From contig JBBFKT010000002.1 of NCBI GenBank assembly GCA_037482015.1, forward strand, positions 124,001-188,000: a stretch of DNA of 64,000 bases. Reading direction: 5' to 3'. The notes under the pieces are model-generated. The model was not told the DNA's origin and made no database searches. It saw only the letters and a list, made by a program, of their open reading frames with translations. Origin of the DNA: Thermodesulforhabdaceae bacterium (GTDB lineage: Bacteria; Desulfobacterota; Syntrophobacteria; Syntrophobacterales; Thermodesulforhabdaceae). Positions 1-64,000 of this stretch are shown piece after piece. Position numbers and translations under genes: made by a program. How positions within the stretch are numbered: position 1 is the stretch's first letter; every line of letters starts with the position of its first letter.

Positions 1-302
1 TTGTAGGGCTTCAGAACTGGGAACGTCACCATCCAAATCAGCTTTCGGGTGGACAGCAACAGAGAGTAGCCATAGCTAGGGCGTTGGTTAACAATCCATC
101 CATTATCCTTGCTGATGAGCCAACAGGAAATCTTGATACAGCCGCCAGCGAGGAAATAATGTCCTTTTTTACCGAGCTTAATGCCAGGAAGGGCATTACA
201 ATAGTTTTGGTTACTCACGAACCGGATATAGCCCTTTACGGCCAGAGGATAATACGATTCAGGGATGGTCGGATAGTAGCGGACGAGCGGAGGACAAAGT
301 AG
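1..302 (+). CDS. ABC transporter ATP-binding protein, MacB/LolD type (5' end outside window)
   Basis: The reading frame is open from the first bases of the window, so only the C-terminal part of the ATPase is present. It contains the ABC signature [15 protein letters not shown], the Walker B segment [12 protein letters not shown] and the switch histidine in LVTHEPDIA. These are typical of the MacB/LolD/FtsE branch that energises membrane-protein or lipoprotein exporters rather than importers. The stop codon lies six bases before the start of a MacB-type permease, so the two form one transporter operon. The Walker A region is upstream of the window. A periplasmic adaptor gene may lie further upstream, but that cannot be seen here. 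Confidence 0.95.
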
Positions 303-308
303 AAAACG

Positions 309-1538
309 ATGGTAAATTTGGGATCAACAATAAAGATCGCTGTGAGATCTCTTAAAGCAAATAAAGTTCGATCTGCCTTGACAACTCTCGGCATAATAAT
401 TGGCGTTGCTGCAGTGATCGCAATGCTTGCAGTAGGAAGCGGAGCGAGTCTTCAGCTTTCAAATCAGATCGCTACAATGGGAAGCAACATTCTGATTGTC
501 CTTCCCGGCGCAACAACCGTTGGCGGAATTCGCGCCGGAACAGGGTCTCAATCATCTCTTACTGTTGACGATGCGGAAGCCATTAAAAAAGAATGTTCTG
601 CTGTTATGGACGTAGCTCCTTTCCTTACCGGTAGTGCTCAAGTTGTTTACGGAAACCAGAATTGGTCAACAGCGGTAGTGGGGACGACTCCTTCAATGTT
701 TTTTATTCGCGACTGGAATTTTACTTCTGGCAGATCTTTTACCGAACAGGATGTAAAGAATATGGCTAAAGTTTGTATCCTGGGACAGACGGTTGTGGAA
801 AATCTCTTTGGAGAAGCCGATCCTGTTGGCAAGATAATCAGAATAAGAAATGTTCCATTCACGGTTGTAGGAGTTCTTGAAAAAAAAGGCCAAACACCCA
901 CTGGTCAGGATCAGGATGATACGGTGTTTGTTCCGGTTACGGTGGCTCAGAGGATGCTTTTTGGAACAAGCATTCCTGGATCAGTTAAAATGATAATGAT
1001 AAAGGCTAAAAGTGCCGAGGATCTCCCTGTGGCTGAACAACAGGTAAATGAACTTCTAAAGCAACGACACCGAATAGGACCAAAACAGGATCCTGATTTT
1101 ACAGTTAGAAACCTCACAAAAATTCTTGAAACAGCTCGAGAATCGGTTAGGGTGATGTCCCTTCTTCTCGGCACCATTGCTTCCATATCCCTTGTAGTGG
1201 GTGGGATTGGTATCATGAATATTATGCTGGTTTCCGTTACAGAGCGAACAAAGGAGATAGGTATTAGAATGGCGGTTGGAGCGAAAACCTGGGATATTCG
1301 CCTTCAATTTCTTATGGAATCTCTTATTCTTTCTCTCGTAGGGGGAGTTTTGGGAATTATTCTTGGCGTTATTATTTCTCGAAGTATTTCTACTATGGCT
1401 GGCTGGCCTACCGTTATTTCTCCCTTTGGGATTTTGCTTGCCTTTGGCTTTTCGGGATTTGTGGGGATATTCTTTGGATTTTACCCAGCTTATAAGGCTT
1501 CCATGCTTAATCCCATTGAAGCTCTGCGGTATGAATGA
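309..1538 (+). CDS. MacB-type ABC transporter permease (FtsX-like)
   Basis: This 409-residue membrane subunit has an N-terminal transmembrane segment at about residues 20-45 (VRSALTTLGIIIGVAAVIAM). A periplasmic MacB_PCD-like domain follows to about residue 270, then three more hydrophobic segments of the FtsX domain. The C-terminus AYKASMLNPIEALRYE and the loop VTERTKEIGIRMAVGA are hallmarks of the family. MacB-type pumps use ATP in the cytoplasm to drive mechanotransmission through a periplasmic adaptor and export peptides, lipopeptides or macrolides. The substrate cannot be inferred. The ATPase is a separate gene immediately upstream, unlike E. coli MacB where both parts are fused. The gene ends convergently against the GGDEF gene, seven bases away. 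Confidence 0.95.
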   Translation: MVNLGSTIKIAVRSLKANKVRSALTTLGIIIGVAAVIAMLAVGSGASLQLSNQIATMGSNILIVLPGATTVGGIRAGTGSQSSLTVDDAEAIKKECSAVMDVAPFLTGSAQVVYGNQNWSTAVVGTTPSMFFIRDWNFTSGRSFTEQDVKNMAKVCILGQTVVENLFGEADPVGKIIRIRNVPFTVVGVLEKKGQTPTGQDQDDTVFVPVTVAQRMLFGTSIPGSVKMIMIKAKSAEDLPVAEQQVNELLKQRHRIGPKQDPDFTVRNLTKILETARESVRVMSLLLGTIASISLVVGGIGIMNIMLVSVTERTKEIGIRMAVGAKTWDIRLQFLMESLILSLVGGVLGIILGVIISRSISTMAGWPTVISPFGILLAFGFSGFVGIFFGFYPAYKASMLNPIEALRYE

Positions 1539-1545
1539 AGCCACA

Positions 1546-2301
1546 TCAGATATCAGAATTCTTTGATTTTGCGTTAGTATGGTTAAGAGAAAAAAACTCT
1601 AAAATCTCCTTCCTTTCATCACCTGACACCTCAGCTTTTTTAGCCGCCTCACTTTCCCACATAACCATGTTTTTGCCGCCTAGTTTAGCCTCCATAAGAG
1701 CTTTATCAGCTCTATCAAAAGCGGCTTCAAATCCGGAATAGGAGGATTCTGGTGTTATAATAGATATTCCCAAGCTTGCAGTTATTGAAAAAATAGGCTT
1801 ATCTCCGTTTATAGCGCAGATAAGGTTAGATTCTACTTTTACTCTAATCCGTTCTGCTACTTTTATAGCTTCGTCTAGCTGAGTTTGAGGCAACACAACC
1901 ACAAACTCCTCGCCACCATAGCGGAAGGCCTGATCTGATGCTCGAATATGAGTTTTAATAACTTTAGCCGTTTCTTTTAGAACAATGTCTCCAACTGCAT
2001 GCCCATAAGAATCATTTACTTTTTTAAAATCATCAAGATCGATCATTATTATGGCAGTTGGAACACCCGTTCTGATGGTTGCTTTTATCTGGGTAGATGC
2101 AAATTCCTTAAGAGCTCGAAGATTTTGAATACCTGTCATGGGATCTATGTATGAAAGCTCCATGAGACGTCTGTTTTTATACCTTAGCTTACAAATTTCC
2201 CCCCCAAGATCACGCCAGCGACTTGTCACCCGTCTTAGATACTTACATTTACATCTGGATATTTTCCTACTATTACACATCCTGGTTTTTCCAAAAAACA
2301 C
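1546..2301 (-). CDS. GGDEF-domain diguanylate cyclase
   Basis: The protein has 251 residues. A GGDEF domain spans about residues 48-215. The active-site loop is GGEEF (129-133), preceded five residues upstream by an intact inhibitory RxxD site (RASD, 120-123), so an active, product-inhibited cyclase making c-di-GMP from two GTP is expected. The N-terminal 45 residues are basic and carry four cysteines (C9, C17, C19, C37), with no recognised sensor domain and no transmembrane segment. The longest start is a GTG that falls inside the terminator hairpin of the upstream small gene. An ATG seven codons further in (residue M8) is a plausible alternative. It is the last gene of a minus-strand group that begins with an HD-GYP protein. 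Confidence 0.9.
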   Translation of the reverse strand: MFFGKTRMCNSRKISRCKCKYLRRVTSRWRDLGGEICKLRYKNRRLMELSYIDPMTGIQNLRALKEFASTQIKATIRTGVPTAIIMIDLDDFKKVNDSYGHAVGDIVLKETAKVIKTHIRASDQAFRYGGEEFVVVLPQTQLDEAIKVAERIRVKVESNLICAINGDKPIFSITASLGISIITPESSYSGFEAAFDRADKALMEAKLGGKNMVMWESEAAKKAEVSGDERKEILEFFSLNHTNAKSKNSDI

Positions 2302-2324
2302 CTGGGATGAAATATCCCAGGTGT
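2299..2324 (-). terminator. Rho-independent terminator after the 43-residue basic gene
   Basis: A perfect ten-base inverted repeat (CACCTGGGAT / ATCCCAGGTG) with a five-base loop lies just past the stop codon of the small minus-strand gene. On the minus strand it is followed directly by six T residues. This is a textbook intrinsic terminator. It would separate the upstream genes from the GGDEF gene unless read-through occurs, because the longest possible GGDEF start codon lies within the hairpin. Confidence 0.8.
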
Positions 2325-2331
2325 TAGTGGT

Positions 2332-2463
2332 TTACGACGTCATAAGCTTTTCTAGGATCTCGAGATTTTTGGTAATTCGTTTTGTTTCCTTTTTAAGGTT
2401 TTCCTTGTTTGGGCGATCTTTGTTCTTACGTCGCCTTTTTGTTCTGGTGGTGTTGGATGTCAT
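2332..2463 (-). CDS. Small highly basic protein, 43 residues
   Basis: The start was chosen at the ATG preceded by a strong AGGAGG Shine-Dalgarno about six bases upstream. The longer in-frame reading lacks such a site. The product is extremely polar, with 15 Lys/Arg against 5 acidic residues and a run KRRRKNK near residues 9-15. It has no hydrophobic segment and a potential amphipathic helix at the C-terminus (ITKNLEILEKL). The gene is followed immediately by an intrinsic terminator, supporting real expression. I do not recognise a family. Nucleic-acid or ribosome binding is a possibility from composition alone. It lies 98 bases downstream of the sugar kinase gene. Confidence 0.65.
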   Translation of the reverse strand: MTSNTTRTKRRRKNKDRPNKENLKKETKRITKNLEILEKLMTS

Positions 2464-2561
2464 AACAGCCTCCTTTCTGAGATGATTTGTAAAATAAGGA
2501 TACATAACTTTCGGTATTACGTCCATGAACTTTTTATTTTAATCACAAAAAAGAACTTTTT

Positions 2562-3638
2562 TCAGTTTTTTTTGCATAAGGAGTTGAATTGTAAGAATTT
2601 TTCCCGAGCCTTATTAAGCCAACTACAAAGAGATGAGAACCCTAAGCGAACGAGAATGTGCCGATTACTTGAAAGCTCCTTTAGCGCTTTTGGAATAAAG
2701 CGAAGAAAAAACGACTTGCCTTTTTCTTTCCCCAAAAAAGCAAAGGCTGCAAGGATTTGCAGATTTCTGCAAAGGGAAACCACTTCATAACGCTCGAATG
2801 AAAAATCTTTGTTCAGTCGAGCGTAGAACTTTGCTAGGCCCCAGCGTTCGTGCGAAGGTATTCCAACATATGGATCGATTAAAAGGGCGGCAAGATCGTA
2901 TTCACCAGGTCCATATCTCATGGCTTGATAATCAATAACATGAAGCTTCCCTCTCTTGATCATAATGTTTCTGCTTTGGAAATCACGATGTATGCAAGAT
3001 GATGAATCACTAGTTCCGGCCAAATCAGCAAGTCGGCAAAAATCGTCTTTTAAGCTGTTCCACGAAGCAGAAAGTCCTAGAAAGTTACATAAAAAAGACC
3101 GTCTGAAATATTCTAGTTCTTTTTCTAAAACAAAGGGGGGATCATAAAAGGAGCCGTCAACACATACATCCGGGTTGATGCCAAAAGTAGCTTTTTTTTG
3201 AAAATGAACAAGAAGAGCAATGGCTTTTCTATACACCAATTGTCGGGCTTTTGGGTGGTGGTGGATGTAATTGTAAAGACTAATATCGCCAAGATCTTCC
3301 ATTAGGAAGATTCCTTTCATTTGATCAGATGTGTAAACTTTTGGAACTGGAATCCCATTAGATGCAAGGTGATTTGAGAAATAGTCAAAGGCTCTGTTTT
3401 CCCTTGCTCGAAAGGGAGTGTCAGGTGGTGAATACATCACAACAAAGCTTTGCCCTTCCCATTGGACTCTGAAAAAACGCCTGTCTGACCCATCTCCAGC
3501 TATGGGCTTAATATCTAAGCAAGTGTTAACATTTTCTAAAAAATCAATTACTTTGCTGTGTAGATAACCAATGTTTGATAATGGCTTAGAGCTTCCAGAC
3601 CCCGCAATGAGTAATAATCGCTCTTTGATACATTCCAT
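2562..3638 (-). CDS. Aminoglycoside-phosphotransferase-fold sugar kinase, AmgK-like
   Basis: This 358-residue kinase has the choline/aminoglycoside kinase fold. A glycine-rich loop near residues 47-55 (AGDGSDRRFFRV) is followed by the catalytic loop HRDFQSRN (217-224), the metal-binding IDYQ (235-238) and a DLA motif near 248. Its partner and immediate upstream neighbour is a sugar nucleotidyltransferase, the same arrangement as amgK-murU in Pseudomonas. There AmgK phosphorylates N-acetylmuramic acid or N-acetylglucosamine at C1 for peptidoglycan salvage. The chosen start overlaps the nucleotidyltransferase by 53 bases, so translation coupling is likely, and a later start is possible. The exact sugar substrate is inferred from context only. 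Confidence 0.8.
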   Translation of the reverse strand: MECIKERLLLIAGSGSSKPLSNIGYLHSKVIDFLENVNTCLDIKPIAGDGSDRRFFRVQWEGQSFVVMYSPPDTPFRARENRAFDYFSNHLASNGIPVPKVYTSDQMKGIFLMEDLGDISLYNYIHHHPKARQLVYRKAIALLVHFQKKATFGINPDVCVDGSFYDPPFVLEKELEYFRRSFLCNFLGLSASWNSLKDDFCRLADLAGTSDSSSCIHRDFQSRNIMIKRGKLHVIDYQAMRYGPGEYDLAALLIDPYVGIPSHERWGLAKFYARLNKDFSFERYEVVSLCRNLQILAAFAFLGKEKGKSFFLRFIPKALKELSSNRHILVRLGFSSLCSWLNKAREKFLQFNSLCKKN

Positions 3639-4515
3639 CCACTATAACCCCATCGGTAACAATGCATTTGTCAAGCTTACTTCCACTTTTGATCCGCACC
3701 CCATCCCATAAAATAGTGGAACTTACTTCAATCCCAGGTTCAAGTATAACGTCTTTTCCTGCCATAACACCGTCGCAGACAGCCAGACATAGATCAATAT
3801 ACCGTTTTATTGTGCCAACATCACACCACAATCCATCATTTATTTCAAGATACCTAACAGGCACACTGTCATCAATCATCATAGTGTATATTTCCATGAC
3901 GTCCATAAAGGGAACCGAAGAATACGCCGGCTCTAAACGCTTTGCTAACATCGCTCCATAATGAACGAGAAGATCTGTGTGGAAGATTTGAACTCCAGTG
4001 TAAGCAAGAACACGGTATCCTCTGGCTAATTCAGTCTCATTTAGAAAAGATTTGCGTATGTGGCGAACAAATCCTTCAGCATCGACGATGATATTGTTAA
4101 AACGAGATTCGTTCCTTAGGACAAGATAGACCGAGGGAGTTTCATAATCTATCTGGCTAAAAATAAATTTAAGCTCAGGACGAGAGAAGAAAGTATCTCC
4201 ATTTACTGCTATCATCCATTCGTTAGGAAAAGCCCTTGACATTGCGAAGAGAGATCCACCTGAACCAAGAATCCTCGGTTCGTGAAAAGTTCTAAGATGT
4301 CCATAATTGAAATGCATTGCTTTAACGTGTTCATGCAATAAAGGACTTAAAGCATGAGCGTTTACAAAAATTTCATCGCATCCATCTAAGTGAGAAAGCC
4401 AGCGTTCCAGTAGAGTTTTCCCACCCACAGGCATTAACACCTTTGGGCGAAAGAATGTTAAGGGGCGAAGCCGTGTTCCCCAGCCAGCAGAAAGCACTAA
4501 AGCGCGCTGAAACAT
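3586..4515 (-). CDS. Sugar-1-phosphate nucleotidyltransferase, MurU-like with C-terminal extension
   Basis: The protein has 309 residues. The N-terminal NTP-transferase signature LSAGWGTRLRPLTFFRPK (about 8-25) and the metal-binding Asp in VNGDTFF (about 104-110) identify the fold that joins a sugar-1-phosphate to UTP or GTP. The position next to an AmgK-like kinase suggests a MurU role, making UDP-MurNAc from MurNAc-1-phosphate. However, the protein continues beyond about residue 245 with hexapeptide-like turns (ILEPGIEVSSTILWDGVRI) suggesting a short beta-helix. Pseudomonas MurU is shorter and lacks this part. Another NDP-sugar product is therefore possible. It starts 12 bases after the HD-GYP stop codon. 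Confidence 0.85.
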   Translation of the reverse strand: MFQRALVLSAGWGTRLRPLTFFRPKVLMPVGGKTLLERWLSHLDGCDEIFVNAHALSPLLHEHVKAMHFNYGHLRTFHEPRILGSGGSLFAMSRAFPNEWMIAVNGDTFFSRPELKFIFSQIDYETPSVYLVLRNESRFNNIIVDAEGFVRHIRKSFLNETELARGYRVLAYTGVQIFHTDLLVHYGAMLAKRLEPAYSSVPFMDVMEIYTMMIDDSVPVRYLEINDGLWCDVGTIKRYIDLCLAVCDGVMAGKDVILEPGIEVSSTILWDGVRIKSGSKLDKCIVTDGVIVDGMYQRAIITHCGVWKL

Positions 4516-4527
4516 AGATGTATTCTA

Positions 4528-5598
4528 TTAGTATCCCAGGAAGATTATAAAATTTTCCAGGAGACTTTTGTTAAAAGAATTTCTCATTTCTACAATCATT
4601 ATTTTCAGGGCTTCGAAGGGGTTCACAGCCAGTTTGTAAGCTCTGGTTGTAGTTAAAGCATCGTAACAGTCTATGATATGTACAATTTGAGCCATGGGGG
4701 AAACGTCGTCAATGGTGAGCCCCGACGGATATCCACTGCCATCGGCAGATTCGTGATGTTGAAGCACAACATCTAGAGACTGTTTTTCCAAGATTCCATG
4801 AGATTCCATAACTTTCACTCCCAGTTCAGGATGACGCTTTATGATTGCAAATTCTTCATCCGAAAGCGGTGCCTTTTTTAACAATATATCTTGGGGTATT
4901 TCAACCTTCCCGATGTCGTGAAAAAGAGCTCCCAAACCGCAAAGAAGAATGAAATTAACGTCCTTTTTCAGAAAACGACAAAAAACAGCGGTAAGTAAAG
5001 CCACCTGAAGAGAATGGCTGAATAGCTCATAGTTCTTTGAAAAAATCCTGGCCAGCATGGAAGCTGTTACCTCGCTTTTCACAACGTATTGAGAAAACAT
5101 TTCCATAAAATCAAGCCCCATTTGAATGTTCTTTCCAGATCGTGGATCATTTAGTATTCTTTGCATGATATAAGAGGCAGTTCTATAAAGTATTTTGTGC
5201 TTTTTGTCCTTAGAAAGGTAAGGGTTTGAGAGAACTTTTGAGAGTTTTTCGTTGATGTAACGGGCATATAGCTCAAACTCGTTTACATGGACATAGGCGT
5301 GTTCTATATTATTTTCTCTGAAAATGGTTTTCCATCGAGAGTTTAAAAAACCACCTGATGGAGCAATTTTGATAAATTCTACGGAGGCATTAGGTTGCAT
5401 AAATGGGAAATAGACTGAAAAGGGGAGTATGTCCTGAACAGAAATGTTGTCTATGCTAACGGGTATAAATTCTCTAAGAAGTTTTGGATCGCTAATATCG
5501 AGTTTTTCTATTCTGGTAACTTTAGCAGGATCTGGCATTTTGGCTTGTCCAAAACGTGACCTGTTCATTTTAACTCTCTTTCCAATGCGATCTGACAC
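4528..5598 (-). CDS. HD-GYP domain protein, probable c-di-GMP phosphodiesterase
   Basis: The protein has 356 residues. The C-terminal HD-GYP domain runs from about residue 185. It includes the HD pair (HDIGKVEIP, 227-235), the downstream HP (256-257), the HHE triad (281-283) and an intact GYP (289-291). These metal ligands and the GYP loop are needed to hydrolyse c-di-GMP to GMP. The N-terminal 180 residues are soluble and unrecognised, perhaps a sensory input domain like those seen in other HD-GYP proteins. It leads the minus-strand group that includes the sugar nucleotidyltransferase and kinase, while a cyclase closes the group. Confidence 0.92.
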   Translation of the reverse strand: MSDRIGKRVKMNRSRFGQAKMPDPAKVTRIEKLDISDPKLLREFIPVSIDNISVQDILPFSVYFPFMQPNASVEFIKIAPSGGFLNSRWKTIFRENNIEHAYVHVNEFELYARYINEKLSKVLSNPYLSKDKKHKILYRTASYIMQRILNDPRSGKNIQMGLDFMEMFSQYVVKSEVTASMLARIFSKNYELFSHSLQVALLTAVFCRFLKKDVNFILLCGLGALFHDIGKVEIPQDILLKKAPLSDEEFAIIKRHPELGVKVMESHGILEKQSLDVVLQHHESADGSGYPSGLTIDDVSPMAQIVHIIDCYDALTTTRAYKLAVNPFEALKIMIVEMRNSFNKSLLENFIIFLGY

Positions 5599-5792
5599 CC
5601 AAAAGTTAAGGTAATATTATCGTAATTAAGGCTACATTCCAACAAAAAATGAGAACATTCGGGAGTCCTTATCATATTGACAATTATGGAAACTGTGAGA
5701 ACGAAAAGCTTTCATTCCCTAAAGTTAGTCGTATGGAAGCGCACCTTTATAAAATTTTTTAGAGCAAAAATTACAAAAAAGGTGTGGAAATC

Positions 5793-6062
5793 ATGGAAAA
5801 CGAAGTGCTAACCAAGACAACTGACGAAAGTAAAACCAAAGAAAAGAGAAGTTTTGAAATTGACATCTTTCGAGCTTGGTGCAAGTCCTGCGGTATTTGT
5901 GTTGCTCTTTGTCCCAGGAAGTGTATTGAGATGGATGAGAACGGAAACCCGGTTATTGTGGCTGAAGATAGATGCACAGGATGCGGATGGTGTGAAACTC
6001 ATTGCCCGGATTTTGCTATAAGTGTTAGAACCAAGAAACCCGTTCCGGTAGATGTTGTTTAA
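5793..6062 (+). CDS. korD: 2-oxoacid:ferredoxin oxidoreductase delta subunit (4Fe-4S ferredoxin)
   Basis: The ATG at 5793 was chosen because AAGGTG lies eight bases before it. A GTG three codons earlier leaves no room for a ribosome site. The protein has 89 residues with two complete 4Fe-4S motifs, CKSCGICVALCPRKC and CTGCGWCETHCP. It is the electron-transfer subunit of a 2-oxoacid oxidoreductase, passing electrons from the thiamine-containing core to ferredoxin. It opens a tight korD-A-B-C operon, so the subunits should be made in stoichiometric amounts. The first 25 residues are charged and probably form a flexible tail. Confidence 0.93.
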   Translation: MENEVLTKTTDESKTKEKRSFEIDIFRAWCKSCGICVALCPRKCIEMDENGNPVIVAEDRCTGCGWCETHCPDFAISVRTKKPVPVDVV

Positions 6063-6080
6063 TATCTGGAGGTGATCGAA

Positions 6081-7229
6081 GTGAGCGACTCCAAGACTAC
6101 CCAAGGACAAGTCCTAGTTCTTCAGGGTAACGAAGCGATGGTAGAAGGAGCTATCGCCGCAGGGTGCAGGTTTTTTGCCGGCTATCCCATAACTCCCGCA
6201 ACAGAAATCAGCGAGATGATGGCTCACCGACTTCCTGCCGTTGGAGGAACCTTCATACAGATGGAAGATGAAATTGCCAGTCTTGGTGCGGTTATCGGAG
6301 CTTCCCTCGCTGGGGTCAAAGCAATGACGGCAACAAGCGGGCCAGGTTTTTCCCTTATGCAGGAAAACATAGGCTTTGCCTGTGTAGCGGAAATTCCCTG
6401 CGTGATCGTTAATGTTATGCGTGGGGGACCCAGCACTGGACTACCAACCAGAGTAGCTCAAGGTGACGTAATGCAGGCTAGATGGGGAACTCATGGTGAT
6501 CATCCCATAATCGTCCTTGCAGTTTCTACAACCAAGGAATGTTTTGATATTACCGTCCGAGCTTTTAATCTTTCAGAAAAATACCGCACGCCGGTCATCA
6601 TTCTTTCCGATGAGGTAGTAGCTCATACTCGAGAAAAGATTCAACTTTCTCACCCTGAAGAAATCGAGGTCTTCGATAGAATAAAGCCAAGCATGCCACC
6701 TGAGTGGTATATTCCCTACGAAGACACTCCGCGAGGGGTACCACCTATGGCGGCTTTTGGAGATGGCTACCGCTACCATGTAACTGGGCTTATACACGAT
6801 GTACGTGGTTTTCCCACTGAACGCTCTGACGAAATTCAAGCCTTCCTTACTCGAATTCATCGGAAAATATACAATAATTTCTCTGACATTATGATGGTCA
6901 AAGAAGAATTCACAGAAGATGCAGAAGTGCTTGTGATTGCTTACGGGTCGGTAGCAAGATCTGCTAGAAGAGCAGTTCGGGAAGCAAGAAGTCGAGGGGT
7001 CCGTGCGGGCCTTATCCAGTTGGTGACAATATGGCCATTTCCCAGACAGGTGATAGAACCGTTACTTCGGCGAGTAAAAGTTGTTCTAGTGCCGGAGCTT
7101 AACCTCGGTCAAATATCGCGAGAAGTTAAGCGAATCAACCAGGGCAGGACAAGGGTTGAAAAGCTTAACCGCATTGACGGTCAGCTTATAACCCCAAATG
7201 AAATTCTTTCCCGCCTTGTCAAATTATAA
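6081..7229 (+). CDS. korA: 2-oxoacid:ferredoxin oxidoreductase alpha subunit
   Basis: This subunit contains the pyrimidine-binding and transketolase-like C-terminal domains of the 2-oxoglutarate-type oxidoreductases (GYPITPATEI near the N-terminus, then MEDEIASLGAVIGAS). With KorB it oxidatively decarboxylates 2-oxoglutarate or a related 2-oxoacid to the acyl-CoA and reduces ferredoxin, in anaerobes often running reductively. The start is the GTG at 6081 because GGAGG sits eight bases upstream. A GTG at 6072 would overlap this site. The substrate (2-oxoglutarate versus branched-chain 2-oxoacids) cannot be settled from sequence alone. Confidence 0.93.
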   Translation: MSDSKTTQGQVLVLQGNEAMVEGAIAAGCRFFAGYPITPATEISEMMAHRLPAVGGTFIQMEDEIASLGAVIGASLAGVKAMTATSGPGFSLMQENIGFACVAEIPCVIVNVMRGGPSTGLPTRVAQGDVMQARWGTHGDHPIIVLAVSTTKECFDITVRAFNLSEKYRTPVIILSDEVVAHTREKIQLSHPEEIEVFDRIKPSMPPEWYIPYEDTPRGVPPMAAFGDGYRYHVTGLIHDVRGFPTERSDEIQAFLTRIHRKIYNNFSDIMMVKEEFTEDAEVLVIAYGSVARSARRAVREARSRGVRAGLIQLVTIWPFPRQVIEPLLRRVKVVLVPELNLGQISREVKRINQGRTRVEKLNRIDGQLITPNEILSRLVKL

Positions 7230-7241
7230 GGAGAAGCAACA

Positions 7242-8093
7242 ATGGCCGAAATAACCAAGCTTATTCACAAATACCTCCGCCACGACAAAAAATTTCCTCA
7301 CGTGTGGTGCCCAGGATGCGGAAACGGTATTCTGCTTGGTTCTCTCATTAGAGCAATCGACAAGATCGGGTTTGAAAAAGATGATGTCGTACTCGTCTCT
7401 GGTATTGGCTGTTCTAGTCGCCTGCCCGTTTATGTGGATTTTAACACACTTCATACAACTCACGGGAGAGCTCTTACTTTCGCAACTGGTATCAAACTTG
7501 CCAAACCTCGCCTCCAGGTCATTGTAATCATGGGTGATGGAGATGCTATGTCCATCGGCGGAAATCACTTCATCCACGCCGCTCGCAGAAACCTGAATCT
7601 TACAGCAATCATTGTAAATAATAACGTTTACGGTATGACCGGAGGACAGTTTTCTCCAACAACACCCTATGGAGCTTACACAACAACTTCACCATTTGGG
7701 CATATCGAGCATCCCTTTGCTATCTCAGAACTTGCAGTAACAGCCGGCGCTAGCTTCGTGGCTCGAGGCACCGTCTATCACACCAATGTCCTTGACGACA
7801 TAATAGAAAAAGCGATCCTGAAAAGGGGATTTGCCGTTGTTGAAGTGATTAGTAATTGCCATACTCAATATGGGCGCAAAAATAATATGGGAAGTGCCGT
7901 TGACATGCTTTTATGGATGAAAAAAGCGGCTGTAACTGTCGAAAAAGCCAAAAACATGACTCCTGAGGAACTTTCTGGAAGAATTACGATTGGGGTTCTT
8001 GTAGATAGAGATCTTCCGGTTTTCACTCAGGAGTATCAGAAAATTCGTGAGGAGGCATCAAAAAAATGGGCTACCGCTACGAAATTCGCCTGA
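7242..8093 (+). CDS. korB: 2-oxoacid:ferredoxin oxidoreductase beta subunit (TPP-binding)
   Basis: The protein has 283 residues. It has the CPGCGNG motif near residue 24, and the thiamine diphosphate/Mg site GDGDAMSIGGNH followed by NNNVYGMTGGQ. These are characteristic of the catalytic beta subunit that carries thiamine diphosphate. A good Shine-Dalgarno (AAGGAGAAG) lies just before the ATG. The 3' end overlaps korC by 28 bases, so translation of the two is probably coupled. There is no C-terminal extension and no cluster-binding segment beyond the family core, consistent with the ferredoxin domain being on the separate korD. Confidence 0.93.
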   Translation: MAEITKLIHKYLRHDKKFPHVWCPGCGNGILLGSLIRAIDKIGFEKDDVVLVSGIGCSSRLPVYVDFNTLHTTHGRALTFATGIKLAKPRLQVIVIMGDGDAMSIGGNHFIHAARRNLNLTAIIVNNNVYGMTGGQFSPTTPYGAYTTTSPFGHIEHPFAISELAVTAGASFVARGTVYHTNVLDDIIEKAILKRGFAVVEVISNCHTQYGRKNNMGSAVDMLLWMKKAAVTVEKAKNMTPEELSGRITIGVLVDRDLPVFTQEYQKIREEASKKWATATKFA

Positions 8094-8620
8094 GCGGATC
8101 CGGCGGTCAGGGGCTAATCCTTGCTGGTATCATTTTAGCGGAAGCCGCTGGGATATATGATGGAAAATATGTCTGCCAGAGCCAGAGCTATGGGCCAGAA
8201 GCACGGGGTGGAGCCAGCAAATCGGAAGTAATTATAAGCGACGAGGAGATCGATTACCCAAAAGCTTTGAAGCCGGACGTGTTGCTCGCCATGAATCAGA
8301 ATTCCTGTGATCTTTACTGCTTCGACATCAAACCAAACGGTATCCTTATAGTAGATTCAACCTTTGTGAAACAGCTACCCACAACTAAAGCCATTTCTAT
8401 TCCCTTTACAGCCATGGCTCGCAAAGAACTCGGAAAAGAAATGGTTGCAAATGTGGTAGCTCTGGGAAGCCTTGTCTTTATAACAGGGGCGGTATCTCTC
8501 AAAAGTCTGGAAGCCGCTCTTATGAACAGAGCCCCCAGAGGGACTGAAGAATTAAACCGAAAAGCCATGGAACTTGGAGTGCAACTTGCCAAATCTTATC
8601 AGCAAGGAGGAGGTTTTTAG
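8066..8620 (+). CDS. korC: 2-oxoacid:ferredoxin oxidoreductase gamma subunit
   Basis: The protein has 184 residues. It begins with the glycine-rich GSGGQGLILAGIILAEA and carries the SYGPEARGGASKSEV segment, both diagnostic of the gamma domain that binds the CoA substrate side of these complexes. The start lies inside korB and has GAGGAGG upstream. It completes a four-subunit D-A-B-C enzyme. The gene ends with GGAGGAGG just before its stop codon, which also serves surE seven bases downstream, so surE is probably cotranscribed. Confidence 0.92.
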   Translation: MGYRYEIRLSGSGGQGLILAGIILAEAAGIYDGKYVCQSQSYGPEARGGASKSEVIISDEEIDYPKALKPDVLLAMNQNSCDLYCFDIKPNGILIVDSTFVKQLPTTKAISIPFTAMARKELGKEMVANVVALGSLVFITGAVSLKSLEAALMNRAPRGTEELNRKAMELGVQLAKSYQQGGGF

Positions 8621-8627
8621 GAGTTAA

Positions 8628-9419
8628 ATGCGGATACTAATTACAAACGATGACGGTATTTACGCAAAGGGCATTGAAGTTCTTTACCACATTCTGGCGC
8701 CGGAACACGATGTTTATGTGGTAGCGCCAGAAACAGAACAAAGTGCTGTGGGACATGCCATTACCTTTCTGGATCCACTCCGAGTAAAAGAAGTAAAACG
8801 AAATGGGATTTTTTTCGGTTATGCTGTAAACGGCACTCCGGCAGATTGTGTAAAACTTGCTATTAGAGAACTAATGCGTCCTCTGCCGGATATGGTCATT
8901 TCCGGCATAAACCATGGAGCTAATGTTGGTGAAAATGTGATCTATTCGGGAACTGTATCTGCTGCCACAGAGGCTGCCATGCTTGGATTTCCTTCTATAG
9001 CTGTGTCTATAGATGCTTACCCAGCAAAGGATTACAGTGGGCCAATGGCTTTTTTGCCAAAGATCATTAAAATTATCGAAAATCGCATCTTTCCAAAGGG
9101 TGTTTCTATCAATATAAATTTTCCTCACTGTCCCGCTGAAGAAATTAGAGGCATTAAAATAGTGCGACAGGGACATCTTAAATACGCTGAAACCTATGAC
9201 AGACGGATAGATCCGAGAAATCGAGTCTATTACTGGCTCTGTAGCCAGACCGCAGAATATGATCCCGACGAAGATACGGACTCTTATGCTATACAGCAGA
9301 AGTATATTGCTATTACCCCGATCCACTATGATCTTACTCACTACCCAAGCCTTAATCTTCTAAAGGAATGGTTTGGCGATGAGTACAAAAAATGCGTACA
9401 ATTAGCTGCAGGCAGGTGA
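8628..9419 (+). CDS. surE: 5'/3'-nucleotidase SurE
   Basis: The protein has 263 residues. It opens with MRILITNDDGI, whose paired aspartates bind the divalent metal. It continues with APETEQSAVGHAIT and SGINHGANVGENVIYSGTVSAA, which complete the active site of the SurE family. The enzyme dephosphorylates nucleoside 5'- and 3'-monophosphates and short polyphosphates, and is linked to stationary-phase survival. Its length is normal. It follows korC directly and is probably in the same transcript, a pairing with no obvious biochemical link. Confidence 0.95.
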   Translation: MRILITNDDGIYAKGIEVLYHILAPEHDVYVVAPETEQSAVGHAITFLDPLRVKEVKRNGIFFGYAVNGTPADCVKLAIRELMRPLPDMVISGINHGANVGENVIYSGTVSAATEAAMLGFPSIAVSIDAYPAKDYSGPMAFLPKIIKIIENRIFPKGVSININFPHCPAEEIRGIKIVRQGHLKYAETYDRRIDPRNRVYYWLCSQTAEYDPDEDTDSYAIQQKYIAITPIHYDLTHYPSLNLLKEWFGDEYKKCVQLAAGR

Positions 9420-9515
9420 CAAAAGAACTAAAGAGATGTTTAGATTGTCCTTAATCATCTTATTCCCATACTCTCTATAAAAAGTTTTGAACCCATCACA
9501 AGGGATGGAATCTCA

Positions 9516-10448
9516 ATGGAACTAGCTAAGGCTATAAAATTATTCCTTGCTTACTTAGAAAGTGAGAGGCGAGTAAGCGGTGAGACTGTTAGAGCCTACG
9601 AGTCAGATTTGAATCAATGGGCTGACTGGCTCGCAAAGAAAAACGGAAACCGTATTCCGACAATACACGACGGAACGCGCTACGACGTTCTGGAGTTTTT
9701 CGGTTCCCTATCCCTAGAAAAAAGTTCTCAAGCGAGGAAGCTTTCAGCTTTACGGAGCTTCTATCGCTTTCTTGAAGAACGTTTTGAAGAAACTCATAAT
9801 CCCGTTGAAGAAGTTCACAATCCTAGAGTTCCTCTAAAGACCCCACCCTACATGGATGTTGATGAAATCTACGCCTTTTTAGGTCATCTGAAAGACAAAG
9901 CTCTTTCTGCATCTTCTCATTGGCGCCAGGTTCGAAATTGGGCAATATACGAGACTATTTATTCCACAGGTGTTCGAGTTAGTGAGGTTGTATCTATCAA
10001 GGAAACCGATGTTGATCATGATCAAGGATTTTTAAGAGTTGTGGGGAAGGGTAGAAAAGAACGGCTTGTGCCAATAGGAAAAACGGCTCTGTCCGCAATA
10101 AGCTCTTACCTTGAAGCTCTATCCACCCAAGAACCTGACCTCCGCCATGTCTCTGACGTGCTTTTTAAAAACCATCGAGGCAAAAAGTTGTCCACTCGAG
10201 CTGTCCACGACATACTCCAAAAGGAACTACTGGAAGCCCGAGCATCAAAGCTTATGGGACCTCACGGGCTACGCCATAGCTTTGCAAGTCATCTTTTGAG
10301 CGCTGGAGCAGACATAAGATCGATCCAGGAAATGCTTGGTCATGCTCACCTGACTACAACAGAGCGTTACACTCACGTTGATCTTGGACATTTAACCAGT
10401 GTATATGATAAAGCTCACTTGAGAAGCAGAAAGGACGGTAGGGATTGA
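9516..10448 (+). CDS. xerC: Tyrosine recombinase XerC
   Basis: The protein has 310 residues. An N-terminal SAM-like DNA-binding domain (to about residue 105) is followed by a complete catalytic domain: R154 in TGVRVSEV, K178 in [11 protein letters not shown]250 and R253 in [13 protein letters not shown]276 in LGHAHL and the nucleophile Y285 in TTERYTHV. All six catalytic positions are present. The protein most likely resolves chromosome dimers at dif with FtsK and a partner. It heads an xerC-hslV-hslU block, an order also seen in Firmicutes (codV-clpQ-clpY). No mobile element or att site was found beside it, so a housekeeping role is favoured over a phage integrase. Confidence 0.92.
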
Positions 10449-10449
10449 T

Positions 10450-10995
10450 ATGCAAGAAAGATCGATAAAGAGCACAACGGTTCTAGCCATCCGCCATCAG
10501 GGTCGAGTGGTTATGGCGGGAGATGGGCAGGTGACCCTGGGAGATACGGTTATTAAACAGGGTGCAAAGAAGGTTCGCCGCATGCATCACGGTAAAGTTC
10601 TTGCTGGTTTTGCGGGAGCAACGGCTGACGCCTTCACACTCTTTGAACGGCTTGAAGCAAAGCTTGAGCAGTATAATGGTAGCCTTAAGCGGGCAGCCGT
10701 CGAACTTGCTAAAGACTGGCGCACCGATAAGGTGCTTCGTCGGCTTGAAGCTATGCTCGTTGCCGCAGATAAAAACGAGTGTCTTATAATAACTGGTAGT
10801 GGGGACGTGATTGAACCCGATGATGGCGTTGCCGCTGTTGGGTCAGGATCACCTTATGCTCTTGCTGCAGCCAGAGCTCTTATTAAGCATTCGAATCTTT
10901 CTCCACGCCAAATCGTCGAAGAAGCAATGCGCATTGCGGCTTCGATATGCATCTACACTAACAGCGAATTTGTCATTGAGGAGCTTGAGATATGA
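10450..10995 (+). CDS. hslV: ATP-dependent protease peptidase subunit HslV
   Basis: The protein has 181 residues and is related to proteasome beta subunits. The nucleophile threonine (T9, first of the pair in STTVLAI) is preceded by an eight-residue leader, so a short propeptide must be removed. In E. coli only the initiator Met is lost. The segment [18 protein letters not shown] contains the conserved Asp/Gly loop. The HslV dodecamer is gated by HslU. It starts one base after the xerC stop codon and overlaps hslU by four bases (ATGA), giving coupled translation. Confidence 0.95.
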
Positions 10996-12374
10996 ATAAA
11001 CCGCTCACTCCAGCAGAGATTGTCAAGGAACTCGATAAATACGTTATAGGACAGCAGGAAGCGAAAAAAATGGTCGCCATCGCTTTAAGAAACCGATGGC
11101 GAAGACAACAGGTGCCTGAACACCTGCGAGATGAGATTGCTCCAAAAAATATTATAATGATTGGACCCACAGGGGTCGGTAAAACAGAGATCGCTCGTAG
11201 ATTAGCAAAACTTGCTCAGTCCCCCTTTCTTAAAGTGGAAGCAACCAAGTTCACCGAAGTGGGCTACGTTGGTCGGGATGTCGAATCAATGATTAGAGAT
11301 CTTACCGATATTGCTGTCAGCATGGTCCGGCAGGAGGAATTAGAACGGGTTCGAGAAAAAGCGGCGCAGCTTGCGGAGGAAAAACTTCTGGATATTCTTC
11401 TTCCTGCTTCCAAAAGAAGGGGTCGTGGTGCGGCAGCTCGTCAAGCGGAGACGAATCTTTCACCAGAAGAGATGGCGGACAACATCCAAACTATCGATTC
11501 CACAAGAGAAAAACTTAGAGAACTTCTTAGAACGGGAAAACTAGATGAGCGTTACGTAGAAGTTGAAGTGGCAGATCGGTCTGCTCCTGTTATGGAAATT
11601 TTTACTGGAGTGAGCCTGGAAGAACTCGATTACAGTATCCGTGAAATGCTTAATTCCATGATGCCCAGAAGAACCAGGCGACGAAAGGTAAAAATTCCCG
11701 AAGCGAAAGAGATTCTCACCGAAGAGGAAGCTCAAAAGCTTGTGGACATGGATAAAGTCATTCGGACGGCTATAGAGCGAGTTCAGCAGTCGGGCATAAT
11801 CTTTATAGACGAAATAGACAAGATCGTGGGAAGAGACGCAACCGGGGGACCTGACGTTTCTCGAGAGGGTGTTCAACGAGATTTGCTCCCCATTGTTGAA
11901 GGTTCCACCGTTATGACAAAATACGGCATGGTTAAAACTGATCATATACTTTTCATTGCTTCTGGAGCCTTTCATATAGCTAAGCCTTCTGATCTTATTC
12001 CCGAACTTCAGGGGCGGTTTCCCATACGCGTGGAACTAAAACCTCTTACCAGGGAAGATTTCGTGAGAATTTTGACAGAACCAGAAAACGCTCTCACGAC
12101 CCAGTATAAGGCTCTTCTTCAAACGGAGGGCGTTGAACTGGTGTTTGAACCCGAAGCGATCGAAGCCATTGCCGAAATAGCTTACGAAGTAAACACCCGG
12201 ACAGAAAACATAGGTGCTAGAAGGCTTCACACCATTATTGAAAAGCTTCTGTCTGATATATCTTTCCATGCGCCAGAACTTCAGGGACAGACTATACAAA
12301 TAGATCGGCAGTATGTGCTTGATACTCTAAAAGACATTGTGGAAGATCAAGACCTGAGCCGATACATCCTGTAG
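10992..12374 (+). CDS. hslU: ATP-dependent protease ATPase subunit HslU
   Basis: The protein has 460 residues. The Walker A GPTGVGKT is at 58-65, the pore loop GYVG at 91-94 and Walker B in [11 protein letters not shown] near residue 265. The family-specific intermediate domain lies between them, including the Arg-rich patch [17 protein letters not shown]. Sensor-2 and the C-terminal SRYIL that docks into HslV are intact. It unfolds substrates and feeds them to HslV. The ATG overlaps the hslV stop codon. The 92-base gap before argB contains an inverted repeat, described separately. Confidence 0.97.
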
Positions 12375-12378
12375 CAGG

Positions 12379-12400
12379 CTGGAAGTAATCGAATTTCCAG
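12379..12400. promoter_or_regulatory. Inverted repeat between hslU and argB
   Basis: CTGGAAGTAA, six bases, then TTCCAG gives a six-base-pair inverted repeat right after the hslU stop codon. It lacks the T-tract of an intrinsic terminator. A near-identical element (CTGGAAGTAA, seven bases, TTCCAG) is found upstream of ilvB at 45674-45696, so both precede amino-acid biosynthesis genes. The function is unknown: it could be a regulator site or an RNA hairpin, or a coincidence. Confidence 0.35.
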
Positions 12401-12472
12401 GAGGTTTTCAGGGGCGGACGGTTTCATGGTTATTGTGGGCGGAAACAAAGGTTTTTTCTTGAGGGATTGAAG

Positions 12473-13375
12473 ATGGGACAGGCAGAATCGATGGAAAAAG
12501 TTGCGGAAAGAGCAAAAGTTCTGAGCGAAGCTCTGCCATACATACGGAGTTTTTATGGCAAAACTATTGTGATCAAATATGGTGGCCATGCCATGATCGA
12601 AGAACATCTTAAGGATTCCTTCGCTCAGGATGTCGTGCTTCTCAAATACATCGGCATAAATCCAGTTGTGGTCCACGGGGGAGGTCCTCAGATCGGTCAA
12701 ATGCTAAAAAAGATCGGCAAAGAAAGCCTATTTCGGGAAGGGATGCGAGTAACTGATGAAGAAACAATGGACATTGTCGAAATGGTGCTAGCCGGAAGAC
12801 TCAATAAAGACATTGTGAAACTGCTGAATAACCATGGCGGTAAAGCGGTGGGACTAAGCGGGAAGGACGCCAATCTCATTGAGGCCACGAAGATGCACAT
12901 TTATAAGTATCAGGGAGATGATCAACCGCCAGAAATTATAGACATCGGTCTTGTTGGAGAGGTAAAAAGAGTTAACGAAGAAATTATCCGCATTTTAGAA
13001 AAAAGCCAGATTATTCCAGTGATAGCTCCCGTAGGAGTCGGTCCTCAGGGAGAAACCTTCAATATAAATGCCGATCTTGTCGCTGGAGCCATAGCTGGAG
13101 CGCTAAAAGCCACTAAACTTGTTCTCATGACCGATGTGCCGGGTGTGTTGGATATAAACGGTAATCTCATCTCAAGTCTTACCATGAGCGAGGCTCTGGA
13201 GCTTATAGAAACTGAAACCGTAAAGGGCGGCATGATACCAAAACTTCGATGCGCTGTAGATGCCTTGAGCGCAGGCGTTGAAAAAGTTCATATCATTGAT
13301 GGCCGTCTGCCTCACTCTGTTCTACTTGAAATCTTTACCGATTCCGGTATAGGAACTGAAATCGTAAAAGGATGA
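12473..13375 (+). CDS. argB: Acetylglutamate kinase
   Basis: The ATG at 12473 is used because GAGGGA lies six bases upstream. An in-frame TTG two codons earlier is too close. The protein of 300 residues has the amino-acid kinase motifs [18 protein letters not shown] and the C-terminal [15 protein letters not shown] nucleotide-binding segment. It phosphorylates N-acetylglutamate, the committed step of arginine synthesis. An arginine-sensitive N-terminal helix appears to be present (about 25 residues before the core), as in hexameric, feedback-inhibited ArgB proteins. This last point is inferred from length. It leads argB-D-F-G-H. Confidence 0.96.
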
Positions 13376-13382
13376 GGAAACA

Positions 13383-14585
13383 ATGGAAGCCAGGGGAGAA
13401 CTGAACATTACCGAAATTTGTGACACAACAATATGTCGCACTTACGCTCGCCAGCCGGTGGTGTTTGTCCGTGGTTCGGGTTGTCGATTATGGGATAATA
13501 ATGGCAAGGAATATCGGGACTTTCTTGCAGGCATTGCTGTATGTAATTTAGGACACTGTCCGGAAAGATTAACGGAAGTTTTATGTGAGCAGGCAAGAAA
13601 ACTTGTTCATGTATCAAACCTTTTTTACACAGAACCGCAAACACTACTTGCGGCCGAACTTGTAAAATGCTCCTTTGGGGATCGTGTCTTCTTCTGTAAC
13701 AGTGGTGCTGAAGCTAACGAAGCGGCTATAAAGCTTGCCAGAAAGTATAGCTTTACTCACTACGGCCCGGGCCGTTACCAGATTATCACTATGAAAAATT
13801 CTTTCCACGGTAGAACTCTCGCCACTCTCTCAGCAACAGGTCAGGAAAAGGTTCAGAAGGGTTTTGAACCTCTTGTGGATGGCTTTGTATATGTAGAATT
13901 TGGTTCGATCGAAGCTGTGCGGGATGCTATCACGGAAAAAACCTGTGCGGTTATGGTGGAACCCATACAGGGAGAAGGTGGAGTTAAAATTCCCCCTGCA
14001 GGTTATCTTAAAAACCTGAGAGACTTATGTGATGAAAAAGGGCTACTTCTCATATTCGACGAAGTCCAGGTGGGAATGGGAAGAACAGGAAAACTTTTTG
14101 CCTACGAACACGAAGGAGTAGCGCCTCATATAATAACTCTTGCAAAGGCTCTTGCTAACGGTCTTCCTATTGGGGCGATGATAACCACTGAAAAAGTTTC
14201 GGAGGTATTTGATCCGGGAAGCCATGCCAGCACCTTTGGCGGGACACCGCTTGTAAGTGCTGTGGCTCTGGAAACAGTTAAAACCATCGCTGATCCAAAG
14301 TTTTTGGAAGATGTTCAGCGCAAAGGAGAGTATTTCCTTAAGGGACTTAGAGAACTTCAGAAAAAACATGGAATAGTTAAGGATATTCGAGGACGTGGAC
14401 TGATACTCGCCATGGAGCTTGATAGACCAGCAAAGATTGTCGTGGAGAAATGTCTCGAGCGAGGAGCCATTATCAACTGCACTCAGGACACAGTCCTAAG
14501 GTTTCTCCCGCCTCTTATAATTCCCTTAGAAGACATTGACTGGCTGTTGGATCAGCTTGATCAAATATTTAAGGAGATTGTATGA
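13383..14585 (+). CDS. argD: Acetylornithine aminotransferase
   Basis: The protein has 400 residues, a class III pyridoxal-phosphate transaminase. Cofactor contacts include the CNSGAEANEAAIKLAR segment, D226 in IFDEVQVGMGRTG and the Schiff-base lysine K255 in TLAKALANGLPIGAM. It converts N-acetylglutamate semialdehyde to N-acetylornithine. Because related ArgD proteins also act on succinyl-diaminopimelate, dual use is conceivable. The DapL gene in the same cluster makes that unnecessary here. The gene is eight bases from argB and overlaps argF by four bases. Confidence 0.95.
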   Translation: MEARGELNITEICDTTICRTYARQPVVFVRGSGCRLWDNNGKEYRDFLAGIAVCNLGHCPERLTEVLCEQARKLVHVSNLFYTEPQTLLAAELVKCSFGDRVFFCNSGAEANEAAIKLARKYSFTHYGPGRYQIITMKNSFHGRTLATLSATGQEKVQKGFEPLVDGFVYVEFGSIEAVRDAITEKTCAVMVEPIQGEGGVKIPPAGYLKNLRDLCDEKGLLLIFDEVQVGMGRTGKLFAYEHEGVAPHIITLAKALANGLPIGAMITTEKVSEVFDPGSHASTFGGTPLVSAVALETVKTIADPKFLEDVQRKGEYFLKGLRELQKKHGIVKDIRGRGLILAMELDRPAKIVVEKCLERGAIINCTQDTVLRFLPPLIIPLEDIDWLLDQLDQIFKEIV

Positions 14586-15499
14586 CCAGGCATTTTTTGA
14601 CTATATGGGATCTTACAGAAGAAGAGATATGGGCTGTCATTGAGCGAGCTCAGGTGTTGAAAAAAGCTCTTCGTGAGGGAACTCTTGTAAAAACTCTTCA
14701 AGGTAAAGTGCTGGGTCTGCTCTTTATGAAGCCATCTACGAGAACCAGGGTTTCCTTCGAGGCAGGCATGTATTACCTTGGCGGTAATTGCATTTTTATG
14801 ACTTCTAAAGAAACTCAACTTTCCCGTAAGGAGCCTCTTTCAGACACAGCCAGAGTTTTATCCCGATACATTGATGCTCTTGTGGTTAGAACCTACGCTC
14901 ACGAAGAAGTGGAAGAACTTGCTCGCTATTCTTCCATCCCGGTTATAAACGGTCTTACTGACCTACATCACCCCTGTCAGGTGCTTGGGGATCTTCTTAC
15001 GGTGTGGGAAAAGAAAGGATCTTTCAATTTCCCCATAGCCTGGGTGGGAGATGGAAACAACGTTTGTCATTCATGGATTGAGGCGTCTCTACGCCTGGGA
15101 TTAACTCTCAGAATAGCTACACCTGAAGGTTTTGAGCCTCATCCAGAGATTATGGCTAAGGTAAAGAGTAGCGATCGTAGTTACGGCAGAGTGGAACTTT
15201 ATCGAGATCCGGTGGAAGCCGTTAAAGACGCTCAAGTTTTGAATACCGACGTTTGGACAAGCATGGGACAGGAAGCAGAAGAAGCCAGAAGGCGAGAAGT
15301 CTTTGCTCCATACCAGCTCAATCGCCAGCTACTTTCCCATGCTCATCCTGAGGCTATCGTGTTACACTGTCTTCCGGCTCACCGTGGAGAAGAAATCACC
15401 GACGACGTCATAGAAGGGTCTCAATCGGTCGTCTTTGATCAGGCAGAAAACAGAATGTTCATCCAGATGGCTTTGCTTGAGTGGTTGATTCTTCAGTAG
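14582..15499 (+). CDS. argF: Ornithine carbamoyltransferase
   Basis: The protein has 305 residues. The carbamoyl-phosphate motif STRTR is at 52-56, DLHHPCQVLGDL near residue 135 and LHCLPAHRGEEI near 265. The cysteine of the HCLP motif is the ornithine-binding hallmark that separates this family from aspartate carbamoyltransferase. It forms citrulline from ornithine and carbamoyl phosphate. The ATG overlaps the argD stop codon (ATGA). A gap of about 148 bases follows before argG, in which I see no convincing promoter or terminator. Confidence 0.96.
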   Translation: MTRHFLTIWDLTEEEIWAVIERAQVLKKALREGTLVKTLQGKVLGLLFMKPSTRTRVSFEAGMYYLGGNCIFMTSKETQLSRKEPLSDTARVLSRYIDALVVRTYAHEEVEELARYSSIPVINGLTDLHHPCQVLGDLLTVWEKKGSFNFPIAWVGDGNNVCHSWIEASLRLGLTLRIATPEGFEPHPEIMAKVKSSDRSYGRVELYRDPVEAVKDAQVLNTDVWTSMGQEAEEARRREVFAPYQLNRQLLSHAHPEAIVLHCLPAHRGEEITDDVIEGSQSVVFDQAENRMFIQMALLEWLILQ

Positions 15500-15647
15500 C
15501 GGGATTGAGCATGATTTATCTTTTATACGCTCGTTGCCATTCTGGAGTGAAAAGCACTTAATAATTCTTGAAAGATGAAATATTCGCTTGATTCGTAATG
15601 ATTCAAAAGGGTCACGTAATTTTTTGCGTTTCAACAAGGAGTTGGGA

Positions 15648-16853
15648 ATGAAGGTTAACAAGGTTGTTCTTGCTTATTCGGGAGGTCTTGACACTTCGGT
15701 CATACTCAAGTGGTTGATCGAGACCTATCAGTGTGAGGTAATCGCATTTTCCGCTGATATAGGCCAGGGTGAAGAACTCGCTGGGCTGGAAGAAAAGGCT
15801 CTTCAAACAGGAGCATCAAAAGTCCGCATAGAGGATCTTAAAGAGGAATTTGTACGAGACTTTGTTTTTCCCATGTTTCGTGCAAACGCTATTTACGAAA
15901 ATCAATATCTTCTGGGGACATCTATTGCACGACCGCTTATCGCTAAAAAACAGGTTGAAATTGCTCAGGAAGAAGGAGCTGACGCAGTAAGTCACGGTGC
16001 CACGGGTAAAGGTAACGATCAGGTTCGGTTTGAACTGACCTATATGGCCTTAGATCCTTCCCTTAAAATCATTGCTCCATGGCGAGAGTGGAACTTCAAG
16101 TCCAGGACGGCTCTTATCGAATTTGCAAAAAAACACGGCATTCCTGTGCCGGTAACCAAAGAAAAACCTTACAGTTCTGATCGAAATCTTCTTCATATAA
16201 GCTACGAGGGAGGCATTCTGGAAGATCCCTGGGCGGAACCCCCGGAAGACATGTTCGTGCTTACGGTTAGCCCCGAGCGGGCTAGCGATAAACCTGAGAT
16301 TGTTGAGATTGATTTTGAGCGGGGAGATCCTGTAGCTGTCAACGGTCAAAGGATGTCTCCTGCTCAGTTGCTGCAGCATCTCAACGAATTGGGCGGAAAA
16401 CACGGTATTGGTAGAGTGGACATAGTGGAAAACCGATTCGTGGGAATGAAATCTCGGGGGGTCTATGAGACACCGGGAGGGACTATACTTCGAGTAGCCC
16501 ATCAGGCGATTGAATCCATTACGATGGATCGAGAAGTTATGCATCTCAGAAACAGTCTTATTCCTGAATATTCGCGTTTGATTTATTACGGATTCTGGTT
16601 TTCACCTGAACGCCAACTCCTCCAGCAATTTATGGATACAGCCCAGGATAACGTCTGGGGCACTGTCAGGTTAAAACTTTACAAAGGCAATGTAATGGTG
16701 CTGGGTAGGAAATCGGATCGGTCGCTGTATCGACCAAGTCTTGCCACCTTTGAGGAAGACACCGAATATCAGCAGGCTGATGCTACTGGATTTATTCGTC
16801 TTCAGGGACTCAGGCTAAAAATCGCTTCCATGATTCAACAGATAAAGGCATGA
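15648..16853 (+). CDS. argG: Argininosuccinate synthase
   Basis: The start at 15648 is set by AAGGAG about eight bases upstream and by family alignment, with the protein beginning [17 protein letters not shown]. An in-frame ATG 20 codons earlier would add an unrelated leader. The 401-residue enzyme has the PP-loop [10 protein letters not shown] and the segment [15 protein letters not shown], both diagnostic. It condenses citrulline and aspartate using ATP. The length matches the short (non-E. coli) ArgG class. The next gene, argH, begins 39 bases later. Confidence 0.97.
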
Positions 16854-16892
16854 AGAAGAACAGTCTTTTGAAAGAAAGAGGACAAAAGAACC

Positions 16893-18323
16893 GTGGAAAT
16901 TAAAAAACCCTGGCAGGGACGCTTTGAAAAACCCACTCTTGGCGAAGTAGAACGATATACGGAATCGCTGAGCTTTGATTGGCGACTCTATCGATATGAC
17001 ATTGCAGGAAGTGTTGCCCACTGTAGAATGCTTGCAGAATGTGGAATAATTTCCCATGACGAAGCTTCCCAGATTATTACAGCCCTTGGAGAGATTTACC
17101 GAGAAATCGAGCGAGGAGAATTTGTTTTCGATCCATCCTTCGAAGATATTCACATGGCAATAGAACAGCGGCTTATTCAGAAGATAGGCGATATAGGGGG
17201 TAAGCTTCACACAGCCAGGAGCAGAAACGATCAGATCTCTCTCGACATTAGGCTTTACCTGCGGGACGTAATATTATCGGTCAGAGAAGAACTCGTGAAA
17301 GTGATAGAAACTCTCGCTAATCTAGCAAAACGATGTTTCCACGTTATAATGCCCGGATATACTCACCTGCAGCATGCTCAGCCTGTGGCTTTGAGTCACC
17401 ATTTCATGGCATACTGTGAAATGTTTCGTCGAGATGAAGAACGTTTTGCCGACGCGCTGAAACGTGTCAATGTGCTTCCTTTGGGAAGTGCAGCTCTAGC
17501 AGGCACAAGCTTTTCTATAGACATGACTATAACAGCCAGGTATCTTAACTTTGATGCAATAACCCGAAATAGCATAGACGCAGTAAGCGACAGAGATCAC
17601 CTTCTGGAATTTCTCTCATCGGCAGCCATAACTATGATGCATATAAGCCGCCTTGCAGAAGAACTTGTGTTATGGTCGAGTTCAGAATTTGGTTTCATTG
17701 AACTGAGCGATGCCTTTTGCACGGGCTCGAGCATTATGCCGCAGAAAAAAAACCCTGATGTAGCAGAATTGATGCGAGGAAAGACCGGAAGAGTTTACGG
17801 CAACTTGATGGCTTTGCTCACTACCATGAAAGCGTTACCACTTAGTTACAACAGAGACCTTCAGGAAGATAAGATTCCTCTTTTCGATACGGCTGATACG
17901 ATCCTCAGCACTCTGAAACTTCTCGCTATGATGCTTCCAGAAATTACCATTCGTGAAGAAAGGATGGAACAGGCGGCAAAAGAAGGATGGATTCTCGCCA
18001 CCGAATTGGCAGACTATCTGGTTACTCAAGGAGTGCCTTTTAGAAAGGCTCACCATGTAGTTGGACAGATTGTTCGATTCTGCATCGAAGAAGGAAAAGA
18101 TTTCAAGGATTGCACTCTGGAAGAACTACGAAAATTTCATAGAGCCTTTGACGAAACCATTTTCGAAGTGCTCGATGTGCGTAAAGCTGTTGAACGCCGA
18201 AAGTCTCATGGTGGAACATCATGGTCTCGGGTAAAAGAAGCCATAGAAACTACAGAAAATTACGTTAGGGAAACCAAGGAAAACATTAATACTATCAGGA
18301 ATCGCTATAAATTGACTCACTGA
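16893..18323 (+). CDS. argH: Argininosuccinate lyase
   Basis: The protein has 476 residues and starts at a GTG preceded by AGAGGA. The fumarase/aspartase superfamily signature GSSIMPQKKNPD includes the catalytic serine. Other conserved blocks are HTARSRNDQ and GYTHLQHAQPV. It splits argininosuccinate into arginine and fumarate and completes the arginine branch in this cluster. The C-terminal 30 residues (NYVRETKENINTIRNRYK) are charged and slightly longer than in many relatives. The lipoprotein gene follows 11 bases later. Confidence 0.96.
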   Translation: MEIKKPWQGRFEKPTLGEVERYTESLSFDWRLYRYDIAGSVAHCRMLAECGIISHDEASQIITALGEIYREIERGEFVFDPSFEDIHMAIEQRLIQKIGDIGGKLHTARSRNDQISLDIRLYLRDVILSVREELVKVIETLANLAKRCFHVIMPGYTHLQHAQPVALSHHFMAYCEMFRRDEERFADALKRVNVLPLGSAALAGTSFSIDMTITARYLNFDAITRNSIDAVSDRDHLLEFLSSAAITMMHISRLAEELVLWSSSEFGFIELSDAFCTGSSIMPQKKNPDVAELMRGKTGRVYGNLMALLTTMKALPLSYNRDLQEDKIPLFDTADTILSTLKLLAMMLPEITIREERMEQAAKEGWILATELADYLVTQGVPFRKAHHVVGQIVRFCIEEGKDFKDCTLEELRKFHRAFDETIFEVLDVRKAVERRKSHGGTSWSRVKEAIETTENYVRETKENINTIRNRYKLTH

Positions 18324-18334
18324 GGTGGTGATAT

Positions 18335-19420
18335 ATGAAGTCAGGTTCGATTAGAATAGGTTTTTTTAAATCTTGGGTGCTTCTCTTTGCTGTGCTTGGT
18401 CTTGTCGGATGCGGGAGAAAAGGTTTTCCTGTGCCAAAAGTGGTTGAAGAAGAGTCGCCCAAGGTAGATAAAATCTTTGTAAATCTGTATCCAGATGGGG
18501 TGGAGCTTTCCTGGGATGTTGCCTCCAAGGAAAAAGATTTTTCAAAGTATCCCTATTGTTTTACCGTTGAGAAAGCTGAAATAGACTGGAAAGGGTTGAG
18601 TTGTAAAGAATGCCCGGATCTTCCATGGCAGAGAACCCAGTGTTTTCATCCAGCTTATCCCGATCCTGCCAAAATGGATGGCGGAAAAATGGTCTGGAAA
18701 GATTCTCAGGTTGTTGCAAACCATGCTTACAGATATCGAGTTACTGTTAACGATAGAGACCGTCAGAAAGTAATCACTGCGTCTGCTCCCGTGGATGTCA
18801 GGATTTATCCAGTTGGTGAAATAATGAGACGGCTTACTGCCAGAGCCACAGATAAGGGGATCATTGTTGAGTGGCTGGTCTGTCTTGATCAGTGCAAGGA
18901 CGCTGGCAATACTTTGAGTTTTAAGGTGGAAAGAAAAAGTGGCACTGAACCGTGGAAGGTTATATCAGAAGCTAACTATCGCAAGACAAATTACCTTGAT
19001 ACTGAGGTGGAAGGCGGAAAATTTTACGACTACAAAGTAATACCCTACTATGAGAAAGATGGCATAACAATTTGGGGAAAGCCCTACACTGTTAGTAAAA
19101 TAAAAGCGAAAACTAAAGTGTTGCCGCCACCACCAGAAAGCGTGTGGGTTGTGCCTGGCAAAGAAGGACTCGAGATTCACTGGCTGGAACCGAAAGGAAA
19201 AATCGCTGGGTACAATGTTTATAGAAAACAGCCTGATGGCAACATTGTTCGCATTAACGATAAGCCTGTAACACATCCACCTTTTATTGATAAAACTGCT
19301 TTGCCAAATCAAATTTATGGTTACGCCGTGTCATCCATTTCGTCAGATCCTTCTGGGGGAGAAGGGGTGACATCTTCTTGGATTGAGATTCGAAACGTTT
19401 TCATGAAAGAAACAAAATAG
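18335..19420 (+). CDS. FN3-domain lipoprotein with LptM-like N-terminus
   Basis: The protein has 361 residues. A type II signal peptide with lipobox LVGC places the lipidated cysteine at residue 26. The mature start CGRKGFPVPK resembles the CGxKGPLYxP motif of the tiny LptM/YifL lipoprotein, which in gammaproteobacteria is encoded next to lysA/dapF. This protein likewise sits directly upstream of lysA. The rest looks like three fibronectin-III-like repeats (roughly 45-140, 155-255 and 265-355; for example IHWLEPKGKIAGYNVYRK). It should be anchored in a membrane facing the periplasm. The function is not known; help in outer-membrane protein assembly is a speculation from the N-terminal motif and synteny. 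Confidence 0.75.
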   Translation: MKSGSIRIGFFKSWVLLFAVLGLVGCGRKGFPVPKVVEEESPKVDKIFVNLYPDGVELSWDVASKEKDFSKYPYCFTVEKAEIDWKGLSCKECPDLPWQRTQCFHPAYPDPAKMDGGKMVWKDSQVVANHAYRYRVTVNDRDRQKVITASAPVDVRIYPVGEIMRRLTARATDKGIIVEWLVCLDQCKDAGNTLSFKVERKSGTEPWKVISEANYRKTNYLDTEVEGGKFYDYKVIPYYEKDGITIWGKPYTVSKIKAKTKVLPPPPESVWVVPGKEGLEIHWLEPKGKIAGYNVYRKQPDGNIVRINDKPVTHPPFIDKTALPNQIYGYAVSSISSDPSGGEGVTSSWIEIRNVFMKETK

Positions 19421-19441
19421 AAAGCTGGTGAGGTGAATTGC

Positions 19442-20716
19442 ATGCACCATTTCCATTACGTAAAAGACATTCTTCATTGCGAAAATGTTCCGCTTCATCG
19501 CATTGCTGAAGAAGTAGGAACGCCCTGTTATGTTTATAGCTACGCTACCTTGAGTCACCATTTCAGAGTTTTTGATGGAGCTTTCGCTACGGTAGATCAT
19601 CTTACCTGTTTTGCCGTAAAGGCTAATTCAAACATTGCTATCCTGAGCCTTTTTGGGTCAATAGGAGCCGGGATGGATATAGTTTCCGGAGGAGAACTAT
19701 ATCGAGCCAGAAAAGCAGGTATTCCTCCAGATAGGATTGTCTATTCCGGAGTAGGAAAAAGTGTTCAGGAGATTGACTACGCTCTATCGGAAGGCATCCT
19801 TATGTTTAACATTGAATCCTTCGAAGAATTGGAGCTAATCAATGCACGTGCCGGAAATCTTGGTGTTAAGGCTCCTATAGCACTTCGAGTAAACCCGGAT
19901 GTGGATCCGAAAACACATCCTTACATATCCACCGGTATGAAGAAAAACAAATTCGGAATCGATATGAAGCTTGCTCTGGATGCATACGATCGAGCAGCAG
20001 AACTTGATCATGTAGAGATAGTGGGGGTGGATTGTCACATTGGAAGTCAGCTCACGGACACAGCCCCCTTTGTGGAAGCTATTGTTAAGATTAAAGAACT
20101 TGTTCAAGAATTGAGGCGGCGCAATATTGACATACGCTACGTGGATGTTGGTGGAGGACTTGGTATAACTTACGACCAAGAAAAACCTCCCCATCCAACA
20201 GAATACGCAGAAGCTGTTCTTAAGGAAATGCGAGGTCTGGAGTGTTGCTTTATCTTTGAGCCAGGAAGGGTCATAGTTGGAAACGCCGGTATTTTGCTTA
20301 CAAAAGTTCTTTACAACAAAAGGACTCCAACTAAACACTTTGTAATTGTGGACGCTGCTATGAACGATCTGATCCGACCAAGTCTTTATAACGCTTTTCA
20401 CGCTATTTTACCTGTTCGTCGAGACCCTTCCCGAGGCACAGAAATAGTGGATGTGGTGGGACCGATATGTGAATCGGGAGATTTTCTCGCAAGAGATCGT
20501 GTCCTTCCGATGCAGTCTTCAAACGATTTCCTTGCCGTTATGAGCGCTGGCGCTTACGGTTTTTCAATGTCGTCAAACTACAATTCCCGTCCAAGAGCAG
20601 CAGAAGTGCTGGTTAAGGATGATCAGTATGAAATCATCCGTGAGCGAGAAACCTGGGAAGACCTTATCCGTCTTGAACGCATTCCTCATTGGATTTCTTC
20701 TGGAGGTAACACATGA
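19442..20716 (+). CDS. lysA: Diaminopimelate decarboxylase
   Basis: The ATG at 19442 is chosen, with GTGAGGTG about seven bases upstream. A GTG three codons earlier overlaps that site. The 424-residue fold-III pyridoxal-phosphate enzyme has the lysine in CFAVKANSN, the HIGSQ motif and GGGLGITY, and the C-terminal CESGDFLARDR that supplies the active-site cysteine from the partner subunit. It decarboxylates meso-diaminopimelate to lysine. It overlaps dapF by four bases and belongs to a lysA-dapF-dapA-dapB-dapL block that makes both lysine and the wall cross-linking amino acid. Confidence 0.97.
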   Translation: MHHFHYVKDILHCENVPLHRIAEEVGTPCYVYSYATLSHHFRVFDGAFATVDHLTCFAVKANSNIAILSLFGSIGAGMDIVSGGELYRARKAGIPPDRIVYSGVGKSVQEIDYALSEGILMFNIESFEELELINARAGNLGVKAPIALRVNPDVDPKTHPYISTGMKKNKFGIDMKLALDAYDRAAELDHVEIVGVDCHIGSQLTDTAPFVEAIVKIKELVQELRRRNIDIRYVDVGGGLGITYDQEKPPHPTEYAEAVLKEMRGLECCFIFEPGRVIVGNAGILLTKVLYNKRTPTKHFVIVDAAMNDLIRPSLYNAFHAILPVRRDPSRGTEIVDVVGPICESGDFLARDRVLPMQSSNDFLAVMSAGAYGFSMSSNYNSRPRAAEVLVKDDQYEIIRERETWEDLIRLERIPHWISSGGNT

Positions 20717-21609
20717 AAGAATCCAGGATCCCCTTTCTTAAAATGACCGGAAGTGGAAATGATTTTATTTTGATTGATAATCGGCAAATGGTCATTTCGC
20801 CTGAAAAAGCGCCAGAACTTGCTCGGAAAGCCTGCAGGCACAAGTTATCTGTGGGAGCTGATGGGCTTATACTTGTTGAAAACGATAAGGAAGTGGACTT
20901 TTCGTGGCGATTTTTCAACTCAGACGGTAGTGAAGCTGAAATGTGCGGCAATGGAGCTAGATGTGCAGCAAGATTCGCTGTGTTGAAAGGGATTGTAAAA
21001 TCCAGTTCTATGGTTTTCAGAACCGGGGCAGGCTTTATTCAGGCTGAAATTACAGGATCAACTCAAGTTAAAGTCCAGATTCCTGGGATAAGTGAAGCCA
21101 AACTTAACATTCCTGTTACTCTCAGCGAACTTGAAGGGATCGAAAAACTCTCGATTTCATCAATAGATCCAGCTCAAAACCATATAGTCGTTCATTTTGC
21201 CAATACAGGTGTGCCCCACGTGGTTATTTTCTGTAAAGATAGGCAAGAACTTGATTCTGTTGATGTGGTAAAGCTTGGTCGATTTATTCGTTTTCACCCT
21301 CAATTCTCTCCTCGCGGCACAAATGTTAATTTCGTTTGGGTTGCCAGTGAAAATGAAATTTTCATAAGAACTTACGAACGCGGAGTAGAAGACGAAACTC
21401 TGGCTTGCGGAACAGGTTCTATCGCCGGAGCGATCATATCTTCAGCTCTTGGAAAGACTCACTCTCCCGTGGCTGTTAACACAAAGGGCGGGGAAAGCCT
21501 TCGAGTGTTTTTCAGCAAAAAGATGGAAGGTTTTTCGGATGTCTTTCTAGAGGGACAGGCTCTCGTTGTTTACGAGGGTCTATTGTGGGATGAAACCTTG
21601 GTCAATTAA
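20713..21609 (+). CDS. dapF: Diaminopimelate epimerase
   Basis: The protein has 298 residues. The two catalytic cysteines are in MCGNGARC and ETLACGTGSIA, acting as the acid-base pair that inverts LL-diaminopimelate to the meso form. The N-terminus LKMTGSGNDFILID is characteristic. It is a little longer than average because of a loop at about 115-160. It overlaps lysA (ATGA) and is followed 13 bases later by dapA. Confidence 0.96.
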   Translation: MKESRIPFLKMTGSGNDFILIDNRQMVISPEKAPELARKACRHKLSVGADGLILVENDKEVDFSWRFFNSDGSEAEMCGNGARCAARFAVLKGIVKSSSMVFRTGAGFIQAEITGSTQVKVQIPGISEAKLNIPVTLSELEGIEKLSISSIDPAQNHIVVHFANTGVPHVVIFCKDRQELDSVDVVKLGRFIRFHPQFSPRGTNVNFVWVASENEIFIRTYERGVEDETLACGTGSIAGAIISSALGKTHSPVAVNTKGGESLRVFFSKKMEGFSDVFLEGQALVVYEGLLWDETLVN

Positions 21610-21622
21610 AGGAGGGGGCACT

Positions 21623-22498
21623 ATGTTTAAAGGAGCTTTTGTGGCTATAGTCACACCGTTTAACGACGGGAGAGTGGATGAGGAAACCCTTCGACAGCTT
21701 ATAGAATTCCAGATAGCCGAAGGAACTAACGGTATTGTGCCCTGTGGAACTACAGGCGAATCGGCAACTCTTTCCTTTGAAGAACACGAACGAGTTGTTG
21801 AGATAACGGTTGAACAGGTCAACAAGCGTGTGCCTGTTATTGCCGGAACAGGATCTAACAACACTGCCGAAGCTATTCGACTTACCCGCCATGCTTATAA
21901 AGCTGGAGCCGATGCTGTGCTAATGATTAGTCCTTATTACAACAAGCCCACGCAGGAGGGATTATATCGACATTTCGCAAAGGTTGCCGCCGAAGTGGAT
22001 ATACCCATCATTTTATATAACATTCCCGGAAGAACGGCTGTTAACATGGAACCGGAAACTATTGAACGTCTGTCACGCATCCCCAATATTGTTGGAATAA
22101 AGGAAGCTTCTGGTTCTATGAAACAAATTATGGACATTATTGCCCGTTGTGGTGAAGATTTTGCTGTGCTTTCTGGCGAGGATTATTTGACCTTCCCACT
22201 TATGAGCGTTGGAGGAAAGGGTGTTATCTCAGTTGTATCGAATATTGCTCCACGAGACATGTCGGAAATGTGTCGGCTTGCTTTAGAAGGAAAATGGGAT
22301 GATGCAAGAGCCCTTAATTACAAACTTCTTCCTTTGTGTCACATTCTATTTTGCGAAACCAATCCTGCACCGGTTAAAGCTGCTCTCGCTATGATGAAGA
22401 AAATCCCGAGCGACGAAGTTCGTTTGCCTCTTGCACCACTTTCTGAAACTAACCGAGCGAAACTGTTCGACGCAATCAAGAAATACGGGCTTGTTTAG
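21623..22498 (+). CDS. dapA: 4-hydroxy-tetrahydrodipicolinate synthase
   Basis: The start at 21623 has AAAGGAGG upstream and gives the family N-terminus MFKGAFVAIVTPF. A longer in-frame reading overlaps dapF and is not supported. The 291-residue TIM-barrel has the GTTGESATLSFEEH motif, the tyrosine in ILYNIPGRT and the Schiff-base lysine in VGIKEASG. It condenses pyruvate with aspartate semialdehyde, which is made by asd at the far end of this window. It is the first committed enzyme of the diaminopimelate pathway. Confidence 0.97.
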   Translation: MFKGAFVAIVTPFNDGRVDEETLRQLIEFQIAEGTNGIVPCGTTGESATLSFEEHERVVEITVEQVNKRVPVIAGTGSNNTAEAIRLTRHAYKAGADAVLMISPYYNKPTQEGLYRHFAKVAAEVDIPIILYNIPGRTAVNMEPETIERLSRIPNIVGIKEASGSMKQIMDIIARCGEDFAVLSGEDYLTFPLMSVGGKGVISVVSNIAPRDMSEMCRLALEGKWDDARALNYKLLPLCHILFCETNPAPVKAALAMMKKIPSDEVRLPLAPLSETNRAKLFDAIKKYGLV

Positions 22499-22552
22499 AT
22501 AAAATAAGGCAGGTCTGAAACTCCTAAAGAATGGCATGAAGGGAGAATAAAT

Positions 22553-23359
22553 ATGATTTACGTTGCTGTTGCAGGAATAGCGGGGCGGATGGGAAGCCGT
22601 ATCGCTCAGCTTGTGTGTGAAGCTGAGGATATGGAGCTTGTGGGTGGTTGGGAGCATCCCAATCACAACGCTGCTGGAAAACCTGTTAGGCAGTTTGTTC
22701 CATCGGCTCGAGAGGACCTCATTGTTTCCGCCCATGCTGTTGACGTTATAAAAAGGGCTCAGGTGGTGATAGATTTCACAGCGCCTGAAGCGACGGTCGA
22801 ACACTGCCAGTTATGTGCTTCTAATAGTATCCCGATGGTTGTTGGAACAACAGGTCTGTCAACCGATCAGCTTAATACAATTAAATCGCAGGGAGCAGCT
22901 ATTCCTATAGTGATATCGCCAAACATGAGCGTGGGAGTAAACGTGTTGTTTAAGCTTGTTGAATACACAGCAAAGTTGCTTGGACCCGATTTTGATGTGG
23001 AAATTGTGGAAGCTCACCATCGATTTAAGAAAGATGCTCCAAGCGGCACAGCTATAAAGCTCGGGCAAATCATAGCTCAGGCGCGGTCGCTGGAATGGGA
23101 TCGAGCAGCCGTCTTTGCACGTCATGGGCTCATTGGAGAACGAAGGTCAGATGAAATAGGAATACAAACAGTCCGAGCAGGGGATATCGTTGGTGAACAT
23201 ACTATCATTTTTGGAAGTCTGGGAGAACGAATAGAAATTACCCACAGAGCCCATAGTCGAGACAATTTCGCTCGTGGGGCTCTTAAAGCGGCTAGATGGA
23301 TAGTGAATCAAAATCCTGGCGTTTACGACATGCATGATGTTTTGGGACTCAGAAAGTAA
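22553..23359 (+). CDS. dapB: 4-hydroxy-tetrahydrodipicolinate reductase
   Basis: The protein has 268 residues. The NAD(P)-binding loop AGIAGRMGSRIAQ is at the N-terminus. The substrate motif EAHHRFKKDAPSGTA contains the catalytic His pair and lysine. VVGTTGLS and the C-terminal RDNFARGAL are also conserved. It reduces the DapA product to tetrahydrodipicolinate. It sits 54 bases after dapA with GGGAG before the ATG. Confidence 0.96.
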   Translation: MIYVAVAGIAGRMGSRIAQLVCEAEDMELVGGWEHPNHNAAGKPVRQFVPSAREDLIVSAHAVDVIKRAQVVIDFTAPEATVEHCQLCASNSIPMVVGTTGLSTDQLNTIKSQGAAIPIVISPNMSVGVNVLFKLVEYTAKLLGPDFDVEIVEAHHRFKKDAPSGTAIKLGQIIAQARSLEWDRAAVFARHGLIGERRSDEIGIQTVRAGDIVGEHTIIFGSLGERIEITHRAHSRDNFARGALKAARWIVNQNPGVYDMHDVLGLRK

Positions 23360-23380
23360 ATGTAAGGAGGCGAAAATCTA

Positions 23381-24550
23381 ATGGTGTTTGATAGAGCTAA
23401 TAGACTTAAGGAACTTCCTCCATACCTTTTTCAAGAACTGGATCGTATTAAGGCAGAAGTGCAGGCTCAAGGCGTTGATGTAATTGATTTAGGGGTGGGT
23501 GACCCGGATCTTCCCACACCATCTCACATTATTGAAGCACTTCGAGAAGCGGTCAAAGATCCTTCTACTCACAGGTATCCATCTTACTCCGGCATGAACG
23601 ATTTTAGGGATTGCGTAGCGAGATGGTATGAGAGACGATTTGGAGTCCAGCTCGAAGCATCTCGAGAGGTCATAACTCTTATCGGATCTAAGGAAGGCAT
23701 TGCCCATATGCCTCTCGCCTTTATTAACCTTGGTGATGTTGTGCTCGTTCCATCGCCAGCTTATCCTGTCTATCATGCTGGGACAGTGCTTGCCGGAGGA
23801 AAGTCTTACTTCATGCCGCTTACGGCGGAGCGGAATTTCCTCCCTGATCTCGATTCTATTCCGCCGTCGGTTGCTCAGCAGGCTAAGATGATGTTCATCA
23901 ACTATCCCAACAATCCAACCGGAGCCACAGCGGAAGCGGAGTTCTTTGAAAAGGTGGTTGCCTTTGCAAAAAAGTATGAAATTATCGTATGTCATGATGC
24001 TGCCTATTCGGAAATGAGTTTCGATGGGTATCGCCCCATGAGCTTCCTGGAAGTTAAGGGAGCAAAGGATGTGGGAATAGAGTTTCATTCGCTTTCTAAA
24101 ACCTACAACATGACCGGCTGGCGTCTCGGTTTTGCTGTGGGAAACAAAGAAGTTATTGGAGCTCTCGGGCAGGTAAAAAGCAATATAGACTCAGGAGCTT
24201 TCAATGCTGTGCAAAAAGCTGGTATTGTGGCTCTTGAAGGTGATCAATCCTGCGTTAAAGAAATGCAAAGAATTTACCAGGAGCGCCGTGATGTGCTGGT
24301 TGAGGGACTCCGTTCCGTTGGTTTGTCTCCTTTCGTTCCAAAAGCCACCTTTTACGTGTGGTGTCCTGTTCCCAAGGAAACTACATCCACAGGTTTTGCC
24401 ATGAAACTGTTGAAGGAGGCAGGTATCGTAACAACGCCAGGAAACGGTTTTGGAGAACCAGGAGAAGGATACATAAGAATGGCTCTTACGGTTACCAAGG
24501 AACGAATAAGAGAAGCAGTAGAACGTATTAGAAAAGTAGGAATACGCTAA
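23381..24550 (+). CDS. dapL: LL-diaminopimelate aminotransferase
   Basis: The protein has 389 residues, a class I/II pyridoxal-phosphate transaminase. The Schiff-base lysine is in [16 protein letters not shown], with [11 protein letters not shown] and the C-terminal [18 protein letters not shown] region. Its place directly after dapB identifies it as DapL, which converts tetrahydrodipicolinate to LL-diaminopimelate in one step and makes the succinyl or acetyl routes unnecessary. General aspartate-aminotransferase activity cannot be excluded from sequence. AAGGAGG precedes the start. Confidence 0.92.
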
Positions 24551-24591
24551 ACTTGGTTTGCTAAAAGATAGAATAAGCGAGAAACCTGCTC

Positions 24592-25095
24592 GTGGAAGAA
24601 GTTTTTCTTGGGATTGGTAGTAACATTGGGGACGCAATAGCGCAATGTGAAAAAGCCGTCAGGCTTTTAGAAGAACAATTTGTTTTGACAACTACTGGTG
24701 TGTCCTCGTGGTATGCTACAGAACCTCAGGGATATCGCGACCAGGACTGGTTTATCAATGGAGCAGTCCAGGGCGTAACAAATTTATCGCCTAGAGAACT
24801 TCTCAAGGCTGTAAAGAAAATAGAAGTCGAAATGGGACGAGTTCAGACAATTCGGTGGGGACCAAGAGTGATTGACATTGATATTTTGTTTTACGGGACT
24901 GATGGCCAAATATGTGTCGATGAGGACGACCTCTATATTCCCCACAAGATGCTTGAAAATAGAAGGTTTGTGCTTATTCCACTTATGGAGTTAGCCCCTG
25001 GGCTGGTGCACCCGATTTACAACGAGACTGTAAAGGATTTGTTGCGGCGGGTTCCTGCAAAAGGGCAAAAAGTTAAGAGGATAAAGAGGAAATGA
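24592..25095 (+). CDS. folK: 2-amino-4-hydroxy-6-hydroxymethyldihydropteridine pyrophosphokinase
   Basis: The protein has 167 residues and starts at a GTG. The family motif GPRVIDIDILFYG supplies the two magnesium-binding aspartates. The N-terminus VFLGIGSNIGD and the loop ATEPQGYRDQDWFINGA are conserved. It transfers pyrophosphate to the pterin in folate synthesis. It follows dapL by 41 bases and overlaps the next small gene by four bases, so it is probably part of the same long transcript. Confidence 0.95.
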   Translation: MEEVFLGIGSNIGDAIAQCEKAVRLLEEQFVLTTTGVSSWYATEPQGYRDQDWFINGAVQGVTNLSPRELLKAVKKIEVEMGRVQTIRWGPRVIDIDILFYGTDGQICVDEDDLYIPHKMLENRRFVLIPLMELAPGLVHPIYNETVKDLLRRVPAKGQKVKRIKRK

Positions 25096-25370
25096 TGCGA
25101 TTCATACTTTTCCTGTTGCTGGTTTACTGTGCCTATCTTTTTTGGCGACACATTAAGAAGAAAGTTTTTCTACCAGAACAGGATAGAGGAGAGACATCTA
25201 AACGGGAACCACCCACGGTTGCAGAATTGGTGCGGGATCCCCAGTGTGGCGTTTACATCGTAAAGGACAAAGCGATAAAAGATAGAGTTGAAGGAAAAGA
25301 AATCTACTTCTGCAGCGAAACTTGCAGAAAAAGGTATATCGAGAGACAAAAGGAGGACTCGGAGAAATGA
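25092..25370 (+). CDS. Small membrane-anchored protein with TRASH/YHS-like metal site
   Basis: The protein has 92 residues. Residues 3-20 form a single membrane anchor ([17 protein letters not shown]) followed by a charged linker. The C-terminal half has [13 protein letters not shown] and [11 protein letters not shown], a Cys pattern like YHS/TRASH metal-binding modules (PP0621-like proteins). It probably faces the cytoplasm or periplasm as a small metal-sensing or metal-handling protein, but no function is established from sequence. It overlaps folK by ATGA at the start and the transaldolase gene by ATGA at the end. Confidence 0.7.
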
Positions 25371-26020
25371 AATTTTTCATAGACACGGCAAACCTTGATG
25401 AAATCAAAGCGGCTCATGAACTTGGCGTTCTTGATGGTGTTACCACCAATCCATCGCTCGTGGCAAAAGAGGGTATCAAAGGGCGCGAAGCTTTTAGAAA
25501 ACATATAAAGGCGATTTGTGAAATCGTGCAGGGACCTGTAAGTGCTGAAGCTGTGAGCACAAAAGCTGAAGATCTTATTGCTGAAGCCCGTGATCTTGCA
25601 TCTATTGACCCTCACGTTGTAGTCAAAATTCCTATGACTCGGGAGGGACTTAAGGCGGTTAAAGTTCTTTATGAGGAAAATATCCACACCAACGTGACCC
25701 TTGTTTTCACCCCTATTCAAGCTCTTCTCGCTGCCAAAGCGGGTGCTACATATGTAAGCCCATTTGTAGGAAGGCTTGATGATATTACTTCTCAAGGAAT
25801 GGAGCTAGTTAAGGACATCGTTGATATCTTCTCCAATTACATGTTTGAGACAGAGGTTATCGTTGCTAGCATCAGAAATCCTCTTCATGTTTTGGAAGCC
25901 GCCAAGCTGGGAGCAGACATCGCCACTATCCCCTTCAAAGTGATCGAACAGCTCATCCAACATCCTCTTACAGACATTGGGCTTAAGAGATTTTTGGAGG
26001 ATTGGAAAAAGGTAGAGTAG
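25367..26020 (+). CDS. tal: Transaldolase, short (TalC/Fsa-like) type
   Basis: The start at 25367 overlaps the preceding stop codon and has AGGAGG about ten bases upstream. It yields [16 protein letters not shown], the family N-terminus. The 217-residue barrel has [12 protein letters not shown] and the Schiff-base lysine in HVVVKIPMT. Short transaldolases of this type move dihydroxyacetone units between sugar phosphates in the non-oxidative pentose phosphate pathway. Some act as fructose-6-phosphate aldolases. Which one this is cannot be told reliably here. Confidence 0.93.
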
Positions 26021-26093
26021 TGAAGAGACAGTAATGAGCAGCCTTATGTGGTTGCTCAAGAGATGTTGTATTTCTCAAAAGGGGAGAAAAACG

Positions 26094-26837
26094 ATGGAAG
26101 TGGTCCCACCAGTTCGGTTTAAAAAACTGACGTGGTTGACAGCCACTCTTTTCGTTTTTCTAACAGTTTTCCCTGTAAAGGCTCAGATTTATACCTATGT
26201 TGATGAAAAAGGAGTGGTGCATTTTACCAATGTGCCAACAAAACCAACAAATAAGGTAACACCTCAAGCTCTGAATGCTTTGAAAAAGGAACTTCAACAA
26301 GCTAAACGAAGGTTTTACATGAGTGTTTCAACACCAAGTGTTTACAGATCCTTTGCTTATGCACCAACAGGATACACAACATCATCTTATGTTTCGACCC
26401 AACGTTCGGTGATAAAACCAACTTTCTTCGATTCGAACCGATATGAGAAAGCTTTTGAACCTTATATTAATGCGGTTTCGGCGGAACATGGGCTTGATCC
26501 TAAACTGGTGAAGGCGGTTATTAGAGCTGAATCTGCCTTTAACCCACAGGCTACGTCTCCCAAGGGTGCCATGGGACTTATGCAGCTTATGCCCGGAACG
26601 GCAATGGACATGGGAGTGCAAGATCCTTACCATCCTGTTCAAAATCTTAGAGGAGGGATAGGCTACCTGAAGGAAATGCTTCGTCTTTTTAATAATGATC
26701 TAGTCCTTGCCCTTGCAGCATATAACGCCGGTCCGAATGCTGTAAAACAGTATGGAGGGGTCCCGCCATATGACGAAACCAAACAATACATACAGCGGGT
26801 CCTCCAATATTACTCATATTACAAGACTATGCCTTAG
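26094..26837 (+). CDS. Lytic transglycosylase (SLT domain) with N-terminal DUF4124-like region
   Basis: The ATG at 26094 was chosen because AGGGGAG is just upstream and a signal peptide (LTWLTATLFVFLTVFPVKA) follows at once. Earlier in-frame starts lack this layout. Mature residues begin with IYTYVDEKGVVHFTNVP, a DUF4124-like module, then a linker. The SLT domain follows with catalytic Glu in VIRAESAFNPQATSPKGAMG and the motif GLMQLMPGTA. The C-terminus has AAYNAGPNAVKQYGG. It cleaves the glycan strands of peptidoglycan in the periplasm. It is 247 residues and 15 bases upstream of pgsA. Confidence 0.93.
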   Translation: MEVVPPVRFKKLTWLTATLFVFLTVFPVKAQIYTYVDEKGVVHFTNVPTKPTNKVTPQALNALKKELQQAKRRFYMSVSTPSVYRSFAYAPTGYTTSSYVSTQRSVIKPTFFDSNRYEKAFEPYINAVSAEHGLDPKLVKAVIRAESAFNPQATSPKGAMGLMQLMPGTAMDMGVQDPYHPVQNLRGGIGYLKEMLRLFNNDLVLALAAYNAGPNAVKQYGGVPPYDETKQYIQRVLQYYSYYKTMP

Positions 26838-26852
26838 AGGTTCTCTTAGCCA

Positions 26853-27428
26853 ATGACCAACTCAGGAAAGGGTTCGCGGGACTTACTCAATCTTCCAAAC
26901 ACTCTCACCTATTTCCGGATAGCCGCTGTGCCGGTCGTTCTTATTGCACTTATCCCGCCGGTAAGTCCCCTGGCTTTCCATTTAGTTTTCCTTACATGTC
27001 TTGCAGCTATTGTTACCGATTATCTTGATGGTATTCTTGCGAGACGTAAGCATCTGGAAACATCGATAGGAAAGCTCCTCGACCCTCTGGCGGACAAACT
27101 CCTTGTTTTGGCGGTTTTTATCATGCTTATCCCGCTAGGGAAGGTACCTGCCTGGATGGTTTTTTTGATAGTTGGTCGAGAACTTATCGTGACCGGATTA
27201 AGATCTATTGCGGCTTCCCAGGGAATTATTCTTAAAGCAAGCATGCTTGGAAAAAATAAAATGATTTTTCAATCTCTGGCAATGCTGTGCCTTGTTGCTT
27301 TTATTCCCAAACTTCAGAACACTTTGGACATGTTAGGAAAAACCTTTCTGTGGATTTCTCTTGGGCTGGGATACTTATCCGCTGGAGTTTACCTTTTTCA
27401 CTTTGCAAAACAGGTCAAATCTCAATAA
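26853..27428 (+). CDS. pgsA: CDP-diacylglycerol--glycerol-3-phosphate 3-phosphatidyltransferase
   Basis: The protein has 191 residues and about four to five membrane segments. The CDP-alcohol phosphotransferase signature is visible in DYLDGILARRKHLETSIGKL followed by DPLADK, giving the DG-x2-AR-x8-G-x3-D-x3-D pattern. It makes phosphatidylglycerophosphate, the precursor of phosphatidylglycerol, in the inner membrane. NLPNTLTYFRI near the N-terminus is typical of PgsA. The gene ends five bases from the convergent stop codon of the first PEP-synthase-like gene with no visible terminator between. Confidence 0.95.
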   Translation: MTNSGKGSRDLLNLPNTLTYFRIAAVPVVLIALIPPVSPLAFHLVFLTCLAAIVTDYLDGILARRKHLETSIGKLLDPLADKLLVLAVFIMLIPLGKVPAWMVFLIVGRELIVTGLRSIAASQGIILKASMLGKNKMIFQSLAMLCLVAFIPKLQNTLDMLGKTFLWISLGLGYLSAGVYLFHFAKQVKSQ

Positions 27429-27433
27429 TAGTG

Positions 27434-30034
27434 TTATTCAGATGGCATCCTTGATATTTCGGTAACATCGTAGATCTGGCGAATAAAAGCTTGAGCAACA
27501 ATTTCTATCATCGCTTCGGATGACATAAGCATATCCATCTGGCGGGTAAATTGCAGAAGTCGACCTATTTGATCGAGGTTTTCTTCTATGACAGAAGCAT
27601 CGTATTTCTGAAGTCTTCCTTCAACCCGGTCTGCAATTACTTCAATGGAAAAATTGAGTAGTTTGAGAATACGGGCGATGGCTCGAGCTCGCCTGTTTCT
27701 ACGCACATCGTCAGCCGCCCCTCCTTTGAATGAGAAAGTTATATAATTTTTATTAATGGTTTGTCCGCAATAGCTATCCAGCAAGGCAAAATGATAGCCG
27801 ACTCGAGAGCTAAAATGCAGATATTTGTCTGATATTATCGCATAGCTTTTATCCCCGAAGCGATCGGCAAGGTAAGGATTGGAGAGCATCTGTTCACTGA
27901 GAACGGAAAGAAAACCTCCAAATTCAATAGGCTTTAAGGCAGGTTTGACAAAAGCTTCGTGCAACATGCCTCTGAGAAGAGCTCTAAAGGGAGCAGAAGC
28001 CACAGCTTCAACAGGGACTTTGTCATTTTTTATCATTTCCGTTATAAGTCCTCCCCCGAGGTCAATGACGTAGAGGTTTAGAGGAATGAGAGCATCGAGA
28101 CGATAGGCGGCTCCTTCTTCATCGCTGAGAGCATCACTCAATCTGAACATTTCACCGTAGGATTTTTCATGGACAAATCGCATTATGTCGTGCAGAGTTT
28201 TGCATTCTTTCGCACAGAAGTTGGGAGCCTGGGGATCTATGAGATTTAGAGGCACTATAAAACGAGAAAGTCTTTCAAGTGACCGATATACTGGAGTGCC
28301 TTTCATAGGAGCATATACTCTGGATGCTTCAGATATTATGCTCTTTATGTGGTCTGGGAGTTCGCCTTTGTAAACCCTACCCTGAAAAGTATCAACCGTT
28401 ATTGTTTCTCCTTGTGGAATGATCTTGGTTGCAATTTTTGTATCCAGGAGAGTTGGAATTTTAAATTCTCGAGCTACGGACGCCATATGCCCTGTTATGC
28501 TTCCGGCATCGGTTACTATAGCGCTTATGCGATCCATGACGATAACGAATTTAGGCGAGGAATGGTGAGCAATAAGAACAGCCCCCTCTGGTATTTTGTA
28601 AAGATCTTCATCGGATTGGACGTGGAAGGCTAAGCCGCTTCCTATGCCGGGACATGCTATCGCGCCATCTGATATAAGCACTGGGTAATCGTCAGGAATA
28701 ACTATGGCTGGCATCTTTATGGATGACTCTACAAGCCGCAACGGTCTTGCTTGAAGAAGAACTATTTCGTTATCTGGTGTAAGTGCCCATTCTATGTCTT
28801 GATGGCAACGATAATGGGATTCTAATTTAAGAGCATATTCAGCCAGAAGACGGATATGGGATTCCTTGAGGCATGGCGAGAGCCTGAGATTTTCTTCGAC
28901 AGCCGCTTCCTGTAAACCGCCACTTGGATCCAGAACCTGTTTTACAGGTTTACATGAAATGTTTATTTCTGAGATGGTGAAATCTCTCCTTACTTTGTAA
29001 GTATCCGGAGAGACAACGCCGTCTACCACGTAAGATCCAAGCCCCCAGGCAGCGTTTATGACAATTTCGTCCTTGTCAGGATTTGACGGGTCTCTTGAAT
29101 AACAGACACCACTTGCCACGGCAGGTATCATTTCAAGACATCCGACACTCATAGCACAATCTCTGTCATCTATTCCCATGTGATATCGATAAGCCATAGC
29201 TCTGGGAGTATAAAGGCTTGCAATAACGTAGCGGTAAGATCTAAGCAGGCGTTCTCGGGGCACATTTAAAAGGGAGACATATTGACCAGCAAAGGATATA
29301 TCCCCATCTTCTCCTATGGCGCTACTTCGCAAAGCAACATTTATATCTGAACCCACGACGCTGACGAGATCTTCGTAAGCTTCAAGAATGTCCTGGGACA
29401 ATTCGAAAGGTATTTTGGATGCTATAATTTTTGCCTGGATTGCTTCACTCGATTCTCCGATGGACTGAGGATCCTGGAAATCAGTTTCCATAAGGATTTT
29501 GTTTATCTCACTTCGTAGGTCGTTTGCATCCATGAAGAAATGGAAAGCGTTGACCGTAATTGCAAAACCACGAGGAATTGGCAACCCAAGTTTTGTAAGC
29601 ATTTCGCCCAGGTTTGCATTTTTACCTCCAACTTTTTCGATAAGTTCGTAAGAGATCTGATTGTAAGGAAGAATCCAGGGTCTTTCACGCCCAGTTTCCT
29701 GATGTTCTTCCAGAACTTCTCTGATATTATTTTGAACAGTCTGATGAACATCATAAAGTTCAGGATAATTTTTATTGGAAAGGTCGTTCAATCGGTCAAT
29801 CATTCTTAGGCTGTGGAAAATAGCCCGAGTAGCCATCGATCGGACATTTGCCATACTGAACACAATTTTACCTTGAAGCTTATCCTCGATTTCAGCAATA
29901 ACCTTTGCCATTTCCGCGTTGGAATCAAGAAGCTCCTTGAAGTGCTGATACTTTATGCGAAACTTTTCAGTGATATCAGCTCTTTTTTGCTTTGATTTTC
30001 GAAATATCCTGGTTATCCATGATCTCACAGACAT
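27434..30034 (-). CDS. PEP-synthase-like ATP-grasp/His-swivel protein with novel C-terminal domain (paralogue 1)
   Basis: The protein has 866 residues. Residues 20-115 are helical and unfamiliar. Residues 130-435 match the ATP-binding PPDK/PEP-synthase domain (VALRSSAIGEDGDISFAGQY; DIEWALTPDNEIVLLQARPL). Residues 455-555 are the phosphohistidine swivel with GHMASVAREFKIP, the catalytic His being H516. From about 575 on, the usual PEP/pyruvate TIM barrel is absent. An unknown domain of roughly 290 residues replaces it, carrying CKTLHDIMRFVHEKSYGEMF and FKGGAADDVRRNRRA. It can probably autophosphorylate the His but should not make PEP. A close paralogue lies at 32767, beyond a divergently transcribed histidine kinase and a receiver. 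Confidence 0.85.
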   Translation of the reverse strand: MSVRSWITRIFRKSKQKRADITEKFRIKYQHFKELLDSNAEMAKVIAEIEDKLQGKIVFSMANVRSMATRAIFHSLRMIDRLNDLSNKNYPELYDVHQTVQNNIREVLEEHQETGRERPWILPYNQISYELIEKVGGKNANLGEMLTKLGLPIPRGFAITVNAFHFFMDANDLRSEINKILMETDFQDPQSIGESSEAIQAKIIASKIPFELSQDILEAYEDLVSVVGSDINVALRSSAIGEDGDISFAGQYVSLLNVPRERLLRSYRYVIASLYTPRAMAYRYHMGIDDRDCAMSVGCLEMIPAVASGVCYSRDPSNPDKDEIVINAAWGLGSYVVDGVVSPDTYKVRRDFTISEINISCKPVKQVLDPSGGLQEAAVEENLRLSPCLKESHIRLLAEYALKLESHYRCHQDIEWALTPDNEIVLLQARPLRLVESSIKMPAIVIPDDYPVLISDGAIACPGIGSGLAFHVQSDEDLYKIPEGAVLIAHHSSPKFVIVMDRISAIVTDAGSITGHMASVAREFKIPTLLDTKIATKIIPQGETITVDTFQGRVYKGELPDHIKSIISEASRVYAPMKGTPVYRSLERLSRFIVPLNLIDPQAPNFCAKECKTLHDIMRFVHEKSYGEMFRLSDALSDEEGAAYRLDALIPLNLYVIDLGGGLITEMIKNDKVPVEAVASAPFRALLRGMLHEAFVKPALKPIEFGGFLSVLSEQMLSNPYLADRFGDKSYAIISDKYLHFSSRVGYHFALLDSYCGQTINKNYITFSFKGGAADDVRRNRRARAIARILKLLNFSIEVIADRVEGRLQKYDASVIEENLDQIGRLLQFTRQMDMLMSSEAMIEIVAQAFIRQIYDVTEISRMPSE

Positions 30035-30230
30035 TTTTTGTATTCCTTCTCAAAATTAAGCGATTAAAATATAAATGATCTTCAATTTTCTATCGCCTTA
30101 CCAGGGTGATAGTATTGATGTAATAGACAAACACTTTTCAGGCAAAAATTATACCCATAATATTGGCATCTGGAGATATAAAAAAAGAAAGGTTGAAACT
30201 GTAGAATTCATAGTAATCTCAGTCTGCAAG

Positions 30231-30247
30231 TTTTACACGGTGTAAAA
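30231..30247. promoter_or_regulatory. Palindromic candidate operator upstream of the histidine kinase
   Basis: TTTTACAC-G-GTGTAAAA is a perfect 17-base inverted repeat in the 275-base (to the longest ORF start) divergent intergenic region between the first PEP-synthase-like gene and the membrane histidine kinase. It lies nearer the kinase. The symmetric layout suits a dimeric transcription factor. A related palindrome with TTTACA/TGTAAA half-sites and one base less spacing is at 40427-40442. The regulator is unknown. Confidence 0.4.
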
Positions 30248-30390
30248 ATATCAGACACACAGGGGGATAACCCTACCGAAAGAACCTATGGAAAGAGCAA
30301 GTTAAAATTATGAGATTTCGTGATGGCATAAGTATTGCTGAAGAAAAGGCATGGTATCCCTATGGTTTTGTAAAACGGGCAGGAGAGGGC

Positions 30391-32304
30391 ATGCACGAAC
30401 CGAGACACTACATCCAATTGAGAAATAGAATATTTCTGATTACGGTTTGCACGTCGCTTATTCCAATTGCTTTGGTTGCAATTATAAGCGGCTATCAATT
30501 TCACACGGCATATAAGTCTAAGACTTTAGCATACCTTTCAGAATATGTTCAGAAACACGCTCAAAACATAGATGCTTTTCTGGCTAATAATGTTGAAGCT
30601 GTAAAAATAATTGCTCAATCAAATAATATTGAACAACTAGGTAATCCTGATCATCTTAACAATCTCTTAAGGATCTTACAATCCACCAAAGAAGGAACGT
30701 TTGTCGATCTGGGGTTTATTAGAGATGATGGGTTTCAGATTTCCTACGCTGGTCCTTTTAAGTTTGGAATGGCGTTTTATGGAAGTTCCAAATGGTTTCA
30801 GCAAGCTCTTCAAAATTCCTATTATATCAGCGATGTATTTCTCGGTCTCAGAGGAATTCCCCATTTTGCTACAACGGTCAGGATAGAGGAGAAGGGCAGA
30901 TTTTGGGTCCTTAGAGCTACAATTGACTTTGCTACTTTCACAAAAGTTGTTGAAAACCTCAGGTTTGGAGAAACGGGGGAAGCTTTCATTTTGAATTATG
31001 ATGGTGAACTCCAAACTTCTATAAACCGCCCCTATCCTCGAGACCTTCTTCAGTCGATAATCAAAGTTGTTTTGTCAGGTCCGGCTACAATAATTGATGA
31101 ACACTATCTGGATATTCCGGTAGCTAGAGACATTGTCCGAGAAGATGTAACTATGGTGCAAGATGGCTCACTTGTGAGGCTTTTTACCAAAAAGACTTTT
31201 GATGGAAAAAATATGATCTATGTAGCTGTTCCCCTTAAAACGGCTCGATGGATTCTGATTTATACTCAGTGGGATCAAGAAGTTTTTAAGGAAATTATCA
31301 AAGCCAGAGTAGCAGTCATTGCTGTTAGTGTTTTGTGTAGTATTGCCTTTGCCATTCTTAGCTGGCGATTCGCAAACCATTTTGTAGAGCGAATCAAAGA
31401 AGTCGATAGAGAAAAAGACATTATGAACGAACAGATCATTGAGGCAGGGAAATTAGCTTCTCTTGGCGAACTGGCTGCAGGTATTGCCCACGAAATAAAC
31501 AATCCTGTGGCTATAATGGTTGAGGAAGCCGGATGGATTGAGGACTGTCTCAAGGACCTGCCAGATCAAAACTCGGAAATCTACGAAGAGATCGCCAGAT
31601 CCGCTAAACAGATAAAAATTCAGGGTTCTCGTTGTAAAGAGATCACCTACAAACTTTTAACCTTTGCCCGACGAACGGATTCAGGGGAAAAGCGAGTTTC
31701 ACTAAACGATCTACTAAAAGAATTGGCGCCACTTTGTGAGCAGCGTGCACGTTATGCCAGAGTTAAAGTAGAACTGAAACTCGAAAGAAGTCTTCCCGAT
31801 GTTGCTCTGTCTGCAACGGAAATGCAGCAAGTTATATTCAATCTAGTCAACAATGCTATTGACGCCATGGAAGTTCAGGGGGGCGGTGTTCTTACTATGT
31901 CCACAAAATTGGTTAATGATTGGGTCGTATTGGAGGTCTCCGACACGGGGCCAGGCATTCCCAAGTCGATTTTTCCTCGTATATTTGAACCTTTCTTTAC
32001 CACAAAACCGGTTGGTAAAGGCACTGGTCTCGGGCTGCCTATCTGCTACGGAATTATAAAAAAAGCGGGGGGAAATATTGAGGTTGAAAGCGAACTCGGA
32101 AGGGGAACAACCTTCAGAGTATGGTTGCCTCCAGTGGAAACCCCAACAAAGCTTATAGTCGGCGCCCTTCCTGAAATCGTAGTCCTAACCGGTGATAGGA
32201 GTTCATCCCCAAAAGAGCATGTGGAACAACTTCTAGAGAATCAGAATGATGAAGTGGCTGGAGAAAAAGCATCCGCACCGAATAAACGATCATCCAAACT
32301 GTAG
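30391..32304 (+). CDS. Membrane sensor histidine kinase
   Basis: The start at 30391 has AGGAG five bases upstream. An ATG at 30310 would add 27 residues without a good ribosome site. In the longer numbering, membrane segments are at 39-61 and 336-357, flanking a periplasmic dCache-like sensor of about 270 residues. The H-box GIAHEINNPVA has the phosphorylated H394. N, G1 and G2 boxes are intact (VNNAIDAM; VSDTGPGIP; GKGTGLGLPI). The class resembles NtrB-like kinases. It lies upstream of a single-domain receiver and between the two PEP-synthase paralogues, with which it probably works. The ligand is unknown. Confidence 0.92.
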   Translation: MHEPRHYIQLRNRIFLITVCTSLIPIALVAIISGYQFHTAYKSKTLAYLSEYVQKHAQNIDAFLANNVEAVKIIAQSNNIEQLGNPDHLNNLLRILQSTKEGTFVDLGFIRDDGFQISYAGPFKFGMAFYGSSKWFQQALQNSYYISDVFLGLRGIPHFATTVRIEEKGRFWVLRATIDFATFTKVVENLRFGETGEAFILNYDGELQTSINRPYPRDLLQSIIKVVLSGPATIIDEHYLDIPVARDIVREDVTMVQDGSLVRLFTKKTFDGKNMIYVAVPLKTARWILIYTQWDQEVFKEIIKARVAVIAVSVLCSIAFAILSWRFANHFVERIKEVDREKDIMNEQIIEAGKLASLGELAAGIAHEINNPVAIMVEEAGWIEDCLKDLPDQNSEIYEEIARSAKQIKIQGSRCKEITYKLLTFARRTDSGEKRVSLNDLLKELAPLCEQRARYARVKVELKLERSLPDVALSATEMQQVIFNLVNNAIDAMEVQGGGVLTMSTKLVNDWVVLEVSDTGPGIPKSIFPRIFEPFFTTKPVGKGTGLGLPICYGIIKKAGGNIEVESELGRGTTFRVWLPPVETPTKLIVGALPEIVVLTGDRSSSPKEHVEQLLENQNDEVAGEKASAPNKRSSKL

Positions 32305-32331
32305 ACATGGTTAGCCAAAGGAGAAGACCTG

Positions 32332-32736
32332 ATGCAGCCCTTCGAAAAAACCGAAAAGATGGCACCCCTCAAACTTCTTATTGTGGACGATGAAGTAGCT
32401 TATGTCGATGTGCTTCGAAGAAGAATGGAAAAACGCAACCTTAAGGTTGAAGCGGCCCATAGTGGGGCAGAAGCTATTAGAAAATTAAGAGGAGATTTCT
32501 TTGATATAGCCATCATCGATCTTAAGATGGAAGACATGGATGGTCTGGAAGTGCTTAAGATTTTCAAAAAAATGGATCCCGACATGCCTGTCATCATCGT
32601 AACCGGACATGGTTCAGAACAAGCTGCGAGGGACGGTATAGCCCATGGTGCCTATGACTACCTAATGAAGCCTTGTGATTTCGAAATTTTGATGGAAAAG
32701 ATACAAGAAGCTGCAAGAGCCAGACAATCCGACTAA
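32332..32736 (+). CDS. Stand-alone response regulator receiver
   Basis: The protein has 134 residues and consists only of a CheY-like receiver. The acidic pair is D19-D20 (LLIVDDE), the phosphoacceptor D63 in IIDLKMEDMDG, the Thr in VIIVTGHGSE and the lysine in YLMKPCDFE. There is no DNA-binding or enzymatic output domain, so it acts by protein contact or as a relay intermediate. AGGAG precedes the start. It sits between the membrane histidine kinase and the second PEP-synthase-like gene, making one of these a likely partner. Confidence 0.93.
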   Translation: MQPFEKTEKMAPLKLLIVDDEVAYVDVLRRRMEKRNLKVEAAHSGAEAIRKLRGDFFDIAIIDLKMEDMDGLEVLKIFKKMDPDMPVIIVTGHGSEQAARDGIAHGAYDYLMKPCDFEILMEKIQEAARARQSD

Positions 32737-32766
32737 GTTAACAAAAATAACTGGTAAGGGGTTGCT

Positions 32767-35397
32767 GTGGAATTTCTAAAAAAGCTGTTCAATAATTTTC
32801 GCAAACAGGAAAAACATCATCATAGCCCAGAAGAACTTAGACTTATTTTTCAAAATAGATACCATAATTTTAAGCTTCTTTTAGGAGCAAACAATAGAGC
32901 TCTAGAAATAATGACCGAAATTGAGGAGATGCTGAGAGGCGACAAGCCCTTCGGGATGACTTTTATCCGCTCTCGTGTAACTAGAGTAAGTGCAAACGTG
33001 TTTCAAATGATTCAATATCTCAACGAACTCTCCTCTAGAAGATACGAAAAACTCTATCCCAAATTCCGCGAGATCGAAAAATCCATTAGTCAACTTATAG
33101 AACCCAAAATAACTCTTACTGGCGCACCACTCGTAATGCCCCTGGACTACATAAGTCGCGACTCTTCTGACCTTGTTGGTTCAAAAATGGCTAATTTAGG
33201 TGAACTTAAACACGTTCTGGGGCTTAATGTGCCCGATGGATTCGCTATTACAGTAGAAGCTTACCGAAAATTCTTAATTGAGACGGATCTATTTTCCGAA
33301 ATAAACCGTTTACTTCAAAAAACAGTAACCGAAGACATAAGTGATTTTTTTGCTTTGAGCTCAGCAATACAGCAACTTATTGTTAATACTCCCATTCCCG
33401 ATGATCTCGAAGAGGCTATAATATGCCAAATAGATGAATTGCTTCAAAAACATGGATCTTCTGTAACTTTTGCCATTAGAAGTAGTGCTCTTGGCGAAGA
33501 CTTCCTAGGCCATTCCTTTGCGGGTCAGTATAGATCAATTCTTAATGTTCACCCCGATCATGTGATTCAAGCATACAAAGAAGTTGTTGCCAGCATGTAT
33601 GGTCTTCCAGCTATGACTTATCGTTTTCGCCACGGAATTCGAGATGAAGATATAGCCATGAGCGTAGGATGTCTTGTGATGATCGATCCAGTGGCATCAG
33701 GTGTGGTTTATACCAGAAATCCCATAAGTCCCGATGAAGAAAGCCTCTTGGTCCACTCTGTTTGGGGATTACCCAAGCCTGTGGTCGATGGTTCTCTGGA
33801 TCCGGACATCTTTATCATTTCCCGGCATGAACCATTTGATTTGCTCACTCAAAACATAGCCATTAAGGATGTTGCTTTTATTCCTCTTGAGGAGGAAGGA
33901 GTTGTTCGAGCGGAAATGCCGCCTCACCAATGGGAAATGCCATCCCTTACAGAGTCACAACTCAAACTCCTTGCCAGTATTGTTATCAGTATAGAACGTC
34001 ATTACGGAGTGCCCCAAGATATTGAATGGGCTTTAACATCACATGATCGGTTTGTGATTCTTCAAACCCGCCCTCTAAACCTTCAATTGCCAAAGCCTTC
34101 AGAAGAAAGATTAAAAATTTTGGAGCCTTCGCCTGCCGAGGAGGTTATTCTTAAAGGTGGAGTAACGGCGAGCCCTGGTGTAGCTTCTGGTAAAGTGTTT
34201 GTTATCAAACGAGATGCCGATGCTCTCAGGTTTCCAGAAGGATCTGTGCTGGTTACAGAACTCGCTCTTCCTAGATGGGCATCTCTTCTAGGACGTGCCT
34301 CTGCTGTTGTTACGGAGGTTGGGAATGTTGCCGGACATCTTGCTAACGTGGCGAGAGAATTTAAGATTCCAGCTATATTTGGTCTTAGCGGTGCTACTAG
34401 ATCACTTAAAGAAGGTGATGAAATTACCGTAGATGCTAACAGAAGGCTTATTCTTAAAGGACTTAACGCTGTGCCTTCACAAGATCTCAACCAGGCGGAT
34501 CTAATAATGGTTGACACTCCGGTATACAAGACCCTTTACGAGACATCACGATTCATAGTTCCTTTGCATCTTCTAGATCCGGATTCTATCGATTTCAAAC
34601 CAGAAAAGTGCAAAACTTACCACGACATTACTCGCTTCTGCCACGAAATGTCCGTAAGAGAAATGTTTCGATTCGGCAGAGAGTTTAAATTTGCGGAGAA
34701 AGCAGCTAAACGACTCATAAGTGAAAGAAAAATGCAGTTTTGGATCCTAGATCTTGACGATGGTTTTCATCCGGGGACGGTTTCTCCGGAAGATAAATAC
34801 GTGCGTATTGAAGATATAGCTTCCATACCGATGAAAGCTCTGTGGGAAGGTATGATGGCTGTGCCATGGAGTGGTCCTCCACCTATAGAAACCAAAGGGT
34901 TTTTGTCCGTATTGGCAGAATCCACTCTGAATCCTAATCTGGATCCGGCCGTCTCCTCTTCAATGGCAGTAAAAAACTATTTCATGATCTCGCGAAACTT
35001 CTGTTCTCTTCAGTCCCGCTTTGGTTACCACTTCTCGGAAGTTGAAGCTCTGGTTAGCGAAAGGACCAGAGAAAACTATGTTAGCTTTCATTTCAAAGGT
35101 GGAGCTGCCAGTATAGACCGACGAATCCTTCGAGCAAAATTTATAGCCTTGCTCCTCGATCTATGGATGTTCCGTTGTACCTTAAATGGAGACGCTCTTT
35201 CTGCAAGAATAGAAGGTAGAAATGTCGAAGAGATGAAAGACGTTCTGCGATTGATCGGGTACATCATTATTCATACTCGCCAGCTAGACATGGTCATGAC
35301 GGATCCTCAATCGGTCGCTTATTACCGGGAAAAGATGCTCGCCGACATCCGGAAACTTTGCAAGGTCTTTTTGCCGGACATAGAGGGGGTTGAGTAA
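32767..35397 (+). CDS. PEP-synthase-like ATP-grasp/His-swivel protein with novel C-terminal domain (paralogue 2)
   Basis: The protein has 876 residues and starts at a GTG with AAGGGG upstream. It has the same plan as the divergently encoded paralogue. Residues 20-115 are helical. Residues 125-440 are the PPDK/PEP-synthase ATP-binding domain (FAIRSSALGEDFLGHSFAGQ). The swivel at 465-560 carries H524 in GHLANVAREFKIP. The same unfamiliar C-terminal domain lies from about 590, with CKTYHDITRFCHEMSVREMF and NYVSFHFKGGAASIDRR. The PEP/pyruvate barrel is absent. It lies directly after the receiver gene and before a soluble histidine kinase. A phosphoryl-transfer role toward an unknown acceptor is inferred; ordinary PEP synthase is unlikely. 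Confidence 0.85.
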   Translation: MEFLKKLFNNFRKQEKHHHSPEELRLIFQNRYHNFKLLLGANNRALEIMTEIEEMLRGDKPFGMTFIRSRVTRVSANVFQMIQYLNELSSRRYEKLYPKFREIEKSISQLIEPKITLTGAPLVMPLDYISRDSSDLVGSKMANLGELKHVLGLNVPDGFAITVEAYRKFLIETDLFSEINRLLQKTVTEDISDFFALSSAIQQLIVNTPIPDDLEEAIICQIDELLQKHGSSVTFAIRSSALGEDFLGHSFAGQYRSILNVHPDHVIQAYKEVVASMYGLPAMTYRFRHGIRDEDIAMSVGCLVMIDPVASGVVYTRNPISPDEESLLVHSVWGLPKPVVDGSLDPDIFIISRHEPFDLLTQNIAIKDVAFIPLEEEGVVRAEMPPHQWEMPSLTESQLKLLASIVISIERHYGVPQDIEWALTSHDRFVILQTRPLNLQLPKPSEERLKILEPSPAEEVILKGGVTASPGVASGKVFVIKRDADALRFPEGSVLVTELALPRWASLLGRASAVVTEVGNVAGHLANVAREFKIPAIFGLSGATRSLKEGDEITVDANRRLILKGLNAVPSQDLNQADLIMVDTPVYKTLYETSRFIVPLHLLDPDSIDFKPEKCKTYHDITRFCHEMSVREMFRFGREFKFAEKAAKRLISERKMQFWILDLDDGFHPGTVSPEDKYVRIEDIASIPMKALWEGMMAVPWSGPPPIETKGFLSVLAESTLNPNLDPAVSSSMAVKNYFMISRNFCSLQSRFGYHFSEVEALVSERTRENYVSFHFKGGAASIDRRILRAKFIALLLDLWMFRCTLNGDALSARIEGRNVEEMKDVLRLIGYIIIHTRQLDMVMTDPQSVAYYREKMLADIRKLCKVFLPDIEGVE

Positions 35398-35418
35398 TAG
35401 TTAAATGGAGGAGTAGAA

Positions 35419-36669
35419 GTGGCCAAAAATCAAGTTACGCTTTTGTTCGACCAAATGGTGGAGGAGGATAAAAGTTTCAGCCGTCTTATCGCTCTTAGCG
35501 ATTTCCTTTCTCAACCGAAAACTCTTCGAGAGTTACTAGATGGCAGTCTCCAGGTTATCCTTCGAGAATTTGATCTAGATGCAGGACGAATATACCTCTT
35601 CGACTCAGTCAGTGGCGACTTCTGCCTTATTACCCATTACGGACTTGATGTTTCGGGGCTTGAGCGAGTCAAGATAGGACAGGGTTTTACAGGGAAAGCG
35701 GCCGAACTCCGTTCCTTTATTGCCTACAGAGTGGAAGACCTTGAAGACAGGGTCAGATCCCAATTTCTTCAGAGCAAGGGACTTAAAATTGTTTATTGTG
35801 TTCCCTTCGTCGTTCTTGGAAAAGTCGAAGGGGTTATGAATCTTGGTTCAACAAAAGACATAATGCTTTCAGTTCAGGATATGAAAACCCTTTTTATTAT
35901 GGGACATCAAATAGGACTCGTTGTGGCCTATGCACGACTTAATGAAGTTCTCAATGAAAGAATCAATCTTTTAGAAAGTAGGAAAGAAACCATAAAATTT
36001 TTTGCCTATTCCATAAGTCACGACCTCAAAAGCCCTGCTGTAGGACTCTACGGTCTAACCAAAAGACTGGTTGAAAAATACGGCGATGGGCTTGCCGAAA
36101 AAGGAAAGCTTTACTGTCGTCAGATTATGAAAGCAGCAGAAGAGATTGTTAATCTTGTGGAATGTATCAACGGTTACATTTCTGCCAGAGAATCCATTGA
36201 AGAGCCCCAGAATTTCCCTCTCTCCGATATTATTGAAAGCATTAAATCGGAATTCAAGAGCAGGCTGGAAAACCAAAATGTCACACTTGAGGTTCAAAAC
36301 AATCTTCCTGTAATTCGCGGCTATCCTCACCTACTTCTTAGAGCCATGAGAAATCTCGTGGATAATGCTCTTAAACACGGAGGCCAGATGTTATCTCACA
36401 TAAAAATCGAAGTAGAAGAAAAACCAGATTTTTGGGTCATAGCTGTTCACGATAACGGAAGCGGCATTCCCTCACATATGCTTGAAACTATATTTGATCC
36501 ATTTAGAAGGGGGAAAACCAAAGCGGAAGGCTCTGGACTTGGACTTGCTATCATTTCCGAGGTGGCAAAAAAACACGGAGGTAAAGCGTGGGTTGAATCC
36601 TTTCCAGAAAAACGCGACACAACTTTTTACATTTCTATCAGCCGCTGCTGTATGAAAAGGATAATCTAA
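35419..36669 (+). CDS. GAF-domain soluble histidine kinase
   Basis: The protein has 416 residues and starts at a GTG with GGAGG upstream. There are no membrane segments. A GAF sensor domain covers about residues 25-175 and is followed by a coiled linker. The dimerisation H-box is YSISHDLKSPAVGLYG with H201, and the ATPase domain has N (DNALKHGG), G1 (DNGSGIP) and G2 (GSGLGLAI) boxes. The GAF ligand is unknown. There is no receiver in the protein; the stand-alone receiver two genes upstream could be its partner. It follows the second PEP-synthase paralogue by 21 bases and precedes the CoA-ligase/GNAT gene. Confidence 0.92.
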   Translation: MAKNQVTLLFDQMVEEDKSFSRLIALSDFLSQPKTLRELLDGSLQVILREFDLDAGRIYLFDSVSGDFCLITHYGLDVSGLERVKIGQGFTGKAAELRSFIAYRVEDLEDRVRSQFLQSKGLKIVYCVPFVVLGKVEGVMNLGSTKDIMLSVQDMKTLFIMGHQIGLVVAYARLNEVLNERINLLESRKETIKFFAYSISHDLKSPAVGLYGLTKRLVEKYGDGLAEKGKLYCRQIMKAAEEIVNLVECINGYISARESIEEPQNFPLSDIIESIKSEFKSRLENQNVTLEVQNNLPVIRGYPHLLLRAMRNLVDNALKHGGQMLSHIKIEVEEKPDFWVIAVHDNGSGIPSHMLETIFDPFRRGKTKAEGSGLGLAIISEVAKKHGGKAWVESFPEKRDTTFYISISRCCMKRII

Positions 36670-36709
36670 AGGATTTCTTACACAACGAAAATCCTGGAGG
36701 TCATAAGAC

Positions 36710-39457
36710 ATGGGACTTAAGGGACTTGATGCGATTTTTAGACCTCAAAGTGTAGCTGTAATAGGAGCTACAGAACGGGAAGGTGCAGTAGGAAAAGCAG
36801 TTATGAAAAATCTTCTGGAATCTCAATTTCCTGGTCCTATATATCCCATTAATCCCAGAAGAAAAGAAGTGAATGGCATTAGGTCATTTCCTTCTGTAAA
36901 GGAAATAGGAAACGCGGTAGATCTTGCAGTTATTGCTATCCCGATCGAAGAAGTGCCCGAAGTGTTAGAAGATTGTGGATATGCGGGGGTTAGAGGCGCC
37001 ATAATTCTTTCGGCTGGTGGAAGGGAAACCGGTAATGACGGGCTATTAATTGAAAAACGTATAGAAGAGGTGGCTCAATCTAAGGGTATTAGAATTATAG
37101 GTCCGAATTGTCTCGGAATTATTTGCCCTGAACGCCATCTTAATGCAAGTTTTGCTTCTCATACGCCGCCATCTGGACGCCTGGCTTTTATTTCCCAGAG
37201 CGGAGCCCTGTGCACTGCCATTCTAGATTTAGCTGTGGAAGAAAAGATAGGCTTTAGCTATTTCGTGAGTATTGGCTCCATGCTCGATGTCGATTTTGGA
37301 GATCTTATCGATTACTTCGGTAACGATCCCAAGGTAAGCAGTATTATCATCTATATGGAAGGGCTTACTAATTTAAGAAAGTTTATGAGCGCTGCAAGAG
37401 CAGTATCGAGAGCGAAACCAATCGTTGTTCTCAAAGCAGGAAGAAGCCAGGCCGGAGCTAAAGCTGCTTCTTCTCACACGGGAGCTATGACAGGAGAAGA
37501 TGCTCTATACGATGCAGCCTTTGAACGAGCCGGTATTGTGAGAGTGAGAGAGATCGGAGAACTTTTCGCATGTGCCGAACTGCTTGCAAAACAGCCTCGT
37601 CCTTCAGGTCCCAGGATGGTTGTTATAACCAATGCTGGAGGCCCAGGCGTGATGGCGGCTGATGCAATATCTGATGCTGGACTAGAGTTGGCAGAACTTA
37701 GTGTTGAAACTATGGAAAAGCTCAACAGTATTCTGCCTCGATGCTGGAGCCACGGGAATCCAGTGGACATCCTTGGAGATGCTACCCCTGAACGCTACGT
37801 CCAGGTAATTCAGACCTGTCTTGGTTCTCCAGATGTCAATGGCGTTCTTGTAATATTAACTCCTCAGGCAATGACTGATCCTGTCGCTGTTGCCGAAGCT
37901 TTTGCTAAAGCCGTAATTAAGCGTCCTATGCCCGTTCTAGCCTGCTGGATGGGCGGTCACGATGTTACTCCTGCGAGATCAATTCTAAACAAAGCTAGTA
38001 TTCCCACTTACGAAACTCCCGAAGAAGCTGTTCAGGCTTTTAAATACCTCTACGACTACGCAAAAAATCTGGAAGCTATACAGCAAATACCCTCGAGATT
38101 TTCAAGGTCTCTTCTTTTCGATAGAAATAGTGCAGATAAGATCATTGAAGATGCTATTTCCCAAAATGATGGTAGGCTGGGGGAATGGAGCTCGATGGCT
38201 CTTCTTCGCGCTTACGGATTTCCTGTCAACAATGTAGAACTTGCTAGAACCAAGGAAAAGGCTTTGCAGATCGGGAAGAAAATGGTCATGCCGCTCGTGA
38301 TGAAGATCGCTTCCCCCGATATTCTTCACAAAACCGAAGCAGGTGGGGTCAGACTTAATATATCGTCCGAGGAAGACATCGCAGAGGCTTTTGACAGCAT
38401 AATTGCTTCTGCTAAGGCATACATGCCAGATGCTAGAATTGACGGCGTGACTATGCAAAGTATGATTGTAGAGCGCGATTACGAACTACTTATTGGAGCG
38501 AAGCAAGATTCTCTTTTTGGTCCTGTTGTGGTCTTCGGATGGGGTGGAATCTTTGCAGAGGTGCTTAAGGATCGTGCTATAGGTATTCCTCCGCTTAATC
38601 GGGCTCTGGCTAGCCTGATAATAGAAAAAACCCGTGTGTCAAAGCTTTTGAAGGGATATAGGGGACTCCCGCCGGCCGATCTTGAACTTATAGAGGAACT
38701 TCTGATCCGACTTGCCAATTTGGTAACCGATTTCCCCGAAATACAGGAACTCGATATGAATCCTGTACTTATACAGAAAGGAAAGCCGATTATTGTCGAT
38801 GCTAGAATTATTTTAAAACCGTCGGAAACCAAACCTCCCATGCATCTTATTATAAGCCCTTACCCCAACCAATATGAATGGCATCTGAAGGCAGCAGAAG
38901 AAATACGAATTTTTGTTCGTCCTGTGCGTCCCGAAGATGCGCCTCTTTTCGAGGACCTTTTTAAGGTGCTTTCACCTACAAGTGTATATTTTCGGTTTTT
39001 TCACCCAATGAAAGCTTTGCCCCATTCTCTGCTTGTGAGATTTACTCAGATTGATTACGACCGAGAGATTGCCCTTGTAGCTATAGACGAAGATAGCCCT
39101 GAGGAACGAATGTTGGGAGTGGCTAGAGTGATCTCCGGACCTGACAAAGAGGAAGCTGAGTTTGCTATTTTGGTAGGGGATCCATGGCAGGGCAAGGGCA
39201 TTGGAGCGGCACTCCTGAGAAAGTGCCTTCAGATTGCCAAAGAAAGAGGCATAAAACATGTGTTTGGCATAGTGTTGCCGGAGAACACTCAAATGCTTGC
39301 TCTTGGTAAAAAGCTAGGTTTCCGCATTTCACATTCTGGGGGAGAATGCGAATTGAGGATAAATTTGGAGAAGATTTCTTTCGAGGAACTAAACGGTTCT
39401 AACCAGGCAAAAAAGGAGAATAGCTATGGAAATGAGGCAGATTCTTGTGGCGGTTGA
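36710..39457 (+). CDS. ADP-forming acyl-CoA synthetase-like protein fused to GNAT acetyltransferase
   Basis: The protein has 915 residues. The N-terminal CoA-binding and ligase domains (1-440) are those of NDP-forming acetyl-CoA synthetases. An ATP-grasp domain (about 470-700, with HKTEAGGVRLNI) and a C-terminal GNAT domain (about 735-895, with QGKGIGAALLRK) follow. This is the plan of the lysine acetyltransferase Pat/PatZ. The position equivalent to the phosphorylated His of active synthetases is kept (H256 in KAASSHTGAMTGED), so both CoA-ligase and acetyltransferase activity are possible. It ends 32 bases inside the universal stress protein gene. Confidence 0.9.
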   Translation: MGLKGLDAIFRPQSVAVIGATEREGAVGKAVMKNLLESQFPGPIYPINPRRKEVNGIRSFPSVKEIGNAVDLAVIAIPIEEVPEVLEDCGYAGVRGAIILSAGGRETGNDGLLIEKRIEEVAQSKGIRIIGPNCLGIICPERHLNASFASHTPPSGRLAFISQSGALCTAILDLAVEEKIGFSYFVSIGSMLDVDFGDLIDYFGNDPKVSSIIIYMEGLTNLRKFMSAARAVSRAKPIVVLKAGRSQAGAKAASSHTGAMTGEDALYDAAFERAGIVRVREIGELFACAELLAKQPRPSGPRMVVITNAGGPGVMAADAISDAGLELAELSVETMEKLNSILPRCWSHGNPVDILGDATPERYVQVIQTCLGSPDVNGVLVILTPQAMTDPVAVAEAFAKAVIKRPMPVLACWMGGHDVTPARSILNKASIPTYETPEEAVQAFKYLYDYAKNLEAIQQIPSRFSRSLLFDRNSADKIIEDAISQNDGRLGEWSSMALLRAYGFPVNNVELARTKEKALQIGKKMVMPLVMKIASPDILHKTEAGGVRLNISSEEDIAEAFDSIIASAKAYMPDARIDGVTMQSMIVERDYELLIGAKQDSLFGPVVVFGWGGIFAEVLKDRAIGIPPLNRALASLIIEKTRVSKLLKGYRGLPPADLELIEELLIRLANLVTDFPEIQELDMNPVLIQKGKPIIVDARIILKPSETKPPMHLIISPYPNQYEWHLKAAEEIRIFVRPVRPEDAPLFEDLFKVLSPTSVYFRFFHPMKALPHSLLVRFTQIDYDREIALVAIDEDSPEERMLGVARVISGPDKEEAEFAILVGDPWQGKGIGAALLRKCLQIAKERGIKHVFGIVLPENTQMLALGKKLGFRISHSGGECELRINLEKISFEELNGSNQAKKENSYGNEADSCGG

Positions 39458-40397
39458 TGTATCGGAGTGGGCTTACCGGGTAGTGGAGTATGTTGGAAAG
39501 ATGCTGGGAAATGATGGCAGAGCTTCTATTAGGATTCTTCACGTTATGAGTCCACTCCCGGAAAGCTTTTGGGACATCGAAAGTAGCCCCCTTACCACTT
39601 ATAGACCAGATATGATGCAGGCATGGGACGTAGCACAGCGCAAGGCAGTAGAAGCGGAAATGGAAAAGCTCGCGGAAATACTGGTCAAACACGGCATTCC
39701 GCGAGATAAAATCACTATCTCGGTGCAGCAGCGCCAGGTGGGTATCGCTCGGGACATTGTTTTTGAAGCTCAAAAGGGCTACAATGCGCTTGTTGTCGGG
39801 CGCCGAGGAGCAAGTAGGCTAAAAGAACTCATCATTGGAAGCATTGCTTCTAAAATTCTATCCAGACTGACCAATGTTCCCCTATGGGTCGTGGGCGAAC
39901 AGGCAGGAGACAAAGGTATAGTTATTGGTCTGGATCCTTCGGCGGAAGCGATGAAAGCTGTTCAGTATGTAGCTTCTATGCTTGGAGGAAAAGATAGACC
40001 GGATTTAAAAATCCATCTTGTTCATGTGGTCAGAGCCTTGGAGCTTCTGACTGTAAGTTATGATCCTTTCTTTGTGCCTGATGAACGGGTGGAATGGATG
40101 AGGCGGGTAGAGCAGCAACAGATGGAAGAAGTTCGAGCCAGAATGGGAGAAGTGTTTGAAAATGCTAAGGATATTCTGGAAAATGCCGGCATCAGGTATA
40201 AACAGATTGAAGCAAATATTATTTCGGGCGCCTACAGCAGGGCTGCTACTATAGTGGAAGAAGCTCGAAAACGCCAGTGTGGAACAATAGTTGTGGGGCG
40301 ACGAGGGCTTTCAAAAATTGAGGAATTTTTCCTGGGAAGGGTCGGTAGCAAGGTGCTTCAGTTAGCCGCAGACAAGACTGTGTGGATCGTGCCGTAG
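39426..40397 (+). CDS. Tandem universal stress protein (two UspA domains)
   Basis: The protein has 323 residues and two UspA domains (about 1-155 and 158-323). Each has the nucleotide-binding G-x2-G-x9-G pattern, VVGRRGASRLKELIIGS and VVGRRGLSKIEEFFLGR, though the second lacks the Ser/Thr after the last Gly. ATP or AMP binding is therefore likely in the first domain. It overlaps the CoA-ligase/GNAT gene and ends the signalling cluster. In this context it may report adenylate state to the kinases or the acetyltransferase; this is inference only. Confidence 0.92.
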   Translation: MEMRQILVAVDVSEWAYRVVEYVGKMLGNDGRASIRILHVMSPLPESFWDIESSPLTTYRPDMMQAWDVAQRKAVEAEMEKLAEILVKHGIPRDKITISVQQRQVGIARDIVFEAQKGYNALVVGRRGASRLKELIIGSIASKILSRLTNVPLWVVGEQAGDKGIVIGLDPSAEAMKAVQYVASMLGGKDRPDLKIHLVHVVRALELLTVSYDPFFVPDERVEWMRRVEQQQMEEVRARMGEVFENAKDILENAGIRYKQIEANIISGAYSRAATIVEEARKRQCGTIVVGRRGLSKIEEFFLGRVGSKVLQLAADKTVWIVP

Positions 40398-40426
40398 GAG
40401 TAAAATCATCTAGAGTTAAAAGGATG

Positions 40427-40442
40427 CTTTACATTTGTAAAG
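40427..40442. promoter_or_regulatory. Palindrome after the universal stress protein gene
   Basis: CTTTACA-TT-TGTAAAG is a perfect 16-base inverted repeat 30 bases after the universal stress protein stop codon and about 135 bases before the DUF2845 gene. There is no T-tract, so it is not a standard terminator. Its half-sites match the candidate operator at 30231-30247. It may be a regulator site for the downstream gene. Confidence 0.3.
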
Positions 40443-40471
40443 GCAGGGGAAAAGGCTATTCGAAAAAATTT

Positions 40472-40501
40472 TTGTGATAACTCCTATGTGCCTACTATAT
40501 T
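40472..40501 (+). promoter_or_regulatory. Candidate sigma-70 promoter for the DUF2845 gene
   Basis: TTGTGA and TATATT are separated by 18 bases, about 75 bases upstream of the DUF2845 start. The match to the sigma-70 consensus is moderate in both boxes. The palindrome at 40427-40442 lies just upstream of the minus-35 box, where an activator could bind. Confidence 0.35.
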
Positions 40502-40577
40502 ATTATTGTGAAGACATGTTTAAAAGCTCTCCAACTAAAGGAGAATTATCAGACAATCTCAAGCGGAGAAACAGGCA

Positions 40578-40937
40578 ATGACAGGCAAGATCTCTAGTGT
40601 TAAAAGATGCTGGCTGGTGGTAGGCTTTGTCACTTTGCTATTTGCTAATACTACACTGGCGGTGGATTGCATTCGTTGTAGCGGAAACCTTGTCTGCGAA
40701 GGAGATGGTGAGAGTCAGTTAATCAGCATATGTGGAAAACCAGACTATGTAGAAGATAAAGGCATTATAAAGGTCCCTTTGGGTAGCGGAGCTTATGCCT
40801 ATCAACCCGCTAAAGTATTTTACTACAACTGCGGTTCTAATCGCCTTGACCAGTTTATAACTATAACTGGTGGAACCGTCACTAAAATCAGAGCAGGTAA
40901 TAGATATGGTTCCGGGATTCCTAGATGCAATGAATGA
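40578..40937 (+). CDS. Secreted DUF2845 family protein
   Basis: The protein has 119 residues. A signal peptide (CWLVVGFVTLLFANTTLA, about 12-29) precedes a mature domain with cysteines in DCIRCSGNLVCEGD, SICGKPDYVED and FYYNCGSN, and a C-terminal IPRCNE. The DUF2845 family is widespread in proteobacteria, with no established function. It should be periplasmic, with paired disulfides. It is transcribed alone from its own candidate promoter and ends convergently eight bases from the next minus-strand gene. Confidence 0.85.
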   Translation: MTGKISSVKRCWLVVGFVTLLFANTTLAVDCIRCSGNLVCEGDGESQLISICGKPDYVEDKGIIKVPLGSGAYAYQPAKVFYYNCGSNRLDQFITITGGTVTKIRAGNRYGSGIPRCNE

Positions 40938-40945
40938 AGGTATCT

Positions 40946-41251
40946 TTAACTCTTACTGCTTAGCTTTTTGTCCGACCATCTACGTAGAAAACCCATCAGC
41001 CGATTTACTGGTTCTCTATCGCGTATTGGCGGATTCAAAATTCCTTGTTCCTGCAACGCTTTCTTTAAACAGTCAGAAATGTGTTCACATTGAACACATT
41101 CCTTATTGGGTTCGATTAAACCATCTGAATTTCTAGGTGCTACCTTGTCAGAATTACCAAAACATGAAGGTTTACCTTTGGGCTCCTCATCTTTAGAAAC
41201 CCTCTCAAGATGAGGAGCCGACTCATTCAATTGATTAGAAAAACAGGTCAT
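40946..41251 (-). CDS. Cysteine-containing hypothetical protein downstream of khpA
   Basis: The protein has 101 residues, soluble and polar. A cysteine motif [15 protein letters not shown] near residues 52-66 suggests metal or cluster binding, and the C-terminus [15 protein letters not shown] is basic. I do not recognise the family. The ATG overlaps the khpA stop codon (ATGA), which argues that it is real and coupled to khpA. A perfect 13-base inverted repeat lies inside its 5' part, described separately. That raises the alternative that the region is partly a regulatory RNA structure and that expression is low. Confidence 0.6.
41181..41219. repeat. Perfect 13-base inverted repeat inside the small gene after khpA
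   Basis: GGCTCCTCATCTT at 41181-41193 and its exact complement AAGATGAGGAGCC at 41207-41219 are separated by 13 bases. The predicted stem is strong and rich in G/C at its base. It falls 32-70 bases downstream of the start codon of the cysteine-containing gene on the minus strand. No T-tract follows on either strand, so it is not an ordinary terminator. An RNA hairpin that limits translation or stops RNA decay after khpA is plausible. Confidence 0.6.
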
Positions 41252-41487
41252 TCTATGATCTCTAAAACTGCACGTTTTTTTAACTTTGTCGCTGCCGCAT
41301 TGAGAATAGTGCGGATGGCATGAGCATTCCGACCTTCCCGGCCGATAATTTTTCCCAGATCTTCCTTTGCCGCTCGAAGTTCAATAACACAGGTATTCTG
41401 CCCCTCAATTTCTCTAACGTCCACTTTTTCGGGATGCTCTGCCAGGGATTTGGCAATGACTGCTACCAGATCTTTCAGCTCTTTCAT
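41248..41487 (-). CDS. khpA: KH-domain RNA-binding protein KhpA
   Basis: The protein has 79 residues. A single KH domain with the GxxG-type loop is visible in [19 protein letters not shown], within the usual short KhpA (YlqC) length. KhpA binds RNA, often with KhpB, and influences cell shape and translation in other bacteria. In proteobacteria it is commonly encoded near rpsP-rimM-trmD, but that group is absent here. GGAG lies about eight bases upstream of the ATG. It is cotranscribed with the cysteine-containing gene and divergent from the YkgJ-type gene. Confidence 0.93.
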
Positions 41488-41611
41488 GCTTCTTCTCCGT
41501 TAGTTAAGGGTTTAGAGGATTATGACTTTTTACCGAATTAAAAACCTGGCGAACTCTACCGCCTTCTAATGCAGCTTCTAAAAATGTCTATACCGGTTTC
41601 TCGAAATAAGA

Positions 41612-41640
41612 TTGAACTTTCCGGCATATTCCCTTATATT
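41612..41640 (+). promoter_or_regulatory. Candidate sigma-70 promoter for the YkgJ-type gene
   Basis: TTGAAC and TATATT with 17-base spacing form a good sigma-70 match about 105 bases upstream of the plus-strand YkgJ-type gene, in the 257-base divergent region shared with khpA. The intervening leader contains only an 18-codon open frame without support. Confidence 0.45.
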
Positions 41641-41744
41641 AGATCATTAATTACATTAGAGAAAAGTTAATACCTATGTCAAGAAGAAAGATTTGTTGCT
41701 CATGGGAGTGTAATGACGGCAAAGTGATATAAGGATGTCATAAG

Positions 41745-42458
41745 TTGGAAAAGCTTCAAGACGCCCTGACTAGTATTCTGAAAGAGTTAAAGAACTCTTA
41801 CGGAAAGTCGCTATCAAAACTTCATATAACTGGTGAACTTCCCATATCTGTTAAAAAACTTCTCGGACAATTTTTCAATCTATTTGATGAATCCTGCCGT
41901 CTTTTCATTTCTCGCCATCACCATCCTGACGACAAAGTTAAATGCCATATGGGATGTTTTTGGTGCTGTTATCAAATGCCTTACGGGATTTCCACTGTTG
42001 AATATCTTTATCTTTACAACGGATTGTTTGAAGTTTCTCCTAGAAGGCTTTTTCTGCCGTCTTTGCTCGATCGATCAGAAATCATAGATTCCATATCCAA
42101 AAACGTTCAATATTTGTCAGGGAAAAGTATTATAGAGGAACTTCTCACAGCCTATTCTCGCAAAATTGCTCCCTGTCCTTTCCTAGATAAGGATTCTAAG
42201 CTTTGTTTAGTCTATTCCTTCAGACCGCTTGCATGCAGGATGCATGTAAGTTTTAGTTCCCCCAGATTCTGTCACCCTTTACATAAAGAATCATGGCGGT
42301 GTGAAGCTGTTAATATAGAGCCTTCCGATATGGTCAAAGAAGCCTTGAAGGAACTTGACGAAACTTTTCCCTTTTCTCTATCCCAGTTTCTATCTGTTGG
42401 AATTGTTCAATTTATGGTAAATATTATGAGATTTCAGCCAATAAAGTGGTGGTCGTAA
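41745..42458 (+). CDS. YkgJ-type cysteine-cluster protein
   Basis: The protein has 237 residues and starts at a TTG. The cysteine cluster is in KCHMGCFWCCYQ, APCPFLDKDSKLCLVYSFRP and LACRMH, the pattern of the YkgJ (zinc- or iron-chelating) family, in which cysteines may hold a metal or Fe-S cluster. The N-terminal 60 residues are helical and not conserved. The molecular role of the family is not established. It precedes a RACo-like ATPase by 50 bases, so involvement in metal or corrinoid protein maturation is an idea from context only. Confidence 0.85.
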   Translation: MEKLQDALTSILKELKNSYGKSLSKLHITGELPISVKKLLGQFFNLFDESCRLFISRHHHPDDKVKCHMGCFWCCYQMPYGISTVEYLYLYNGLFEVSPRRLFLPSLLDRSEIIDSISKNVQYLSGKSIIEELLTAYSRKIAPCPFLDKDSKLCLVYSFRPLACRMHVSFSSPRFCHPLHKESWRCEAVNIEPSDMVKEALKELDETFPFSLSQFLSVGIVQFMVNIMRFQPIKWWS

Positions 42459-42514
42459 GGAATAACCCTCTCAAGTTTTAATGTTATGAAGAGCGCTCAA
42501 AAGGAGTTTTGCCG

Positions 42515-44119
42515 ATGAATGCTATCGATTATAGATTGTCTTACGAATATTCACCCTTGGTAGTGGAAGAACCATTCATTCTTGATAAACCAAGTTTACA
42601 AAATAACACTGCCGATTGGGATCGATTAATAAAGCATTTAAATAAAGCAGGGTTTGAACCTTTAACCTTGCAAGGAATATCCTTTGAAAGATTCAAAAGG
42701 CTATCTGAACAGGTTAGAAGAAACAATTTCGAGGGGCGAGCAATTCTCGCTTATATTAAAAGCGGCTGGGATATCCTGGACGTTACTGAAAATCCTCAAC
42801 CTGGATCAACAAATTCAGGACCTTTCGGAACCGCCTTTGACCTTGGGACGACAAGAATTGCCTTTTATCTTGTAGATCTTTCCACTGCTAAAGTGCTTTA
42901 TGAGACATCCATAGCTAATCCTCAAATCCCCTTTGGTGAAGACATTTTGAGCCGTATTCATTACGCATCCAGTGAGGAAAAACTTAAAGAACTTCAGAGG
43001 CTCCTCATCAACGCCTTCAATGATGTAATAGAAAAAGTATCGAAAGAACTTAGTTTGTCACCAAATCGCATTTACGCCATGACCGTTGCTGGGAACACGA
43101 CCATGAGCCACTTTTTTCTTGGGCTTAACCCTTCCCACATTTGTCGAGAACCCTACATACCTGTAGCAAACACTTTTCCGATCTTTCGAGCTCGACACCT
43201 GGGGTTAAAGATACATCCGGATGGCATAGTCTATGTCTTTCCTAATGTTGGTTCCTATTTTGGCGGTGACGCCGTCGCCGGAATCATAGCTTCTGGTATG
43301 CACCAAAGTGAAGCCATATCGCTTCTGGTGGATGTGGGAACAAACGCTGAAGTGGTGCTTGGAAATAAGGATTGGCTTATAGCCTGTGCGGGTGCCGCGG
43401 GACCTGCTCTTGAGGGAGGGGTAGTAGAGAGAGGCATGATGGCGGCACCGGGAGCAATCGATCGAGTCCGCATCAATCCTGAGACTCTGGAGCTTAACTA
43501 CCATACCATTGGTGATCAAAAACCTATAGGAATATGTGGGTCGGGGCTAATTGATTTAATTGCCGAAATGTTCCAGGCAGGGTTTCTAACCATTCAGGGA
43601 AAGATTAACACCAGGTTAAAAAATCCCAGAATCGTAAATACTCCTGACGGAACAGGCTTTGTTGTCGCCTTTGCGGATGAAACTGCCGACAGTAAAGACC
43701 TTATTATAACCGACATAGATATCGGTATTCTCCTCAAATCCAAAGCGGCGATGTATACTATATTAAACATCATTGCCCGCAAAGTCGGCATCGATGTCCG
43801 TGATATTGACAAGTTTTATGTAGCTGGGACCTTTGGCAATCATATCGATCCTCAAATGGCTATTCGAATTGGTATGCTTCCTGACCTGCCAATTGACAAA
43901 TTCGTTCCCATGGGAAACACATCAGGAAAAGGAGCTTCGATGCTCCTTCTCAACCGAAATCTCTTTAAGGATATTGAAGAAATATGCGATAAAATAACTT
44001 ACGTAGAGCTTAACGTTAACGTTGAGCTAATTCATGAATTTAGAGGAGCTCTCTTTCTGCCCCATACCGATCCGTATCTTTTCCCTTCAGTTAGAATACC
44101 AGAAATAGCCAAGGGATAG
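42515..44119 (+). CDS. RACo-like ASKHA-domain ATPase lacking the 2Fe-2S domain
   Basis: The ATG at 42515 was chosen, with AAAAGGAG eight bases upstream. The 534-residue protein matches reductive activators of corrinoid proteins (RACo, DUF4445). A middle domain (about 10-105, with PSLQNNTADWDRL) and the C-terminal actin-like ATPase domain (FGTAFDLGTTRIAFYLVD; LLVDVGTNAEVVLG; FYVAGTFGNHIDP) are present. The N-terminal ferredoxin domain, with its four-cysteine cluster, is missing. It may receive electrons from a separate ferredoxin such as the nearby DUF362 protein, but no corrinoid protein or methyltransferase gene is nearby. Confidence 0.85.
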   Translation: MNAIDYRLSYEYSPLVVEEPFILDKPSLQNNTADWDRLIKHLNKAGFEPLTLQGISFERFKRLSEQVRRNNFEGRAILAYIKSGWDILDVTENPQPGSTNSGPFGTAFDLGTTRIAFYLVDLSTAKVLYETSIANPQIPFGEDILSRIHYASSEEKLKELQRLLINAFNDVIEKVSKELSLSPNRIYAMTVAGNTTMSHFFLGLNPSHICREPYIPVANTFPIFRARHLGLKIHPDGIVYVFPNVGSYFGGDAVAGIIASGMHQSEAISLLVDVGTNAEVVLGNKDWLIACAGAAGPALEGGVVERGMMAAPGAIDRVRINPETLELNYHTIGDQKPIGICGSGLIDLIAEMFQAGFLTIQGKINTRLKNPRIVNTPDGTGFVVAFADETADSKDLIITDIDIGILLKSKAAMYTILNIIARKVGIDVRDIDKFYVAGTFGNHIDPQMAIRIGMLPDLPIDKFVPMGNTSGKGASMLLLNRNLFKDIEEICDKITYVELNVNVELIHEFRGALFLPHTDPYLFPSVRIPEIAKG

Positions 44120-44126
44120 AGTTCCT

Positions 44127-44423
44127 ATGAAAGATTGGCTGAACGTTCGAGTTTTATTTTGGGCTGCGGCTGCAATAATAATCGCTCTGCTTTTTTACGG
44201 CATTTTCTCATCTCCCACCGGCATAAAAGGATATTTAAACAAGAAGAACCAGATCGCTATCATTAATAAAAACATTGAAAACATAGCAAAAGAAAATGAA
44301 CAACTGTATAAATCCATTAAGCAGTTTAAGGATAATCCCGAGAGTCGAAAAAAAATGATTCGACACCAGCTTGGCTGGATCGAAGAAGGGGAACGGAAGG
44401 TCGTGTTTATACCTCAGCAATAA
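44127..44423 (+). CDS. FtsB/DivIC-like septum protein
   Basis: The protein has 98 residues. A short cytoplasmic tail, a membrane segment at about 8-27 (VLFWAAAAIIIALLFYGIF) and a coiled coil (about 38-72, NQIAIINKNIENIAKENEQL) are visible, followed by a short C-terminal part ending IEEGERKVVFIPQQ. This is the DivIC/FtsB plan, where the protein forms a divisome complex with FtsL and FtsQ. The usual neighbour eno is not here; instead it follows the RACo-like ATPase by seven bases. The divisome call rests on topology and a weak family resemblance. Confidence 0.75.
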   Translation: MKDWLNVRVLFWAAAAIIIALLFYGIFSSPTGIKGYLNKKNQIAIINKNIENIAKENEQLYKSIKQFKDNPESRKKMIRHQLGWIEEGERKVVFIPQQ

Positions 44424-44446
44424 CAACTCCAAGAAGGAGGGACAGA

Positions 44447-45487
44447 ATGGACTACAATAAGGTTTTTATGGTGAAGTGGGACCCTTTTTCAAACATGCTC
44501 AGAAAAGCCAAAAAGCTTTATGAAAAAGCCGGAGTTTTCGATGTGGTAGAAAAGGGCGACCTCGTAGCCGTCAAGCTGCATGTTGGCGAATTGGGCAATC
44601 CAAATTACATTCGTCCATTTTTCGTAAAACAAATTATGGATGAAGTGCGCGAGAGGGGAGGAAAACCCTTTCTGACAGACACAACAACCTATTATCCTGA
44701 GATGAGATCGAACGGATACGACCATTACGAAAATGCTGTTGCTAATGGTTTTGGCTTTGGACACTTTATTAACGCTGACGGACTGAAGGGCGGCTATGTA
44801 GTACCAATTTCCACGGGATCCGAGCTTATCAAGGAGATAGAAGTTGCAGGAGCTCTATACGAAGCCGATGCCATGATAGTAGTAACGCATGTTAAAGGAC
44901 ATCCTCTTTCGGGTATCGGTGGTGCTATAAAAAATTTAGGCATGGGGGGAGTTTCTAAAAAATCCAAACTGGATCAACACAGGCTCGTGGACATGGAACT
45001 TAATACTGAAAAATGCCAGGGCTGTGGAGCCTGTAGAGAAGCCTGCAGGATGAAGATTCCAGTGATTGATCCAGAAAAAAATGTGGTTGTCATAGATGAT
45101 CCAGCGTGTATGAGATGCCCCATCTGCGCTCAAGCCTGTCCTGAAGGAGTTATAACACTAATAGGTAAAGAACGCCTGTGTAAAGGGTTAGCTCTGGCTG
45201 CTAATGCGGTCTTAAATACATTTAAACCCGGCAAAGTAGCTTTCATCAATTTCGCCGTCTCGCTTAGCACAATCTGCGATTGTGGACCGGTGCAGGCAGA
45301 AATAATCGGTCCCGATGTGGGAATTTTTGCCGGATTTTCAGCCATCTCTGTTGACGCAGCCAGCTTTTCATCTATAGATCATAAACGACTAAACGAACTT
45401 CATGATACCGATGCATGGGAACAGATAAGATCTTTGAAGGAACTTGGTTATCCAGGATCCGACCCTCCTGAAATTGTCATCGTTTAA
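44447..45487 (+). CDS. DUF362 domain protein with two 4Fe-4S clusters
   Basis: The protein has 346 residues. A DUF362 domain (about 20-170) is followed by two 4Fe-4S motifs, CQGCGACREACRMKIP and CMRCPICAQACPEG. AAGGAGG precedes the ATG. The family appears in anaerobes as a redox or maturation protein of unknown function. It can accept electrons through the clusters. It follows a RACo-like ATPase that lacks its own ferredoxin, so electron supply to that protein is a reasonable but unproven idea. It starts 23 bases after the FtsB-like gene and is probably its operon partner. Confidence 0.9.
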   Translation: MDYNKVFMVKWDPFSNMLRKAKKLYEKAGVFDVVEKGDLVAVKLHVGELGNPNYIRPFFVKQIMDEVRERGGKPFLTDTTTYYPEMRSNGYDHYENAVANGFGFGHFINADGLKGGYVVPISTGSELIKEIEVAGALYEADAMIVVTHVKGHPLSGIGGAIKNLGMGGVSKKSKLDQHRLVDMELNTEKCQGCGACREACRMKIPVIDPEKNVVVIDDPACMRCPICAQACPEGVITLIGKERLCKGLALAANAVLNTFKPGKVAFINFAVSLSTICDCGPVQAEIIGPDVGIFAGFSAISVDAASFSSIDHKRLNELHDTDAWEQIRSLKELGYPGSDPPEIVIV

Positions 45488-45578
45488 TTAGGATACATAG
45501 TTTCCATCGCTTCTATATATAAGGGTAGATGGAAGGATTAACATTAGCTCCTTTCACCTACCCAATTATGTTAAACGA

Positions 45579-45607
45579 TTGACAGAAAAAATTTTTTTAT
45601 CTACAGT
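45579..45607 (+). promoter_or_regulatory. Candidate sigma-70 promoter for the ilv-leu operon
   Basis: A perfect TTGACA is followed after 17 bases by TACAGT, which matches four of six minus-10 bases. It lies about 130 bases upstream of the ilvB start, leaving a leader of about 120 bases. The leader includes an inverted repeat at 45674-45696 and a GGGAGG ribosome site. I see no leader peptide rich in branched-chain codons. Confidence 0.5.
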
Positions 45608-45673
45608 TCAATAACCCTGTGAGGGGGATTTTTCCTGTTAAGATAAGAGTTTAGATTAACTAAAATCGATTGA

Positions 45674-45696
45674 CTGGAAGTAAACATCCCTTCCAG
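45674..45696. promoter_or_regulatory. Inverted repeat in the ilvB leader
   Basis: CTGGAAGTAA, seven bases and TTCCAG form an inverted repeat (CTGGAAG/CTTCCAG, seven base pairs) between the candidate promoter and the ilvB ribosome site. A nearly identical element is at 12379-12400 before argB. Both are in leaders of amino-acid genes. The role is unknown; an RNA hairpin or a regulator site are both possible. Confidence 0.35.
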
Positions 45697-45734
45697 GGGT
45701 ATAATTCTTCCTTTCGGGAGGTTTCAAAAGAACC

Positions 45735-47447
45735 ATGAAGCTTACGGGGGCGCAGATCTTCTTTGAATGTTTGAAACGCGAGGGTGTGGAAGTAATATTC
45801 GGGTATCCGGGAGGAGCGGTGCTCGATATTTACCACGAGATGTCCAACTACGACATAAAACACATCCTTGTGCGCCATGAACAGGGGGCTGCCCACGCAG
45901 CAGATGGATACGCTAGAGCTTCGGGGCGAGTGGGTGTATGCCTGGTTACGTCCGGTCCGGGAGCAACTAACACTGTAACGGGAATTGCTACAGCCTACAT
46001 GGATTCTGTCCCTATAGTAATTTTCACGGGACAAGTTCCTACTCGCCTTATCGGAAACGACGCTTTTCAGGAGGTGGATATTACTGGTATAACTCGCCCC
46101 TGCACAAAACATAATTATCTCGTAAAAGATGTAAAAAACCTTGCCAGAGTAATCCGAGAAGCCTTTTATCTTGCTAGGTCCGGTCGCCCTGGACCGGTGC
46201 TTGTAGACCTCCCGAAGGACGTAATCCAGGCTTCAACCAACTTTGTCTATCCTGAAACTGTTAATCTTCGAGGTTACCGTCCAACTATTGAGCCTCACAA
46301 GGGACAGGTGCAAAGAGCGACTCAGGCGATACGAAAAGCCAAAAGACCCGTTATATACGCTGGAGGTGGAGTAATCCACTCGGGAGCATCAGCAGAACTG
46401 AGAAAACTTGCTGAGATGCTCCAGATTCCTGTCACTACGACCCTCATGGGACTTGGCGGCTTTCCGGCTACTCTGAAAAGGGGCACCAAAGAATTCCATC
46501 CGCTCTGGATGGGAATGCTCGGTATGCACGGAACCTACTGCGCTAACATGGCGGTAAGTCACTGTGATCTGCTGTTTGCGGTAGGAGCTCGTTTTGACGA
46601 TCGAGTAACCGGTAAGGTGGAAGCTTTCGCACCAAATGCGACTATTATTCATATTGATGTGGACCCAACAAGTATAAGTAAAAGCGTTATAGTCGATATT
46701 CCTATTGTTGGTGATTGTAAACGAACTCTTAAGCATCTCATTTCCATCTTTGAAAAAGAGCCAATTCAGAATCTAGACGAGAAAAGACGTTCCTGGTTGG
46801 AACAAATCGAAGATTGGAAGAAGACTCATCCTCTCACATATAATCAGCAGACTGACGTTATTAAGCCTCAATTTGTAATAGAAAAAATCTATGAACTCTC
46901 TAAGGGCGACGCTGTAATCACCACAGAAGTAGGGCAAAACCAGATGTGGACAGCTCAATTCTATCACTTCACAGAACCAAGAACTCTAATCACTTCCGGC
47001 GGGTTAGGAACAATGGGTTACGGCTTTCCAGCCGCTATTGGTGCTCAGGTTGCGCGACCAGACAAACTTGTTATAGACATCGCCGGAGATGGTAGTATCC
47101 AGATGAACATACAGGAACTAATTACCGCAGTGTGTAACGAGCTTCCAATAAAGATAGCTATATTAAACAATGGCTATCTTGGGATGGTGCGGCAGTGGCA
47201 GGAACTATTCTATAACAAGAACTACTGCCAGACTTGTTTGAGCGCAGCACCGGACTTTGTGAAACTTGCTGAGGCTTACGGTGCCGTGGGACTTAGAGCG
47301 GTCACTCCGGATGAAGTAGAGCCGGTTATAAGAAAGGCTCTTGAGACGCCTAAACCGGTCATAATGGATTTTATTGTAGATAAAGAAGAAAATGTTTATC
47401 CCATGGTGCCAGCAGGAAAACCTATTAACGAAATGTTACTGGTGTAG
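45735..47447 (+). CDS. ilvB: Acetolactate synthase large subunit
   Basis: The protein has 570 residues. The thiamine diphosphate glutamate lies in the N-terminal [13 protein letters not shown] region and the Mg site is [15 protein letters not shown] with [17 protein letters not shown]. The FAD-binding middle domain is present. It condenses two pyruvates, or pyruvate with 2-oxobutyrate, at the start of valine, leucine and isoleucine synthesis. GGGAGG lies 13 bases before the ATG, a little far. It begins an operon that continues through coaD. Confidence 0.97.
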
Positions 47448-48032
47448 GTGACTATGAGTCCAAACGCACAAACACAAAATGGAAACAACGAACGTCATAT
47501 TATCGGTGTGCTGGTGGAAAACCAGCCCGGTGTGCTTGCAAGAGTTGCTGGTCTTTTCAGCGGGCGAGGCTTCAACATAGAAAGTCTGACTGTGGCGGTG
47601 ACAAATGAACCCGGCATGTCCCGCATAACTCTGGTCACTACGGGTGATCAACACATTGTTGAACAGATCATCAAACAGCTAAATAAGCTCATCAACGTTA
47701 TCAAAGTCATAGAATTTCGCAACATGGAATTTGTCGAGCGAGAAATGGCTCTTATAAAAGTCAGAGCAGATAAGCAAAGCAGAGCTGAAATATTGAGGAT
47801 TGTGGATATATTCCGAGCAAAAGTGGTGGACGTAAGCCCAAGTTCCTACATAATCGAAGTTACAGGGGACGAAGGAAAAATCTCAGCTATTCTTGAACTG
47901 CTTAATCAATTTGGCATTCTAGAGCTTGCCCGCACAGGAAAGGCTGCAATGGCTAGAGGTAAAAAAGAATACGGAAAGCAGAGTAAAGCATCGAAAGCCC
48001 CTGAAAAAGAGAAAGCATTTATTGATGAATAA
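47448..48032 (+). CDS. ilvN: Acetolactate synthase small (regulatory) subunit
   Basis: The protein has 194 residues. An N-terminal ACT domain (IIGVLVENQPGVLARVAGLF) is followed by the second regulatory domain (about 95-170). This places it in the IlvH/IlvN class of about 160 residues, with a charged C-terminal tail of some 25 residues (MARGKKEYGKQSK). It confers valine feedback sensitivity on IlvB. It starts right after the ilvB stop codon, at the GTG or at the ATG two codons later. An eight-base inverted repeat covers its stop codon. Confidence 0.95.
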   Translation: MTMSPNAQTQNGNNERHIIGVLVENQPGVLARVAGLFSGRGFNIESLTVAVTNEPGMSRITLVTTGDQHIVEQIIKQLNKLINVIKVIEFRNMEFVEREMALIKVRADKQSRAEILRIVDIFRAKVVDVSPSSYIIEVTGDEGKISAILELLNQFGILELARTGKAAMARGKKEYGKQSKASKAPEKEKAFIDE

Positions 48033-48050
48033 CAGGTTTTGACTGTTATT
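48028..48050. other. Stem-loop at the ilvN-ilvC junction
   Basis: AATAACAG, a seven-base loop and CTGTTATT form a perfect eight-base-pair hairpin that spans the ilvN stop codon. There is no T-tract, so read-through into ilvC is expected. It stands at the start of the 156-base gap between ilvN and ilvC, which is otherwise unremarkable. It may protect or process the messenger. Confidence 0.4.
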
Positions 48051-48188
48051 AGTGGATTGTCGAAGAAGAAATTGGTAATCAAAAAGTCGGTGGATAAATA
48101 GATGTTAAAGATTTTTGGTTGATCCGAGCAAAGAGGCGCTTCAAGTTGTGCTCTGCACGAGCATAAATCAAAAGAGGAGGATTCACGA

Positions 48189-49196
48189 ATGCGTCTATTT
48201 TACGAATCCGATGCGGACCTTGGAATGTTACAGGGTAAAAAGGTGGCTATCATCGGTTACGGCAGCCAAGGACATGCCCAGGCTCAAAACCTAAGAGATA
48301 GCGGTGTGCAGGTAATCGTGGCCCAGCGCCCTGGGTCTTACAATTATAACCTTGCCTTAGAACACGGCTTTAAGCCGGTATCGGTCGAAGAAGCAGCAGA
48401 GCAGGCGGATATTATACAAATCCTGATACCCGATCATATTCAGGCGTCCGTTTATCGTAATTCTATCGCTCCTCATCTTAAGCCGGGTAAAATGATGATG
48501 TTTTCTCACGGGTTTAACATACATTTTGGGCAGATAGCCCCCCCAAAAGACGTTGATGTAACGATGGTTGCTCCCAAAGGACCGGGTCATTTGGTGAGAA
48601 GTGAGTATGTTCGAGGAGCTGGTGTGCCGGCTCTGGTTGCCGTTTATCAAAACGCCACAGGACAAGCTCTTGAGCTGGCTCTTGCATACGCAAAGGGTAT
48701 AGGGGCCACTCGAGCAGGAGTAATAGAAACAACTTTTCAGGAGGAAACAGAAACAGATCTTTTCGGCGAGCAGTGCGTTCTCTGTGGAGGAGTTACGGAA
48801 CTGATTAAGGCCGGTTTCGAGACTCTGGTTGAGGCTGGTTATCAACCTGAAATAGCCTACTTTGAGTGCCTTCATGAACTGAAACTCATTGTGGATCTGA
48901 TCTACCAGGGTGGATTTTCCTACATGAGATATTCCATAAGTGACACAGCCGAGTATGGAGATCTCACCCGTGGTCCGCGCATTATCACCGATGAGACAAG
49001 ACAAACGATGAGGGAAATTTTGAGAGAAATTCAATCTGGAAAATTCGCTAAGGAATGGATCTTGGAAAATCAGGCAGGTCGCCCGTCTTTCCAAGCCTTG
49101 AGAAAGCGAGCCAGGAGTCACCTCATTGAGGAAGTCGGTAAGAAGCTAAGAACTATGATGCCATTCCTTCAAGCAAAAGAGGTGCCCGAGGCTTAA
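48189..49196 (+). CDS. ilvC: Ketol-acid reductoisomerase
   Basis: The protein has 335 residues, the short class I form. The Rossmann loop is [14 protein letters not shown]. Metal-binding acidic residues are in the segments [14 protein letters not shown] and [13 protein letters not shown]. It isomerises and reduces acetolactate to dihydroxyisovalerate using NAD(P)H. AGAGGAGG precedes the ATG. The stop codon overlaps the psd start (TAATG), so psd is translated in step. Confidence 0.97.
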
Positions 49197-49879
49197 TGGA
49201 AAAGCTCACTGAACAAGTCCATTCTCTTTCGGTGAAAACCAGAGACCGCATCCCTGTAGCAAAGGAGGGCTATCCTTTCATATTTTTCGCCGCTTTTTTT
49301 ACTCTGATTACGGCCATCCTTCACATAACAGTAATTGCTTTTGCGGGTCTTGGTATGACGGCGCTCGTTCTCTACTTTTTCCGAGATCCTCACAGAATTG
49401 TGTCGGCTGATCCAGAAGACGTAGTAGCCCCGGCCGACGGTTTTGTCGTTGAAGTCAAGGAAAGTTCCTATCCAGAACAACCTGCCTCCCCTTGCAAAAA
49501 AATTGGCATATTTATGACCATTTTCGATGTCCATGTTAACAGAGCTCCCTGCCCGGGAAGGATTCTTAAAGTTTGCCATCAACCGGGAAAGTTTATTTCA
49601 GCCCAAAAACCTAGCGCATCCATCCAAAATGAAAGAAACACCGTTATTCTTGAAACGCCAAAGGGTGAAAAGGTGGTTTTGGTTCAGGTGGCGGGACTTA
49701 TAGCCAGAAGAATTGTTTTCTGGTTTGAAGAAGGAGATTATGTTCAGAAAGGTGACCGGATCGGTATGATCCGTTTTGGATCTCGCGTTGACCTTTATGT
49801 TCCTGCTGGATGGAACATCAAAGTGTCACGCGGACAGAGAGTAAAGGCAGGGGAGACGTTAATATGCAAAATGACATGA
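49196..49879 (+). CDS. psd: Phosphatidylserine decarboxylase, short type
   Basis: The protein has 227 residues. Membrane segments near the N-terminus (about 26-62) precede the catalytic domain. The self-cleavage motif is FGSRVDLYVP, where the serine becomes the pyruvoyl group; it is GS rather than the LGST of the E. coli class and fits the short Psd family. It makes phosphatidylethanolamine from phosphatidylserine. The start overlaps the ilvC stop codon and the gene overlaps pssA by 16 bases. Confidence 0.95.
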   Translation: MEKLTEQVHSLSVKTRDRIPVAKEGYPFIFFAAFFTLITAILHITVIAFAGLGMTALVLYFFRDPHRIVSADPEDVVAPADGFVVEVKESSYPEQPASPCKKIGIFMTIFDVHVNRAPCPGRILKVCHQPGKFISAQKPSASIQNERNTVILETPKGEKVVLVQVAGLIARRIVFWFEEGDYVQKGDRIGMIRFGSRVDLYVPAGWNIKVSRGQRVKAGETLICKMT

Positions 49880-50673
49880 GCTATTTTAGAAGAAACAAAC
49901 GTAAAAAAAACGATGACAACATTAGCAAAGCAAGAAGGGGAATATATATACTTCCCAACCTTCTCACAACAGGTAACCTATTTGCGGGGTTCGTTTCCAT
50001 CATTAGCACTATTCACGGCGAATACGAAAAAGCTGCTATAGCCATACTCGTATCCTGGATATTTGATATTCTGGACGGAAAGGTAGCAAGACTTTCCAAA
50101 GCCACAAGCCGTTTTGGAATCGAATATGACTCGCTAGCAGATCTTGTAGCTTTTGGAGTTGCCCCGGGACTTCTTATCTATATGTGGGCTCTTACAGAAT
50201 TGGATCGTCTGGGATGGTTAGCCGCTTTTGCATTTGTGGCTTGCGGAGCCTTGAGGCTTGCTCGCTTCAACACTATGGCAACAACGGAAGCTAAACAATA
50301 CTTTCTTGGTCTTCCCATACCGGGAGCCGCAGGAATGATCGCAAGCCTCGTTCTGTTTCTCCACCCTCATTACCCGAAACCTCAGGAAGGCGTTTCCATG
50401 ATCCTTATGTTTGTAACATTTGCCTTATCGGCTCTTATGGTCAGTAGCATCCGCTACAGCGCTTTCAAAGAACTGGATTTTATAAAAACAAAACCCATAC
50501 GAGCTACATTCGCAATAGTTATGCTCATCGTGGTTATAGCTGCAAAGCCACGAATGATTGTTTTTGCCGGTCTGCTTTCTTATGTGCTTTCAGGTCCATC
50601 CCTATGGTTGAAGAAAACTCTAAGCAAGAGTCAACCTTCATCTCTTGAGGCAAAGGAAGAAGAAAAGGTTTAA
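49864..50673 (+). CDS. pssA: CDP-diacylglycerol--serine O-phosphatidyltransferase
   Basis: The ATG at 49864 has GGGGAG upstream. A longer reading begins inside psd and is unlikely; an ATGA-overlapping ATG at 49876 is also possible. The 269-residue membrane protein has the CDP-alcohol phosphotransferase motif DGKVARLSKATSRFGIEYDS followed by LAD, and several membrane helices. It makes phosphatidylserine, the substrate of the adjacent psd. A conserved NLLTTGNLFAGF precedes the motif. The C-terminal tail is charged. Confidence 0.95.
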   Translation: MQNDMSYFRRNKRKKNDDNISKARRGIYILPNLLTTGNLFAGFVSIISTIHGEYEKAAIAILVSWIFDILDGKVARLSKATSRFGIEYDSLADLVAFGVAPGLLIYMWALTELDRLGWLAAFAFVACGALRLARFNTMATTEAKQYFLGLPIPGAAGMIASLVLFLHPHYPKPQEGVSMILMFVTFALSALMVSSIRYSAFKELDFIKTKPIRATFAIVMLIVVIAAKPRMIVFAGLLSYVLSGPSLWLKKTLSKSQPSSLEAKEEEKV

Positions 50674-50706
50674 AAGTCAACCTTCTAAGGATAGGTGTAA
50701 AGAGCT

Positions 50707-51969
50707 ATGCCAGGAAAAACTCTAGCTGAAAAGATTCTTTCTTCTCATACAAAGTCCGACAATGTTAAACCGGGACAGATTGTCGAAGTGTCGGTAGATT
50801 TTTGTTTCGGAAACGACATTACAGCTCCACTTGCTATAAAGACTTTAAAAGAAGCCGGTTTTAACAAAGTCTTTGATCCCTACCGCATTGCTCTCATACC
50901 CGATCACTTCACGCCCAATAAGGACATCGCAACAGCTATGCAAGTGAAGGTCATGAGAGATTTTGCAAAAGAGCAGGGGATTCCTTACTTTTTCGAATTG
51001 GGACGGGTAGGTATCGAACACGCCCTTCTTCCCGAAGAGGGGTTGGTGCTTCCTGGAGAAATTGTTGTAGGGGCAGACAGCCACACCTGCACTTACGGTG
51101 CTCTTGGTGCCTTTGCAACAGGCGTAGGAAGCACCGATCTTGCTGCCATAATGGCTACTGGAAAAACATGGTTCAAAGTTCCAGCATCTATCAAGATTGT
51201 GTTCAAAGGCAAACTTGGTCCGTGGGTTGGCGGGAAAGATCTTATTCTTTATACCATAGGCAAAATTGGCGTAGAAGGTGCTCGATATAAGGCTCTGGAG
51301 TTTTGCGGACAGGTTATAGAAAATCTTCCAATGGCTGATCGTTTTTCTCTGTGCAATATGGCGGTTGAAGCGGGAGCAAAGGTTGGATTGATTGCTCCCG
51401 ACCGTATCACAGAAGAATACATTAAGGGAATTGCAAAGCGTCCATATAAATTCTATGCGAGTGACCCCGATGCGGAATACGAGGAAGTTTACGAATGGGA
51501 TGTGTCGTCGCTTGAACCACTAGTGGCATTTCCTCATCTTCCAGAAAATGTTCATCCTGTGAGTGAGGCACGTGACATCGCAATTGATCAGGTTGTTATA
51601 GGCTCTTGCACCAACGGTAGAATTGAAGATCTTAGAATTGCTGCAAAAATTCTAAAAGGTAGAAAGGTGCATCCAAGAGTCAGATGTCTCATTTTCCCAG
51701 CGACCCCCAGGATATACCAGCAAGCTCTGGAAGAAGGATTGATCAAAATATTCGTTGATGCAGAAGCCGTCGTGAGCCCCCCAACTTGTGGTCCCTGTCT
51801 TGGAGGACACATGGGAATCCTGGCGAAAGGGGAACGGGCTATTGCCACAACTAACAGAAACTTTGTAGGACGTATGGGGCACCCAGAAAGTGAAGTATTC
51901 TTAAGCAACGCCGCCGTGGCTGCAGCTTCGGCTGTTACCGGCTACATCACCCACCCCGAGGTGTTATGA
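50707..51969 (+). CDS. leuC: 3-isopropylmalate dehydratase large subunit (HacA/archaeal-type)
   Basis: The protein has 420 residues. Conserved blocks are GADSHTCTYGALGAFATGVG, VIGSCTNGRIEDL and PPTCGPCLGG, whose cysteines bind the 4Fe-4S cluster. The length is that of the shorter two-subunit LeuC, not the 465-residue enterobacterial form. With LeuD it isomerises 2-isopropylmalate to 3-isopropylmalate. It follows pssA by 33 bases, in the same operon. Confidence 0.95.
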   Translation: MPGKTLAEKILSSHTKSDNVKPGQIVEVSVDFCFGNDITAPLAIKTLKEAGFNKVFDPYRIALIPDHFTPNKDIATAMQVKVMRDFAKEQGIPYFFELGRVGIEHALLPEEGLVLPGEIVVGADSHTCTYGALGAFATGVGSTDLAAIMATGKTWFKVPASIKIVFKGKLGPWVGGKDLILYTIGKIGVEGARYKALEFCGQVIENLPMADRFSLCNMAVEAGAKVGLIAPDRITEEYIKGIAKRPYKFYASDPDAEYEEVYEWDVSSLEPLVAFPHLPENVHPVSEARDIAIDQVVIGSCTNGRIEDLRIAAKILKGRKVHPRVRCLIFPATPRIYQQALEEGLIKIFVDAEAVVSPPTCGPCLGGHMGILAKGERAIATTNRNFVGRMGHPESEVFLSNAAVAAASAVTGYITHPEVL

Positions 51970-52017
51970 ACCTAGTAGAAAAACTTTAATTTCTTGCTGC
52001 CTAAAATGGAGGAAATT

Positions 52018-52518
52018 ATGCGCTTTCGTGGGCGAGCTTGGTTGTTCGGCGACAACATCGATACTGATGCTATAATCCCTGCGCGGTATTTAAACACGAG
52101 CGATCCTCAGGAACTGGCTAAGCATTGTATGGAAGACGCTGATGCTAACTTTGTCAATAAGATAAGCCCTGGAGATATCATTGTAGCTGGGAAGAACTTC
52201 GGTTGTGGATCGTCTCGAGAACACGCTCCTATAGCTATCAAAGCGGCTGGTATAAGTTGCGTGATAGCAGAAAGTTTTGCCAGAATCTTTTACAGAAACG
52301 CCTTTAACATGGGACTTCCCATTGTTGAGTGTCCCGGTATTAACGGAAAAATCAAAGAAGGCGATGAAATAATCGTTGATCTTTCAAAGGGCACTATTGA
52401 GAATGTCTCTACAGGGGAAACTTTTTCTGCGGAGCCACTTCCATCCTTTATGCAGGAACTTCTTAAATCCGGAGGACTTATCAATTACGTAAAAAACCAG
52501 GTTAAAGAATCCAGATAA
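52018..52518 (+). CDS. leuD: 3-isopropylmalate dehydratase small subunit
   Basis: The ATG at 52018 follows GGAGG by six bases. It begins [17 protein letters not shown] and has 166 residues. The swivel-domain motif [16 protein letters not shown] is intact. It is the partner of LeuC. The short length matches the two-subunit HacB-type form. leuA is not in this window, so the first enzyme of leucine synthesis must be encoded elsewhere. Confidence 0.95.
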
Positions 52519-52542
52519 AAATAACAGAAAGGGGCAATACCT

Positions 52543-53619
52543 ATGGCGAAACATTATCGCATTGCAACTATTCCGGGCGATGGCACAGGACCAGAAGTAG
52601 TCCGAGAAGCTGTTAAAGTGCTGAATGAAGTGGCGTTGAAAGAGGACTTTACCATTGAATGGATTCCATATGATCTGGGAGGAGACCGATACATAAGAAC
52701 AGGTGAGATACTACCGGATAGCGTGGTCGATGAACTTCGCCAAACAGACGCAATCCTCCTTGGAGCAATTGGACATCCGGATGTTAAACCGGGCATTCTG
52801 GAACGGGGACTTCTTCTGGAATTACGCTTTAGACTTGATCAGTATATAAATCTTAGACCTGTAGTGCTTTATCCAGGCGTTGAAACCCCACTAAAAGATA
52901 AGTCCCCCGAAGAGATAGACTTTGTTGTTATTCGAGAAAACACGGAAGGGTTATATTCTGGAGCGGGCGGCGTGCTCCGCAAAGACACTCCCTATGAGGT
53001 TGCGGTTCAGGAATCTATTAACACAAGAATGGGCGTAGAACGTTGCATCCGTTACGCCTTTGAATACACTCGAAAGCGTAACAAGAAAAAGAAACTCACC
53101 CTGTGTGGCAAAACCAATGTGCTTATTTATGCCTTTGGGCTTTGGGAACGGGTATTCTACGAAGTGGCCAAGGAATATCCGGACATTCAAACCGACTATG
53201 CTCATGTGGATGCTACCTGTATGTGGATGGTAAAAAATCCTGAATGGTTTGATGTTATAGTCACCGACAACATGTTCGGCGATATTATAACGGACCTTGG
53301 AGCCATCATTCAGGGAGGAATGGGTATAGCCGCTGGAGGAAATATCAATCCACAAGGAGTCTCAATGTTTGAGCCTATCGGCGGGTCAGCACCCAAATAT
53401 ACAGGCAAAAATGTCATAAATCCTCTTGCAGCGATCTGCGCAGGACAGATGCTTCTGGAACATATCGGTGAAGAAAGAGCTGCTAAAACTGTGCTTGAAG
53501 CGGTAAAGAAGGTGGTGGCTAGAGATGTTAAAAGCCTTGCCGCAGGGAAAATGGGGATGACAACATCGGAAGTTGGGGATAAAGTTTGCCAGTATGTTAG
53601 AGACTATAAGGAAGATTAG
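52543..53619 (+). CDS. leuB: 3-isopropylmalate dehydrogenase
   Basis: The protein has 358 residues. The beta-decarboxylating dehydrogenase motif [18 protein letters not shown] supplies metal-binding aspartates; the N-terminus has [12 protein letters not shown] and the substrate loop carries arginines ([10 protein letters not shown]). It oxidises and decarboxylates 3-isopropylmalate. Family members also act on isocitrate or homoisocitrate. The place after leuCD supports leuB. AAGGGG precedes the start. Confidence 0.93.
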
Positions 53620-53723
53620 AACTGAAAGCGGCTTGGGGGAGACGGTAAAGTAGAATATTTCAGCAATGGTTTGACTTAACCAAAGGCGACATGAAGAAAA
53701 AAAAGAAGAAAAGGGAAGAGGAA

Positions 53724-54746
53724 ATGAGTTCTCAAGGTTATAATGTTGCAGTGGTTGGAGCTACCGGGGCTGTAGGAACAATGATGATTAAAGTTCTGGA
53801 GGAGCGTAATTTCCCGGTAAAGTCTATTAAATTCCTCGCATCCGCAAGATCTGCAGGTAAAAAGCTTGCGTTCAAAGGCACAGAAGTAAATGTTGATGAA
53901 CTGAAGGAGTCATCTTTTAAGGGTGTGGACATTGCTCTCTTTTCGGCTGGAGCTTCAGTAAGCCGCACCTTTGGTCCGATAGCCGTATCTTCTGGCTGTG
54001 TTGTGGTGGATAATTCTAGTGCCTTCCGTATGGATCCGGAAACACCTCTTGTTGTTCCCGAAGTAAATCCACATGCTTTGAAAAACCACAAAGGACTTAT
54101 TTCCAACCCCAATTGCTCCACTATTCAAATGGTAGTCGCTTTGAAGCCCATAAGAGATGCAGCGGGCATCAAACGCATTGTTGTTACAACTTTTCAGGCT
54201 GTTTCCGGCACTGGACAGAAAGCGATATTCGAACTGGAGAAACAGGTTCATGCCTGGGCTAAAGGGGAATCTGTGCTACCAAGGTCGGTTTATCCCCATC
54301 AGATCGCTTTTAATTGCCTTCCACACATTGGAGCCTTCCTAGATAATGCATACACCGAAGAAGAAATGAAAATGGTCAACGAAACTCGAAAGATCTTTGA
54401 AGATCAATCCATTGCAGTATCGGCAACAACAGTGCGAGTCCCGGTTTTTTACGGTCATTCAGAATCGGTTAATGTTGAACTCAAATCACCACTTTCTCCA
54501 GAAGAAGCAAGGGAACTCCTTTCTAAAGCTGAAGGTGTGGCGGTGATAGATGATCCCAAAAACAATCTCTATCCTATGCCAATTCACGCTGCAGGACAGG
54601 ATAAAACTCTTGTGGGACGGATTCGAAAGGACCTTTCGGTAGAACACGGTCTCGCAATGTGGATCGTTGCTGATAATATCAGAAAGGGAGCAGCAACAAA
54701 CGCCGTTCAGATTGCAGAACTTTTGATTCAAGGCGGTATGATTTGA
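53724..54746 (+). CDS. asd: Aspartate-semialdehyde dehydrogenase
   Basis: The start at 53724 has AGAGGA just upstream. An earlier ATG would add a lysine-rich leader without support. The 340-residue enzyme has GATGAVGTMMI and the catalytic cysteine C131 in SNPNCSTIQM, with the HIGAFL segment further on. It reduces aspartyl phosphate to aspartate semialdehyde, which feeds dapA in this window and threonine/methionine synthesis elsewhere. It lies within the ilv-leu operon. Confidence 0.95.
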   Translation: MSSQGYNVAVVGATGAVGTMMIKVLEERNFPVKSIKFLASARSAGKKLAFKGTEVNVDELKESSFKGVDIALFSAGASVSRTFGPIAVSSGCVVVDNSSAFRMDPETPLVVPEVNPHALKNHKGLISNPNCSTIQMVVALKPIRDAAGIKRIVVTTFQAVSGTGQKAIFELEKQVHAWAKGESVLPRSVYPHQIAFNCLPHIGAFLDNAYTEEEMKMVNETRKIFEDQSIAVSATTVRVPVFYGHSESVNVELKSPLSPEEARELLSKAEGVAVIDDPKNNLYPMPIHAAGQDKTLVGRIRKDLSVEHGLAMWIVADNIRKGAATNAVQIAELLIQGGMI

Positions 54747-54756
54747 TTGACGATAA

Positions 54757-55323
54757 ATGCGAATTACTGGTGGAACTTTGAAGGGAAGGAGATTGTTGGT
54801 TCCGAAGGTTCCGAATATTCGTCCGACAACTGACCGGGTTCGAGAATCGATTTTCAACGTTCTAAGGTCACGGGTTGAGGGAAGGCGAGTGCTAGACCTT
54901 TTTGCAGGCACCGGTGCACTAGGGATTGAAGCCCTAAGTCGTGGAGCTTCAGAAGCAGTTTTTGTGGAAAAGGATAAAAAGGTATCAGAAATTTTGAGAA
55001 AAAACCTGACATCCTGCAATCTTGAAAACAGGTCCCTGGTTTTTACAATACCCGCTGAAAAGGCCATTTCCTTATTTATAAAACGTTCCGAGAAGTTCCA
55101 CCTCATATTCTTGGACCCTCCTTATTATTCATCTTTTGCTTCCTCGACTTTGGCTTCTATCCCTCCCCTGCTGAGCGATGAAGGTGTAGTAATTGTGGAA
55201 CATGACGTTAAAGAGACGCCCATAATTGATGAGCTTACCTGGGATATTGTAGATAGACGCCTGTTTGGAAGAACTGTGGTCTGTTTTCTCGAATTAAACA
55301 GTGACGGAGGTTTTTCTTCATGA
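54757..55323 (+). CDS. rsmD: 16S rRNA (guanine966-N2)-methyltransferase RsmD
   Basis: The protein has 188 residues. The N-terminus MRITGGTLKGRRL and the SAM-binding VLDLFAGTGALGIEALSRG identify RsmD. The catalytic NPPY-type motif is present as LDPPYYSS. It methylates G966 in the small ribosomal subunit. The partner order rsmD-coaD is common in bacteria. It overlaps coaD by four bases and begins ten bases after asd. Confidence 0.95.
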   Translation: MRITGGTLKGRRLLVPKVPNIRPTTDRVRESIFNVLRSRVEGRRVLDLFAGTGALGIEALSRGASEAVFVEKDKKVSEILRKNLTSCNLENRSLVFTIPAEKAISLFIKRSEKFHLIFLDPPYYSSFASSTLASIPPLLSDEGVVIVEHDVKETPIIDELTWDIVDRRLFGRTVVCFLELNSDGGFSS

Positions 55324-55832
55324 ACCATTGTACTCTTGCTGTATATCCTGGATCTTTCGATCCCATTACGAACGGCCATCTCGACCTGCTCGCGAGAGGG
55401 CTGAAACTCTTTGATAAAATTATTATAGCTGTAGCAGTAAATCCCGCTAAAACTCCCCTTTTTACCCTTGAAGAAAGGCTTGAATTGATCAAAGCCTCGC
55501 TAGAGGACTTTCCTCTCAAAAACCGGGTTGAAGTTGACGCTTTTGAAGGGCTTCTTGTCGATTATGTGAAAAAGATCGGAGCCAAAGCTATCTTGAGGGG
55601 ACTTAGGGCAGTAAGTGATTTTGAATATGAATTTCAAATGGCTCTAATGAACAGACGCCTTAACTCGGAAGTAGAAACATTCTTTTTGATGACGGGCATG
55701 AGATGGATCTACATTAGTTCGCGAATTATCAAAGAAGTGGCTATGGCTGGTGGATGTGTTAAAGGTCTGGTGCCTGAACCCGTGGAAAAAAAGCTCATAG
55801 AAAGGCTCAGCACAAAGCCAAGAAATTGCTAA
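55320..55832 (+). CDS. coaD: Phosphopantetheine adenylyltransferase
   Basis: The protein has 170 residues. The nucleotidyl-transfer motif AVYPGSFDPITNGHLDL contains TNGH at 17-20. The C-terminal YISSRIIKEVAM is the variant of the ISSTxxR motif, here with ISSR. It transfers AMP to phosphopantetheine in coenzyme A synthesis. The ATG overlaps the rsmD stop codon. It is the last gene of the plus-strand run; beyond it begins a region of decayed genes. Confidence 0.95.
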   Translation: MNHCTLAVYPGSFDPITNGHLDLLARGLKLFDKIIIAVAVNPAKTPLFTLEERLELIKASLEDFPLKNRVEVDAFEGLLVDYVKKIGAKAILRGLRAVSDFEYEFQMALMNRRLNSEVETFFLMTGMRWIYISSRIIKEVAMAGGCVKGLVPEPVEKKLIERLSTKPRNC

Positions 55833-55844
55833 AGCTTTGCTGTG

Positions 55845-56075
55845 TTAAGCAAAAAGTTCCAAAAATTTTTAGATGCTTCGACCAAAGAGAAAGTTTCTAT
55901 ATGAACAGGGTTGAGAAAGATTCTTCTTTAGTTCCCTTCGCTTGGCTGTCTTTTCTCTTTTCTATTGTCCAGACTTTAATTAGTAAGAGCTTAAGTAAGG
56001 GGATGTCTCTAACTACTTCCCTCTCACTTTGTCGATCCATGCCTAAAAAGGATAAAAGTTAATCGTGAGAAGAAA
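55845..56075 (-). pseudogene. Decayed 3' end of a second peptide-type ABC ATPase
   Basis: On the minus strand the segment around 55861-55921 encodes IFLNPVHIETFSLVEASKNF, which aligns with VFINPAHSETVALVEASKRF, near the C-terminus of the intact ATPase at 56528. Around 55960 it reads VWTIEK, matching the VWVLDK region of the intact gene in another frame, and SHD is recognisable near 56061-56070. Stops and frameshifts break it, and about 50 bases of unrelated sequence lie between SHD and VW. It is the tail of a paralogous ATPase; the rest has been lost or replaced by the hicBA remnant. Plus-strand open frames here are shadows. Confidence 0.75.
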
Positions 56076-56106
56076 TACTAAAAGGAGAAAATGAGGTAAC
56101 TGGCTT

Positions 56107-56313
56107 ATGGTAAGGCAATTTACTCTTGAGTATTGGATTGACGACGGTTGGTATGTTGGAAGATTAAAAGAGGTGCCTGGAATATTTAGTTAAGGAGAAA
56201 CGCTACAGGAATTGGAGGAAAACATAAAAGAAGCATACTATCTTATGATGGAAGATGAGGATTTTTCGCCGCCCAGTGAAGTTTTTAGGAAGGAATTGGA
56301 AATTCAAGTGTGA
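56107..56313 (+). pseudogene. hicB: hicB antitoxin with one in-frame stop
   Basis: The reading MVRQFTLEYWIDDGWYVGRL then KEVPGIFS is interrupted by TAA at 56191-56193 and continues GETLQELEENIKEAYYLMME. A CAA-to-TAA change in what should be FSQGET would explain the stop. The remainder is open to a natural stop at 56311. This is a HicB antitoxin N-terminal fold, which normally neutralises the HicA RNase. The product as it stands would be only 28 residues. It is overlapped at its end by the hicA remnant, the usual partner, although hicA more often comes first. Confidence 0.85.
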
Positions 56314-56488
56314 AAAGAGAGGACTTCATCAGGGAACTTGAAAAGCTGGTTGTTTACTGAAAAGGCATGCTTCGAAGCATGATATATACGTAAATCCTAA
56401 AAATGGCAAAAAAGCGCCTGTTCCTAGACACCTAGAAATTAAAAATACTCTTTGTCATCTAATCAAAAAGCAGCTAGGGCTAAAATAA
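56310..56488 (+). pseudogene. hicA: hicA toxin remnant with one frameshift
   Basis: The GTG start overlaps the hicB stop codon. The frame reads KREDFIRELEKL and then shifts; one base appears missing in CTGGTTGT near 56346-56353 (CTGGGTTGT expected), leading to TGA at 56358. In the other frame the product continues GCLLKRHASKHDIYVNPK and KAPVPRHLEIKNTL to a TAA at 56486-56488. HicA is a small double-stranded-RNA-binding mRNase, and its catalytic His in SKHD is still visible. One insertion would restore the gene, so decay is recent. The pair lies between coaD and the peptide-type ABC importer. Confidence 0.85.
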
Positions 56489-56527
56489 TAAGAGTTTGTT
56501 GAAAAGTAAAAGACACCCCAAAATTAT

Positions 56528-58057
56528 TCATCGGTTCAAAAGATTCGAGAATCTTTTAGACGCTTCAACTAAAGCGACAGTTTCTGAATGAGCAGGGTTA
56601 ATAAAGACTTTTTGTGGTTCTCCTTGCTCTACAATCATTCCTTTATCCAATACCCAGACTTGATTTGTAAGAGTTTCAACAACGGTGAGATCGTGAGAAG
56701 CAACAAGAAGAGTTATCCCTTTTTCTGAACAGAATTTTTTCAACACATGTGTGAGCTTACGTCTATCAGGAGGATATAGACCGCTGAAAGGTTCGTCGAG
56801 GAGTAGGAGCCTGGGCCTTTTTATGAGGCTTCTAGCAAGAGCTACCCTCTGACACTGTCCTCCACTTAGTTCCCATGGGTATTTATAGAGGGAATCTTCA
56901 ACAAGACCTACGGTTTCTATTATTTCGAGCAATTTATCTTTGGCGTCTTTGATATTACCAAGAGGCTCGACTATAATATCCTTGCTCATCAGGTAAGGAT
57001 TCAAAGACACGTATGGATCCTGCCATAATAATTGAACTTCGCCCTGGAAACGATAAGGGAAGGGGTTGAATTCTTTTCCCTCCCACATGAGAACTCCTTT
57101 GTTAAAAGGTTCGATGCCGGCTATACATTTGAGAAGGGTTGTCTTTCCAACCCCACTTCGTCCTATAAACCCTCCGTTTTTTCCTTCTTCTAAGCTAAAG
57201 GAGATTCCATCGAGAACTTTGGAAGTTTTGGCATAGCTCTTTTCAAGAGAATTGATTTCCAGAAGTTTGCGTTGCTCTTTTTGGGTTCTGGTTACTACTG
57301 GGTAAACATCATCGCCATATTTTTTTATTATCAATTCGATAACGCTTTTGCGGATATCCATAACACCCCGATGAAAAAGAGCCACTCTTACGCGGTCAAC
57401 TCCAACAAGGCTTTCCAGAGCGGCAAGGCTTTCTAAATCGTGAGTAATAAAAATCATGGCAGTATTGCTGGACTTAATGAGATGGCCCAAAATAGAAAGC
57501 ACTTCCCACTTGGTTACAGGGTCGAGGCCTTCCGTCGGTTCATCAGCTATAAGAAGAAGTGGGCGAATTGCCATAGCCATTGCCAGTAGAATCCTTCTTT
57601 GCATACCACCGCTAAAACAGAAAGGAGCCTTTGATTTGCAAGACTTTGGAATACCGACCCTTTCAAGAAGGGCTTCTGTATCTATGTTGCGGCTTATTTC
57701 CATAAGTTGATTTACCACAGAGCGATACGGATGAAAAGCTCCAGCAGGACTCTGAGGCAGTAAAAAAATGCCTTGCCCTCTAAGGTTACCGAGTCTGCTA
57801 GAGGATCTGGCAAGATCCATTTTTTCGCCATTGAAATACATAACACCCCGGCGAACGATCACACCTTTCCCCAGAAGACCGGTAAGACTATAGGCTAGAA
57901 GGGTCTTGCCCGAACCGCTTTCTCCAAGAATGCCGAGCACCTGTCCCGATTCAAGTTCAAATGAAACACCACAGGCAATCTGACGATTTGAAGTCATCCC
58001 TCCAGGGAGTCTCCAAGTTAACCATATATCAAGGTCTTCGACGGCTAGAAGTTTCAT
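56528..58057 (-). CDS. Fused double ATPase of a peptide/nickel-type ABC importer
   Basis: Two ABC domains are joined in one chain, replacing the usual DppD-DppF pair. Domain 1 has Walker A GESGSGKT, signature FSGGMQRRILLAMAM and Walker B LLIADEPTEGLD. Domain 2 has GRSGVGKTTLLKCIAG, LSGGQCQRVALARSL and LLLLDEPFSGLYPPD, in which the D-loop aspartate is replaced by Tyr. The start at 58057 (509 residues) is preferred, because a longer ATG at 58096 overlaps the permease gene and lacks a ribosome site. It powers uptake by the two permeases encoded just upstream. The decayed copy next to it matches its C-terminus. Confidence 0.9.
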   Translation of the reverse strand: MKLLAVEDLDIWLTWRLPGGMTSNRQIACGVSFELESGQVLGILGESGSGKTLLAYSLTGLLGKGVIVRRGVMYFNGEKMDLARSSSRLGNLRGQGIFLLPQSPAGAFHPYRSVVNQLMEISRNIDTEALLERVGIPKSCKSKAPFCFSGGMQRRILLAMAMAIRPLLLIADEPTEGLDPVTKWEVLSILGHLIKSSNTAMIFITHDLESLAALESLVGVDRVRVALFHRGVMDIRKSVIELIIKKYGDDVYPVVTRTQKEQRKLLEINSLEKSYAKTSKVLDGISFSLEEGKNGGFIGRSGVGKTTLLKCIAGIEPFNKGVLMWEGKEFNPFPYRFQGEVQLLWQDPYVSLNPYLMSKDIIVEPLGNIKDAKDKLLEIIETVGLVEDSLYKYPWELSGGQCQRVALARSLIKRPRLLLLDEPFSGLYPPDRRKLTHVLKKFCSEKGITLLVASHDLTVVETLTNQVWVLDKGMIVEQGEPQKVFINPAHSETVALVEASKRFSNLLNR

Positions 58058-58070
58058 AGAAAAAACTCTG

Positions 58071-58937
58071 TCACAGAAAAGAATAACCCCGATCATTGGT
58101 AAAGTTTCGTATATTGACAGCGCACCATTGAAAAATTGCTACAACAATCGTAAAACCTACGGCGGGCCCAATAATCATCCATGGAGCCCCTAAAATTAAA
58201 GGCATTGAATCCCTGACCATGGCTCCCCATTCAGGCATAGGAGGCTGCATCCCTAACCCCAAAAACCCAACCCCACCAAAAAGCACAATTGAACGGGCTG
58301 ATCTTATAAAAAAAGCTGATCCTAACGGTGGTAAAATCTGAGGAAGGACAGAGAACCGAAACAGGCGAAGGCTACCAACACCAGCAACTCTGGAAGCAAT
58401 AACATGCTCCTGAGCATAAGCCACAAGGAGAAGGTTCCGAACAAACCTTCCCCACCAGGGCCATACGGCGAGAGCCAGACTGATGATCAACCCGGATATA
58501 GAATCTCCAAAAATCAAAGTTAGCATAAAGACAAGAAGCAAATCGGGAAAGGCAAGCCAGCTATCCATAATCAACGTTACGGTTTCTCTAATGATGGAAT
58601 GTCTTATCATCGATATCAAAGCCATAATCGTTCCAAGGGAAGCCGCAAGAACAGTAGCAAAAAGTCCGGAAATTATGGTAATTTTGCCACCAATTACTGT
58701 TCTGGATAGTAAACAACGCCCGAGGGCATCTGTGCCAAGGGGAAACTCCCTGCTAGGAGATAACAAGCGATGGCTCAAGTCTATTCTATAGGGATCCTGG
58801 ATGATACCGGTTAGAGGAAGTCCAAAAATGAGAAAAGCCAGTAACAATAGCAGGATAAAAGGGATTTTAGATTTCAAGTTTGCTAAAACACCTGAAAATG
58901 TGCGGGTTGTTTCTAAAATTTCCGGCTCGTATTTCAT
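58071..58937 (-). CDS. ABC importer permease, DppC/NikC type
   Basis: The protein has 288 residues and about six membrane segments. The N-terminal region has the PLTGIIQDPYRIDLSHRL loop and LGTDALGRCLLSR, both typical of DppC/OppC-type permeases. The conserved binding-protein-dependent segment is visible in RVAGVGSLRLFRFSVLPQIL, with an EAA-like region that contacts the ATPase. It pairs with the DppB-type permease, whose stop codon is five bases upstream. The overlap with the ATPase gene is a matter of start choice. Confidence 0.93.
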   Translation of the reverse strand: MKYEPEILETTRTFSGVLANLKSKIPFILLLLLAFLIFGLPLTGIIQDPYRIDLSHRLLSPSREFPLGTDALGRCLLSRTVIGGKITIISGLFATVLAASLGTIMALISMIRHSIIRETVTLIMDSWLAFPDLLLVFMLTLIFGDSISGLIISLALAVWPWWGRFVRNLLLVAYAQEHVIASRVAGVGSLRLFRFSVLPQILPPLGSAFFIRSARSIVLFGGVGFLGLGMQPPMPEWGAMVRDSMPLILGAPWMIIGPAVGFTIVVAIFQWCAVNIRNFTNDRGYSFL

Positions 58938-58942
58938 TGAGT

Positions 58943-59860
58943 CTAAATCCGGCCTCGATCAATACTTGGGGCTAAATAGTAAAGAACTGCATCGGTTGCG
59001 GAAATGAAAAAAGCAAAAATCCATCCGCTCCAGAGAACTAAAGCTTCAACCAGAGGGTAGTCTCTCGAGAAAACGGCTTCTACAAAGAGTCTTCCTATGC
59101 CTGGCAGTCCAAATATTGTTTCCACCACAACGGCACCGCCCAAAAGTCTTCCCAGACTCATAGACCACACAGCCAACAGAGAAGGTAAAATGGACGGAAC
59201 AACGTGTCTTAAGAAAATTGTTTGCTCAGACAAGCCTTTTGCATAGGCAAAACGTATATAGTCTGAATTTAGAACCTGAATAATAAGAGCATAAGTAACG
59301 TGAAAGTAGAAGGCAGCTATAGGAAGCCCAAGAACCAAATAAGGAAGAAATGGAACTATCTTTCCCAAGCTTTTTAGAGCTATGGAAGTCCCAAAAAAGA
59401 GTAGGAGCCCGAGGATGTAATCTGGTATTACCAGTCCCAAAAGGCTTACCGAAGATACAATGCGGCGGAGGAAACCAAACCTTACGCTTCCCCATGCTCC
59501 AAGGACAGAACATGGAATAACCCATAACAAGGTTCCCAAAGCCAAATAGATCGTAGATGGTAAGCGAGATCCTATTTCCTTAATCACCGGCTCACCGGTT
59601 TTATAAGAGTTGCCAAAGTCTAGCAGAAGAACACCTTTAATCCAATTGAAGAATCTGTTAACCGGTGGGGTTTCAAGCTCAAACATTCTTCGAACTTCCA
59701 GAATTTTTTTCTCCGAAACAGCATCCGAAAAGCCTTTTAGCACAAGCTCGGCAGGATCGCCGGGTAGCAGAGCAGCGGTCAAGGCGCATGCTAAAGTGAC
59801 CACAAAAACCACCGCCATAACTCTCAAAAACCTTAGTACTATAAAACCGATGATGTTCAA
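58943..59860 (-). CDS. ABC importer permease, DppB/NikB type
   Basis: The protein has 305 residues. A membrane segment at the N-terminus (FLRVMAVVFVVTLACALTAA) is followed by the periplasmic LPGDPAELVLKG motif of the DppB family, then five membrane helices. The EAA-like sequence YAKGLSEQTIFLRHVVPSIL contacts the ATPase. The substrate is not determined. It starts three bases after the methyltransferase gene ends, in a tight operon. Confidence 0.93.
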   Translation of the reverse strand: MNIIGFIVLRFLRVMAVVFVVTLACALTAALLPGDPAELVLKGFSDAVSEKKILEVRRMFELETPPVNRFFNWIKGVLLLDFGNSYKTGEPVIKEIGSRLPSTIYLALGTLLWVIPCSVLGAWGSVRFGFLRRIVSSVSLLGLVIPDYILGLLLFFGTSIALKSLGKIVPFLPYLVLGLPIAAFYFHVTYALIIQVLNSDYIRFAYAKGLSEQTIFLRHVVPSILPSLLAVWSMSLGRLLGGAVVVETIFGLPGIGRLFVEAVFSRDYPLVEALVLWSGWIFAFFISATDAVLYYLAPSIDRGRI

Positions 59861-59863
59861 CTC

Positions 59864-60706
59864 CTACTTCTCCCACCACAAAACTGCTAGGTTACAAGAT
59901 AAGACAAAACTTGTGCTTGATATATTAACCCGTTTGAAGGCTTCCATCACAGCATTTTCATCAAAGCCAAAAACAGCAAAATAGGCTTTATAGAAGCTAA
60001 GCATTTCCTCGAACGCCATGTTGATTTTACTCTCCCAATGCCACTTTCTTATTTCGGGAAATCTTCCCCTGGTAATAAGATATCCAAAGCACCACAATAG
60101 GAGAGACAATCCTGGAGATAATGGTGGCTGTCCCACGATATGTTCAAAAAGTTTCTGTTGAATAGAAATGTTACTTTTAGAATACTGAAGCAGAAACACG
60201 CACCGTTTTCGAGCTAAATGCTCAAGTTTTAAGATGCCTTCCGGAGATACAGCCTGAGGAAAAAAAGCGGCGATCACGACGTCAAAGGGTTCTTCTGGGG
60301 AAAAATTCAGAAAATCCTCATTAACTACATAAATGTTGTTAATTCCGCGTTTTATGACCATATTGCTAAGATGTTGAACCATCTTGGATGAATAATCCAA
60401 TGCTGTTACAGATGAGGAAAACCGGGCGAGCCCAAGGGAGAGCCATCCAGAACCGCATCCAACATCGAGCACTCGATCTTCTTCTCCTATGATACCTTCT
60501 CGATACAGAAGACCCGCTATTTCCATGCCAAGCCTTTCCGAATCGCCCCATAAATCGGCGAACATCGGACCAACAGTATCGTAGAACTGTTTCCATCTTT
60601 CAGGATTTGACCACTGAGTCTTAAGAACAACAGTGTTTTCTACAATCTCGTGCCATAAATTTTCCCAGAATTCCTCTCTTCTTATCAAATCATTAAATTT
60701 CTTCAT
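59864..60706 (-). CDS. Class I SAM-dependent methyltransferase within the ABC importer operon
   Basis: The protein has 280 residues. Motif I is VLDVGCGSGWLSLGLA (about 80-95), followed by the acidic loop in ALDYSSKMVQHL and NEDFLNFSPEEPFDVVIAAF. These are the SAM-binding features of class I enzymes. The N-terminal 70 residues are helical, with tryptophan-rich stretches. The acceptor is unknown. It starts on the last base of the binding-protein gene (TAATG), so it is translated with the transporter. A role in making or modifying the transported ligand, such as a metallophore, is plausible but unproven. Confidence 0.88.
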   Translation of the reverse strand: MKKFNDLIRREEFWENLWHEIVENTVVLKTQWSNPERWKQFYDTVGPMFADLWGDSERLGMEIAGLLYREGIIGEEDRVLDVGCGSGWLSLGLARFSSSVTALDYSSKMVQHLSNMVIKRGINNIYVVNEDFLNFSPEEPFDVVIAAFFPQAVSPEGILKLEHLARKRCVFLLQYSKSNISIQQKLFEHIVGQPPLSPGLSLLLWCFGYLITRGRFPEIRKWHWESKINMAFEEMLSFYKAYFAVFGFDENAVMEAFKRVNISSTSFVLSCNLAVLWWEK

Positions 60707-62154
60707 TACCGACTATCAGAACCTCCAAAAACTGGTCTAAAAAGCGCATCCATGTTAACATGGCCTACGCTGGTGCGATAAGCGTATAGGGCAACGTCTT
60801 GAAAAAGCGGCAACAATGGAACTTCTTCCAGCATGATTTCCTCAAGGCGACGATATAATTCGGCTCTAACACTCTCATCCAGGGCTTCTTTAGCTGACTG
60901 AATAAGTTTCTCTGTTTCACCATGACGCCATTTTGTTTGATTCAGGAAAAACGAATAAAAACAGTCCGGATCACCTGTCATCATAGTAAAAGGCTGGATC
61001 GCAATATGGAATTGCCCATTTCTCATCATGGAAGAATATAGACCCTTTTCTCTAACAACTATTTTAGTTTTTATGTTTTTGTTTCCCAGGATTCTTTCAA
61101 TTATCTGTGCAATCTCAAGGTAAGGCCATCTTGATACAGTATTACTGTGTAGAAGAATCACCACTGTATCAGAGCTGATATTTAAATATTCGTCAGGAAA
61201 AGGGAAGGGGGCAAATTTGAGAAGGGGAAAATTCCAGCTTTTGTTCAACCTGGTGTAGGGGTCTAGAGCGATGACGGCAACACCATTTAATAGGCTATCT
61301 ATGATAGCTTGACGGTCAATAGTTCCAGCAAGCCATTTTCGAAAATCTCTGTTATTAAAAGGAGATCGACCAGTGTTGAAAATAAGATAGTGGGTTGTGG
61401 CTACCTCGCGAGACTTTACTACCATACCTGGATAATTGCGTAGAACTCGTTCTTGATCTGGCAATATGCCACCAACATCAATAATTGCATCGATATTACC
61501 TGAGACCAGGGCAATCAATCGAGCGTAGGGATCCTGAAGGACACGAAAGGTAATGCGCTCATAAGGAGGGCCCATGCCCCAGTAGTCGTCATTTCTTACA
61601 AGAGTTATCCGCTCATCGGGAATGATGGTTTCTGGTTTATAAGGTCCTGTAGCAATGAATCTCTTGATCCTTCCCCTTTCATCCCAGCTAGAAGGATGAA
61701 ATATGGGACTTCCGTAATAAGCCACAAGACTAGGGAAAAAGACACAGGGGCGAGATAGCCTGAAAACCACATGCCTTTCATCAAGTGCTTCAATGGTTTC
61801 CAATATTTCATACCTACCGAGAGGATCGAACTTGGGATTTAGTTTAAGTCTTCTAATAGATGCTACTACATCCTGGGCTCTAAGGGGATCACCATTATGA
61901 AATCTTACATTTTCTCTGATTGTGAAAGTCCATGTCCGCTTGTCAGGGCTACTGGTCCATGATGCGGCAAGCCATGGAACAGGCTGGAGTTGATCGTCAA
62001 GATCGACGAGAGCTTCCCAGGATCTGGTAGAACCATGAAGAAAGGTTGGGCTTTCCTGACCATCGTAGAAACTTCTTCCTATACCAATGGTCAAGGTGTT
62101 TCCCATGGAAACAGCGGGTATCAGGATCAATACAGTAATCATCCACTTCTTCAT
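60706..62154 (-). CDS. ABC importer substrate-binding protein, DppA/NikA family
   Basis: The protein has 482 residues. A signal peptide (MITVLILIPAVSMG, about 4-18) precedes a SBP_bac_5 domain, with RTWTFTIRENVRFHNGDPL and GDPDCFYSFFLNQTKW visible. No lipobox is seen, so it is probably soluble in the periplasm. Family members bind peptides, nickel complexes or opines. TonB-receptor and methyltransferase neighbours hint at a metal complex rather than free peptide. It overlaps the methyltransferase gene by one base. Confidence 0.9.
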   Translation of the reverse strand: MKKWMITVLILIPAVSMGNTLTIGIGRSFYDGQESPTFLHGSTRSWEALVDLDDQLQPVPWLAASWTSSPDKRTWTFTIRENVRFHNGDPLRAQDVVASIRRLKLNPKFDPLGRYEILETIEALDERHVVFRLSRPCVFFPSLVAYYGSPIFHPSSWDERGRIKRFIATGPYKPETIIPDERITLVRNDDYWGMGPPYERITFRVLQDPYARLIALVSGNIDAIIDVGGILPDQERVLRNYPGMVVKSREVATTHYLIFNTGRSPFNNRDFRKWLAGTIDRQAIIDSLLNGVAVIALDPYTRLNKSWNFPLLKFAPFPFPDEYLNISSDTVVILLHSNTVSRWPYLEIAQIIERILGNKNIKTKIVVREKGLYSSMMRNGQFHIAIQPFTMMTGDPDCFYSFFLNQTKWRHGETEKLIQSAKEALDESVRAELYRRLEEIMLEEVPLLPLFQDVALYAYRTSVGHVNMDALFRPVFGGSDSR

Positions 62155-62177
62155 GGTTAATATAAGCCACTAGCTTT

Positions 62178-62201
62178 GCCCATCCCTACGTAGGGATGGG
62201 C
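62178..62201. promoter_or_regulatory. Perfect 24-base palindrome between the TonB receptor and binding-protein genes
   Basis: GCCCATCCCTAC and its exact complement GTAGGGATGGGC meet without a loop, forming a 24-base palindrome in the 72-base gap between the receptor and binding-protein genes. It lacks a T-tract in the direction of transcription (AAAGC follows), so it is not a clear terminator. A site for a dimeric regulator, or a stem that shifts the ratio of receptor to transporter mRNA, are both possible. It resembles no NikR or Fur consensus that I know. Confidence 0.55.
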
Positions 62202-62226
62202 TTTGCTTAATTAAGGATGCTAAACA

Positions 62227-64000
62227 TTAAAATAACCACTTAACGCTAACCAAACCTTCAACATAACGCCCTGGATTTACATACACGATCTCGGTTTCGT
62301 AGTCCTCGTCAAAAATGTTTACGGCTGAAATGGATGTGGTAAGCACCCAGTTGGAGGCTATCTTCCAGTCGCGCCAAATTTTTAGATCAACTGTCTGATA
62401 AGATTTCATGTGGAAAAATGGAAGTTCCGTATTTTCATCATCATAGTAGCGGTCGTCCGAAAAGCGAACTAGAAGGTTAGCGTTAACAAAGTCAGGATCC
62501 AGGTAAGCAATCCCAACACTACCCCAATAATCGGGAGCATTACGAAGTTCATGTCCTTTGTTTTTTGGATCCTTTACTATTTCGGAATGGTTCAATGTAA
62601 GAGACGCCGTGAGCCACAATTTCCCGAAAAGCTTTTGTTTTCCATAGAGTTCCAGCCCGTAAATTTCAGCTTCACCAAGATTTTGACTTCTAATGATGGT
62701 TCCCCCCTGAACATAGGGGTTTTCATCGTAGCGATAGGAAACTATATCGCGGATTCTGCCGTAATACCCTGTAGCGCTAAACATGGTATTAGTTTCGGCA
62801 AAGGTAAAATCTGCGCCAAAATCCACCATCCAGGTCTTTTCGGGTTTGAGATTAGGATTTGGCTCTCGCCAGGTTTTGCCGGTAGTGATGCGTTGAAAAT
62901 ACCATAGAGGTGTCCCAGGCCAATAGGCAGTGCCGGCCGACGATCTGATAGAAAGCACATCATTGACGTTATATTTTATGCCTCCACGGTATGTCCAGGT
63001 ATCCTTGGAAACACTATCCGGTTCCTGAGGATTCGATTCGGTTACAAAGATGTCGTGAAATTTCCATCTATCGTAACGTATGCCGCCAATCAGGGAAAGC
63101 TTATTGTCTAAAAGAAAGATCTGATCTTGAATGTAAAAGGCGGTTTGATCGGTAGAGACTTCATAAGTCGAACTCTTTTTATCTTTATAAAAATCATCAC
63201 GCCGGTATTCATCCTCACGAATTCCAAAGAGTCCCACGGTAAAGATATTGTTTTTCAATATAGAAAGGTCAACCTGAGCTTCTGCGGGGTAACGCTTTAC
63301 TTCCCACGTTCTCCTGGATGAAATAGTTGGATCAAAGAGTAGATTACCTTTGGAGTCAAGCGAAAGTCCTACATTGTATTGTTGAGGATGATCATAGTAT
63401 TGGTATGCCGCTGTGAGCTTGAACTTAGCAAAAGAATTTATGGGCGTTTCTATATGGGCTGTCGTAATGGCTTGATCCCCGTAATCATCAAGAATCAGAT
63501 TGGGCTGTCCACCATAGAGATAACGGTTTACAAAGTTGAAGCTCAACCATGCTTTTGTTCCAGAGTTGTTGTCCCATCCCACCTTCCCGCTGAAAAAAGA
63601 ATGTTTGTATTCGTTATCTTCCATAGAAGCATCAACGAGATACTGTTTTTTTCCCAGCTTCCACAGTTGAACCATACCATCAAGGGGTTTCATTTTATAG
63701 CCATCCGAGTAATCTCCAGAGTAGGAAAGATAGTAATTCCAATTACCGACCTGGTCTCCTACATGAACATGGGGACGATAGGTATCATTGCTTCCGTAAG
63801 TCATTTCCGCCACAGCTCCCATATCCTTTTTGCCACTTCGAGTAACAAAATTAACGGCTCCACCGGAAGCGTTGGCACCGTAGAGAGCCGAAGATGGACC
63901 AAGGACGACATCAACTCGTTCAATGTCGTGAGGATTAAGAGTCGTTGCAAGAAAAGACCAAACTGGGAGTCCGTCCACCAGATACACCGTTCGACCTATG
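62227..64000 (-). CDS. TonB-dependent outer-membrane receptor (5' end outside window)
   Basis: The frame is open to the window edge, so the signal peptide, TonB box and start of the plug are missing. The visible N-terminal part has GRTVYLVDGLPVW, IERVDVVLGPSSALYGANAS and GGAVNFVTRSG, the plug-domain core. More than 500 residues of beta-barrel strands follow, ending with GRYVEGLVSVKWLF, a C-terminal aromatic residue for outer-membrane insertion. It would take up a metal complex, corrinoid or other large ligand with TonB energy. It is the first gene of the importer operon in this window, and the transporter genes follow after a palindrome. Confidence 0.93.
   Translation of the reverse strand, partial: IGRTVYLVDGLPVWSFLATTLNPHDIERVDVVLGPSSALYGANASGGAVNFVTRSGKKDMGAVAEMTYGSNDTYRPHVHVGDQVGNWNYYLSYSGDYSDGYKMKPLDGMVQLWKLGKKQYLVDASMEDNEYKHSFFSGKVGWDNNSGTKAWLSFNFVNRYLYGGQPNLILDDYGDQAITTAHIETPINSFAKFKLTAAYQYYDHPQQYNVGLSLDSKGNLLFDPTISSRRTWEVKRYPAEAQVDLSILKNNIFTVGLFGIREDEYRRDDFYKDKKSSTYEVSTDQTAFYIQDQIFLLDNKLSLIGGIRYDRWKFHDIFVTESNPQEPDSVSKDTWTYRGGIKYNVNDVLSIRSSAGTAYWPGTPLWYFQRITTGKTWREPNPNLKPEKTWMVDFGADFTFAETNTMFSATGYYGRIRDIVSYRYDENPYVQGGTIIRSQNLGEAEIYGLELYGKQKLFGKLWLTASLTLNHSEIVKDPKNKGHELRNAPDYWGSVGIAYLDPDFVNANLLVRFSDDRYYDDENTELPFFHMKSYQTVDLKIWRDWKIASNWVLTTSISAVNIFDEDYETEIVYVNPGRYVEGLVSVKWLF

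Follow-up and report, generated by a model that had tools for sequence, protein, structure and literature searches.

The window, a 64,000-nucleotide stretch of Thermodesulforhabdaceae DNA, carries a conserved gene cluster in which two PEP-synthase-like paralogues, PepA and PepB, lie among histidine kinases and a lone receiver. Both belong to an uncharacterised ATP-grasp/His-swivel family, for which the name PepX is used here. The cluster is real, its core is conserved and its grouping is far beyond chance, and PepX is almost confined to bacteria that carry the sulfite-reduction gene dsrA. PepX comes with kinases, receivers and permeases of its own; it is a strong candidate for controlling sulfur-compound uptake and probably helps to control it. 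The specific reading favored here, held with moderate confidence, is that PepX is a receiver-controlled dikinase-like phosphotransferase regulating sulfur-oxyanion transport in dissimilatory sulfite/sulfate reducers.

Seven ORFs were confirmed at 27434-40397. PepA (27434..30034, minus strand, 866 aa) falls in the subfamily A clade and lies on the strand opposite to the remaining six genes, all on the plus strand. These begin with HK1 (30310..32304), a membrane histidine kinase with a dCache sensor (Pfam dCache_1, HisKA, HATPase_c), followed by the lone receiver (32332..32736), which has Response_reg as its only Pfam domain and is without an output domain. HisKA/HATPase in HK1 and the phospho-Asp of the receiver are hallmarks of two-component systems. 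PepB (32767..35397, 876 aa) was assigned to subfamily B, and its AlphaFold2 model has a mean pLDDT of 84.4. It is followed by HK2 (35419..36669), a soluble histidine kinase with GAF_2 and HATPase_c, by an ADP-forming acyl-CoA synthetase-type protein fused to GNAT (36710..39457; Pfam ATP-grasp_5/Succ_CoA_lig/CoA_binding and GNAT, TIGR02717 above cut-off) and by a tandem universal stress protein (39426..40397; Pfam Usp twice). A PADLOC check for anti-phage defence gave no match for the cluster. The same genome holds a third PepX paralogue on contig C3, with TauE, Alph_Pro_TM, a receiver and Usp, and a receiver-receiver-TauE-M231 block on contig C1, both outside these coordinates; no permease adjoins the A/B cluster of the window itself.

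PepA and PepB share 38% identity across 844 alignment columns, and in both the Pfam domains PPDK_N and PEP-utilizers (the mobile, His-bearing domain) were found. In PepA the ATP-grasp domain (PPDK_N, aa 133-434) is encoded at 28733..29638 and the His-swivel domain (aa 481-552) at 28379..28594, both on the minus strand (Pfam 7.9e-94 and 4.7e-18). PepB starts with a helical region (aa 1-117, 32767..33117, plus strand) with model helices at 21-55, 64-88 and 96-111 and no Pfam match above cut-off. Its ATP-grasp domain (aa 121-442, 33127..34092; Pfam 4.7e-87) and His-swivel domain (aa 455-575, 34129..34491; Pfam 3.4e-18) follow on the same strand. The predicted catalytic His524 of PepB is encoded at 34336-34338 and pairs with His516 of PepA in the alignment. 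Together with K140, R238, E244, E420, Q433 and R435 of the ATP-grasp domain (PepB numbering), it was invariant across 62 relatives, and His524 was kept in 98.7% of 150 PepX members. The ATP site is lost in some tandem PepX copies; phosphotransfer may therefore not be what every copy does.

The remaining ~300 residues form a family-specific C-terminal domain, encoded in PepB (aa 578-876) at 34498..35394 on the plus strand and in PepA at 27437..28315 on the minus strand (placed by alignment); it stands in place of the PEP-binding barrel. It gave no significant Pfam match in either paralogue and, in a sequence profile search of the PDB, no match below E 0.27. Foldseek returned a best E of 0.023 (TM 0.20). 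The best VIA-align match was the T4 MotA C-terminal domain (Z 5.5, 105 residues, rmsd 4.1), a Z within the range of common arrangements. Judged from the model, the domain has no identified fold, which is not taken as proof of a new fold. About ten H/R/D/N/G residues are near-invariant across the 150 members, among them H626, G695, H755, N770, G778, G779, R789 and D841 of PepB, which are invariant. In tandem copies this domain is better conserved than the ATP site. The family was defined by PPDK_N, the swivel and a C-terminal domain with H619, D620, H626, H755, N770, GG778-779, R789 and D841, all of which are present in the window's paralogues.

Neighbourhoods of PepX were compared with 30 mechanically placed 20-kb windows from six relatives and with 10 true PEP-synthase loci, which are separate loci in relatives with PEP-synthase-like genes lacking the PepX C-terminal domain. 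Within 5 kb, 39/39 and 48/57 PepX loci had a lone receiver (random 1/30, PEP-synthase 0/10), 36/39 and 32/57 a TauE/SafE permease (1/30, 0/10) and 34/39 and 40/57 a histidine kinase (5/30, 1/10). The genes thus cluster in related genomes, an outcome in favour of the initial annotation, with the PepX-receiver-TauE-kinase grouping enriched over both controls. HK2 was a conserved neighbour in 29/80 loci. Usp occurred near PepX in 8/39 and 16/57 loci (random 1/30) and a CoA ligase within 5 kb in only 9/83 B-type loci; the CoA-ligase/GNAT protein and Usp, present at a minority of PepX loci, were rejected as core parts and are accessory. Because they are accessory, the further suggestion that the paralogues report energy or acetyl-CoA state is without support. 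The idea of a phosphotransfer signalling cluster is partly supported, by the conserved link of ATP-grasp/His-swivel proteins to kinases and receivers and by one Desulfovibrio phenotype (PMC4001038).

The sets of partners differ by subfamily: HK1, receivers, TauE and M231 for subfamily B; TauE, Alph_Pro_TM, receiver and Usp for C; and phosphatase, receiver, kinase, PhnD-type binding protein and TauE for D. A 1259-aa fusion protein joins one PepX to a dual-specificity phosphatase (DSP). Several paralogues occur per genome, each with its own receiver. The phospho-Asp (Asp63 of the window's receiver) was kept in 204/207 PepX-linked receivers and the catalytic Lys was likewise conserved.

The strongest associations of PepX, beyond the scope of the initial annotation, were with TauE/SafE and Na+/sulfate-type transporters and with dsrA. 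PepX was found in 89/247 sampled genomes of the window's phylum (about a third) and in 84/122 of those with dsrA; conversely, dsrA was present in 84/89 PepX genomes and in 75/75 of high quality (Fisher p 3e-29, shared ancestry not removed). In a second phylum dsrA was present in 49/55 PepX genomes (p 4e-16, again with shared ancestry not removed). Each phylum sample also held 38 dsrA genomes without PepX. A literature search for the family or its dsrAB link returned only one paper on a Desulfovibrio nitrate cluster (PMC4001038) and general surveys; the main text of a 2023 D. vulgaris mutant atlas mentions neither TauE nor PEP synthase.

The nitrate cluster comprises DVU0251-DVU0245 / Dde_0597-0605 (PMC4001038). 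Insertions in DVU0251 (TauE), DVU0247 (receiver) and DVU0246 (PepX-like) each abolished nitrate inhibition, whereas a DVU0245 (phosphatase) insertion left cells nitrate-sensitive, and a leaky thiosulfate transporter was suggested by the authors (PMC4001038). The phosphatase data are at odds between two Desulfovibrio strains. The order of the nitrate cluster, TauE-x-PhnD-HK-RR-PepX-DSP, is that of most of our 16 D-type loci, with which it shares TauE, a PhnD/PtxB-type protein, a kinase, a lone receiver of ~119 aa, a PPDK_N and swivel protein and a DSP. From gene order and annotated domains, DVU0246 appears to be a subfamily D member; its length of 744 aa is below the ~820 aa of the D-type proteins sampled. 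The window's cluster differs in carrying subfamilies A and B, dCache and GAF kinases, CoA ligase-GNAT and Usp, and TauE, PhnD and phosphatase are absent from it. The initial annotation knew of no defined system of this composition; this calls for qualification, since the sister cluster already has a mutant phenotype (PMC4001038). The published phenotype shared by its TauE, receiver and PepX mutants is counted here among the observations (PMC4001038). As the sister cluster decides Desulfovibrio nitrate sensitivity, PepX bears on souring control by nitrate.

In the proposed working, PepX would be the effector of two-component signalling that runs through receivers lacking DNA-binding output. HK1 (through dCache) and HK2 would sense a ligand and phosphorylate the lone receiver, which would bind PepX and switch it. 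The swivel His (His524 in PepB) would take a phosphoryl group from ATP and, by swinging, deliver it to an acceptor bound at the C-terminal domain. This acceptor, either a small molecule or a protein associated with a transporter, would set the activity of TauE/SafE-family and similar permeases for sulfate, sulfite or thiosulfate. In one subfamily the dual-specificity phosphatase may reverse the phosphorylation. The domain make-up, the conservation of the clusters, the integrity of the ATP site and swivel His, the phosphatase fusion and the co-occurrence with dsrA are observed; from them we infer the direction of control (of phosphotransfer), the acceptor and the transported ion.

PepX could instead be a metabolic dikinase of the kind of rifampin phosphotransferase, HpeHI or phenylphosphate synthase that phosphorylates an imported small molecule bound by the C-terminal domain, with kinases and receivers setting only timing or activity. 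The first two PepX domains are nearest to rifampin phosphotransferase and PEP synthase, the invariant C-terminal H/R/D/N residues resemble a substrate site, transporters adjoin PepX and two-component small-molecule dikinases exist (PMC12167813). This reading is possible but clearly less probable than receiver-controlled regulation of transport: PepX-adjoining receivers are without DNA-binding output and so must act on a protein, each of the several paralogues in a genome has its own receiver, one PepX carries a fused phosphatase, and the neighbourhoods hold no recurring pathway enzyme. Unlikelier still is the strongest form of the initial annotation, in which PepX is a phosphodonor and phosphate passes from ATP through the swivel His to the receiver Asp, bypassing the histidine kinase. 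It would account for the same-strand receiver within 300 bp of 29/83 and 38/77 PepX genes and for the retained Asp and Lys, and transfer from His to Asp is ordinary chemistry in HPt proteins. Yet we know of no case in which a PEP-synthase-type His supplies a receiver, the histidine kinases present in most clusters would suffice, and the C-terminal domain, in tandem copies better conserved than the ATP site, would be left without a role. Direct exchange with CheY-like receivers in either sense, ATP driving the receiver or the receiver draining the phosphohistidine, is similarly improbable. If true, phosphate would have a second way into two-component signalling, one that needs no classical histidine kinase and is specific to dissimilatory sulfite reducers.

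Two further explanations are scarcely credible. These genomes are rich in kinases and receivers, with tens of candidates per genome, but the idea that abundant signalling genes came together by chance fits poorly with the single receiver and single TauE among the random windows against most PepX loci, and with the 14/16 same-contig pairs in which PepB and an HK1 orthologue lie no more than 5 kb apart. Ordinary PEP synthases, serving gluconeogenesis or carbon control, were equally rejected. Both paralogues have the ATP-grasp and phosphohistidine swivel of a PEP synthase, and NCBIfam PEP synthase models were their best matches, but these alignments end at the swivel domain and score far below cut-off (NF005057, 366/342 bits against 598; TIGR01418, 350/340 bits against 739.75). 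PEP-utilizers_C is absent from PepA and PepB in the Pfam search, the C-terminal domain has no Pfam counterpart, and relatives hold their separate PEP-synthase-like loci. That the paralogues are not ordinary PEP synthases likewise favours the initial annotation.

Among known dikinases, PEP synthase and PPDK share the order ATP-grasp then swivel (PepB model Z 39.5 to 2ols), whereas their C-terminal PEP/pyruvate-binding domain is replaced in PepX. Rifampin phosphotransferase also has ATP-grasp and swivel (Z 40.4 over 426 residues), and the match of the PepB model to it and to PEP synthase (Z ~40) is limited to the first two domains; NF041857 scored 212 and 259 bits against a cut-off of 999. In PepX the swivel directly follows ATP-grasp (PepB 121-442 and 455-575), with no rifampin-binding domain between them; the third domain is C-terminal and shows no sequence relationship, and PepX is set among signalling and transport genes. 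PTS Enzyme I has a swivel-type phosphohistidine domain (Z ~15 over 110 residues), whereas PepX uses ATP-grasp, not PEP, and no HPr/EII genes were noted nearby. HpeHI/phenylphosphate synthase likewise recruits ATP-grasp and His-swivel to a new acceptor domain, in that case on two proteins and for phenolic substrates, whereas PepX is one chain beside receivers (PMC12167813). PepX adds a new type of acceptor domain to the dikinase superfamily.

Seven genes at 27434-40397 had been described in the initial annotation as a possible phosphotransfer signalling cluster, and open reading frame and Pfam analysis recovered all seven in place with the domains named: PepA (27434-30034, minus strand), the dCache kinase HK1, a lone receiver, PepB (32767-35397, plus strand), the GAF kinase HK2, a CoA ligase-GNAT fusion (36710-39457) and a tandem Usp protein. 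PepA and PepB, members of a family named here PepX, were 38% identical over 844 aligned columns, the alignment taking in N- and C-terminal parts outside any Pfam family. The window genome (G000; 2.7 Mb, 95% complete) contained dsrA and, besides PepA and PepB, a third PepX gene (PepC, contig C3). A gene-for-gene close relative of the cluster was located in a record titled Syntrophobacterales bacterium SKW214 (L034), with a C-terminal domain 79% identical to that of PepB. On either side of the cluster the genes were ordinary: upstream (19433-24550) lysine/DAP genes, an aminotransferase and a transaldolase, downstream (42509-47447) a RACo-type corrinoid activator, a TPP enzyme and a DUF362 ferredoxin protein. 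In the CoA ligase the SHTGA motif, which surrounds the usual catalytic His in ADP-forming acyl-CoA synthetases, was retained, so the protein may be an active enzyme, not only a sensor.

Pfam searches of PepA and PepB identified PPDK_N (ATP-grasp) and PEP-utilizers (phosphohistidine swivel), with PEP-utilizers_C, the PEP-binding barrel, absent from both. Matches to PEP synthase models ended at the swivel and scored far under the cut-offs. PepB modelled with AlphaFold2 (mean pLDDT 84.4) superposed on rifampin phosphotransferase and PEP synthase with Z of about 40, confined to residues 118-568. The last ∼300 residues, modelled alone (mean pLDDT 81.0), gave no Pfam match, no PDB sequence relative and no convincing fold match.

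ATP-site residues and the swivel His524 were invariant across 62 relatives. Among 150 PepX members of all subfamilies His524 was conserved in 98.7%, and eight residues of the C-terminal domain (H626, G695, H755, N770, G778, G779, R789, D841) were invariant in 150/150. This pattern of conservation points to an acceptor domain that is catalytic or binds a ligand. One set of copies in tandem triplets (L116, L138, L146, L194) had lost the ATP-site residues and retained the swivel His and C-terminal domain; two further copies (L193, L195) lacked ATP site and His and again retained the C-terminal domain, which is therefore the part of PepX least free to change. Loss of the ATP site from tandem copies suggests that some could be phosphorylated only in trans, and the copies lacking it are possibly trans-phosphorylated or sensor-only versions. 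A ∼190-residue C-terminal extension, weakly lectin-domain-like (Glyco_hydro_59_C, under cut-off), was observed in one PepX of G034 (L147, 8156-11338). By its make-up PepX is an ATP-to-His phosphotransfer machine that carries, in addition, a third domain, conserved and new.

Scanning GTDB genomes returned 399 stretches encoding a relative. The best 80 of these were B-type and came largely from records that carry the names of Desulfobacterota or Deltaproteobacteria groups; in them PepX was accompanied by receivers (57/80), a TauE/SafE permease (50/80), M231, a conserved 231-residue membrane protein with zero Pfam or NCBIfam matches (47/80), a dCache kinase (42/80), a GAF kinase (29/80) and a Na+/sulfate-symporter-type protein (16/80), the usual order being HK1-RR-RR-RR-TauE-M231-PepB. 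Loci were chosen by PepX presence, not by neighbours, and compared at a 5 kb cut-off with 30 windows placed mechanically in the same genomes and with 10 true PEP synthase loci. All 39 B loci whose flanks were complete contained a lone receiver, as did 48/57 loci of relatives, versus 1/30 windows and 0/10 PEP synthases. TauE was present in 36/39 and 32/57 versus 1/30 and 0/10, and a histidine kinase in 34/39 and 40/57 versus 5/30 and 1/10; the B loci are not independent, because they were chosen by similarity to the window copy. Seen from the kinase, PepB and the best HK1 orthologue shared a contig in 16 genomes: 14 had the two within 5 kb of each other (hand count), and two had them 25.6 kb and 330 kb apart. 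PepX-linked receivers kept the phospho-Asp in 204/207 and the Lys in 206/207. A cytidylate-kinase-like domain fused to a receiver adjoined PepB at L046 (6441-7658).

In a tree of the 150 members each clade had its own partners: HK1, receivers, TauE and M231 for B; a separate kinase and receiver for A, often near B; a shorter TauE, Alph_Pro_TM, a receiver and Usp for C; and a dual-specificity phosphatase for D. The B set is split in G000, the RR-RR-TauE-M231 block missing from the window cluster being found at roughly 249.4-252.6 kb of contig C1 (L268, G000:C1:241000-260999, 8391-11609). The PepC cluster (L134/L269) comprises TauE, Alph_Pro_TM (TIGR02186-like), a receiver and a number of Usp genes, and is separated from dsrA by about 15 kb. 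CoA ligase-GNAT and Usp genes were near B in a minority of loci (9/83 and 21/83) and are therefore accessory.

Across 247 genomes spread over the window's phylum, the PepX C-terminal domain was detected in 89, dsrA in 122 and both in 84 (Fisher p 3e-29, shared ancestry uncorrected). All five PepX genomes of this phylum lacking dsrA were ≤80% complete, and dsrA was present in 75/75 high-quality PepX genomes. In a second phylum, that of the Nitrospirae-titled G295, dsrA was found in 49/55 PepX genomes versus 38/143 others (p 4e-16, shared ancestry uncorrected). Of twelve further PepX genomes, MAGs labelled Myxococcota among them, 11 carried dsrA. The presence of dsrA is by itself no proof of reduction rather than oxidation. 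PepX is tied in these data to receivers without DNA-binding output, kinases and anion permeases, in organisms with dsrA.

D-type loci were examined in 16 genomes from the family of a Desulfovibrio MAG, with domains checked on L188 and L187. Each part of the order TauE-x-PhnD-HK-RR(∼119 aa)-PepX-DSP was present in most of them. The same gene order is found in D. vulgaris, as DVU0251 (TauE), 0250, 0249 (PtxB), 0248 (kinase, pseudogene), 0247 (360-bp receiver), 0246 (PPDK_N and mobile domain) and 0245 (phosphatase) (PMC4001038); by gene order and annotated domains, DVU0246 is a putative PepX member. In 100 mM nitrate, isolated insertion mutants of DVU0246, 0247, 0250 and 0251 grew as they did without it, and a DVU0245 insertion was still nitrate-sensitive (PMC4001038). 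In D. alaskensis, disruption of every cluster gene in Table 3 of that paper gave an advantage on nitrate, and unpublished data cited in PMC4001038 gave the mutants a mild defect on thiosulfate; the paper's authors suggested that nitrate enters by leak through a thiosulfate transporter. From the insertion phenotypes, permease, receiver and PepX belong, in subfamily D at any rate, to a single pathway. In G008 a single 1259-codon reading frame (L131, 8013-11789) encodes PepX joined to the dual-specificity phosphatase, with an additional C-terminal stretch that contains cysteine.

In the working we propose, the receiver would switch PepX, His524 would hand phosphate on to an acceptor located at the C-terminal domain, and the outcome would set permease activity; the phosphatase may undo this action. 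We regard the chain from receiver through His524 to permease as evenly balanced between right and wrong. The main rival, in which PepX would serve metabolism as a dikinase for an imported compound, we consider rather unlikely. Direct exchange of phosphate between PepX and receiver, the boldest form of the idea in the initial annotation, appears less probable again.

A PepX family name, a recognised C-terminal domain and a reported dsrA link were not found in the papers searchable here. The building blocks themselves are known, being those of the dikinase superfamily, two-component systems and TauE/SafE permeases, and for their combination the phenotype in Desulfovibrio was already known.
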